Shown piece by piece: positions 1 to 64,000 of a stretch of 64,000 nt of DNA. Under the pieces are notes generated by a model, which was not told the origin of the DNA, searched no databases, and was given only the letters and a program-made list of their open reading frames with translations. Source of the stretch: Metaphire vulgaris (Eukaryota; Annelida; Clitellata; Crassiclitellata; Megascolecidae); NCBI GenBank assembly GCA_018105865.1, contig CM030870.1, forward strand, positions 188,501-252,500, read 5' to 3'. Each line of letters begins with the position of its first letter. Position 1 is the first letter of the stretch. A program made the position numbers and the translations under genes.

Positions 1-205
1 GTATTTTACTACTTATGAATGTTTGCGCTTCAACATTCACTTGGATTCAGACTGTACAGTGGGTTGTTGCTGGTGATATGAAGTGCTGTGACATTAGCAG
101 CAGTGACAATAAGTGGGTTTGACAGTCAGACGTTTAAGCAGGACCAGGTCTTCGTCTTTTATTCGTACCGTTTATTTATTGTTTATTATTTGCATTTATT
201 TTGAG

Positions 206-883
206 GCTGTGGTGATTATGCGATCGAGGACATCAGTTGCGTTCCTGATCCCTGTCCTCCGGTTGATCAGTTGAAAAAGCGATCTCTGAATGATCGAGAG
301 CGAAGGCTTTATGCTCCAATGTCAGGGATCGGAGGGATTCTCTACGATCGAGATGCAATCTACTTGGACATTGGAGGCAGTCACGCTCTGCGAAATGAAA
401 CAGCCGTAGGAATATGTGTTAATTATTCAATTCAATTTATTAATAATTTAATATAAGACACTTAGATTTCTTGATTTTAAGTTTGTTAGATTTGGGAAAT
501 TTATTGTTTGATTTTAGACTGAATTGAAGTTTTGCTGTAAAACTCGGTTGAAGTGAAAGGACTTTTGCTTTGTGCTGAATTTTGCAGAACTGATTTAGGA
601 GACTGAATACATGGAAGGAGACTGGAGCTCATAGATGCCATGAAATCATGGAGATGGATTGCATAAAGTTAGGCCCAGTTGAGTAGGTTTCATTTCTGTG
701 ATTGGAATCGATGTTTTTGAAGATAATTTGTTTTTGTTATTTTGTTATGTTTAGAGAAAAGGTCCCATTGATGAAGTCATTTCTTCGCTGAAAAACGTTC
801 AAGGAACAATTGATGAGAAAATTGCCTCCATTGACTTTGGAGCTGACGCATCAGATGATGATGATGATGACGATGATGACGGC

Positions 884-935
<52 letters not shown>

Positions 936-3900
936 GTAGTGCTGGTGAAGAAGACAGCAGTGACAGTGACGAAGATGATGATGATGATGATGATGACATC
1001 ACTGAATTTGAAGATGACGAAGAAGATGGAAGTATTGTCGTTAAAACTGATTCAGAAACTGACGACTGTGAGAATGCCGATAGTGAAGTTGGCGCAGAAG
1101 GAAAGAAGAGGAAGCAGGTGAGTGAAGGCAGATGTGTTGGTCTTTTCTGTTGAAATTCTGCAGAATGTTTAGACTTTGATTTTTTAAAATAATTTATTCT
1201 TGTTTTCTTAGATCAGATGTGGAAAAAATGGCGTCTCTTCAAAAAGACTGAAGCAGGTATTTTGTGTTCGTTTGATCGAAATGAATTATCAGATTTTTTA
1301 ATGAATATGGATTCCGACTGTAATTCCTAAGAACTGCAGGTTTTGGCTTTTTTGTTGTTATTGTGAATATATTTCTCTGGTAAATCAGATTTGTATTAGT
1401 GGTGTTGTAAAGCGCTCTTATCTTTGGCCATTTTAGCCATGCTTATTATATGTGCTATATAAATTGTCTAGTTAATAATAATAATAATAATTGCTCATTT
1501 TCTTTCATTAAAGGAATTTGAAGAGCTCAGCAGCACCGAGGACCAAAAACATAGTAAGCAGATGTCTATGTTATTGATTAGGTTTTCAACTTTGTTTTGC
1601 ATTAGAGTACAGTTGCTATATTTGCTATAATTTTGGGTTGCATTAATGTTTTTCTGTGTATGTTAAGTTACCATTATTTTATACTCTATATTTAGACACA
1701 TATTTTGAGAACTATAGTTGTGGCAGTTTTAAGGCAGATGAGAAAATGTTATGGCTCTTGGATTCATATGCTATTCATGTGCTATTCATATTATTGTATG
1801 CTAGATGTTAGTTCAGAATGGAAAAGGGATCTGAAAGAAAAAGGAATTGAGGCATTTAGCAAACGAAATCGTATCTCGGTTGAGGCGTTCGTCTACAATC
1901 CACGTGAGGATTATTGAATGTCTTCTTAGGTTATATTGATTTTTTTTAGGCCTTTGTTGAATAATTCCTTTTGAATCTTTGGTTTCTTCTTGTTCATCTG
2001 TTTGTTGATTGTCGGTGATTTGAGTGAATTTTGAGTTGTCAGTTGCCCTTCTTCAGAAGGTATTATTTGGATTTGAAACTTATGAGATAATTTGCAAATA
2101 AATGGTTATCTTTGCATTACTTAGATCTTACATTTACTCTTAACATATTGGAATTTTTAATAAATTGTTTTTGATTTGCTTCTGTATTCCTTCCATTTCA
2201 CAATGTAGAGTGAATTTTTCCAGTTGTGGCATCAGCAGCGTTCAGATAAATTACATTATTTCTGGAAGACTTCAAAGCCAGACACCTTCCTACATTGCTT
2301 ATATTTTCATTAAACCTTTTCCCACTATGCATTAACTGCATCCCTTCATGTCCCTTCATGGCCCTTCTCTTATCCAGCTTTGAGTATTTCAAGTGATTGG
2401 ACCTTTATCTGGCTGCATCCACTCCTGTCTCACTCCTTACCCACTCTCACAACTCACTAAACACTGGAGTCTCACTTTTTTAATCGATTCCAAAGCTGGG
2501 AGCAGAGAAATGTTGCCATGCAAATCTTCATTATATTAAGAAATGTTTGATTATTTGCTCTGTCAGCACAAAACATTCTTCCTGATTCTGACGAAGAATA
2601 CAGTGAAGTGGATCTGATTGGCGGACTGTTTGTAACGCCGGGAAGCAAAAGGAAACGAGGTTCAGTCAAAAGAAGTTGGGTGGACGACGACGAATGCGCC
2701 GCGTCGTCTGCTGACATCGCCACGGCAACTGCCAGTGAAGTATGTTCACAGTTCTGTGTCGATATTCTGGTAGATTACCAAATATGTTGTGAGTTTTGGT
2801 GGAACGACCACTGATACAGATGTTCCATAGAAGATTTGCTGGCCATGTTGTTAGTGTCTTAGCATTCCTCGGTCTGTGTTGTGTCGAAAGACTAGAGTGG
2901 AGACTTTTAGACCAATTGACACTGTAAGTGATGCCATTTGGTTTAGTTGTTTTTGTTTCTCTGCTGGGTGTAATTGTCTCTGTCTTTAGGTTTAATAATT
3001 TAAAAAAATTCAATTGACTGTGTATTTCAGCATATGTTCTGTGTTTGAAACTGTCTCATAGAATTAATTCAATTGTACTCAGTGTACAGCTTTCAGTGAC
3101 GTTAGTCCTTAGCCTTGGTCCTGACCTTAAGGGCTTTTTCACATGCGGCTCACCACCGAATTCTATGCGACCCACGAGATCATTTAGAAATATGCAAATG
3201 AGCAGCAGAAAGTGAGATAATTTGAAATTATTTTATGAAAACATGGCACTTTATTTGAAAATCTTAGAAAGGGTTGAGGCAGTGCCAGGGGCAAAAGAAG
3301 GATCGTGCCTCCAAATTCTCCCCAAAATATCCTCACAAGCAAGAATGGTCATCGTAAGTTATTGCATCATATTACAGGTTTGCAATCATGGATTCCAATT
3401 CCAACAAAGAACTTAAAATGCTTCTTTTTTTCCCCACTTGAAATAACAGGCATTTTGTTTTCTTATGTGCGGCCTCCCTAATGTAGTGTTCGGTTTCATG
3501 TGACCGTTTAAAGAAGAAGTTTTCCCGCCCTGGACATTCTGTTGAATGACTGACTCTTTGTTGGAAACATATGTGTTTCCAAAATGCATCTCCAGGCTTT
3601 CTTAATGAATGGCTGACTATGCTGAATGCAAAAGAACAGTGATTCAATATTTGCATTAAATTGCTGTTTAACTAGATGACAAGAGATGTTTTAGGGCCTT
3701 GCTCAATTTTTCAGTCAAGTCCTTGGTCCTTGTCCTGGCCTTGAGGATTGAGTCCTTTGTCCTTGTCCTGGTCTTGAGGGTTGAGTCTTTGTTAACATCT
3801 CTGACTGCTTTTTGTCATTTGTAAGTCATATGTTGTCTTTGTTGTCTGTTTGTTTATATTTTTAGCTTATGCTAGTTTTGTCTTGTGATTTTTTTAGACT

Positions 3901-6886
3901 GATCTTCAGAATTTGTCTGAAAAAGTTCGAGATTGCTTTATCACCGGGAAGCTAACGAGTGGGGAGGATGCCGAAAGTGTTTTAAAACAAGATGGTAAAG
4001 TAATGTTACAGTGTGTAAAAGTAATTCATAATATAATTATTACTTTCTTTTTGTTTACATAGATTGAGTAAAACAGTTTGAATCTATTTCAGTTTAAATA
4101 AGATGACAAATAAGTATGCTTAAGAATGTTTCTGAATTAGAGCTTTAACTGTGCAATGCTTTGAGTTCTAAATATTTCTGGTGAAATAACTCATTTTAAG
4201 TGAACTTATTTTTCACTCTGAAGATGAACTCTTTGGAGATTCAGATGACCTTGGTGATGATGAAAGTGACGAATGCGTCAGTGATGATGACAAAGATGAA
4301 GATGACGAAACAAGTGAAGAAAACGACAATCTCAGTGACGATGAAGGTGAGCAATCAATTTGTTAAGTATTTTGAAGTAAAGTGAGTTATTTCTTCAGCT
4401 TTCTACGTTTGCTTTCACTTTGAGGAGGATTATCTTATTTTGTAAGATATTGTAATGGAAAATTTCTATGTGATATTGTTTCGTGTATTTTGATCAAGTT
4501 TTGTTGTTTGACATCTTTTACGGCAGAGTCGAAAAAACCTCCGACAGATGAGACTCCAGAGGAAAGGAGAGAGCGCAGAATGAAAGCGAAACTGTTGGCA
4601 AAGAAGAAACGCCAGAGGGCGCTGCTGCTGAACGGCGAAGGCAAGACGGCCGACAAGACGGCCTATGAACAGCAGAGGGAGGAGCTGCAGTTGCAGGCGG
4701 AGGTTGTCGTTCTGGCATCGTTGTGTTTTGCGTTGTGAGTTGTTTCTACCAAACGGTTTGATTTTTGTTCATTGGATGCTTCATGTCGTGTAATTGCAGC
4801 GTTTTTATTTTCAGATGAATCGAAGTGAGTTTAAGGATCTTGATCCTGAAGCAAGAATTAAGATCGAAGGATTCCGACCGGGTCTTTACGTTCGAGTTGA
4901 GCTGAAGATCGACAGTGAGTTCGTCCGGTTCTTTGACCCACAGTGTCCGGTCATCCTCGGTGGAATTTTGCCAAAAGAAGACGAACTGGGCTTTGTTACT
5001 GTAAATATGATGTTATTTTATTGGTGTTTATGTTTAAATTATAATTTCCTATAAGTATTTGCAGTACATAATTTGCCAACTTTCTACCATTTTTTTCAAT
5101 GGTTTTCACACTTTTGAATCATGACTGAAAGAATTTCTTAGCTGAAAATTGGTTGAAAATGCTGAGATCTCCTTCGATGATCTTTTGCCCTTACAGAGCA
5201 CAGTAGCATTGATGAATGGGTGCTTTCAGAATGGGTGCTGTGTTCAACTTTTGATTGCATTAACCGTGCGGTGTCGTTTCTTTTTAAGCGTTCTTTTGAA
5301 ATGAGTTGCAGCAGAATGAGACTCTGTTTGCTGTGTTGTCGTTGTTTAGACTAAAATACAGATTCATCGATATCAGAAGCTTCCTCTGAGAGATCGTGAT
5401 CCGGCGCTGATTTCTGTCGGTTGGCGCCGCATTCAGAGCGTCGTCCTCTTCTCGGCGCAGCAGGACAATCTTGTGTCGAGGACTTTGAAACAGGCGCGGC
5501 CGCGTGTTTCATGCATGGCTACGTTTTGGGGTGTGAATGGTTTTATATTTTTAGTCTTTAAAGTGCTTTGAAACGGCTTTGTTATTTTGAATATGAAGAA
5601 GTTTGATTTCTTATGATTTACGGAATGTGAGGAAGTTCTTGAATTTTATGTGTCATATGCTGTGTTCCGGTACTGGTTGACTTGACCTCAGAAAGCACAA
5701 GTACCTTTGTTTCACCTCTTCTATGTTCAAGTGTACATTGAGTGCATGTGATCCAGACAGTCTCTAGGCTACGCATATATATGCGGATCTGAATGTGTCT
5801 TGGTTTTAAATTTACAAGTTCCTGAATTTAGTTTTATTTCTGATTGATTTTGCATAAGTAAAATAATGCGCCTTAAGTTTGTGATGCTGAGCTAAGTTGC
5901 TGTTGCAGTTTCTTTTATCATCTGATTGTTTACTCTGTTTGTTGTGAAGGTCCGGTGACACCACAGGGAACCAGTGTACTGATGTATTCAACGGATCCGG
6001 TTGGTATTAAACTACAGTGTAACCCAATAACATGAACTCTAGGGAGCATCTGTGTTAACTGAGGGTCCATGCTAACCGAGTCTGTATTAATGGGGTTTCA
6101 CTGTTATTTGATTCTTTCTTCTGTTTAATTCTTAGTTGTTATTGCTTCATCCGAATTAACATTTTGCCGAATGTCTTATGAGGCACTCTGATGAATTGAA
6201 TTTTGTGATTAAAAGACTTTAAGTGGCTAATTTCATATTCATTTAAAGTCTTTTGCCCGACTGACTGTTGACATTGATGACATAGCTGCTGATGATATTA
6301 TTATTATTGTTTTATTTTTATTTATTTTTATTTATTATTATTTTTGTATTAAGGTTTTCTTAGGTATTGTCATTTGAATTGACATCTGCCTTATTTTCTC
6401 AGCTGTTGTGGATTAAGCAGTTTGTCCAGAGGATTGAACCTATGCCCTTTGAGTCACAGGACTTGGACCATTGCTGTTGTACCATTTCATCTTTAAGTTA
6501 CAAGACAATGTAAAAGGCTGGAAGTTTTATGTAAAACCTTGTACATTGTGTACTTTGTACTGTTGTCTTGCGTTGACTATCTTACTCCAGGTGTTTCGGT
6601 CTTCTGCTGTTCTTGTTGCCTGCTCTCTAGTGAGTCCTGTCCATTCTGTGATGTTGTCTTCCCACTTCTTTCTTTCGTGGTCTTTTAAAAATATGTTTTT
6701 CATGATCCTGGCATTGTGCCTTGTATTATTTCTTTCTCTAGAGATTCCTATTTTGCTTGTACTTTGTGTCTCCAGTATTTCAGATTCCTTTTTTTCCTTT
6801 TCTGAGTTTTCAGTTCAGTTCTTTGAAACCATGCTTTGCTTTATACCATTAGGAATTGTTTGATGGCAATCTATGGCATAATAGGG

Positions 6887-6928
<42 letters not shown>

Positions 6929-7852
6929 GACAGACAGACAGACAGAGACAGATCTGTTGCAAGCATCTTTTTAGCATTAGACTAGATATTGTTTCTGAAG
7001 AAGTTTGGTAGTTTTTTTTATGAAACTTGAAATTCAGGTGGTGCTTATTAATCCTCTGTAAGCAATTTTCTCCTTTGTTGAATATTTGAATACTTTTATA
7101 GGCAAGAAAGTTTAGAATTACTGCGTCTGGAACGGTGTCAAAGCAAGACAAGACGTTAGAAATCACAAAGAAAGTTCCTCTTGTCGGATTTCCTTTCAAA
7201 ATCTTCAACAAAACTGCATTCATTCAGGTGAACAACGTGAAAAAATGTTGGTTTTCATTGATTGTACTGAAGCCGAATCCTTGTTTTTATCATACTTCAG
7301 AACTGTTGTTCTACCCATTCACTGCCAGTCTATAAAGTTCTGCTGCTCAATTTAACACAAATCCAATATGCCCTGAGCTGTGACTTGGACATATGCCGTA
7401 TTATTAATGAAGGATTTTTTAAAAGCTTTGATAGGAAACATGAATTAAAATTCAATCTTTGACTGTCTAGGGAATGTTCAATTCCTCTCTTGAAGTTGCA
7501 AAGTTTGAGCACGCGTCTGTTCAAACCGTCAGCGGAATTCGAGGAACTGTTAAGAAGACGGCCGGTGAAGGACCTCCGGGAACCTTTCGCGCCACATTCG
7601 AAGACAAAATCCTAAAGAGTGGTACACTGCTGCGCTTGCCTTCTCATTTAATTTATCCGTGCACCGTATCGTCTCTTGTATAACATGAAGCTTTGTATAA
7701 ATGATGCATGCAGTAAATGGAAGCCATGTCTGGTTCTGTAATGACGGGTGTAATGTGTGCGTTATTACATGCATGACGATATGATGTAACTTGTAACTTT
7801 GTAATGTGTTCATGCAGTTCGTTTGAACGAGTAACCACATTAATCAGTCCGT

Positions 7853-7887
<35 letters not shown>

Positions 7888-9423
7888 CATTTAAAATGTT
7901 GTTAAATGAGTTTGCTTAATGTCTGAATTATTTCTGGCAGTTGAGTATGTATGACTAATTGTGAACATTGTTGATTTCTTTAGATATAGTGATTTTGAAG
8001 GCAACTACGATGCTTGACAAGAGCTCCTTCAGATATTGGCAGTCGGTTCCTAACTATTTGCTTCCATTGGAAGAGAGGAAGAACTGGGTTGGAATGAAAC
8101 TGAGATTCCACCTCGAGCAAGAAAGAAACGTCAAAAGGACGTTTAAACCGGATTCTGTTTATCGGGTCTTTATTCTTTTTTATTCTTTTAAAATGGATTT
8201 TCATCTGTCGTTTTATTATTTGGATCCTGTGTTGTGATGATCCAGTTGCTTTGGTTGGAATCAGAGTACAGTTGAGCCAACGCAGTGTTGTTACTCTTGT
8301 CGCACTGTGATACTTGCCTTGACGTTGCATCATTTGTGATTGCCATTTACTGGTAATATTATGGATGAGATTCCTGTTAGCATCAACTGCATTAATAGGA
8401 TACAAGTAGAATGATCTTTAAATCATTGATAGACAAATGCTCTCAATACTAAATGCTATTAATGCATTGGAATGTTGACATAGTGGTAAAGATGATCGCT
8501 ATGTATTGAAGTGATAAGCGGCTGAAATTAGGTCGAAGTGTTTCACGTCGATTGAGACAATCTGCCAAACTGTTTGTAGGAAAATCGAATTAATCTTGAT
8601 AGATAATTGCTTAATGAGTTATGGTTGTGTTTATGTTTTCCAGCCAATTATTCGAAGGGAACGCCATTTCCGTCCTCTTTCAATTCCCGCTCAACTTCAG
8701 AAAGATTTGCCTTACAAGGACAAACCAAAGGTTGTGAAGAAAGGAAAGGACGAGATGCACAGTGGCAGAATTGTTGTCGTCAAGGAACCAGAAGAAAGAC
8801 GAGTAAGATGGTCGTCTTGATGTTTCTGTTTGCCGGCCCAAAAAAAAACTCTTTCTCTGTCTCCATCTTCCAATTGATTGATCGTTTGCTTTCAAACCTA
8901 GACTAATAACACATCTTTGTTGAGCTGAGACATTTCCTCTGTTGTTTGTTTTCCACTCTGTGACTGATTTCTCTTTCATTGTTTATGATGAAGCACCGCT
9001 GATTGCTTTGCATTGTAGAGCTGGTGCCATAGAAGCGCATAATCAGTGTTTCTATTTCACTTGAATGTTCTGCTTCTTTTGTGATAAATGGTTTTTTAAC
9101 TTTCTAAAAGACATTTCTAGTGATTCAGTGAAACCCATATTTGATCATATTTTGGTTTCATTGTTTGGTTTGTTCTTCCTTTAATTCATAACAATTTTGT
9201 AATTAAATTATTTGTTAAAAATGATTTAATATTTAAACTGTTGTTGGGCAATGGTTCTTGTGAAGTTCTTCGTTAGAATTCATTTGTTTTTCCCAAAAAT
9301 ATCTGATTTCGTAATTCATTATGCTGTGGATGTTACAACTTAAACAATAGTACATGTTAGCAATGTCATATTTTGGGGTTGTTTCTAACAGTGTGCAGTA
9401 TACCGCCATTTATATTCCAACTG

Positions 9424-9457
<34 letters not shown>

Positions 9458-9894
9458 CTAGGCCATCGACACGACGGATCCTCGGTCTATGTTGTTTTAT
9501 GTGATTTTTGGTGTGTGAAAAGTCCGAATCGTGAAGTGCAGAGATGCTGATGGGTGTTGCAAGGGAAGCAGCCGGTCACAACTGGAAAACATTGTTGGAA
9601 GTGTTTGGGATTATTCCATGAACGAATGTCATAATCGGAAATATAATTTCCTTTTACATCTGAAGTGTGTTTTTTTGTGTTTTTGTTTTAGCGTGACGAG
9701 CTCTTGAAGAGAATAACAGCAATTGATGAACAAAACGCAAGCAAAAATGGCAGGAAATGCGAGTTCGAGCAGCAGCTCATGGAAAGAAAATGGCAACAAT
9801 TGAAGACAAGAAGAAAGCGAAGGAGAAGGTGCTGATGAAGAAAGCCTATGCTAAGGCTGGACAGGCCAATAAAAAGAATCAGTCAAAATTTTGA
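206..9894 (+). CDS. BMS1: BMS1, ribosome biogenesis protein, 3' part of gene (17 exons seen)
   Basis: BMS1 is the nucleolar GTPase-like factor that works with Rcl1 in 18S rRNA maturation. Exons with GT-AG borders and compatible phases: 206-405, 755-1117, 1212-1256, 1514-1553, 1805-1903, 2567-2739, 3898-3994, 4224-4346, 4527-4702, 4815-5000, 5350-5530, 5950-5999, 7102-7227, 7471-7621, 7984-8165, 8644-8802, 9692-9894. Recognisable family blocks are [20 protein letters not shown] (exon 1), [12 protein letters not shown] and [10 protein letters not shown] (4815-5000), [12 protein letters not shown] (5350-5530), GPVTPQGT (5950), [14 protein letters not shown] (7102), [13 protein letters not shown] and TVSGIRG (7471), and [18 protein letters not shown] (8644). 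The N-terminal GTPase part lies left of the window. Exon 755-1117 codes for a long Asp run made of GAT repeats. The last exon is 203 nt and needs one more base to stay in frame. Confidence 0.93.
1411..1497 (+). mobile_element. LINE/SINE 3' tail with (TAA)n, in BMS1 intron
   Basis: The segment ends in GTGCTATATAAATTGTC and then a short AATAAT run. The same tail occurs at 22635-22690 and 51165-51285 on + and near 63735-63775 on -. This type of ending is typical of CR1/L2-like LINEs and SINEs that share their 3' end. Only the tail can be seen here. Confidence 0.5.
6550..6850 (-). mobile_element. LINE 3'-terminal coding fragment, antisense in BMS1 intron
   Basis: Read on the minus strand, this stretch resembles the C-terminal tail of LINE reverse-transcriptase proteins: a basic GKKW-like segment, then [11 protein letters not shown] and a run like [13 protein letters not shown]. 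It sits antisense to BMS1 between exons 5950-5999 and 7102-7227. The open + frame over it is only its shadow. The copy is short and decayed. Confidence 0.55.
6883..6952. repeat. (GA)n / (CAGA)n microsatellite
   Basis: A GA dinucleotide run is followed by CAGA tetranucleotides and CAGAGA interruptions. It lies in a BMS1 intron. Confidence 0.9.
7854..7888. repeat. (TAA)n microsatellite
   Basis: About eleven AAT/TAA triplets in the BMS1 intron before exon 7984. Confidence 0.9.
9424..9455. repeat. (GAT)n microsatellite
   Basis: An intronic GATGAT run in the last BMS1 intron. It is the same triplet that codes for the Asp run of exon 755-1117. Confidence 0.9.
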
Positions 9895-10473
9895 ATGGAT
9901 CATCAACTTGACTGTGCTATATTTATGGTGTACTTGTGTATATAACAAAATTTGTTTTGAACTGTTCAACTGGTCACACTGGTGATGCAAACAGCAGGGT
10001 CATATTTAGCAAATGAGTTTTAAAAATGCTTTTTAAAGTTATTGGTAAAATATTCCTGATGTTCACCAACTGCAGACCGTATTTGCAGATGGCGTGGCAC
10101 ATTGTCATGGAGTTGCACAGTGATGGGGTACAACGGCGTAAAGGCGCGTCCCAGGCTTATCCAGGAATTTGTGTTCAGGAGATGTCCCAAAATTGCGGGG
10201 GTGTCAATGTCCAGTGTCTAGTCTTATACGGCTAGTCTTTTGTATAACAATAATGTGATTTTAAATCACATTATTAATATTATTCATCTGGAAACTGACA
10301 TTTCTGATTTGAACCTATAATATTCAGTACGAATCAGCTGCATCATAACACCACTGTCCTTCACAGCAGCTTCATACTACGGTGTTTGATGTTTAAGTTG
10401 CCCAAAGCCTCGATAATAGGATTTCACTGATATCTCGTGACAGTTCACGGAAATCCCTTATAGTCTCCAGCTA
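9895..10473. other. 3' flank of BMS1, nothing recognised
   Basis: AT-rich spacer after the BMS1 stop. No clear AATAAA or gene was seen. The short open frame at 10026-10235 has no recognisable family features. Confidence 0.5.
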
Positions 10474-10765
10474 CAGTGGCGGTTCCACCAAGTTGATGAC
10501 TGGGGATGCATCCCCATCGGAGTTTTTTGGTACTTCAATATTCATCCGATTTTTCATATCCTTGCGTCTTGACGTGTTATGTTATAACCATTAACAAGAC
10601 ATATCTCGGTGGTTACACTGGTTACAATAGATTTATTATTATCATTGAAGGAGTAATACTAGGAGGGCGCCTTGCTTAACGACCGAAGCCAGCTAGAGGC
10701 GTGTGGGTGGAGCCTATTCGCCATATTCATTTACTCAAAACATTCGCTTCGGCAGTCCTCTTAAT

Positions 10766-10777
10766 AACCTTTTATGT
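10766..10777. repeat. Left 12-bp target-site duplication of the LINE
   Basis: AACCTTTTATGT, identical to 14071-14082 on the other side of the LINE insertion. Confidence 0.85.
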
Positions 10778-12275
10778 CATCATCAGTGTTTCTGTCTCTC
10801 GACAGGTCCAGGTATCCAGTTTCTCCACTCCGATCGATTGCTTGCTTCTTCTTTGAGTTCCTGATATCCTTTATTCATCATCCACTCCAACATCATCTTT
10901 CTCGGTCTACCTCTCACTCTCTTTCCCTCCATTTTTCCTTCGATTATTGTTCTTAGTAAAGAGTCATGCCGGAGGACATGTCCCATCCAATTTCTCTGCC
11001 TTTTCCGGATTGTATCTATCAGGCTTCTTTCTTCTTCTATCTCCTTCATGACTTCCTCGTTTGTCTTATGCTCTGTGTATTTTACTTTTAGCATTTTCCT
11101 CCAAATCCACATTTCAAAAGCCTCTAATCGTTTTATATCTTCCTTTCTCATTGTCCACGTCTCCGCCCCATACAACGCCACACTCCATATCAATGTTTTT
11201 ACCAATCTCTTTTTAGGTTTAGTTTTAGTTTACTTTGCATCAGCTCCTTTCTCTTGTAAAAGCTTCTTTTGCTATTGCTATATACGTCTTCTTATCTCTT
11301 TATTGCATCTGGCATCGGTTGTTATCAGACTTCCTAGATAGCTAAATTCCTTCACTTGCTCTATGATCTGTCCGTAAACCTTTATGTCTACTCTCATTCC
11401 TTCTTTTTACTTATTACCATAACTTTAGTCTTTTGTATTGATTCTCATTCCATACTTTTCTGACACTTGTATCAGTTTATCCATTACTTCCTGAAGCCCT
11501 TTTTGATTGCTTGCTAGCATCTTGCGCAGCGCCTTTAGTAGTACTCCTCCGACTTTTACTCCCTTATCTGTATTCTCCATCGCCTCTTGTAATAATTCTT
11601 CGATGTATATGTTAAACAACAGCGGTGACAGTGGACATCCCTGCCTTACTCCTCTCCCAATCATACACGATTCACTCAGTTCTCCCTCTATTCTCACCTT
11701 CACTGACTGTCCAAGGTATAGGTTTGCTATCAGTCTTCTGTCTCTCCAATCCACTCCCACCCTTTTCAGTGCTCTCATCAAAATCCTCCAATCTACTCTG
11801 TCAAACGCTTTTTCGTAATCCACGAAGCATATAAAGATATTTTTCCATTTTGAAGTCTTCTCTCACTTAGCATTCTTAAGCATCCGATTGCATCCCGTGT
11901 TCCTTTTCCCTTCCGAAACCCAAACTGATCCTCTCCAAGGAATCCTATTGCATCTGTTTTCGCTTGTACTCTTTTTGTAATGACCTTGAGTATTATCTTC
12001 GCCGCGTGACACAATAGACTGATAGTTCTATGGTCCTCGCATTCCATTGCATTTACTTTCTTTTTAATCGGAATCATTATTGATTGTAGAAAATCGTTTG
12101 GCCATTCTCCTGTCATATAGATTTGTTGGCAGATTTCGACCAGTTCGTTCGTTGCATTCTCTCCTAGTATCTTTATTGCTTCTGCTGGTATGTGGTCCAC
12201 TCCTTCTGCTTTGTTGTTTTTCATCTCTTCTAATGCGTGCAGAATTTCTTCTTTCATCAGTCCTGGTCCTAACCC
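10778..12275 (-). mobile_element. Non-LTR retrotransposon, reverse-transcriptase and 3' end (3' part of a twin-primed copy)
   Basis: Minus-strand frames show LINE reverse-transcriptase blocks: NNKAEGVDHIPAEAIK, LGEDQFGFRKGKGTRDAI, MDYEKAFDRVDW, GVRQGCPLSPLLFNIYIEEL and, at the C terminus, LYGAETWTMRKEDIKRLEAF and RNWMGHVLR. The 3' end is CTGATGATG directly against the left target duplication, a short-repeat tail as in RTE-type elements. The frame is broken near 11415 and elsewhere. The segment that should hold the catalytic (F/Y)ADD is missing (KALR runs straight into MLASNQ near 11521-11530). The copy is inactive. Confidence 0.88.
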
Positions 12276-14070
12276 TAGGGGGGTTAATCGTGCGAAGCGT
12301 CCAAGTATCGATGAAGAGGTCCTAGAGACCGAGGACAAATCGATCACCAGCTAGCCCTTACGGGGGCGAAAGGAGAGGCAGCTCTGATGAGTAGAAGACC
12401 TCTCGGTTGGTATAGCCTCTCGTACGAAAGCTCGCCGCAGTACCTCCTCGTGGTACCCCCCGGAAAACTGCCCAAGAGCAGGCTAAACTCTGCGGTGAGC
12501 GCTTAGACAGAGAGATGGTGTCTCCAGAAAAACACCGCAGGGAAGGAACTGGGAACCCACCCTGACTAACATCCCTAGTGCAAATGTATCCAGTAAAAGA
12601 GAAATCAGCGAACGACGTTAACGGAGCCACTGACTTAGTTGGTGGAGACGCGTCCGGCAGTGGGAGTAACAGGGCTTCCAAGGTCGTCAACAAGCGAAAC
12701 CCTGTGGAAAACAGAAAAGCTAAAAATTGGAACGTGGAATATTAGAAGTATGTTACGACCTGGGAAGCTAGCAAATATCATACAGGAAATGAGAAAGGCG
12801 CGATTGGACATATTGGGCTTGGCAGAGGTGAGATGGAAAGAAGGAGGTGAGTTCACCAGTAATATAACAGATGAGGAGACGGAGGAGATCAGGGTTATTT
12901 ATGCGGGAGGAAAAGAGAGGCAGAGAGGGTGGCATTACTCCTAAAGAAGGAATTGAGCAGAAACATAACAAACATAGAGAGATTTGAAGACAGAGTGATA
13001 ATGGTGACAATAGAAGCGGAGCCCAGTAAATCTGACAATTATACAGGTATATATGCCAACAACAACACATACTGAAGAAGAAGTGGATGAAATTTATGAA
13101 TATCTAGAGGAGAAAATCGAGAGGATAAGAGCTACAAATTTCTGTGTTTTGATGGGGATTGGAATGCAGTAGTGGGAAAAGAGAAGGAAATGTGGTGGGA
13201 GAGTATGGGATGGGGTTAGAAATGAAAGAGGAGAAAAACTAATTGAATTCTGCAAGTTAAGAAACATGATGATAGCAAACACTTGGTTTAAAAACGAAAA
13301 GAGAAGAATATATACATGGAAGATGCCTGGAGACATAGCAAGATACCAAATAGACTACATTATGGTAAATGGACGATATAGAAACTGTGTAAAAATGCGA
13401 GAGCTTACCCAGGAGCAGATGCAGACACAGATCACAACTTGGTAGTAATGAAGGTGAGAATACAACTGAAATATATAAACAAGAGAAAACAATTAAATAT
13501 ACAATGGGATAGAGATAAAATCAAAGAAAAGGCAACAGAAATTGGGGGAAGATTGAAAAACAAGTGACGACAACAAACACAGGAGAGACAACGGAAGAAA
13601 GATGGGGAAAACTAAAATCTGTGGTAGTAAGAGAACTAGAGCAAGAAGTAGGAAGGAAGAAAAGAAGGAAAGCTAAAAAGCCATGGGTGACAAATGAAAT
13701 GATAGAAGACATGGAGCAGAGAAGAAAATGGAAGAAGCAGAACACAGAATATGCAAAAAGAATATAGGAGACTAAATAACCAGCTGCGAAGATCAACAGA
13801 AAGGCGAAAGAGAAATGGTGGGAGAATAAATGTCAAGAAATAGAAAAGTTACAAGGACAAGGGAAACAGGATCAAGTATATAAGGAAGTAAAAGATTTAA
13901 CAAAGAAAGAAGGTATGCAAGGGAGCAGGGCGGGTATTAAAGACAAACAAGGAAATACACTCACAACCCAACGAGAAGTGGAAGAGAGATGGAAAGAATA
14001 TATAGAAGAATTATACCTGAAAGACAGCAAACCAACGGAACTCAATATAGAGGAACAGCAAACAGTTGGA
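12276..14070 (+). mobile_element. Same LINE, inverted 5' part: 5'UTR and APE-type endonuclease
   Basis: The + strand carries a roughly 360-bp 5'UTR-like stretch and then an endonuclease/exonuclease/phosphatase domain: KLKIGTWNIRSM, KARLDILGLAEVRW, then a frame-broken remainder, and the linker REVEERWKEYIEELYLKDSK ending at 14070. The linker stops where the RT part at 10778-12275 begins, so the two parts form one element with its 5' portion inverted. Several frameshifts and stops occur (for example at 12944). Confidence 0.85.
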
Positions 14071-14082
14071 AACCTTTTATGT
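14071..14082. repeat. Right 12-bp target-site duplication of the LINE
   Basis: AACCTTTTATGT, a perfect copy of 10766-10777. Confidence 0.85.
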
Positions 14083-14306
14083 ATCGATTATAATTATCCA
14101 ACTTACAATGATTCTTTCCTTTAATTATTCAATTATAAATTATATGAAGCGTATTCGATTCCCTCCTTGGATGTCACCTAGCGCAAACGCATGTCTTGAG
14201 TTGACAAATATGGCGTCCACGGTGGTTTTAACCTACAGGCTCAGGCGTCCTCCTAAGTTATTATCGAGTCTATGCCTCTATGGTGGTTAATGGTTATAGG
14301 CTTATA

Positions 14307-14402
14307 GCATTCCAATGTTGCCACTGCTCCTTTTACTGAAAGCGGCGTTTCATAGCGTTTTGTTGCCACTGCTCATTTAAGTGAAAACTGTGTTTCATAG
14401 CC
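14307..14402. repeat. Imperfect ~48-bp tandem duplication
   Basis: Two adjacent copies share GTTGCCACTGCTC, GTGAAA/CTGAAA and GTTTCATAGC. It lies in the inserted DNA right of the LINE. Confidence 0.6.
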
Positions 14403-15549
14403 TAGGCCATAGCCAATTTGAGCACGTGTTAAAGTAAATTTTGTTAAATGATTTTCTTGAAACTGTCAGCTCTGGGCACATAGACATATGCTGGATTCAT
14501 ATATGTGTGTGAGTTTATATGGCGTCGACGTATAAAAGGTCAACCTTTCACTGCAATTCTTGCAGATATCGCTTAATTATGGCCATTCGTTTAAATAGTT
14601 TAACAGCTAATATCAAGTTTTGTAACTATTAGTAAACTTGTCAGTTACTACTGATTAAAATTCATTTAAATATTTGTTTTCTTCTAGACTTCTACTGTAT
14701 ATACTTTATTTCTAAAATTACAAGTGGCATCATAGGCAGCATACCGAAGATGCTATATATTTCAAGAGGCAACGATAAGATAGGGAGTGCATTAAGGTAA
14801 GGTCAGATAAAATCTCGTAAACTTCTACAGCGCCCCGGAAAGCAGCACAGCAGTAGCTGCTTATTCTTATGCGCTTAATCTTTCTTGAAATAGCTATAGC
14901 CAGGGTGGTTTGTCGGCCGGGAAAAATTGATGTATCATTATTTTGCTTGTCCGTATATTTTTCTTAAGGTTTTAAAATTCGGTGAGTATAAAACCGCGAA
15001 TACGGATGACCTTGTTTTTTCTTGTGAATTTATTTTTCCGGCAAGTTTCTAAGAAATCTACAGAAAAACACTGAGAATGACGTTTTTATTTGCCTGCCAG
15101 CTTTCTTTTCTGGCAAGGTTCATTAAAATTTGTCGGGCAAACACTAAGATTTAACTTTCTTCCTCTCATTTCTTGTTTCTTAACTTTGCTTCCACCACCA
15201 AATTCCTATAATTTTTTCATCCCTCCCCACCAAGAATTCCTGGAACCGCTCTTGTCCGGCTACTTCATTTGTGACCACCTGATCTCGCTTTCTGTTGTAC
15301 AACGATGGCATTAGTTTTATTTGAACTGGAATAATTGAATTTTCCTCAAAGTTTTTATTGAGAAATGATAAACATTTCCTGCGTTTATGCCATCAACTAT
15401 CTTTATTCTCTTCAAATTTACTCTCATAACACCTTGTGTTCATAACTGCTTTGCGCTTGTCATGCTGAGGTTATATATATGTCCTGCAGGCTGTCCTTTG
15501 ATCCTTTATATTTATTTGTATATCATTTGGTCAAAAACTGTTTTGGCCA

Positions 15550-15860
15550 GTGACACGTACTATGGGCCAGAACTTGGCCTTTCAGGAAAGAAGACGCAGC
15601 TGACTAGAAGCATTCAAAATGTGGAGTTGGCAAATGATGGAAAAAATCAGCTGGGCGGAAATGATATCCAATGAAGAGGATAGAAAATAAAAAGCCTAAT
15701 AATTAAGCACAATTCGTACTAGGATGGGTCATGTCCTAGCTGAGAGATGAAATTTAGGCCTACGTTCCTGCTAAGAGAAGTAGGTCTACTAGAGGGAAGA
15801 TGGAAGGGCGACCAGGGATTTTGGAGGAGATGTTCGACCCTGCAACGCTGGAGTTTGTAG
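15550..15860 (+). mobile_element. Decayed LINE fragment (RT C-terminal tail)
   Basis: Broken + strand frames recall the C-terminal tail of RTE-like LINE proteins: AFKMWSWQMMEKISWAEMIS, RMGHVL, and EGKMEGRPG. Several stops and indels. It lies between the split MITE and CUL2. Confidence 0.6.
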
Positions 15861-16162
15861 AACTTGAACAGAGCACCTGAAGAAGATTATTTTTACTCCG
15901 ATTCCTGTGATTTAGCGTCACATAATCGCTAGGTGGCAGGCCGAAATTCGATTAAGGTCATTTATGCTCTAGGAGGAGTATTTCTGTTCCTTGTTTTGTT
16001 TTCTGTTCCATAAATACTTTTAACCTAATGACTATTCATTGAGAAATAAATTCCCGTAAAATTTCGCTCGTATTTTTTTTGACGAAGTTTGCAGTTTACG
16101 AGAAAACAATTATTTACAGGAATTATCTAAAGGAGACATGTAAATCGCCCGTTGAATTCGTC

Positions 16163-16416
16163 GGGTAATAATAATCCGCTGAGCTGAGCTGATCCGCTAA
16201 TCTCAGTTTGATATAGACGTTTAGTGGTTCGATCAGCGGCTACAGTGCTGAGATCTGCATCTATAGAGGGGTGCTGGGGCCAGATGACCGCCTATACAAC
16301 TTTTTTATGTGCTATCCCTTTCATCTCCGCCGATCTGCCCCCAACATAGCTCTATAGCCGCTGATCCGACCACTAAACGTCTACATCAAACTGAGGCCAG
16401 CGGATTATTATTACCC
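16163..16416. mobile_element. 254-bp MITE with long terminal inverted repeats and 9-bp target duplication
   Basis: The ends GGGTAATAATAATCCGCT and AGCGGATTATTATTACCC are perfect inverses. The inverted repeat continues imperfectly for about 75 bp (CAGTTTGATATAGACGTTTAGTGG against CCACTAAACGTCTACATCAAACTG). Flanks gaattcgtc at 16154-16162 and 16417-16425 are identical. A 9-bp duplication points to a Mutator- or Merlin-type family rather than hAT. There is no coding capacity. Confidence 0.85.
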
Positions 16417-16991
16417 GAATTCGTCCATTTATGATGATGATGATGATTGTAATCACGTTTTAAGGATTCTGTTTTGGATTGGTTTTTGTGAGCGAGTGTT
16501 TGCAAATGGTTAAACTTCGATTTTATTTACAATAAATAAGTGAGATCGCTGTAACTATATAAGGCGTATGGAAAGCGCTTTCCAAGGTACTGAATTGTAT
16601 CATGGAGGTTAGCCTGAAGTAGCACAACGAAACTAAGATGTCAGTATGCATTTGTATAGCACCAGCTTTTCACAAAGTCATCAATAGGTGGTGCTCAAAA
16701 CCCACCTGCAAAAATTGCTGTTTAGACCAAAGATCCTCATAGAATTACACAAAACCACCAAATCATTTAAAACAACCAGTTTTTATAGTGTTATCTTGCA
16801 ACTGAGTATGGTGCAATAACCCTAACATTCACTGTGCTTTGAAATTGTTGCAGAATTTATTGCAAAGGAATTGAGAAAACATTCTCCAGAGTGCAAGGCC
16901 TGAGAAATTGGTGTCACTAGTTGAGTTATTTATATGGAACATTTGTTAATGGTTCAGTTAAATGCTTCAATTTCAGATGTTTGTGTCAACC

Positions 16992-27403
<10,412 letters not shown>

Positions 27404-27475
27404 AGCCAGAGCCCTAGACGACACTGCTCGCCTGACAGAGAACTTTCGGTGACGTAAGATTCAAATAAGCTTTTA

Positions 27476-27481
27476 AATAAA
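27476..27481 (+). promoter_or_regulatory. Candidate polyadenylation signal of CUL2
   Basis: AATAAA lies 73 bp after the CUL2 stop codon. Confidence 0.55.
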
Positions 27482-27527
27482 CGTTCTCTTGCATTTCCTT
27501 GATTTCAGAGAGATGTAAGACATGGAC

Positions 27528-27710
27528 TCAACACCCACAATATTTCCCAAAAATCAATGCATATCGAGAATCTAATTGCAGACATTGAATGTCGGGGCCA
27601 ATTGGTACAAAAATAAAGTTGATCCAATAAAAAATGTTGCACAAATAAAACACCTGATCTGAAAAATCGGTGAAATCTAACCAATGATTTTTTTATTGCG
27701 TTCAGATTGG
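27528..27710. repeat. Direct repeat, copy 1 (~183 bp)
   Basis: Nearly the same as 28874-29058. Shared landmarks are CAACACCCACAATATTTCCC, TGCATATCGAGAATCTAATT, AAAAATAAAGTTGATCCAA and AAATCTAACCAATGATT. It lies just behind CUL2. Confidence 0.85.
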
Positions 27711-28873
27711 TGAGTGGTGACTGGTGAGTGTCGCCCTCTGGGAGTCTAGACTCCTTGGTCGCTTCCCTTTGGGGGTGGTGCTAGCGACATCTGGGGGCCG
27801 GTGGCGGCTGTGAGCTCAAAAGACTGCAAAATGGAGGGCCGGGCGGAGGAGGCGGGCTTATCTTGAATCCTTCATTCGATAGTCGTCCGGGGGCAGTTAA
27901 CCCAGACCAGATTATCAATATGCCATCTGTTAACCATCAGTCGGAACTCAGAGCCAATTGTTTCGATCTGACTTCGTCGGCATCTCTTCCTAAAGATGAA
28001 TCGATCAGGTCGATGATCTTATCTGACGTGTAATAAATTACTCAGATGCATTATTCTTTGAATGTTAGTTAACACCCTCTGAAACCTACTAGTCTAATAA
28101 GCTAACTATAGTGATGCGTTTAAAATGTTTCAAATTGGAGTCTTTCAGATATGAAACGCACGTCAATCAAGAAGAGATGGAATGACAGTGGATGGGGCTG
28201 TCAGTTTGATTTTAAAATTCTAATGTTGTAGAGTCTTCAAATTTCAGTTTAGTCATTAATGATACAGTTATATAACAGCTTAAATAGGATATCGTTACAT
28301 TGTCCATATTTGACTCAAATAATAAATAAAATATCGAAAAGTGACAAATGTCGAAACGTTGGCTGCATTTGATTTATTTCAGTATAAGTCCGCTGAACAG
28401 CTGTAATGCCATTGTTTGAAATCAACTTTGATCTCGAGGTGGTCATGAAACCAAAGGCTTTAATACATCAAATTTGGTTCAGCATTTGAGAAAATCTTTT
28501 AAAAGACAGACAGACAGACAGACAGAGTTTGTACAAAAGTCAGCCAGACACTTCTAGACTACCAGTGTTTAATGAATGAATACTTTCATAATCCAATTTC
28601 AGCGCCCAGTGATTACAACGTGAATATAGACATCTAAAATTTGATATAATAAGACAGCTAATGGCAAAACATATTCATTAATGATTAAACACACATTCTG
28701 CATTGAGTCTCTTTGGTCACGGACACCATTGAAAACATACTTGTACATTTTTTTATGGTATATTATGTGTATGATCTTTAAAAATCGATTTCAGATTTTG
28801 TTGCAATTATGAGTTGTTTTCTGAGACACGGAACATTTTAGTAAGAAGACTGCAAAATTAAAACGTCAACTGA

Positions 28874-29058
28874 ATCAACACCCACAATATTTCCCAAAAA
28901 TCAATGCATATCGAGAATCTAATTGCAGACATTGAATGTTCTTCAATTGGTACAAAAATAAAGTTGATCCAAGAAAAAAATGTTGCACAAATAAAACACC
29001 TGACATCGCAAAAAATCTTGAAATCTAACCAATGATTAATTTATTTCGTTCAGATTGG
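28874..29058. repeat. Direct repeat, copy 2 (~185 bp)
   Basis: Second copy of the unit at 27528-27710, same orientation, about 1.35 kb apart, with small differences such as TGTTCTTCAATTGG instead of TGTCGGGGCCAATTGG. Confidence 0.85.
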
Positions 29059-29930
29059 GGGGGCGGTACCCTGTTCAGGCTGGAACCTTTCATGAGATAT
29101 GTGCAAAACCGTTGAGAAATTGTTTTGTGTTTAGGCAGCATGATGAAGACGGTACATGAATGAATATGGGAAGAACTCTTTGACAACTTTTTTGCTCTAC
29201 TTTTTCGCCCAATGATGTTGTTGTGCCCTCCTATTCCAGAACTTTGGCTACACCAATATCATTATTGTTTCCACATAATGGTCGTTGCTTCAATTAAAAG
29301 ATAAAAATGTTTATGTTTTGTAGCTTGGCGTGTAATGTATTTTATTACCTTTGCAGCTGTCGGTGCAGATGGCTCAGAAACACACACACAAGGTCATTCA
29401 CATCACGAGGTCATTCGATAGATGCTGAGAGAGCTGACATTATTGAATTCATGGAAACTTCAGACTCTAGTACGGCTAAGCACAAGTTGTACATGAACCA
29501 ACGGACATTTGTGAAGTTCATGAAAACTTAGCAGCAGTGTATTTGTTGTCGAATTGTCAAGTGACGCACTGGTTTAGCAGTTTGTAATGCTTATTAATGA
29601 CTTTATACTGTATATGCTGTAGTTTTGAAGATTTGAAATGGACTCAAATGTGTTTGCATTATGGTGCTGGATTAATTATTTGTTTTTTTTTTATTACCAG
29701 GTAGCAACTCTGTTCTGTACGTCTAATAGCTAAATTTATACGTTTACCACAAATGAACTGTCAATTGTGTAAAGGACATGAATAGCCCGACTTTTTTGTT
29801 TTTTAAGGCATTCTGTTATCAAAACATGAATTAAAGTAAGAGACTGAAACTATATTAAAAGGAGCAAATCAATTCAAGTTTTTAAAATAGTTTTAAAAGT
29901 TCTTTGAATAGAGAGCGCCCTTGTATAACC
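29059..29930. other. Spacer, no gene recognised
   Basis: AT-rich. The short open frame 29307-29531 has a possible acceptor near 29357 but no recognised family. Confidence 0.4.
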
Positions 29931-29932
29931 TT

Positions 29933-30170
29933 TTCTATTTTTAGTTCAGACCACGCCTTTTTCTATTTTAAGATTTGACAATCTATTTTTAGATACGACC
30001 ACGCACTACACCCACGCATTTTACAGCTTTTTTTCTGTTCCGCCTACGCCTTTTCTTTTTTTAGCTCCGCCCACGCATTTTTCTATTTATAGTTTTGACG
30101 TCACCTTTTCTATTTTTAGTTTTGACGACACCTCTTCTATTTTTAGTTTCGACCGCGACACCTTTCTTTT
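29933..30170. repeat. Degenerate ~30-bp tandem array
   Basis: Repeated pattern TTTTCTATTTTTAGTTT(T/C)GACC(A/G)C, with about eight diverged units containing CCACGCC/CCACGCA boxes. Confidence 0.7.
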
Positions 30171-30687
30171 TTATTAGCTAATAAAGCCCTCAATTTTTCG
30201 GTTCTAGCTGTTCAGTTAGGCCTATGTTCAATAGTATTCTTGATATTGATATAGGTCTACATGCATGAAAATATAGATATTTGATTCTTCGTTGACTTGC
30301 GTCATGGATCGAGACTTCAGTTGGTCAGACGGGTCTCCGGTCATTTTGGTTTCCATTGCCATCTCTTCTCGATTTCAGTTTTTTTCCTTTCTATGCGCAT
30401 AAACAATATTCGAGACATCGCCTATATAGGCCTATAGACATGGGCGTAAAACCCGGGGACGGTCCCCCGAATAATTAGTTGGCGGGGACAGAGTATCAAT
30501 TATCCCCCAATGTTTTGGCCTATATGGTAAAAAATTCTATCTGCCCTAGTGTCAATGGCCAGCAACATCCACATTCTCTCATTTCGGATGACCTTTCAAC
30601 GACGACAGTTGAAACCTTCAAACGGCGCCCACAGCTGAGCGTCGGAGCCTAATATCTAGCGAATGTCTTTCCAAGAAGAAGAGATAT

Positions 30688-30955
30688 TCAATCCTCTGAA
30701 CAGATTTAGAAATGTAAACAAGCATTCGACGCAAACAGTCAACACCGATTCCCATTCGCGATTAGATTCGAACGCAATATTTTCCAAAATATCGCCTCAG
30801 TCAACCTCCTCTTCAGTCTGATTTCAATCCACTGAACAGATTTAGAATGTAAACAAGCATTCTCCACTGGCATTCTTGTGCTCTTCCCATCAGCGATTAG
30901 ATTCTCCACCCAATATTGACAAAAGATCGCCTTAGTCGACCTCTCTTCCGTCAGA
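30688..30955. repeat. ~132-bp tandem duplication
   Basis: The copies at 30688-30820 and 30825-30955 share CTGAACAGATTTAGAAATG/AATG, GTAAACAAGCATTC, GCGATTAGATTC, CAATATT and ATCGCCT(C/T)AGTC. Confidence 0.8.
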
Positions 30956-30990
30956 GGGTGGAGGGGTGCTGACGGCAGACGGCTTGACGT

Positions 30991-31050
30991 CTCAACCGCC
31001 GTCTCGGCTCAACCGTCTCGCCGAGACGGAGACATTGGTTGAGACGGCGG
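30991..31050. repeat. Short GC-rich inverted repeat
   Basis: AACCGCCGTCTC and GAGACGGCGG form a stem, with an inner CCGTCTCG/CGAGACGG pair. It could fold as a hairpin. Function unknown. Confidence 0.6.
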
Positions 31051-31775
31051 CCAAAAATCCTCCATGTGCGTACAACAAACAGTCTCAAAGGCCCAACACA
31101 CCTTTCCGTCACAGAGTTAAATATTCATGATGAACTGGGCACACACGATATCATAATAATACAATATTTTCAGCAGTGGTCACTAGGTGGAGTGATGACG
31201 TCATTCAAGGAAGTGATTCGATCCTGATGACATTTGTTGACAGAGGAGGAGTAAAATATTGCAAAGAAATTTGATGACGTAATATATGGATGACCCCCAC
31301 ACAACACACCATTTACGGCCAGTTGGCGTTGAGCGAACGGGTTCAATGACCGTCTGCGTCGAAATGAGATTCGAAGACTTTTTTCTACGAAGTGACTCTT
31401 TTGCAAAAGAGAAACAGAGAATGTTATGACTGGCAGTGCTTTATCCAGACCCCAGGCCTTAGGGCGGGGTGGAGGGGGAGAGAAATTGACTTGGCTGGAG
31501 GGGAAGAGACACAGTTCAACGCAAAATTTGTGTCAGCTGTGCAGAGAATTCTTTTTCTTGGGGAGGGGGGGAGAATCCCCCTTAACAGCAGCCCTGAATA
31601 AAACGCTGACGATTGGAGTTCAACTGATGTTCCTTTGACTCCTGAATCCATTGTAAGCACACATTTCAACAAAACAACATTTGACGGATGAAATGAAATT
31701 TTGACAGATCACAGATAGGCTACAATTCTGGCGACAAGTGCGAAGGAGGGGGTGGATATAACCCCCACGTGCACT

Positions 31776-31902
31776 CAGTGGCGGCTCCGCCAAGTTCTGT
31801 GCCCCCAGTTGGGACCCACTTAATGCTACATGCATTTAAACAACAAAGGTTGGTGGAGTTACCCCAACGGCCCCCACTTGCCAAATCCTAGAGCCGCCAC
31901 TG
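31776..31902. mobile_element. 127-bp hAT-like MITE
   Basis: Ends CAGTGGCGGCTC and GAGCCGCCACTG are perfect inverses. Flanks cgtgcact (31768-31775) and cgtgcacc (31903-31910) fit an 8-bp target duplication with one change. Confidence 0.8.
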
Positions 31903-32253
31903 CGTGCACCCCCTCCTTGACCACGATCCTGATCGACAGTGGGGTTGATATTCGTTGTTAAGAACTTTCGTGAAATTGACAAACGACGTTAGGCTAGACA
32001 TCGTTAAATCGCTACACGAAAAGTAACAACACGGAAGTCAAATGCAGAGAATTCGAGTTCAAAAGGTCAAATCACAGGTCGCATCTGAGGTCACGTCGAC
32101 TGAGAGAGAGAGATTCCAATGCAGTTGAATTCCGAGTCATTTTCATACAAAAATTCAAAGAGGACAGTTTCACACAAAAGCAGACTCATGACCGACTGCG
32201 TGCTTAGCAAAGGAATAGGCTTTTGAGATGATTGCATACGCCGCCTGCCTATG

Positions 32254-32620
32254 GTGGTCCTGTGCGTCTGTCCCAATGGTCCTGTGCGTCTGTCCCAATG
32301 GTCCTGTGCGTCTGTCCCAATGACCCTCTGCGTCTGCCCCAATGGTCCTGTGCGTCTGCCCCAATGGTCCTCTGCGTCTGTCCCAATGGTGCGTCTGCCC
32401 CAATGGTCCTGTGCGTCTGTCCCAATGACCCTCTGCGTCTGTCCCAATGGTCCTGTGCGTCTGTCCCAATGACCCTCTGCGTCTGTCCCAATGGTCCTGT
32501 GCGTCTGTCCCATTGTGGTCCTGTGCGTCTGTCCCAATTCTTTGATGGTATAATGTCCCATCTGCGTCTGCCCCAATGGTCCTGTGCGTCTGTCCCAATG
32601 ACCCTGTGCATCGCAGCTAA
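32254..32620. repeat. 22-bp minisatellite
   Basis: About 16 units of a 22-bp motif, variants TCCTGTGCGTCTGTCCCAATGG and ACCCTCTGCGTCTG(T/C)CCCAATG. Two breaks in register occur (near 32390 and 32540). Because the unit lacks stops, several frames on both strands are open for over 100 codons. No start context or conservation supports a gene. Confidence 0.9.
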
Positions 32621-32758
32621 TTGTCCTTTTCTTTGATTCATAATTATCTGGAGCTCTTAGTTCTTCGATGCGCCGTGGTTTAGAAAATTGAGGAAAATTG
32701 CAGCGAGACTGAGGTTGAGAGCAACGAGAACGAGGATCAGTTGGTTATCCGTGCACCA

Positions 32759-32820
32759 AGCCTACAACAACAACGACAACAACAAAAACAACAACAACAA
32801 CAACAACAATAACAACAACA
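32759..32820. repeat. (CAA)n microsatellite
   Basis: CAACAA run with AAC/AAT interruptions. Confidence 0.9.
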
Positions 32821-32837
32821 GTCAAAGGACGTCTTAG

Positions 32838-33215
32838 GGTTAGGGTACAGGACATTCCCCACTGAACATAATCCCCCCGGACATTATCCCTCTGGTACAC
32901 CCTTTGAAATGACACTGCCGGACATAATCCCCCTTTGTTTACCCTATGGGCTTTGACGAAAAGCAGGGTATTGCACCCCTATGGGGTCATATAATCATTA
33001 CCCACACCATAAACCAGACACGAAACACTAACCCTAAACGATACTGACGGCAGCCATGGCATCAGATAACCGATAAGTACCTTTTTAAAATTAAGATCTA
33101 TGATATTGATTTACATTGTTCATTACTTCTTTGCCGGGGGATGTTCGGGGGATAATGTTCGGGGGATAATTTCCGGGGGAAGAATGTCCGCGCCCCCTTA
33201 GGCTAAGTGTACAGC
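32838..33215. mobile_element. Inverted-repeat element, MITE-like
   Basis: The left arm, GGACATTCCCC followed by AACATAATCCCCCCGGACATTATCCC, is mirrored on the right by GGGGGATGTTCGGGGGATAATGTT and GGGGGAAGAATGTCC. Flanking stretches cttagggttagggtacag and cttaggctaagtgtacag look alike as direct repeats. Family unknown. Confidence 0.5.
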
Positions 33216-33237
33216 TACCTTTTGATGCCTTTGTCCT

Positions 33238-33266
33238 CCTCCTCCTCCTCCTCCTCCTCCTCCTCT
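33238..33266. repeat. (CTC)n microsatellite
   Basis: CTCCTC run. Confidence 0.9.
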
Positions 33267-33445
33267 CATCCTCCGAATCCTTCGCTCTGATTCATCAGAG
33301 ATGATCTTTTTCTATTCTTGAACATTCTCTTCCGACGGAATTGACGTTCCATTAATAAGCAGATCTTTGCAGAGAGATAAACAGAGGCGCTATATAACTT
33401 ATCAAAAGCTGACTTAGTTACTGCATAACTTGTAAAATAAGAAAC

Positions 33446-33447
<2 letters not shown>

Positions 33448-33514
<67 letters not shown>
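33448..33514. repeat. (GA)n microsatellite
   Basis: GA run just left of the last junctophilin exon seen. Confidence 0.95.
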
Positions 33515-33517
<3 letters not shown>

Positions 33518-33606
33518 TAAAATTCTCACCGTAACGTCTGCCAATCGGATGACTAGCTTTCCTCCCCTACCCTCCTCCTCCTCCTGCCCCTCCCTCTCTC
33601 TCCTCC

Positions 33607-36600
33607 TCATGTGGTGACGGCGATGAAGTCCTTCTCCTCCTCCTCCTCCTCTTCTCTTCTTCTTCGATGCATGACCGTTGTCATTCGTCGTCTGGCGTCG
33701 TCGAGGGCGAAGCGTTGCAGAGGCCGAGGGCTCGGCTCCCTCCTCTCCCATCGCCCTCCGCCGCCGCCGCCGTAGATCGACTGCTGCTGAGGATGAGGAG
33801 GAGGAGGTTGATAATCGTCGAGCAGCATCCTCCTCCTCCTGCGACCGACTCCTCCCCCTCCGCCGTCAAAGACCAGCGCCGCCGCCTTCTCCTCCTCCTC
33901 CTCCTCCTCAGTGGGAGGACCAGCGGCCGCCGATCGGAGCAGCGGTCTTCCTTCCTGAGATCGAACCTGAGAACGAGAGGTTGTTGTCGGCGATCGGGGC
34001 TGCTGCTGCTGCTGCTGCTGCAGCTGAGGGGGGTATCTTGAGATGCTCGGGAGTGTCTCTCTCCTTCTGACCGACTGATGGACGAATCGCTTTGGACTGC
34101 CGCCGTTGCCTAGCAACGCAGTTGTTCTTCTGCGCTGGTTCTCTGGTGTCCTCTGTCCGTTCGAGTCGAAGTACAGTTGACCTTGAGAGGCGCTCAGATG
34201 ATGATGACGACGGTGGGGAATGGGAGGAGCCAGTGGGGCGGAAGGCGGAGCAGGAGGAGAAGAGGAGGAGGGTGGTGGCTGTGTGGGCAACTGACGATGG
34301 AATTCTCTTCGGAGGAAGCGACCGAGTGTCACGTGATCAGATGATCGATCGAAGTGGCGCCATCTGTCTCCGGCGACTGACGTCTCTTCTCGGGCGTTCT
34401 TAGGACGGAGCTCTTCTTCGTTAGACGCGTTCACAGGGTCACGTGACGAGGAGGCGTCGTGGCGCCCCCCATCGAGGCGAAGGACGGACGCCGAGGGGAT
34501 CCCCCCTGCCTTTGGCGACGGGAGGCGCCCAATGGACGGCGGCTGGTGGCTGTGGTCGTCTTCCCGTGCACTGGAGAAGGAGGGGTCGGTGGGGGAGGGT
34601 GGGCGCAGAAGAATCTTGGGGAACGAGAGAGTGGGGGGTCCACTTTCTGCCGAATCAGAAAGATCTTTCTCGTTCGTCTCCATCTGAAGAACAGACCGAA
34701 GCATTCTGGGAGATTTCTGCCTAGTCACGTGACTCCTGTTATGACGCCCTTCTGACTCTAAGTTCCTTCTGTTGTCCGGGGTTTTTGACCTTTTGCCCTG
34801 CGCCGCCTCACCGAAGTCCCTCCCTCCCCCTCCGGTTCCAACGGAGCGACTGCGATTGGCTGGGTGGTGGGGGGACGGCACCCCATTGGGTCCCCCAGAC
34901 GACGGCACGGGGGCCCCCCTATCAGCTTCGACCGCGTCAGACGAGGCGCTGTCCTCCTCTTCCCTCTGCCGGGACAGACGCCGTCGCCGCCGCCGCCGCT
35001 GTCGATCGTCGTCCTCTACGACGACGGAGACTACGCCGTTGCTGCTTCCTCCTCCTCCTCCTCCTCCTCCGCTCCTCCTCCTCCTCCTCCTCCGGAAGAG
35101 GATCAGGACAACTGCTGCTGCTCCGGTGTCCTCCTTCTCCTCCTCCCTCCTCCTTCTTCGCCAAGAGAAACTGGAGTCGTTTCGTTCTCAACTGGGAATT
35201 CTACACAAAAACATTCAACAGACGACGAAGAAATAAAAGAAAAACACGGCGTAAATATTAAAGAGATTAAAGTCCAGTTTCTTGATTATTTGGAGACTAA
35301 AATCATCACAAGACGCAGTTAGTTGCAAGAACTCACCCCTAGAGCTAGGTGTGGTCACCCTGCCCCTCTGACCCCTCCTTTGCCCTTCTCCCTCCCCCTA
35401 GAGACGCTAGTAAGTCCTGACGCCTAAGGGACCTGTTTCGAGACCTTTTCCAAGTGACCTTAGATTGACCTCATAGGCACAGCCGCTGTGGCCTTGAACT
35501 CTGACCCTAGGCAGTTTAAGGGGATTGCCCTTTTCCCCGGAAATTTCAAATTCCCCCGGAAATTTTGGCAGCCCCATAGCTGACTTCCCACCCGGATTTA
35601 TCACTTCCCCCGTCCCCGGAGTCCAGAGTCTAGATTTAAAGACTGTCCTGACCTCGGTGACTGACTTTGTCCGGAGCTTGTTCGTTGTATTGGAAGGCTT
35701 CCTGTCTCGCCCGCGTCGAGTCCTCTTGTGCTTTGACCGCCGCTCTGTCCGACTCCTCCGCCCTCTCTCTCGCATTTCTCCTTCTGCAGTTCACAGATCA
35801 CTCACCAGTTAAGCATTCTCATCGTCGTCGTCATCAGCATCAGTGGCGTAGCCAGGATTTCCGGAAGGGGGGTTTGGTTTTGATGGCTTTGATCATGACC
35901 CACGTCGAAAAATTCATGACAAGCAAAAAATATTTTCCGTCGACAGCCAAGGGGGTTGACCTCCAAAAGCGTGTCCAAAAATTAAAATGTATGGAAACAC
36001 GTTTTAAGCAGTTTTTTCGTCGGCAGCCAAGGGGATTTTTAACTCCAACCCCCTGGCTACGCCACTGATCATCATCTTATAAGAATTTTATGACGATTTC
36101 ATGCAACGACGTCGATCGTCGTCATCATCACAGTCGTTGTTGTTGTTGTTGTTGTGATAGTCGTTGTTGTTGTTGTTGTTACCTGTTGACAGCGATCAGT
36201 GCCTTCTGTTGCGCCACCTCGGCTGCTCTGATGGCTGAGACGAGGGCGGCGTCGACGCGATCTCTCAGCCTCGTTCTGCTCATCGTAAACAACTTCCGCT
36301 TATGACCGGAAGTGACGAGTTCGTTGTCCTTGTACTTTCCCTCGTCCTTCGTTCCGTCCTTTAGGGTCGTGACCCCGTAGCCGTGCTTCCTGTCGTTGAC
36401 CCATTCGCCGACGTATTTTAACCCGTCTGACCTTTCGCTGACCCCGAAACCCGACCTCTTGTCCGCCTTCCATTCTCCCATGTAAACCTCTCTCACCTGT
36501 GGATCGATGACGTCAACGTTCGTTCCCAGAATGCCGTGCCCTGTGTCAGCGCTGCCACCTAGCGACGACAGACCATGGCCACCTCCTCCTCCTCCTCCTC

Positions 36601-37185
36601 CTCCTCCCCTCGTCAGCGGTGACCTCCGTTGAGAACGAATGGCCTCAGGAAGGTCACCGGTGCTGTGACCTTTACGCAGCCGAAGCCTATAAACAACAAC
36701 AACAACAACAACAACAATGACAACAACAACAATGACAACAACAGTAACAACAACAATAACAACAACAACAGTCTGCAATATTAATCATAGCAAACAATTC
36801 CGAAGTTATCATCAGTTATTCCAAAAGGAAGACGGAGTACTGACTCAGTGAGTGGCGAAACCAGGTTTCCCGAATAGGGGTCACATCGACATTTAGCCTA
36901 CAGAAGACTACAGACCAAAAACATCGCCAAGGACTAACACTTCGATTCTCTTTCATTCATCCTATCTTGCCTCCCTCTCTCCCTCTCTCCCCAATCCCTC
37001 GCAGCTGCTTTGCACTGACCCCATCCAGAATAGAGGCCCCGTGGTACCCCATCGTAGCCCCTGCCCTCTGCACATGTAGACCCACTCTTGACTACGACAA
37101 TGAATTGAAGTGATAAGACCGATTCTGAATTAATCGGGCAATCAGCGATACTTGAAATCACATTCACATTACGTTACGTCACTTA

Positions 37186-37250
<65 letters not shown>

Positions 37251-37990
37251 CCTTTCTGCGAGTGATCGTCCTCCTCCTCCTCCTTCGTCTCTTCCTGTCC
37301 TCATCGTCGTCGTCGTCGTCGTCGTCGAAGTAGCGGTGAGGACGAATCCTCCCCTCTGTCGATCGGTGACCGTCCCTGGAGGGTCGTTGGGCAGCAGCTG
37401 AGGCAGCTGAGGCGGCGGCGGCGGTCGACGGTCGGAGTCGACGACTGCGTTGATGACGGACGGCATGGACGCGTGATCCCTGCGTCGTTGCTGGGCTGCG
37501 ATGCCGTAGGGAGCGCTGTGACGGACTCCGAATCCATGACGAACGCCCTTCAGCCACTGGCCTTGATACGCCCCTGCTAATCAAACGCACGCACACACAC
37601 ACACACACAGCATCCTCTCTCATCTCATCCACTACTTCCCACTGGCTCTCTGTCTCACTCAGTGTTTAATCTAGACTCCTGGACTCCGGGGGAAACTGAC
37701 AAAGCCGGGGGGAAAGCTGACAAAGCCGGGGGAAGAAACTGACAAAGCCGGGGGAATTCTGCTAGGGGGCTGCTGTTAGTTGATGTAGTATGCCAAAATT
37801 TCCGTGGGGGGGAATTCGCTCCGGAAACGGCCTAGATTAAACCCTGATCTCACTGTCTCCACTCTGACTGATCTACGGATGGATTTGGAGACTGATAATG
37901 GCCTATACCGTGATTAGACTCTTAGAGTCTTATTACTCTTATAATTGCATGGCGTTAATACAAGTGCAATATTATTATTATTATTATTAT

Positions 37991-38071
<81 letters not shown>

Positions 38072-39176
38072 AAGTATTAGTACTAAGTAAGAAATAAGTA
38101 AGATAAATGAGCGATTTATATATAATAGTATTGGTGTTCAGCGGAATATTTGAGATGCAGAAGTTTAAAATGTCTGCCGTCGTAGACTTTAGAAGAAGAC
38201 TTCTGATTATTAATTATAAGAGCCTTGACTAATACGTGCAATTGTAATTGGTCGATTGTTGAGCATCGTCTGTGTTGGTTGACTTCGAGTGGCTTAGGGG
38301 CGACTGAGGCGCGTTCACCTGGCACAGGTGTGCAGTCGATGTGCATCACAATGCCCTGCATCAAACGCTCTACAATCTGTCGCAGCAGCAGCAGCAGCAG
38401 CTTAAAGCGAATCTCGTGGGAGGGAGAGAGGGAGAGAGGGAGAGAGGGAGAGAGGGAGAGAGGGAGGGTGGATAGGCTTCTAGGCCTACTACTCATTCAG
38501 CGCAGATCGTTATGTCGGTCTCTGATCGACGCAGCAGAAGCCACGGTCTACGTTTAGGCCTAACTAGGTCCGGCCGAAGACCTTCCTGCAACAGGCCTAT
38601 AGACGTCACAGGCCTTCGAACAAAGGCCTATTTTCGCCCTGACTCACTCTCCTCCTCCTCCTCCTCCTCCTCCTCGACGAGCGAATGACTTCTTGTTCTC
38701 ATTCATTCTTTTCTCGGCGGATTAAAAAAATCGATTTCTTCAATTAATCGATCGCTTTTAATAATAATAATAATAATATATGAAGAATCACACGTGGCAC
38801 TGAGCTGCCCTCCCCCTCACTTTCCATGACCCAACGATCGTCGAATTCCATCCAATGTTTAATCTAGACTCTGGACTCCAGGGAGGTGGGAACTGACAAA
38901 GCCGGAGGGGGGAGTCAGCTATAGGGGCTGCTGTTAGTTGATGTAGCATGCCAAAATTTCCGGAGGAAATTTCCGGGGGAGAGTGGCAATTTCCTCCGGA
39001 AACGGCCTAGATTAAACCCTGATTCCATCCACGTTCTTATCTATCATAGGTGTGCAGTGCACTGGAAGAGACATGCATGCTTGGCTGACTTAGTTTCGAC
39101 AGAGACATAGGCCTAAATGTCCGTCCGTCCCATGTTCATATTATTAAGATAGCGCAATACTTTCACTCTGCAACCT

Positions 39177-39231
<55 letters not shown>

Positions 39232-39813
39232 CTCTTTTGCTAAGAAAGAAGACGGAAGAAGTCTTTCTCTCTCTGAGATCTGAACTTTCAGAATTTTAGT
39301 GACATGGCATACCCCCCTATTTGGATTAGGTGCGCCGTCGGCTGATGCCCTGGGCATTATGATAGTGGCGCCATAGAAGTTGATTGATTGATTGATTGCA
39401 GCTATACTGAGTGTATCTGGTTGATTACCTTCGTCGATGTATGTTTCGACTCCGTACCCGTCCTGAAGGTTGTTCGTCCAGGTGCCTTCGTACCTGGCGC
39501 AGGACAGCGTGCTCTGTCGTACTCCGTAGCGTCCTTTGTACCCGTGCGACCAATCGCCCCGATAGACCCAATGACCCCTGACCTCGACCCCCAATCCGTG
39601 CCTCTTCCCTTCCTGCCATTCGCCCGAATACGTATTCCCGCTGGGCCAGGTGTAGACCCCGCTCTCCTCGAAGCCCTGTACCCAGGCCCCTGCGTACTCG
39701 CCCTGGCCCTTTGGCCCCGTGCAGACCCCGTAGCCGTGGGCCTTTCCCTCTAGCCAACCCCCCGAATAGGACCCACCGTCTTCGAAGTCGAATCTACCCC
39801 CAGTTTTGCTCAT
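33607..39813 (-). CDS. JPH: Junctophilin (MORN-repeat membrane junction protein), 3' end uncertain
   Basis: Junctophilins tether ER/SR to the plasma membrane; the MORN repeats bind the plasma membrane. Minus-strand exons: 39813-39429 (start ATG), 37573-37252, 36686-36183, 35783-35653, then a long exon from 35200 leftward to a stop at 33607. Exon 1 opens with [20 protein letters not shown] and carries six MORN-type repeats ([36 protein letters not shown]). Two more MORNs follow the joining region in exon 3 ([34 protein letters not shown]). Exon 4 is the alpha-helical region ([20 protein letters not shown]). Phases 1,2,2,1 agree. The last exon changes frame between 35187 and 35103. Its 433-codon frame is low complexity (Pro, Gln, Arg, Glu), and no C-terminal membrane helix was found, so a further exon may exist. 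Confidence 0.88.
35841..36067. mobile_element. 227-bp hAT-like MITE
   Basis: Ends CAGTGGCGTAGCCAGG and CCTGGCTACGCCACTG are perfect inverses. Flanks atcagcat and atcatcat match in 7 of 8 bases. The interior repeats a GTCG(A/G)CAGCCAAGGGG block twice. In a junctophilin intron. Confidence 0.85.
37192..37250. repeat. (GA)n microsatellite at a junctophilin splice donor
   Basis: On the minus strand, exon 37573-37252 ends ...GAAAG and the intron starts GTCTCTCTC and runs on as a CT repeat. Confidence 0.9.
37660..37846. mobile_element. 187-bp hAT-like MITE
   Basis: Ends CAGTGTTTAATCTAG and CTAGATTAAACCCTG. Flanks gtctcact and atctcact agree in 7 of 8 bases. The interior has three copies of an AACTGACAAAGCCGGGGG unit. 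It is the same family as 38853-39021. Confidence 0.85.
37975..38075. repeat. (ATT)n, (AGT)n, (GGT)n microsatellites
   Basis: Adjacent triplet runs: ATT, then AGT/GTA, GGT, and again AGT. Confidence 0.9.
38853..39021. mobile_element. 169-bp hAT-like MITE
   Basis: Ends CAATGTTTAATCTAGAC and GCCTAGATTAAACCCTG, with perfect 8-bp target duplications attccatc at 38845-38852 and 39022-39029. Shares GGGGCTGCTGTTAGTTGATG with 37660-37846. Confidence 0.9.
39178..39228. repeat. (GA)n microsatellite
   Basis: GA run in the first junctophilin intron. Confidence 0.95.
39290..39398 (+). mobile_element. LINE/SINE 3' tail with (GATT)n
   Basis: Contains ATTTGGATTAGG, GCTGATGCCCTGGGCAT and GTGGCGCCATAGAAGTTGATTGATTG. 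The same sequence in reverse is at 63565-63720. In junctophilin intron 1. Confidence 0.65.
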
Positions 39814-40206
39814 AAATTCTAAACTGTCTGGGGAAGACAGGGCTGCTCCTCCTCCTCCTCCTCCTTCTCCTCCTCCTCCGATCTGCAGCTCTGACGACCG
39901 AAAGGGAACTTTTGCGTTCGCAGTGGGACGAGTACATCCAGCAAGTATGCAGTCAACAGAACCTCAAGTATGGACGTCGAGTATGGAGAGAGAGAGAGAG
40001 AGTATCCACTGTAACTCATCAGAACTCCTCTTCTATAGCGCCATTTGTATAATTCCGTCGTGCAAATCCAGCGATTGAGTTCGTCGTCAGGCGTGTCCAC
40101 AGGTGGCGCTTCATTCCAGAGAACAACGCGCAGTCTTTGGAAGTCAGTTCGCGAAAGTAATGGCGAAACTAAAGGACGATCGAGACAGGGACTGGAAAAG
40201 ACAACG

Positions 40207-40413
40207 ACAGATCAGCAGCTGCCTTCGACAGAAGACCGCTTATAACCTGTCCAGACCTCTCTCTTCTTCTTCTTCTTCTTCTTCTTCTTCTTCTTCTTCT
40301 TTCTTCTTCTTCTTCTTCTTCTTCTTCTTCTTCTTCTTCTTCTTCTTCTTCTTCTTCTTCGCAATCAGCAGCTGCCTTCGACAGAAGACCGCTTATAACC
40401 TGTCCAGACCCTC
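40207..40413. repeat. 50-bp direct duplication flanking a (TTC)n microsatellite
   Basis: ATCAGCAGCTGCCTTCGACA through GACCGCTTATAACCTGTCCAGACC occurs at about 40209-40257 and again at 40364-40412. Both copies are followed by a TCTTC repeat, and about 100 bp of TTC lie between them. Confidence 0.85.
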
Positions 40414-40550
40414 TTCTTCTTCTTCTTCGCAATTTCTGGAAAAATCGAAAAAACGAAAACGAGCAATAATCCCGGTCGTTCCGCTCGACTTGCTGCGTTG
40501 GTCGCGGCGGCCTCTGTGCATTGTACGCCGATGCCTCTATTCGCTATTGT

Positions 40551-40551
<1 letters not shown>

Positions 40552-40613
<62 letters not shown>
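40552..40613. repeat. (AGC)n microsatellite
   Basis: About twenty AGC triplets. Confidence 0.95.
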
Positions 40614-40616
<3 letters not shown>

Positions 40617-41590
40617 TGATGCTTTAGGCCGCTCAACCGGCGCTGCTGGCGTCTGCTTAGGCCTCCTACAGCAGCGGAGCTCAAAAGGACCGTTTGCTTG
40701 CAATGTTATTAGGGTCAACGCAGCTACAGGAATGTCAGTCTCTCCCAACCATTATTTCGTATATGCTTCTGTTAAAATCTCCTATCTCTCGTCTTATTAA
40801 ATACAGGATGTGATATCCAGGTAGTGTGGGACTTGCACAAGACCGTTGATAAATCGAGTCTCCCCTTCGTCGTCGTCGTCGTCAACCTCATCACCGTTTG
40901 CTAATGAATATTAATGATGCTCCATGACAAGGCCGCCCCTAGCGAATGTCCATGAAACTGCAGTCGATTGCACGCAGGCTGCCCCTAGCGAATGCTCACA
41001 AAACAAAAGCTTCTTGCAGCTAGCGGCCTTTAACTCTAACACAGTCTGTAATGATGTGGCGACTTCACTCATGTGGATAACTTCGCAAATCTGTCACTAC
41101 GACCTGTGTACGCTTGCAATCAGGCAAATTAAACTAAAAATCTTAGGTTATTATCTGAAAATCCGAATTTCTTACCCAGAGCCATCAATTTTAGTAATGA
41201 ACGTAATTTCTACAGCCCTGCTAGGTGTTGCTGTCTAGAGTGCCTTAGGGGATTACAATGGCACAGTGGCACTGCATGTTAACATGTACTGTATAAATGA
41301 ATGTCTTATGCCAACATGTCTTACGGTTAACATGCTTCAGTGCAGTTCACTTTACTGGAAAAGAGCCAAAATTTTTGTTGTTAATTAATAACAGTCGATC
41401 AGTGAGGTGAGGAGTGTTAGCCATTGGCTATTAAGTGTCTACTTTAAAGCCAATTATATTTAATCATCAATCTTAATAAAATTATAATTAATAATGAAGT
41501 TGCTTATAAAGCATACCATCCCATATCATTACACTATACCTCAAATAGACAAAATATATCGATTCTTATGCTGAAATAACCGAGACCATT

Positions 41591-41752
41591 GAGGTCATAC
41601 GACCCGACCCAAATAATTAACAAGGGAATATTTGTCCTTCAGTTGAGGTCATACGACCCGACCCAAATAATTAACAAGGGAATATTTGTCCTTCAGTTGA
41701 GGTCATACGACCCGACCCAAATAATTAACAAGGGAATATTTGTCCTTCAGTT
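41591..41752. repeat. 54-bp tandem triplication covering the ALG14 C-terminal codons
   Basis: Three identical 54-bp units start at 41591, 41645 and 41699. On the minus strand the unit is the last 17 codons of ALG14 plus its TGA stop. The rightmost copy is the coding one; the other two lie in the 3'UTR. Confidence 0.95.
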
Positions 41753-42291
41753 GAGGCCATTGGACAATGAATTCATCCACAAAATAATAGAGCAAAAGTC
41801 CAGATAACGACAAAGAGTTCACTCGACAGATGCTCTCGATAAAAACTATCTTTGTTTTCTTTATGAACAAAACCTAGAACAAGATAAAAACACTGATGTC
41901 AGTTTTCTAATAAAAGTATGAAAATCTTATATTTATTTAGAGTAAATAAGTTGGAAACGTCTTACTGATTTGCTGATTCATTGTTGAATGTACCTAGAAC
42001 CAACACTGAAATTGGTAAGAGAGCTCTTTCTATTTCATGGCAAAAAATCTGGAACTCTCTTCCTCTGGTTGTCAGATCTTCCAATTCATTGAGCATCTTC
42101 CGATCCAGACTTAAAACACATCTCTTTCAATTGGCGTTTCCTCCATAGTCCGTCTCTCTTTCTCTCTGACTGATCTCTGGAATGACCTGGATCTTTTGCA
42201 GATTGATTTTGAAGTACCATCGATTGATACCCTTGGGTATTAGAACTGGTGCTATAGAAGTGTGTAATTACTACTACTGCTGCTGCTGCTG

Positions 42292-42362
<71 letters not shown>

Positions 42363-44978
42363 GCTTTGTAGCAAATCACATTAAAGAACTATTCGTTGCA
42401 TCAAATATCTGCAATGTTCAACATTGCACGAATAAGATCCTGAACATATTGACATCCTCTATATTAATTGGCTAATATTACCGGTACATGATTACGGTAT
42501 TCAAAGTCCATTATAACAACAAGAGTGAGTTTCATGCGATTAAACTGCTAAGTACATATCATCTGTTGAGTGAACGCTTTGTCATTATCTGTACTTTTGG
42601 TCTATTATGTTGTGGATGAATTCATTAAACTTGACTGTGCAGCCTAAATTTCCCAAAGGGGGAGGAGGGGGTTACGAACGACCATTCCCAAACTTAAGAA
42701 AATCCTGAAAAAAGGACTTCACTTATTATTTTGCTTGTTTAAGTTAGTTCTATATAGTTATTATATAGTTATACAGGAGCGGTTCCACCATGTTGATGAC
42801 TGGGATGCATCCCCAGGGATATTTTTACACCCCCTAACACCCCCAAATTGAGACCGACACCCCCAAATTTTCCCCAATCCGAGCCTGAGATGCACCCTAA
42901 CACTCTCCAACATCCCCCAATTTAAGACCGACACCCCCCAAATTTATAATCCTAGAAATAACCCTGATCCCCCACCGGAGTTTTTTTTTGCTTGTCAACC
43001 TATTTTTGTGGTAAATTTACAAAAAATCTACAGAAAAATACTGTGGATGAGGTTTTTTCTTTTCTGGCAAGGTTTGTTAACATTTAGTGGGCAAAACACT
43101 AAGAAGAATTACCTGTTTTTCTCTCATTTCTTTTTTTAAACTTTGCATCCCCCACCAACTTCCTATAATTTTTTTTCATCCCTCCACAAAGATTCCTGAA
43201 TTTCCTGGAACCGCCACTGTAGTTATATGAGCAAGGACAGCCTATTAATCTATGCTGATATTTTTTCTTTGCTTCTGTTTTCCTTTTTGCTGCCTTAAAC
43301 CCAATTTTTGTGTCCCTCTACCCGCAGAATAATAATACGCAATACAAATTTTGGGTCGGCCACCAAGGGGTTTTAACCCCTAAACCCCCTTTGGTTAAAC
43401 CACCGCTGCTACAACCAATATGCAATCATAAATTGAGTTGATTATGAAGGAGAATTTAATAATATAACAGAAGAAAGCAAAAAGGCAAACGGCTTTACCC
43501 TTGAAAGGAAAGCAGCTGCACAGAGTGGAACACAGGTTCCAGGTCCATTGCACAGAACCTGAGAAGAGTAAAAGCAGGAAATCTATGTTACCAATCATAC
43601 GCCAATTCTTTTGTTGGTTACATTACATATGCATTGTTAAATTTCATTCTCTTCTCTCTAGAAGTCACATATACAATTATACATGGCTTACCATAGAAAT
43701 TATACATTATTCTTACTAATTTTAAAAATTAGAAATGCATACCAGGTCAGGAGGTGTTGAAAAAACAATGAACAGTGAATAAAGAAGAGAGTAGAATGTA
43801 GAGAAGACGGTCGACAACCACGACTGCATCACCTCACGACTCCTTGGAACAACCGATAAGAAATACTGCAAAACGAAAGAACAACTCAAAATCAGCAAAA
43901 GCATAGAAACTGATCGATGATGGAAATAACATTTAAAAAGTCTTCCATATGAAACAATCTGTGAACAGTGACATCCTAATCCACAGAACCATAAACTCCA
44001 TTCATTCTGCTCAATCAACAATTCAGGATAAGGAAAGCAGACCTCAAACTACTGCAGCCACAGCTACTTAATCCTCCTCAAGTAATTCACTGTCTGTTCA
44101 ATTTTAAGCCACTAGAAATAGGGTTTGACTGCTGGTTAAATATTAGACAACATTTTCAAGCAAGTCTTGCTTTTACTGATTCGCCAAACTACCTGAGAAT
44201 TTTTCCTGTCTTCAATTCGAAGCTGTTCGGCAGCCGCCACTTTCTCTCTGCTTAAATTGTCTGTGTTGGCCATGACATAGTGACGGGGACTGTAATTATC
44301 TGACAGGAAAGTTACTAATTTCATCATTTCGGTAGTATGACCTCCTGTAGAAGATACACACAATAGATTATAAAGTCCCTGGACTCAATCCATAATTCTC
44401 TTAAGCCGTTTAAACATGGGTCAAAATAAATAAACTGCCAATTCTCAACCTTGTATACAAACTGCATTGCCAATAAACTGTCAAGGAAATGAAAAGGACA
44501 AAAACAAATTACCCGCATTTTCAACCATCCTGTGTCTACGCACTCTACACAGATCCTTCTTTTCTGCCTATTCACCTGTTATCAGCTAATTCATTTATTA
44601 AATCTGTTGAATTTATATGTTGCCAAGTTAGCTGGGCTGAACTGGGCCCAACGATCGCCCCAATAGGTCCCAAAGGAACTGCTTCTCTGCTTCTATAGCG
44701 CCATTCTATTAATGCACTTGAAATCAGTCGTGGCCTCTGTAGAAATAATATATGCATTTAAATGGATTTAAAAGCCTAAAACGACCGGATCCCAGGACGA
44801 TCAAAGTCCTGACAGCGGATTTCCTGCGATTCTCTGTTCGGAAGGAGGAAGCCGACGACGAAGAGGATCGCTGTCTACGAACGGCTCTTAAAACCACGAA
44901 AACTCTTATTAAGAGCAGAAGAAATAAAGAGAAAACGATCGAATAAGAGGACTTCAGCTGCAGAAGCCATTCGGCCAT
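41703..44978 (-). CDS. ALG14: ALG14, UDP-GlcNAc transferase subunit (complete, 5 exons)
   Basis: ALG14 anchors ALG13 at the ER membrane; together they add the second GlcNAc to dolichol-PP-GlcNAc. Minus-strand exons 44978-44786, 44344-44193, 43865-43743, 43558-43499 and 41873-41703 sum to 699 nt, that is 232 residues plus stop (human 216). An N-terminal membrane helix (SIVFSLFLLLLIRVFVVL) is followed by a basic, Ser-rich linker. Family blocks are LIVLGSGGHTTEMMKLV, NYSPRHYVMANTDNLS, VVPRSREVMQSW, VLCNGPGTCVPLC, FIESICRVNSLSLSG and DEFIVQWPQLKDKY, ending YLGRVV. The start was chosen as the Met before the membrane helix. The last intron (41874-43498) holds a LINE end, a (TAC)n run and two nested MITEs. 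The stop lies inside a 54-bp tandem repeat. Confidence 0.95.
41995..42270 (+). mobile_element. CR1/L2-like LINE 3' end
   Basis: The + frame reads ALSISWQKIWNSLPLVVRSS and then SLSIFRSRLKTHLF, the standard C terminus of CR1/L2 proteins. The UTR ends GGTGCTATAGAAGTGTG and runs into the (TAC)n array. It lies antisense in the last ALG14 intron. Confidence 0.8.
42271..42363. repeat. (TAC)n microsatellite
   Basis: TAC/TGC triplets directly after the LINE 3' tail. Confidence 0.95.
42774..43219. mobile_element. 446-bp hAT-like MITE
   Basis: Ends CAGGAGCGGTTCCA and TGGAACCGCCACTG. Perfect 8-bp target duplication tagttata at 42766-42773 and 43220-43227. It carries a second MITE (42814-42966). It is the same family as the split copy at 10474-15254. 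In ALG14 intron 4. Confidence 0.92.
42814..42966. mobile_element. 153-bp MITE nested in 42774-43219
   Basis: Runs from CAGGGATATTTTTACACCCC to CTAGAAATAACCCTG. Its relative at 58434-58516 has the same ends. The related MITE at 10474 shows the uninterrupted sequence GATGCATCCCCATCGGAG at this place, so it serves as the empty site. Confidence 0.85.
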
Positions 44979-45230
44979 CGCTGCTGCTCCTCCTGCGCAA
45001 CTCTACAATTGATCCATGAAATAGGCCAAAAACTCAAAATAATGATAGCGCCACCTGGTAGTCACAACTGACAACATAGAGATCACAAATGTTCACACGC
45101 TCAGAATCATAGAGATTAAAATATGTCAGGGCTATAAAAACCTTTCTATTTTGAAGCTCTTCAACTTCCTTAGGCCTAATTTATAATGTACAAAGAAACA
45201 CTGAAGCTAGCTTACTAAAGAATGCAGAAA

Positions 45231-45268
<38 letters not shown>

Positions 45269-45329
45269 CATTGCTAAAGCACAACACGAGAAAAACGCAA
45301 CTAAACAGATATAATTATGCAAGAATTCG

Positions 45330-45545
45330 TCGACTGATGGCCAACCATTTCATCTCTCAACAAGACAGCGCCCCAGCACATCGTTCACGAGACAGTTGCC
45401 TTCTCATCTTCGAACCCACCTGAGTTCACTGAGTCAGTGGACTGGCCACCGACCAGCTCAGACCTGAATCCCGTCGACCGATTAGCTACTAGCAGTGGGA
45501 AACACTGTAGCAACTCGTCTACGACGACAAATTAGTGTGACACAT
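45330..45545 (+). mobile_element. Tc1/mariner-type transposase remnant
   Basis: Broken + frames give SQQDSAPAHRSRD, a DWPPTSSDLNPVD-like stretch and WETL, in the order of the C-terminal catalytic part of Tc1/mariner transposases. Frames are interrupted and no terminal repeats were seen. Confidence 0.75.
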
Positions 45546-45599
45546 TTTGAAACAGTCTGAAATACAGTAGGCCTATGCTAAAGGGAATAAGGGGGAATA

Positions 45600-45760
45600 A
45601 GGACAGCCAGTAGGATGATAAAGATGTTACATATATTGGGATTAGCAGAGGTGCGATGGACAAAATCTGGAGATGGGAGGCAGCGAAGTTATTTGGTCTC
45701 AAATGAAAAGAAACACAAGCAGAAGTTGGATAACTTGGATTCCTACCTAGCAAAAGGGCC
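45600..45760 (+). mobile_element. LINE endonuclease fragment
   Basis: The + frame reads MLHILGLAEVRWTKSGDG, matching LDILGLAEVRWKEGG of the LINE at 12276-14070. Short 5' fragment only. Confidence 0.65.
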
Positions 45761-47243
45761 AGACAAGACTTGTTGTGTGAAAAACAAGTAAATGCTGGGA
45801 TGGCGGTGGCATAATTTGAAGCAAACGCAATCAACATCTTGGTTGCTAACTTTCAAATAGTTTCGAAATATGCCGGCCGGTTCCAGGTCGAAAAGGGGCG
45901 GACCTTCTGTACCTCTGTGAATTGCTATTATTATGAGAATGTGGTCACAAAGGGAGCCACACACAGTCACAGTGTCTTAAAATAGACAATTTAAGATATG
46001 CAAGAAATTTAATTTCCCTGATTTTCTTTCTGTAATTTTCAAACAAGAGCTCTTAAAAAGATGTTAGTCAAAGACCTGATTTTCAATACATAATTACAAA
46101 ACTGCAATAATGAATACCTAACAAAAAAAATGATATTCTGAACTTGAATGTATATCTAAATTTAACAGAAAACACTGCCTACATTGTAGACACGAGTTTC
46201 TACAGCAAGACATGCCATGCTACATGAATGTTCATATTGCATTACAAAGTAACATTGTAACATTAGCACATCTTAGATTTGATTCGAGGGAAATTTGCAT
46301 TGCTTTTATTTGACTTAAATACTCTTCCCATTTTGCAAATGCAGTTTAACCCGATCAAATGCCAATATTAAATAGCACATAAAATAAATCCATACATACA
46401 AAACTCTGCAGATAAATCACAATATGCACATAATATAATAACTCCATCTTGTAACGTCCCAATGTACAATTATTTTGACACTTATTTTGTTAAAGCATAA
46501 AACAGTGCAATTATATAGTATGCATATGACCAATAGTCATACACAAAGTAATAATAGTACATATATAATACAGCTTAAAAATCAAGAATAAATGTAAAAG
46601 ATTCAAATCCTATGTTGCTGTTTCTAGGAGTCTGATAACAACTATTGTTATTTATTCATCATCTTTCATCACACATTATGCCCATTCATAAATACTTTGA
46701 CATGTCTAGCAGTAAAGAACAATTATTTAGTCAGAGTTTCAAGTTTGTACGAAATTTTACCTGTAATTGCACTTAATCTTAAAGGAAAAACTCAGCTATC
46801 CATGATTACTGCTGCCAAAAGAGCAATACCTACTGAAAAAAAAACACGAAAAGAGAGTCAGTAAAGAAACTCGTGAAAGACCCGAATTGCACAGAAATTG
46901 ATTAGTCATGACTGCATTTGATTGCCTTTTCAATGCAAATAATCCACATATATATATAAATATTCTCACAAAGGAAGAGTCAGGCGTTAAATTATGCAAC
47001 ATCAAATTAAAATTATATAAAATAAAAATCATTTTAAACAGAAACAATATACAAAAGCCCTGCAATAGAAGTTCATGCTGTGGTTTTTATACTGATCTAA
47101 GCATATTTGAAATTACAACAGCAGCTCCAAATTAATCAGAGATCCATTGAAAGCCTCAAGATTCAGCTTTGAAGAACCAGGTCTTGTCTCTTAGCCTCTC
47201 TTTTCCTCCTCCTCCTCCTAATCCTTCCATAGCCCTCTGTTTC

Positions 47244-48118
47244 CTAGTATTTCTCCTGTGAATCGTCTTCTCCATTCCTTCGTTCTTCTCCGATGTCCGA
47301 AATCTCTTGCAGTTCGTCGTCGTCAGCAGGACTCCGATGGTCGGTCGTCACGACAACAGGCCTGAGGTCGTCTCTTAGAAGGCTGACCTCTGTTTGTCCA
47401 TTTTCCAGAGTTCTGTAAAATATTCACATAATTATTGCAAAATCCATCGGAAACGATAATGATCTTCACTACTTCATCGCCTTGTAAACTTAGAGGGACA
47501 AGTCTTCATTAAACAATCCGATCCCTTTCTATTAATTATTTTGAAACACTTGTATAGTGTTATTATGTCTCTCTCTTATTACTCGTCTTATTAATTGTCA
47601 CAGAGATATTCAATGTAATAATTAGAACGCTCAACACATCTGCGTCTGCTGTGAAATGAAAGATTCAGAATACGCTTCGTACCGTCCGAAGGAGAAAGTG
47701 CTTTCTTTGACATCGTTTTTATCAGAGGTTTTTACGACAACCTTGTCCAAGAACCGTTCTTGGCCTTTTGCACCATGACCCACGATGACCTTACGGAGGT
47801 CAAGAAGGTCAACCACTTTGATTTCATACGCATCCATCTGCTGCTGCAAAACATCCAAAGTAAATGTTTTACAAATCAATCCTTGAAACTGCAAGAAAAC
47901 AAAAGAATGCAAAGACAGAAAACAAAATCATAATTTGAAGAAAAGTTGAATGGAATCATCAGATGTCTCCTCAAATAGGGCACATCTGATTGAACCACTC
48001 AAAACCAGTTATTATTATTATTATTATAATTATAATAATAATTATTATTATTATTATTATTGTTGTTGTTGTTGTTGTTATTGTAACAGCTGCTAAAAGC
48101 AAAAAACAGATTGTCCCA

Positions 48119-48165
<47 letters not shown>

Positions 48166-51100
48166 CATCATCATCATCATCATCATCATTATTGTTGTTG
48201 TTGTAACAGCTGCTACAAGCAAACAACAGATTGTCTGTCTGTTCTTCTTAAATTGTTATAATAGCATTTTATTAAAATTATAGTAATATGTTTTATAATT
48301 ATATAAAAACATAATTAGTTCAACAAATGGATTCATGGATTAAGCATGTGCGTGATCCTGACCTTGGAAACACTTGATGAGATTCTACGAGATTTCAGAA
48401 GTTTCCTCATTCCGCTGTCTCCTTGTTCCCCAACAAGACAAATGGAAAGTTCGGTTTCTGTGCTAACATCATCATCATCATCATCATCACCACCACCATC
48501 GTCGCCATTATGATGATGATGATGATGATGATGCTTTTCACCAATGTATACTTCAATACGATAGACACAAACTGCAACACAAAGAACAAGCAGCATGTGC
48601 ACTGTACAGTACTACAATCAAACCCAATAACAGTCATTTCTCTTAAACCAATGCTGTTATTATCATCTCTAGTTAGAACTCAATTCAAATATGTAATCAA
48701 ATTCCTGATAAGTGCTAGCGCACTGGATCATGGGCGGCCAGAGAAATTTTTCCAGGGGTAAAACACAATGGTTATGGTCAATATTTTAGCATGGTTTCCA
48801 AATGAAAAATTTTGCAATTTTAAAAGATTTGACAGAATTCCAGGTAAACTCCAAACAAAATCCGGCACTGTTATACTTTAATTGAATAGTGTTTTAGTGC
48901 GAAAATACTGGTCGAAAGCCAAAATATAGTTAGTTACAAAAATATATTTGCATTTTCAAGTGGGGGGAAGTGTCCTCCCTTGCCCCAATGTAAGGGTACC
49001 CATGCACTGGTTACAGTCACACAATTTGCACATTCCCTGAATAAAAAAATTAATGAGGTTCACTGTAACTAAAACCAAAGCAAAATTAACTGCCTGGGTA
49101 AAAGATAAATAAAACAGAAAGAAATCTCTGAATATGATCGGTCCTGGCGTGTGCATGAAAAAACCCAGAGAGAAGTGCAATTACACTAGGAAGGTAAAAG
49201 TCAGTCAGCTAAGGTTGTTAGCAGTTAACCGGTCCCAAGAGCGTGGCTCGGTCCTTCTAACCTTGACCAGTTAACCGTAATTTCAATTCAGCCTATAAAT
49301 GATGCTAACACAAGCGCCGGCAATATCAAAGCGCTTTGAAGCAGGCAGCCCAAGACACCAGTGAGTGTAGAGTTGCTAGAGTTGTATGCCTACTTCAAGG
49401 CTAGTTGTGGGAAAGACGCCTAGCTACTGCTAAAGACCTTTTTTTAATGGTTAACCGGTCCGTATATACCAGCAGTTTTAACAACCTTATCGTCAGCACA
49501 AAATGTAAATTCTCTGGAGACAAAATGTTGAACACAATCTTAGGAAATAGAAACACGTCGTCAATGATAATGGACAGCAGAGGGTCAGTTGCCCCCTCCT
49601 CCCCTGCCCTTGGGTGCTGCTTCAGATGCCTCAGAAGGAATGAGGAAAATATTCGAGACAAAGAGTGCATCTGGTCGCAGTCATTTTGAGAAACTGGTTT
49701 TCTGAATACACAAAGAGTCGACCGTAGCAAGTAGACCGGTTGCTCTTACCTGAAGCAGGTCTAAGATTCATCTGGTCAATGAAACCAGATTCTGTCTCAA
49801 CAGCAGCAGCAGCAGCTGGAATCACTGCAGCCTCCAACCAACCGTCACTGTCCTTGTCCTTACGAAGATGCTTCTGGAATACGAACTTATGCTTGCGATC
49901 TGATTTCGGTTCTTGCAAAGTCACCTTCACAAAAGCAAAGGATTGAGACTGCATTCAGTTACAACATAAACTGAAAAAATATTCATTCAAAAATTCAACC
50001 ACTAAACATTAACTTAAGAAACATTTGACACTCACTCTATTAAAACTACAGGTGGCGCAAAAAACCCGGACTATATTAAAATGCCAAACCTAATGTGACT
50101 AGTCTGGTTTTTGTTGTGCCACCCTGTATTAATTAAAATGCAGAGAAAGGTTTATAGACGCTATCATCATGTATAATAAATGAATAACGTAGCAGCAGCA
50201 GCAGCAGAACAATGCGTACTGTGTCAATGAGCCAGCTGTGACCATTGGCAGTTGAATCATCAAACCCAATTCGAATTTTAAAGACGTCACCCACATCGTC
50301 TATTTTCACCTAAAAATCAATCAAACGGTCTAACGAGTCCTAATTCTGAATGTGTTTCTATAAAAATGTAATGTCTGTTATTAATGAAAATGTAAAGTCC
50401 AGTAATTAAGGTATTACTAAATAGTAAATTTTATTACAGCTCTGTAGATGTTACTTAAATTCAATGGACATATATTGACAGCTTCTAGAGTAAATTATTT
50501 GCTTGCATTATGACATCACGGCTGCTGAGTGACTGTGATGATGATGATGATGATGAAAACAACCTTGAACTCATCACTGTGTCCTTTGCTGAATGCATTT
50601 GGGTCGTTGGGGTCAACCAAGGTCATCGTTAGGTCTTCTGACTTTCCGAGGTTTCCATAGACGACCAATCGAAGCAGAGACGCTGACGGCCGCTTTGTCG
50701 TTTGCTTCGACTTTTTACTTTGGCTGAGATCGTTGGCGTCTTTAGAGTGTGGAAGTTTTTGGGGGTCTCCTGTGACAGCAGTAAGACTCCACCAGGACCC
50801 TGAAACAGAAATTCAGTCTTAGAAATATCTTACCATTGGCCTTTTGGAAATTAGAGATTGAAAAGTGCATTACATTCGATCAAATTGAATTCAAATAAAT
50901 GGATAATTCAAAAGATTAATAAGAGAATAAGACAAAGCAGTTCCACAATTGACCTTTGTCGTCAGGAAGTTTCTTCTCAAGAAGTTCTCTTTCTGTTTTT
51001 CCATCTTCCAATCCTTTTTCCAACCACCTACAGAAAAGAATTCAGGCAAAAGAACGCTGAAATACATCAGATACTAAGACCACAGTTTTGGGGACTTTTC

Positions 51101-51225
51101 TAAAATCTAGGACTTTTCCTAAGAAATCTTAAGACTCACCTATTCACCATCGGTTATACGTAGTATTGTAATGCGCTCTTGTCTTTGGCCATTTTGCCAT
51201 GCTTATTGCACTATATAAATTGTCT

Positions 51226-51284
<59 letters not shown>

Positions 51285-54200
51285 CAGTTGGTAAATTCTT
51301 GACACTCAAAAGAATCTCTCCCAGCCAAAAGCTCATAGTTGAGAAGAACATCGAAAACAGCCAAATGAACTCTCACGGCTTTAGCCAGTCTCACCTGTGA
51401 CATGGGAAGACACAGGTATTTAGTCCAACATCACTCCAGGAACGCACAACGACCTTCTCGAGGAACCATCCGTCGCCAATCTTCTGCCTTGTGTGACCAA
51501 CAAGAATGCCTCTAATGTCGAGGAGATCAACAGCAGCCAAGCAAAAGACATTGCGCTGAAACACAGCAAGCAAAAAGTTACAATCAAATACAAATACAGT
51601 CACAACCAGCTACGAGTCCTTCTATGCAACACACTTCTTATGCCACAACAATAATTCTCAGCTATTACTATCGACATATTCAACCACAGCACACATCAAT
51701 CCTGCTTTATGTCTCTTGAAACTGATTATATTAGAGAGGAGTGACTTTATTATTAAAGGGTAACAAGCGTACAAAAGCAGAAAGTTTCCCTCATTCTAGC
51801 ATTTTTCATTGCAAAGTGCTTCACACCTCAAATGCCTTGAAAGCCCCGAGTTAAAGAGAAACACAGACTGGTTGGTGACACTATTTCCATCCATTAACAG
51901 ACATTTCGAATAACAAAATATTTCAAACCTCAACGGCCATTCCAAAAACTTCATTTGAAAATTTCTTGGATTCTGCGATTGGACGATTTTGACTTCCATG
52001 GAAAAGGAACCTCTCCACTGCCTCTTCCTCTCTCCACTGCACCAGAGCTTCCTGTTTCTCGTATTTTCCTTGATTTGCTCTGAATTCTTTCTTCTTCTCA
52101 TCGATTTCTTCCGTTCTCTTCTTCTTCGTATCTTCCTTGAATCGTCCCAAATCGGTCGTTACCATCTTCTTTATGCGAGAAAGCTCGTCTTTGACCGTCG
52201 CTTCTTGTTTCTGTTTCTTGCTCAGAGTTTCATCGGCACTTTGAACCTAAACATTTTAATGAACACAAACTGAAAACAACCTTTTACTATGCATCTGATC
52301 AACTGCTTTATACTCGGAGAAAGAAAACTAGTGAGATTATGCGACGTCAACAACCTCAACTAACTTTTGCATTTTAAAATAAAAACCATATCACAAAAAA
52401 ATCATCGTAGATTCTTTTAAATTGAAAGACCATTAACATACTCGTTCAAAATGGCTGAACTCTCACGGCTACCTTATAGGTGAGGAGGAGTTGGTGTTTG
52501 GAGAAGATCCTCAGAGTGCCTCCTCCCTCCTCCGGTGTCTTAAGACTTCCCTCCCACACGTCAGACCCTCCTTCTGAACGCAATAACTTTGACTCCGAAC
52601 CATCGGCTTCAATGCTCACAGGATCAGCATTTGTGGCCTTTATTCGAAACAAATACTCCGTATTGGCTTTCAAATTCCCAGTTCGTGGTTTAAGAATTGC
52701 AAACTGTGGTCTCCAGTTTGGCGATTGAACTGGAAATGGTGAACATGCGCTGTCTGAATTCTGCACGTTTATCAAATAAACATACAGTAATCTGTTGCCT
52801 GTCAAAATGCTAAGCTTATAAAACCCAAACTTTGGAAAGACGAGAGAAATGTGCAGAATTTCTTTGTTCTGGCGTAGATACGAATACTTGGACAGATCCT
52901 CTGCGTCAGCTCCACGGAAGGCAAATCGCTCCAGTCTGATGCGCAGGTCGACGTCTCTGCTGGACGCGGACATCGTTATGTCGAGACTGTTTTCGTTCAG
53001 AGGATCGATGATCGGATATTCGTGGCTAACGGATCTCAAGTGCAGTCCACTGGCTTCGGTCGTCTGATCTCCGATCGTAAACAGATCGTCATCGATTGGG
53101 AAGAAATTCCTGACTTCCGACAGATTCTGATCAGACTTTACTAAGTAGTTGCAGATATTCACAGTTGAACTGGATCCTTTCGTTTCCACGCTGAATATCT
53201 GGAAGAGGAAAGTGCCGCTGTGCGACAACTTCAGCAGAAAAACAAATTCATGTTCTGTTCTAAAGGAACAAACAACATCTGTGAGAATTTCTTTGTCATT
53301 CTTCACAATGCCATGGAGAGTGAGGCCTTTTGATTTCATCATTCGGAATCTCACCCTTGCCTCTCCGTTTTCCACTATCAGCGTTCCCCCTAACGGTTCA
53401 ACCGGCTTCAGGCCCAGGGTCCTCATATCGGCTCCAGGCCCCCACTCACTCCTCGGATTCACTGGATTCGGTTCCACTTCAAAATCGGGAATACGACAGA
53501 CGATGGCATACTCACAAACAGCCATAAAGGAGGCGCTCTCTCCCTGTCTAACATCTTTCCCATAGAGCTCCAATTTGTACCGTCCAATTGCAGGAAAGCG
53601 AATAGCAATGGTCAATCTCGCACCCGAGTTTTCCATTGTAACAAACCGATTCAAACTAGCGCCATCTATGGCGTTGAACGACGGATCAACCGAGGACTTT
53701 GACAGTTCATACATGAAGTGACCGCTGCTTCTTGACAATCCAAACTCAAGCACGACTTTCCCGTCTTTGTTGGCTTCAACGATGCACTTTGGATGGCTGA
53801 CGGAGGTCATCTCCAGCTGGAAGAAGGCCTCCCTCAGGTACGCCATCTCCCAAAACTCCTCTTCACTGACAGGTCGACTCAAGAGCTGAAGCGAAGGGTC
53901 ACATGACATGTGCGTGTAAATAAAGACCTCAGGATCGGTGAGGAAATAGAAATCGTCCGAAACGTAACCGCAGCCGTTGATGTCGGAATCTTCCGGAGCG
54001 CCTCTCCGGTTTCCCAGTCGCAGAACAGAATCGAACTTTGGTGGAGGAGGAGGAGGAGGAGGTGCTCCCGGTTGAAGGGACTGCGGCTGGCAGCAGATGG
54101 AGCCCCAGTGAGGGTCAACGAAACGCCAGGAACCCTCAACGAACACAATGCAGTAGTCGTTTGTTCCTGTTCTTCGCTTTCCAGGCCAACATCCGACGCC

Positions 54201-57200
54201 CTTCACTCGTCCTTTGATGACTTTGCAAGGAATCTTAGCAGAGCTACACAAAGTCAACATCAAATGATGGAGACAGAAATCAAAATGCATTTATTCACTT
54301 TAATAACAGAATTAACAGAAGTGGGAAATATTCAACTCGAAGCAGAAAGCAGCAGAGATGAAAGTGAAGACAAGAAACACATTTGTTGAAACATTTAATC
54401 ATGAACATTAGGCCAGTCAATGGATCAACCATTGGATCAATCAATCTTCAATCCAATTGAATGATTCCAGAGGACTATCATAGTAAGTGCATGACGATGA
54501 TCGCTTCAACAGAGAAAATGAAAACAAATCCACGGCTAAATAATTAAAACAACTGACAACATGTCAGATGATTAGCTCTAAATAACACTTCTCACAAAGG
54601 AGAATTAAATATAGGTAATCATTAATTAAGCAATAGTAATTGAACAAATAATACTAATTAGATCAAAATAAAAGGAAAAGGGTTACAACTGATTATGACA
54701 AGAAGACACTCGCCCTTGCAACCACAACAAAAACCAATGGAGCTCAATTGGAAATACACAAACAGCAGCAGACTCATCACCATACCTGCACATTTCAGCG
54801 AGTAATTCTGAATATCCGTTGAAAGAACGCTGAATAAGAACTGAAAGCAGATTATGAAGAGGAGTTCCAGACGGAGGAAGGGCACCGTCTGTAAAGTCAA
54901 GGACAATGTGAAGCCTCTGTGACGTGATCCACGTGAAGATCGCTCGGATGCGGTCGATTTCATTTTTTGCAGGTTTTACAAGATAAGACACAAGCGCATC
55001 GTAGCTCTTCACTGCCAAGTCCATTGGAGTCTATTCAAAGGCACAGTGCACAGAGGTCAAAAGTCAGAGGTCAAATGTCAATTGTGAAACTTTTCCAAAG
55101 ACAAACTAATAATACCCAAAATTCCAGCAATCAGTGTTTATCTCATTCATGCATTTAATAAATAGAGGCATTTATTAGATATTTGAAAATGAAATTTCAT
55201 TAAATGAAAAATACAAAAATACCAGTAGCTGCATAAATAATTAATTTATGAAATTTTTAAGTATTTCTGCAAAATATATGAAATCAAAAAAGCCAAAAAA
55301 TTCAGAATAAATTCTAAAGTGAAATTAGTTTATATAATTTGAGCATTTTGACCATTTTAGCGTGTCTGTCAATTTCTTCACAATCTGTCAAACTCAAGAT
55401 TTCTGATTTCTTCTTCATCGGTGGAATCAGTGATTCAGAGGAACCGAAGGACTTCGACCGATGACGGTTGGAATATTCTTGGCGAAATCTTTGCTGCTCA
55501 TCTGCCAACTGCACTGGGTTTGGAAATTCCAACTAAAACACACAGCATTCACATCAAATAACTCACATTATATCAACGGTTCTCAAAATTTTACGATTTC
55601 TTGCGTGGCGGTCCTTTAGAAATTTTTGTGATGATTTGCAGACCTTATAAAATTTGAATTTTAAACCAACTATACCGGTAGTTAACACATAGGCCACTTG
55701 TTTTGTCAATCAATTACTTAATCAGAAAATTGCAAATCTTAGTTATAAAATTTAAATTCAAATGGAATCAGCACTCTTAGGGCCATCAGTGCGTTTTGTG
55801 TTGGTGAGATATCTTGAGAAAGTAATCCCTTTACAGTCCCCCTGAAACCACTTGGTGGTCCCCTATTGGACCGCGGACCCCAGTTTGAGAGCCACCGCAT
55901 TATACGCATGTCATTTAACTATGAAAACATGTAAACCCTTGATCACAAGATGCAATACAATTTCACCGAAATGAATTAGATTACAGGTTCACAGCATGAA
56001 GGCAAAGTTTCTAACTGGTTCAGTGTGGATGGGCTTGAGAAGATTTCTCCGTCCGGTGTCTCCTCTTTCACCGTTCAGAGTCAAGAAGACATCGGAAATG
56101 TCGCTGGATGAGTCACGAGACGCAGTATAGAGCTCCACCTCATATCTAATCACTGAAGCAACAAGAAATCTGAAATTTTTCAATTACATTCTAGTAAAAC
56201 TTAGAAATCAGTTATCCAAATTATAACCACCAGAAAAAAGAGTAAGTTCTTCAGTTGTATTAAATACAAACAATACCTGACAATGATGATCTTGCATCAG
56301 AATTCACTGAAGTTGAACCTTTGTTGTCTCGAATCACTGGAATTTCCCACCAACCATCAAATAATTCTTTCCAAATTAGTTTATCCTCGAATTCAAAACA
56401 GAAGGACTTGCGTTTCTCTCTGTTCTGAAGTAAAACCTATTAATAAAACCACAGAAGAAAATCAATAGCGCTCTTCTGGTTTCTAGCGTCTAAATTAAAT
56501 TTCTCTCAGAGAAAATAGAAACTCTTCCTCACTGAATGGCCAAATTATTATCGCGTTTCTAAAATTGCAATTTAGACAAAGGTTGGAAGAAACTGTTGAT
56601 GAAATGGTAGAACCATTGAACGACAACTAGATGCCATTAAGTTAAACACCGTCCATTGTCAATATGTACGTCTGAAAGACCGACAGCAGTTTCAATCATT
56701 TGAAATGCTTTACTGTTTTCGGAAAATATTCTTCAGTTTCTCGTTTTCTGTCGTTGCAACCGATTCGAACTTTGTAGACTTTGCCGAGATTTTCATCCGC
56801 GAATTGAACCTGAGACATTCAAAAAAACAACATAAAATGAAGATTTATCAGAGAATTTCAAGGGAAGTCGGTACGTCCAGGGAAAAAACTAAAACTCAAG
56901 AATCACAGATTTCATAAAACAATTTAAACAACATTAGATACAATCAAACTTACATGGGCTCAAAAGGTTCAGATTATAGCCCAACCATTATGAGGCAACT
57001 GTGAGAAAACTGTTTACACCGAAAGTGATGAATGACCACAGGTGGAAGTCCAGTGCATGTAATTATCAAGGCAGTTGAGAGTAAGTAAGGGAATGACAGA
57101 TAATAGATTTATGAGTTCTTTACAAAGTCAAAGGATGAAATAATTGCTCCACCAAGTAATTCAAAGCACCTACAAGTGGACAATTATTCAGAATTAAAAT

Positions 57201-60200
57201 CCAAAATGAAGCGAACTGTGAATTTGACTTCCTCTCTCTTTTCATCATCATCGTCTTCATCTTCATCAACTGGTCGAAGATCCAACTCTGGCGTCTTGTC
57301 TTTGTCACCATAAACGACAATGACCATCTGACGACCAGACAGCCACCGACCGCCTCGACCAATTTCCCGGTCATCTTTATATGAACCAGTTGCCACGGAA
57401 ACAGTCCATAAGTCTACAGTTAAATGCAACGAAGCTTCTTTATAGAACATGTTGCTTCTGTTCTGCTTTGCCAATATGCTAATTAGGCTATTTAATTTGC
57501 ATAGATTACCACTCAGTTAATACAGTTCAGCAGTTAACCTTTATTGTCAGTCTCTGTGACATCACTGGCAGGAATTGAGTCTGACTTTGCATCGACATCA
57601 TTTCCTTCATCGCCTGACAATTCCAGAACTCTTTCAGTCAGTCCATCACCTTCATCTTCATCCAACCACCTACAATGAAGAAATCCAGATGAATGCATTC
57701 GAGATTTTGTCACTCTCTCCAACCACAAGAGCCGCCATCTTTTGCTTGTAACTGATTTGCTAAATTATGAAATGATCGACTGGGGTGGGGCCCGGCCCGA
57801 GCCCGAGCCCGAGGCCCGAGCTTTGAGGCCCGCCCGGCCCGTAGCCCGTAGCCCGTACCTTGCCGCCCGGCCCGAGGTACGGGCGGGGCTGCAAGGTAAT
57901 TTCATAAAAGTATAATCTGCTAACACGATATTAAATACAATATTCGTTTGTGAACTCAAAATCAAATAATTTTCATAAATTATATTTTTAAAATTATTTT
58001 CTTAGCTGTTCCCTAATTAAAAATTTTATTACAGCTTAGTTGTAACTATTGTATAATTGTCAATAGAACATTAATATTTTGTTGCTGTTAGGAAAAGAGG
58101 AGGAAAAAGGCAAGACTAAACAAATATAAACTTGAATTTATTAAAGAAATATTGTTAGCGCCCGGCCCGTACAAGGCCCGTAGCCCGTACATTTGCGCCC
58201 GTAGCCCGTACCTCGAGGCCCGTAGCCCGTACCGAGGCGCCCGGCCCGGTACGGGCCCCACCCCAGATGATCGATTAAATAGTGAAATGCATGAAACTAA
58301 GTGAGGATCCTACAAGAAAAACAAGTCATAACATTGGTCTGAGACAGTGAAACCCTTTGAATGTAACATCATTCCTCTTGAATTCACAATCAACCACAGT
58401 CATTTAACTCAGCTCCTAAATATCACTGACTGCCAGGGATAATTTTACACCCCCCCTAACACTCCCCCAATTTGAGGCCGACACCCCCTAAATTGATAAT
58501 CCTAGAAATAACCCTGCTGACTGCAAACAGTGCCGTTTGACATCAACCGAGTATCAAATGCAACACAGCCAACGACAATGACCTTCCGCATTTGAAGAGA
58601 TATTTGCTTCCACGACTATCTTTGTTCTTGCAATAGACCAAGACCTTATCCAAGAACCAACCGGAACCTGGCCCTTTCCCATCATGCCCCACTACGACCT
58701 TCACTGGCCTCATCAGATCAACCGCTTCGATTTCGAAAATGTCAACCTAAACAGAAGACACAATCACCAAAACAGCCTCAACAATAGCATTATGCATAAA
58801 AGCAAAATCTTAAATCTTAATAAAAAATCTCTAACAAAACACAATCACCACACAATAGAAATGATCATCTCCATGATCTCAATGTAAGAACAATATTCTG
58901 ATTCTGATAAAATGCCAAAAAATACAACATTACTCAAATCAACACTGTGGTCCTCCAATAGCATTGGATTTGTGTCACTGAAAGAGTTTTGCTGATAAAA
59001 CGAATGTCATGTCTTAATCAGGTTAATCCATCTAATCTTAACTGGAGAAATGTGCATTTCAAATCCAACAAAACAACAGTTGATGAGTACATTATTGCTC
59101 TAGGTGTAATCATATGCTGGCAATTTTAGTGTTCAGACAATACTCAGAAACAAAGAAAGAACAACTCTGATAATTAATTAATAAACCCAGTGGGACAATT
59201 TAGTTTAACAGCTCACAGTGAAGATTAATTGTCGTAGGTTCATTTGATTTACTTTCCAAAATTTGATTGTCTGATGTCTTATTATCACTCATCTATTTGA
59301 ATTTGATTATCGAATTGTGGCTTTCTTTTCAAAAGTGTTTAATTGTGAGAATGACTTTTCATTGAAACGTACATTTCCCGACTCAAATTTGTCTTTCTTT
59401 GCAGACAACGACTGCCGCAGCTGCCGTCTGCCGGTGTCGCCTCGCTCCCCGACAATCATAAGATGTACATTGGCATTTGTACCCGCAAACCGTACATCGC
59501 CAGTGTACACCTCCACCACATACGTCAACACTACAAGCATGAATAAATATTTACAGCTAATCAAGTTAAATTTCCGCAGTAAAACAACTGCTTTGATGGA
59601 ACAACACCTGAAAGTCCTTTTCTAATTATAAACTAGAACATTTGTGAGAACTTATAGGCACATGAAACGTAAAGTTTTTAATATAAACTTCAACTATTCA
59701 CGAGGCCAACATTACCGGATGAATGATAAAATTATTCCAATTACTCTACGACATACCCGACAACTTGCCACCAAACGGGACTTCCACCCAATTGGTTAAA
59801 GCGGTTCTGTCGGCAATTGAAGCGTCAACATCAAACGTGTACTCCTTCAAGAACTTCATATTCTGAAGTTTCATCTGTCAAATGCATTGAATAGAAGCTC
59901 TTTATACTCAGCTGTTATTAATTACAGCATGCAAAAGGCAAGTTCTTCACTCCAATTCCATCCGTACATGACCATAAACTTGCACATATGCATGGTTATC
60001 CATTGATGATTGAATGTTGTAGGTATAATGAAAGAGAGCAACTCTTTGGAAAGTATCTCATCTGTTGGAAAAAGCTTACAAAGGTCTAATTTGCCAACTC
60101 AATCGGCTGAACCCTCAGCAGAATTCAAAGCCCTTCTAACACAAGCAGCTGAATAAAGCCACACAACTAGCTTGTACTTTCAAGTCACATAAAATCTTTC

Positions 60201-62031
60201 ATCAAAATTTTAGACTCGAATAGCCACTTTGAAAACAGAAGAATATTAAATATATCAAAATTTACAAATAAAAATTTTAAGTCATTAAATAACAAAATTA
60301 CCAGATGGTTTCCATAGCAACTGACCTGATGCACAAAGATGTTTGGAAGCATTTTGTTTTTGTCCGAGTGAAGTCCAATGCGAATTTTATAGAGTTCACC
60401 AAGTTCACGATTAACAGACACTTCGTACGACTGACTCTGAAATGAACGCAGCAGAAGAGAATCAATGAATTCACCGTCTCAACCTCTATAACAGTTTACA
60501 ATGAATTATGTGGGCCAGAAAGGCCTTATATGCTGCTCAAAAGAGAGGATGCTAAACAGGTTTGTACTTTCATAATTAACAATACAAAATACAGCTCAAC
60601 AAAGGCTGCTTGTAGCCTGCTTGTTTTGACAAGCTAAAAAGAATTAAATCAGTGAAATTGAGTGGAAATAAAATTTCAATTTACAATGTACTCTTCCTTT
60701 CCGTTGCTTTGCTTTTCTGCAGTGCCATTCGTAAGCATAAGCTCTTCAGAAACGCTGACTTTGCCGTAAATAACGACGACGACTCCATCTGGTGAGTAAG
60801 GGTTCTTGACAGACTTTGTGCCATCCTTGAGTCGATGACTGACCAAGATCTTCCACTTTGTGTCTGTAGTCATTCAACACACACGATACAATTAGAAAAT
60901 CTCTCGATTCATAATGGATCCTATTAAGGTTGAAATGCAAACCACAGACAGAAAAAGTCTTCATCACTAAATCTGGATTCAGAGCAATTTCTTGGACACG
61001 GCAGAAGAAGACAAATAATAGCAGCCGCGATATCAAAAGACAAAATGAAAAACTGAGCAAAGCAGTAAACGAGTGACGCTTCTTTAATTCACAACGACAG
61101 AAACTTCCTTTTGACTGAGGAGGCGACTGAGGAGGAGGCACCATCGAGGGTTCTGGTGAACGAGGGGAAGCAGATGGAACTGAATGGAACAGTTTCTCTT
61201 CAGCAGCAGACGGTTCCTTTGGAAAGAGGATTCTTTCAATTGCGCCATCTTCCATTCCTGCGTCCAGCCACCTACGACAGGGCAGATGGAAGACACGGGC
61301 AGAACCTTCTCGAATAATCACCTTCTCCAGATACCAGCCTCCACCTAGAACCACCAACAAAACATCTCATTATTATTCTTATTATTTTTATTATTATTAT
61401 TATTATTATTATTAAACTGACAATTTCTTGTGCTCCATATTACCAAAATGTCATACTGAAACCTTAGAATTAGAAACCATCCATTGTGCCTTTGACATCA
61501 CAGAGATCGAATCCACAAGAGTGCTTCATTGTCAGCAAAGGATTTTTACAGGATAATATTTATATTTGAAACTATTTTTTCCACAAAAAGAAAAACCTGT
61601 GACATTATAATATTTGCATAAGTACTAGTACTCCTATTATGATGCCTGAGGTTCATCATATAAAGACTCATAATGACACATCACATAAATTAAGCAAAGA
61701 ACAGTTGGGCAAAACTGCATCAGATGAATTCAAACGCTGACGACCGTTACAGGAAAAGCAGAATGTATTGAAGTAACACCGAACAGTGTGCAAAACAAAC
61801 CTTCCATGTGGCATCTGTGACCGATTACGACCTTCCTGATCTCATCTAAAGAAATGGCCTGAATTTCAAAGGCGTCCATCTGTCCCGCTTGAAATTTGAC
61901 GTCGTTCTGCGACCGAAAGAGTCGTCTTCTCCCAGAATCTCCGCGAGAGCCGAACATTTGGAAGAAAACGGTCGCCGAAGTCTCCGAACCTTTCAGGGAA
62001 CCAGTGTAGACTTCCACTCGATAGGCGATCA
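47244..62031 (-). CDS. LOXHD1-like PLAT-repeat protein with an inserted KY/transglutaminase-like block (3' part, 24 exons)
   Basis: Minus-strand exons, left coordinates first: 61801-62031, 61105-61344, 60685-60863, 60326-60436, 59757-59874, 59373-59530, 58583-58746, 57539-57669, 57217-57413, 56714-56809, 56277-56436, 56016-56152, 55353-55532, 54786-55030, 52473-54243, 51929-52246, 51395-51555, 50954-51027, 50564-50799, 50220-50309, 49750-49948, 48363-48571, 47683-47843, 47244-47412 (stop). All phases agree; 1910 residues are visible. A-type PLAT (about residues 1-157, 293-444, 1732-1880) shows VEVYTG, GERGDTGRRQL, VVGHDGKG and GWFLDKV. B-type PLAT (157-293, 444-595, 1557-1732) shows WxxSVATG, VVYG and GELYKIRIG. 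KY block about 641-1479. PLAT domains bind lipids or proteins; location unknown. The donor at 61105 is the least certain. Confidence 0.88.
48005..48205. repeat. (ATT)n, (GTT)n and (ATC)n arrays with a duplicated segment
   Basis: ATT and GTT runs, the segment GTAACAGCTGCTA(A/C)AAGCAAA(A/C)AACAGATTGTC twice (about 48083 and 48203), and ATC triplets. In an intron. Confidence 0.85.
49210..49489. mobile_element. ~280-bp MITE-like inverted-repeat element
   Basis: The left end TAAGGTTGTTA, with AGCAGTTAACCGGTCC behind it, is mirrored by GGTTAACCGGTCC and then AACAACCTTA on the right. Flanks cagtcagc and tcgtcagc agree in 6 of 8. In an intron of the PLAT/KY gene. Confidence 0.6.
51165..51285 (+). 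mobile_element. LINE/SINE 3' tail with (TAA)n
   Basis: GTAATGCGCTCTTGTCTTTGGCC...GCACTATATAAATTGTCTAG then TAATAA; closely like 1411-1497. Confidence 0.6.
51929..55532 (-). CDS. Four-exon KY block inside the PLAT gene (KY/transglutaminase-like core, beta-rich domains, coiled coil)
   Basis: Part of the gene above. Exon 55353-55532 is a Ser-rich linker. Exon 54786-55030 and the start of 52473-54243 form the transglutaminase-like core: SYLVKPAKNEIDRIRAIFTW, FNGYSELLAEMC, AKIPCKVIKGRVKG, CIVFVEGSWRFVDPHWGS. The rest of the 1771-nt exon is beta-rich, with two or three hillarin/KY-like repeats (RSEWGPGADMRTLGLKPVEP, SPNWRPQFAILKPRTGNLKA). Exon 51929-52246 is Lys/Glu-rich coiled coil (KKQKQEATVKDELSRIKK). 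In the usual family layout the catalytic Cys would sit at the Phe codon 54821-54823 and the His at the Asn codon 54159-54161; the Asp (FVDPHWG) is kept. I infer a non-enzymatic domain. Confidence 0.8.
55574..55897. mobile_element. 324-bp hAT-like MITE
   Basis: Ends CAACGGTTCTCAAA and TTTGAGAGCCACCG, like the widespread hAT terminus CAGTGGTTCTCAAA. Flanks cattatat and cattatac agree in 7 of 8. Confidence 0.8.
57780..58266. mobile_element. 487-bp GC-rich-ended hAT-like element
   Basis: Ends CTGGGGTGGGGCCCG and CGGGCCCCACCCCAG are perfect inverses. Perfect 8-bp target duplications atgatcga at 57772-57779 and 58267-58274. Near the ends are arrays of CCCGTAG and GCCCGAG units; the middle is AT-rich. 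In an intron. Confidence 0.9.
58434..58516. mobile_element. 83-bp hAT-like MITE
   Basis: CAGGGATAATTTTACACCCC to CTAGAAATAACCCTG, with perfect target duplications ctgactgc at 58426-58433 and 58517-58524. Same family as 42814-42966. Confidence 0.88.
61372..61414. repeat. (ATT)n microsatellite
   Basis: ATT triplets next to the acceptor side of exon 61105-61344. Confidence 0.9.
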
Positions 62032-62436
62032 CTAAGCACAACATCAAATGCAGCGAAGATATCAATTTCTATCTCATGTTTTATTTTACAAGTTCAAATA
62101 TAAATGGCATATTTCAGCTTCAATTAAAAAGAGTAAATGAACCAACATCAACATGTATGATAACTGAAGCACACAGAGGAGGAGGCATTTCAAATAGTCC
62201 ACGTATAAGTATGCACTGAACTAGAGAATAACAACAAACATTTGAAAGAATAGGTTCTAAATACTTTGAAATAAAGTTACAATATCAATTAAAAAGCTGA
62301 ACAGAAAAAAAGAAAGATAAAGGAATAAAGGAAGTAAAAGGTCCAAACACCGGAACAAATTGGAAGAGAATTCAAAGTCTCAGGTTTTAAGAGACTTAAG
62401 AAAAAAATACCACAACTTATGATGCACAATTTAGAC

Positions 62437-63048
62437 CAGTGGTTCCCAAATGGTGGTACGCGTACCCCAGAGGTACGAAATGGACTTTCCAGGGGTATAC
62501 GAAAAGCAGCGGATTTATTATGCATTTAATGTTTGATAGTAAGAAATTCCACAATATTTACAAAAGTTCTAAGAAACTGTGTGTGGATTTTATCCTCTAA
62601 TGTTACAAGTACGCTATTTTGATCGTAATTAGTAATTACTAATTAATTCTAATGCAGACTGATTAGGTTTTAAGACATTATTACATTTTACTATCAAGAC
62701 AATATAATGTCTATGCTTTCAAAAATTGAAAGCCTGCTTTCTTAACTGCATACTATACAGTACATTGTGAATAAATTGCAATAACAGTGAGATGAAAACC
62801 ACATTTCTGTTTGTGTCCATCTTCAGTGCTTCAAATCCTACTTGAATAGTCAATACAGTCTATCTCAACTTTGTTCCACAGCATTCGAAATGGAGCACCC
62901 TTCTCTTTCATTGCAATTTATTCACGATGCACTATATATATAGTACATAGTGAGCAAAAGGGTTAAATTTACTTCTAAAATTAGGGGTACATGGATTTTC
63001 AAAAAGTGTCTGACGGGTACGTCGACCAAAAAAGGTTGGGAGCCAATG
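62437..63048. mobile_element. 612-bp non-autonomous hAT element
   Basis: Ends CAGTGGTTCCCAAATGG and GGTTGGGAGCCAATG, typical hAT termini. Perfect 8-bp target duplications atttagac at 62429-62436 and 63049-63056. No transposase frame inside. Confidence 0.9.
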
Positions 63049-63293
63049 ATTTAGACGCTCAGACATGATTAAAGAAAACGAAATTCATCTCATTCAACAG
63101 ACTATGAAACTGTCACTCAAACATCAACAGGTGTTATAGGGACTGCATTGGTGCTTTCCTATAAAGTGTAAAGTTAAAACATAGACATGTCCAAAAAGCA
63201 AATGACTATTAGATGACATCAGAGAATGATTCAACAAAAGATACAAAAAAAGCCTCTTGAAGACTAAATATCTTTTCTAATAGTCAAACGTAC

Positions 63294-63429
63294 ACGGAAG
63301 AGGTCTCTTTCCAGGTCCAGAGACAGCAACTTCCCTCCAAATGGAACAGTCGTACATTCTACGTGACATCCATTGATTGACATCCAACGAAAGAATTTCT
63401 CTTTGACCCGACAGACTTTTCATCTTCAG
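63294..63429 (-). CDS. Probable further PLAT exon (third exon of a B-type module), frame unclear
   Basis: On the minus strand, acceptor TTATTTAG lies before CTGAAGATG and donor GTACGT after CTTCCGT. Length 136 nt gives phase 0 to 1, as in the matching exon 59757-59874, and the next exon (61801-62031) starts in the right phase. The reading frame starts KMKSLSGQREILSLDVNQW, but the family-like end VECTTVPFGGKLLSLDL is in the next frame. Either the similarity is misleading or an indel is present. Confidence 0.5.
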
Positions 63430-63559
63430 CTAAATAAATGCTTAAAATCTGTAACAGTGCAAATGACCCAGTCTAACACAACACATGCACTCCTAGAATT
63501 GTTATACAGTTGAGCTTAATTGCTGGTCTAAACAAACTATCAACTTATCTACAGTCAAA

Positions 63560-63564
63560 GTCAG

Positions 63565-63629
<65 letters not shown>

Positions 63630-63725
63630 CTTCTATGGCACCACAATCATTTTATCATGTTTATGCCAAGGGCATCAGGTGATGGAGTACAAAATCCAAT
63701 CCAAACTGGACCCAGGAAAAACTGG
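63560..63725 (-). mobile_element. LINE/SINE 3' tail with (GATT)n, reverse copy
   Basis: Minus-strand reading gives GTTTGGATTGG, CTGATGCCCTTGGCAT, TGGTGCCATAGAAGTTGATTGA and then about 15 GATT units. Same family as 39290-39398. Confidence 0.7.
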
Positions 63726-63829
63726 AAATGTTATGTTATGCTATGTTAATTGGACAATTTATATAGTGCTGTAGTATAGTAATAATGATGGAAAATTTAA
63801 AAAATTAGGAAAATTGATGCTGTATTCAA

Positions 63830-64000
63830 TGCTTTTGGTATAAAAAGAAAATTGCTAAAAACCACAAGAAAGCAGCAGTTGGAATTTTTCAGACATCTAA
63901 TAAGAGAGGGTGGATTGGGAAATCTATTCACAAGAGGAAAAATAGGGGGGAAAGAGCAAGAAGAAGACAGAGAATAAAGTATACAGACAGCCTAAGAGAA
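63830..64000 (+). mobile_element. LINE coding fragment (C-terminal tail), cut by the window end
   Basis: The + frame reads TTRKQQLEFFRHLIREGGL, NLFTRGKIGGKRARRRQRIK and YTDSLRE, matching the C-terminal tail of non-LTR retrotransposon proteins. Confidence 0.7.

Follow-up and report, generated by a model that had tools for sequence, protein, structure and literature searches.

The window, a stretch of 64,000 nucleotides of Metaphire vulgaris DNA (contig CM030870.1, positions 188,501 to 252,500), raises the question of how a block of KY exons came to lie between the exons of a single PLAT domain, and whether the two are parts of one protein. The answer put forward here, and considered probable from the sequence, is that a gene of the RP1 family carries KY exons inside its fifth A-type PLAT module (A5), the block having been copied from a standalone KY gene, with a PLAT domain bearing a KY arm as the predicted product. 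Positions given below are those of the window and all features lie on the minus strand.

The interrupted PLAT module

The A5 module opens with exon A5.1 (56016..56152, 137 nt, phase 1-0), followed by an intron of 483 bp (55533..56015) which forms the left edge of the insertion. The inserted block consists of KY1 (55353..55532, 180 nt, 0-0), KY2 (54786..55030, 245 nt, 0-2) with the first half of a transglutaminase-like core, KY3 (52473..54243, 1771 nt, 2-0) with the second half of this core and four predicted Ig-like domains, and the charged, coil-like KY4 (51929..52246, 318 nt, 0-0). The right edge is an intron of 373 bp (51556..51928) containing one AATAAA, after which the PLAT module resumes with A5.2 (51395..51555, 161 nt, 0-2) and A5.3 (50954..51027, 74 nt, 2-1). 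All seven exons at 50954-56152 described in the first-pass annotation are present with the lengths and phases it claimed and with GT-AG borders, as is its total of 838 KY codons in phase 0 at both ends (2514 nt), which form one open frame in a 3140-aa model of the gene. No stop codon is present in the reading frame of the block, which is flanked by phase-0 introns on either side.

A three-exon pattern had been proposed for the A modules and applies to A1, A2, A4, A5 and A6 but not to A3 (61105..62031), whose two exons have other phases and which lacks the phase-0 intron, while the phase-1 end of the last exon fails in A1 (phase 0) and in A6 (stop codon). A4 (57539..59530; exons 59373-59530, 58583-58746 and 57539-57669) serves as the uninterrupted comparison, with its phase-0 intron in the same place. 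As this intron position is shared with A5 by four of the five other A modules of the gene (A1, A2, A4 and A6), the intron that received the insert would appear to be older than the insert itself.

The proposal that a single PLAT domain is interrupted was borne out by two kinds of profile. With the KY block in place, an A-module profile built from the five other A modules, A5 being left out, gives two complementary half-matches of 25.5 bits (positions 1-39) and 58.8 bits (50-121), and with the block removed A5 gives a single full match of 91.9 bits. The Pfam PLAT profile behaves alike, scoring 23.9 bits over positions 58-111 alone when KY is present and 35.7 bits over positions 1-112 of 117 on the joined halves. 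Complete PLAT domains on each side of the block, which would have spoken for another arrangement, were thus not seen with these profiles, and the sequence supports A5 as a single PLAT domain that the KY block divides in two.

An RP1-type host gene

The hand-built host model has 47 exons encoding 3140 aa, with all 46 introns of GT-AG type, and reaches C39:268483, past the window edge. Within the window its furthest upstream exon is B3.3 (63294..63429); beyond this the gene goes on through, in the order listed, B3.2, B3.1, A2, B2, a linker, a trefoil-like part, A1, B1 and two doublecortin (DCX) domains. The doublecortin domains and the trefoil-like part are accordingly outside the window. The N-terminal part of the protein matches the Pfam profiles for doublecortin (PF03607, 89.5 bits in two stretches) and PLAT (PF01477, 140.7 bits). 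A5 lies between B5, directly upstream (56277..57413; exons 57217-57413, 56714-56809 and 56277-56436), and B6, directly downstream (49750..50799; exons 50564-50799, 50220-50309 and 49750-49924), and the gene ends with A6 and its stop codon (47244..48571; exons 48363-48571, 47683-47840 and 47244-47412). Against the KY-free host protein the A-module profile gives 11 matches, with the three-exon B4 (59757..60863) unmatched and B5 at just 6.1 bits; the latter is not called PLAT by Pfam either.

Two N-terminal DCX domains with PLAT modules are the arrangement of the RP1 (oxygen-regulated protein 1) family of photoreceptor-cilium proteins, examples being Owenia P0001, Lingula P0003 and the turtle and bird RP1 proteins, some of which are named LOXHD1-like, and many members have an FGF-like trefoil. 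The host is colinear with Lingula P0003 across residues 17-1871 (36%). Its trefoil-like region gives only an IL1 score in Pfam (17.8 bits, below the cut-off of 25) and falls within this colinear match, where FGF reaches 24.5 bits in the Lingula protein against a cut-off of 24; it is likely to be a beta-trefoil. Judged by its sequence, the host is a member of the RP1 family, with two doublecortin domains, PLAT pairs and a trefoil-like part. LOXHD1, known as a PLAT-only array, shares tandem PLAT modules with the host, which adds the DCX and trefoil-like parts; LOXHD1 was ruled out as the identity of the host by the DCX domains and the colinearity with RP1-type proteins. The host differs from its RP1 relatives in having one A-type PLAT module interrupted by 838 codons. 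The KY domain (PF23265) is annotated in none of 37 related DCX and PLAT proteins, and a separate domain scan of Owenia P0001 and Lingula P0003 detected no KY domain.

The literature searches found no paper joining KY, hillarin or kyphoscoliosis peptidase with a PLAT domain, and none on a PLAT domain fused with a transglutaminase-like domain. Among the matches listed for combinations of doublecortin and PLAT domains with RP1 and LOXHD1, the single paper was unrelated, and in the available text of a 2006 DCX survey the string "plat" occurs only within the word platform (two matches).

The KY block and its standalone relatives

The block had been described as a KY core with beta-rich domains and a coil. 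KY4 is coil-like, and Ig-like_KY (PF23265) scores well over its cut-off, at 162.7 bits against 27 in the frame holding KY3 and at 160.9 bits in three stretches of the model protein; the transglutaminase-like core does not pass the Pfam cut-off (PF01841, 13.4 bits against 23). An AlphaFold2 model of KY3 contains four beta-sandwiches, and the beta-rich part is accordingly predicted to be four Ig-like domains. Protein relatives of the block show 93, 57, 55 and 39% identity across 69-89% of its length, among them P0039, which matches 593 residues of KY3 at 93% identity, and P0040 and P0041 at 55-57%. The Ig-like_KY score together with these relatives shows the open block to be more than a product of chance.

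At six other loci the catalytic region reads NHSWN (five loci) or QHSWN (one), followed by VDCHW. The same region of the inserted core reads TNDYCIVF followed by VDPHW, so that the His is gone and the Asp retained, both of which we take to be catalytic residues in KY cores. At what is presumably the position of the Cys motif, the window has SFNGYS, and WGNGYS is read in a standalone KY gene on contig C2, elsewhere in this genome; motif searches for the Cys exon in intact paralogues gave no match. Owing to the loss of the His an active enzyme is disfavoured, and the inserted core is more likely to be a binding module. Among solved proteins, the one closest to this KY subfamily by sequence profile is FAP246, from the C1b projection of the ciliary central apparatus, for which the available text of PMC7999657 lists LRR, TGC and EF-hand parts and which does not appear there as part of a PLAT or DCX protein.

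In the C2 gene the counterparts of the block are exons 2-5, whose phases of 0-0, 0-2, 2-0 and 0-0 are those of KY1 to KY4, the acceptor of the KY3 equivalent there having been chosen by frame. Identity to C2 is 48% for KY2 and 42% for KY3. A tblastn of the block on the C2 and C24 stretches left KY1 and KY4 unmatched. In direct alignment with shuffled controls, KY1 matches exon 2 in the KY genes of both C2 and C24, and likewise Helobdella (0/500 shuffles in each case). It begins about ten residues inside the C2 exon, which has 201 nt against its 180 nt. KY4 aligns with the C2 coil exon (VMSADE...), its score being reached by none of 500 shuffles, and is not significant against C24 (41/500) or Helobdella (94/500). 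The standalone annelid KY genes (Helobdella P0042, C2 and C24) resemble the block in matching exons, phases and Ig-like domains, and their core also lacks the catalytic His. In contrast to the block, the C2 gene and Helobdella P0042 begin with an MGC exon and carry C-terminal exons; in its family profile this C-terminal part is similar to the stalk and microtubule-binding domain of dynein (E about 1e-5). Just one match to the Pfam transglutaminase family was found genome-wide (on C36), so that this family is unusable as a yardstick here, and Pfam PLAT, reporting just one exon of the host gene, is too insensitive to tell whether other KY loci lie in PLAT arrays.

Proposed origin and possible consequences of the insertion

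The block probably came from a standalone KY gene, whose exons 2-5, introns included, would have been copied as genomic DNA into the phase-0 intron of A5 by recombination in introns (exon shuffling). A copy made as DNA is suggested by the lack of the donor's start exon and C-terminal exons, and a retrocopy was ruled out because the block has kept its introns where the donor has them, and in the same phases. The locus is unlikely to be an assembly artefact, given that every outer border is a splice site in phase.

That the KY exons belong to a gene of their own, lying within the PLAT intron and never spliced to PLAT exons, is highly improbable. Genes of the standalone kind do exist, a protein search for the 5′ junction matched none of 101 candidates, and the downstream intron has its AATAAA and a stop one codon past the KY4 donor. 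However, the block matches the phase of the PLAT exons at either outer border, KY1 lacks the first ten or so residues of its C2 counterpart, and the block has neither a stop nor the C-terminal exons of the C2 gene and Helobdella P0042. Moreover, no MGC-like start exon was seen in the 483-bp intron, where 10 ATGs open frames of 56 codons or fewer, none resembling MGCG.... It is also improbable, if less so, that the insert is passive, with PLAT undisturbed and KY without a selected role of its own. Such a reading would suit the lost His and the absence of KY annotation from all 37 host relatives, but not the 838 codons kept open or the identity of KY3 to P0039, P0040 and P0041.

An alternative cassette, with some transcripts skipping all four exons to give an intact A5 and others including KY, is somewhat more plausible but still unlikely. 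Its 0-0 symmetry would keep the frame on skipping and restore the 35.7-bit Pfam PLAT match, yet four exons would have to be skipped together and the splice sites are ordinary, the A5.1 donor ranking 13th of 46 from the weakest and the A5.2 acceptor 27th of 46 among host-model sites. On this unlikely reading, the RP1 gene would hold a splice-switchable nested domain, its PLAT being made either closed or with an 838-residue FAP246-like arm of four Ig domains and a coil. If true, a splice switch would, in clitellate worms, equip an axonemal microtubule stabiliser with a docking module of central-apparatus type.

On the favoured reading, of KY exons shuffled into A5 and spliced to it, the fold predicted for the product is that of a PLAT domain from which, at one loop, a KY arm extends. 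Like vertebrate RP1 it may be an axonemal scaffold bound to microtubules, to which the KY/Ig arm would add a docking surface. According to the available text of a survey on animal proteins, protein ends account for 71% of domain gains and intron insertion for <10% of events (PMC2926785). A5-KY would be a clear case of the latter, documented from several sides within a single genome: a donor-type gene has exons that correspond to the block, sister modules show the target intron, and the split domain has both its halves. Relatives in other animals without the insert complement this record. Exon shuffling into introns is already known; here the insertion appears to split a domain rather than to fall between domains, and with KY inside PLAT the tolerance of a beta-sandwich for a large insert becomes open to testing. 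The arrangement would also link a protein of RP1 type with a KY module that, among solved proteins, is closest by profile to one from the ciliary central apparatus.

Host gene model and its relatives

The minus strand from 50700 to 56400 was read directly, with the exon borders, lengths and phases of the first-pass annotation computed afresh, and the gene model was put together manually, guided by splice sites and open frames, over the window (C39:188501-252500) and the next 40 kb. This hand-built model of the RP1-family host gene has 47 exons and 3140 codons, with no internal stops and GT-AG in all 46 introns, and runs in extended window coordinates from an ATG at 79983 (C39:268483) to a stop at 47244. 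Some borders distant from the insert were picked between near-equal options, examples being A6.2 (47840 or 47843) and the DCX2 3′ end. Two DCX domains come first, followed by B1-A1, five exons that make up a beta-trefoil-like stretch, a linker, and then B2-A2, B3-A3, B4-A4, B5-A5 and B6-A6, where A and B are the alternating modules of the PLAT array.

In every B module the three exons are in phases 1-0, 0-0 and 0-1. The A modules start in phase 1, and the three-exon pattern of 1-0, 0-2 and 2-1 previously described for them holds, the exceptions being A1, which ends in phase 0, A6, which ends in the stop codon, and A3 (61801-62031, 61105-61344), which has two exons, lacks its sisters' phase-0 intron and carries a different, phase-1 intron. 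A5 alone has intron-KY1-KY2-KY3-KY4-intron in place of the phase-0 intron, these four KY-family exons constituting the KY block. His and Asp runs (HHHHHHHHNGDDGGGDDDDDDD) are present within the PLAT module in exon A6.1 (48363-48571).

Downstream of the RP1-type gene, the minus strand has open frames with MORN repeats at 36182-39963 (67.5 and 49.3 bits), presumably junctophilin-like. Fragments of a reverse-transcriptase-like frame on the same strand at 11425-12350 are probably a decayed LINE (RVT_1 20.8 bits for 11793-12350, cut-off 29.6).

Relatives of the host were sought with the whole protein as query, scored on the A5-KY-A5 region, among the 7988 candidates that had the most words in common with it and 0.55-1.75 times its length. 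Of 38 proteins found, 37 have DCX (PF03607) and PLAT (PF01477), the remaining one being a snail KY protein. These 37 range from Trichoplax to birds, with names including oxygen-regulated protein 1 and LOXHD1-like, and Ig-like_KY (PF23265) was found in none of them. The best named relative is from the annelid Owenia (454 bits, the next named 334); in Owenia P0001, 23 PLAT stretches accompany two DCX domains and a match to FGF. With Lingula P0003 the host protein shows colinearity across residues 17-1871 (36%). In the genome searched (728 Mb, 246 contigs), no uninterrupted second host copy was seen, as the DCX exon had no second close match (runner-up 37% identity) and two trefoil-like exons matched only themselves.

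The KY block and the A5 PLAT module

The KY block had been proposed to lie inside a single PLAT domain, and this was borne out by both an A-module profile, made from A1, A2, A3, A4 and A6, and Pfam PLAT: with the block in place the former gave two partial matches and the latter one, and without it each gave one continuous match. With the block present, A5.1 matched profile positions 1-39 (25.5 bits) and A5.2-A5.3 positions 50-121 (58.8 bits); with it removed, A5 gave a single match of 91.9 bits over 1-121. For Pfam PLAT the values were 23.9 bits (58-111 of 117) and 35.7 bits (1-112) respectively. Six alignments of the joined A5 to PLAT modules of Owenia, Lingula and Ylistrum cross the junction with 36.5-39.5% identity, A5 being 5-7 residues short at that point. 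When A4 is aligned to lipoxygenase PLAT structures, its equivalent site comes after the KFESG segment, at what would be a turn between strands. The B5-A5-B6-A6 alternation independently predicts one A module at this place.

A separate gene nested in the PLAT intron would have no recognisable start exon, no stop and no C-terminal exons of its own, making this explanation of the KY exons very improbable, even when one counts against a joined protein the AATAAA in the intron after KY4, the stop one codon beyond the KY4 donor and the finding of a spliced host-insert join in none of the relatives from the whole-protein, KY-block or 5′-junction protein searches. As the block is symmetric in phase it could also be a skippable cassette, but the splice sites around it are ordinary and we consider this unlikely, if less so than a nested gene. 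A joined protein with the block inside A5 is the likely reading.

KY relatives and origin of the block

The KY block alone as query retrieved 11 proteins, each of which carries PF23265 and lacks PLAT. Three of them are at 93, 57 and 55% identity; Helobdella robusta P0042 reaches 39%, with 89% of the block covered, molluscan proteins approximately 27%, and there are further ones. The best named relative is that of the annelid Helobdella (566 bits, the next named 222). With annelid proteins ranking first among named relatives for host and insert alike, the source animal is taken to be an annelid, probably a clitellate. This genome has an expanded PF23265 family, with 77 rows that chain at 8-kb spacing into 26 loci. 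The catalytic His is kept at six readable loci and lost at three, among them the window copy. A Pfam PLAT scan of the whole genome matched one exon of the host gene and is thus too insensitive for PLAT around other KY loci. By hand count, 44 of its 80 rows, mostly partial, are on contig C25, mainly at 0.4-1.9 Mb, a large PLAT gene cluster.

Among 30 PF23265 rows compared as loci, the closest to the block is on contig C2 (42% over KY3, 48% over KY2), followed by C24. The whole window protein matches the 40-kb stretches at these loci through its KY part only, while Helobdella P0042 additionally matches C-terminal exons there, and both genes look standalone. In C2, exon 1 (MGCG...PVQ) ends in phase 0, KY1 is 0-0 (201 nt), KY2 ends in phase 2, KY3 has an acceptor picked by frame and a phase-0 donor with a GC-AG intron in the model (AAG/GCAAGT; L045, joined C2 stretch 21170-21190), and KY4 is 0-0 (327 nt; VMSADE... 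versus VQSADE... in the window). C24 has KY1 of 195 nt (0-0), KY2 of 248 nt ending in phase 2 and KY4 of 342 nt (0-0). By tblastn, neither KY1 nor KY4 was linked to the C2 or C24 loci. In direct alignments, KY1 against C2, C24 and Helobdella, and KY4 against C2, scored above all 500 shuffles, and the scores of KY4 against C24 and Helobdella were reached by 41 and 94 of 500 shuffles respectively. From the C2 exon phases and these alignments, the window block corresponds to exons 2-5 of a C2-type gene, minus exon 1 and the C-terminal exons.

P0042 and molluscan KY proteins have a helical C-terminal part, with the family profile matching PDB dynein stalk/microtubule-binding domains (E ~1e-5). Exons at the C2 locus (L043-L046) match this part of P0042, giving a KY-plus-dynein-tip-like protein.

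In the KY3 tree, the window copy forms a group (100/100) with its closest relatives P0039, P0040 and P0041, separate from the pairing of C2 and P0043 (98/99); C24, P0042 and P0044 have no resolved position. On this KY3 tree, the window copy is likely to predate the split from P0040 and P0041.

Proposed function

One account of vertebrate RP1 describes microtubule binding via the doublecortin domain, with data suggesting photoreceptor axoneme stabilisation (PMC12203965). FAP246, the nearest solved relative of the KY subfamily by profile, is reported to be a C1b-projection component of the ciliary central apparatus (PMC7999657, PMC9113940). By analogy with both, we infer that the protein may be an axonemal scaffold with a KY/Ig docking arm, in which the DCX domains would provide the anchor, the A5 PLAT is predicted to close round the base of the arm and the arm would dock a partner. 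The firm part of this nested-protein reading is the gene structure; RNA join, fold and location are predicted. In one survey (PMC2926785), 49 domains had been gained in the form of new middle exons, 28 of them between introns of symmetric phase, and such insertions made up less than 10% of all domain gains. By splitting a domain, the KY insertion adds an extra twist to this mode of domain gain.
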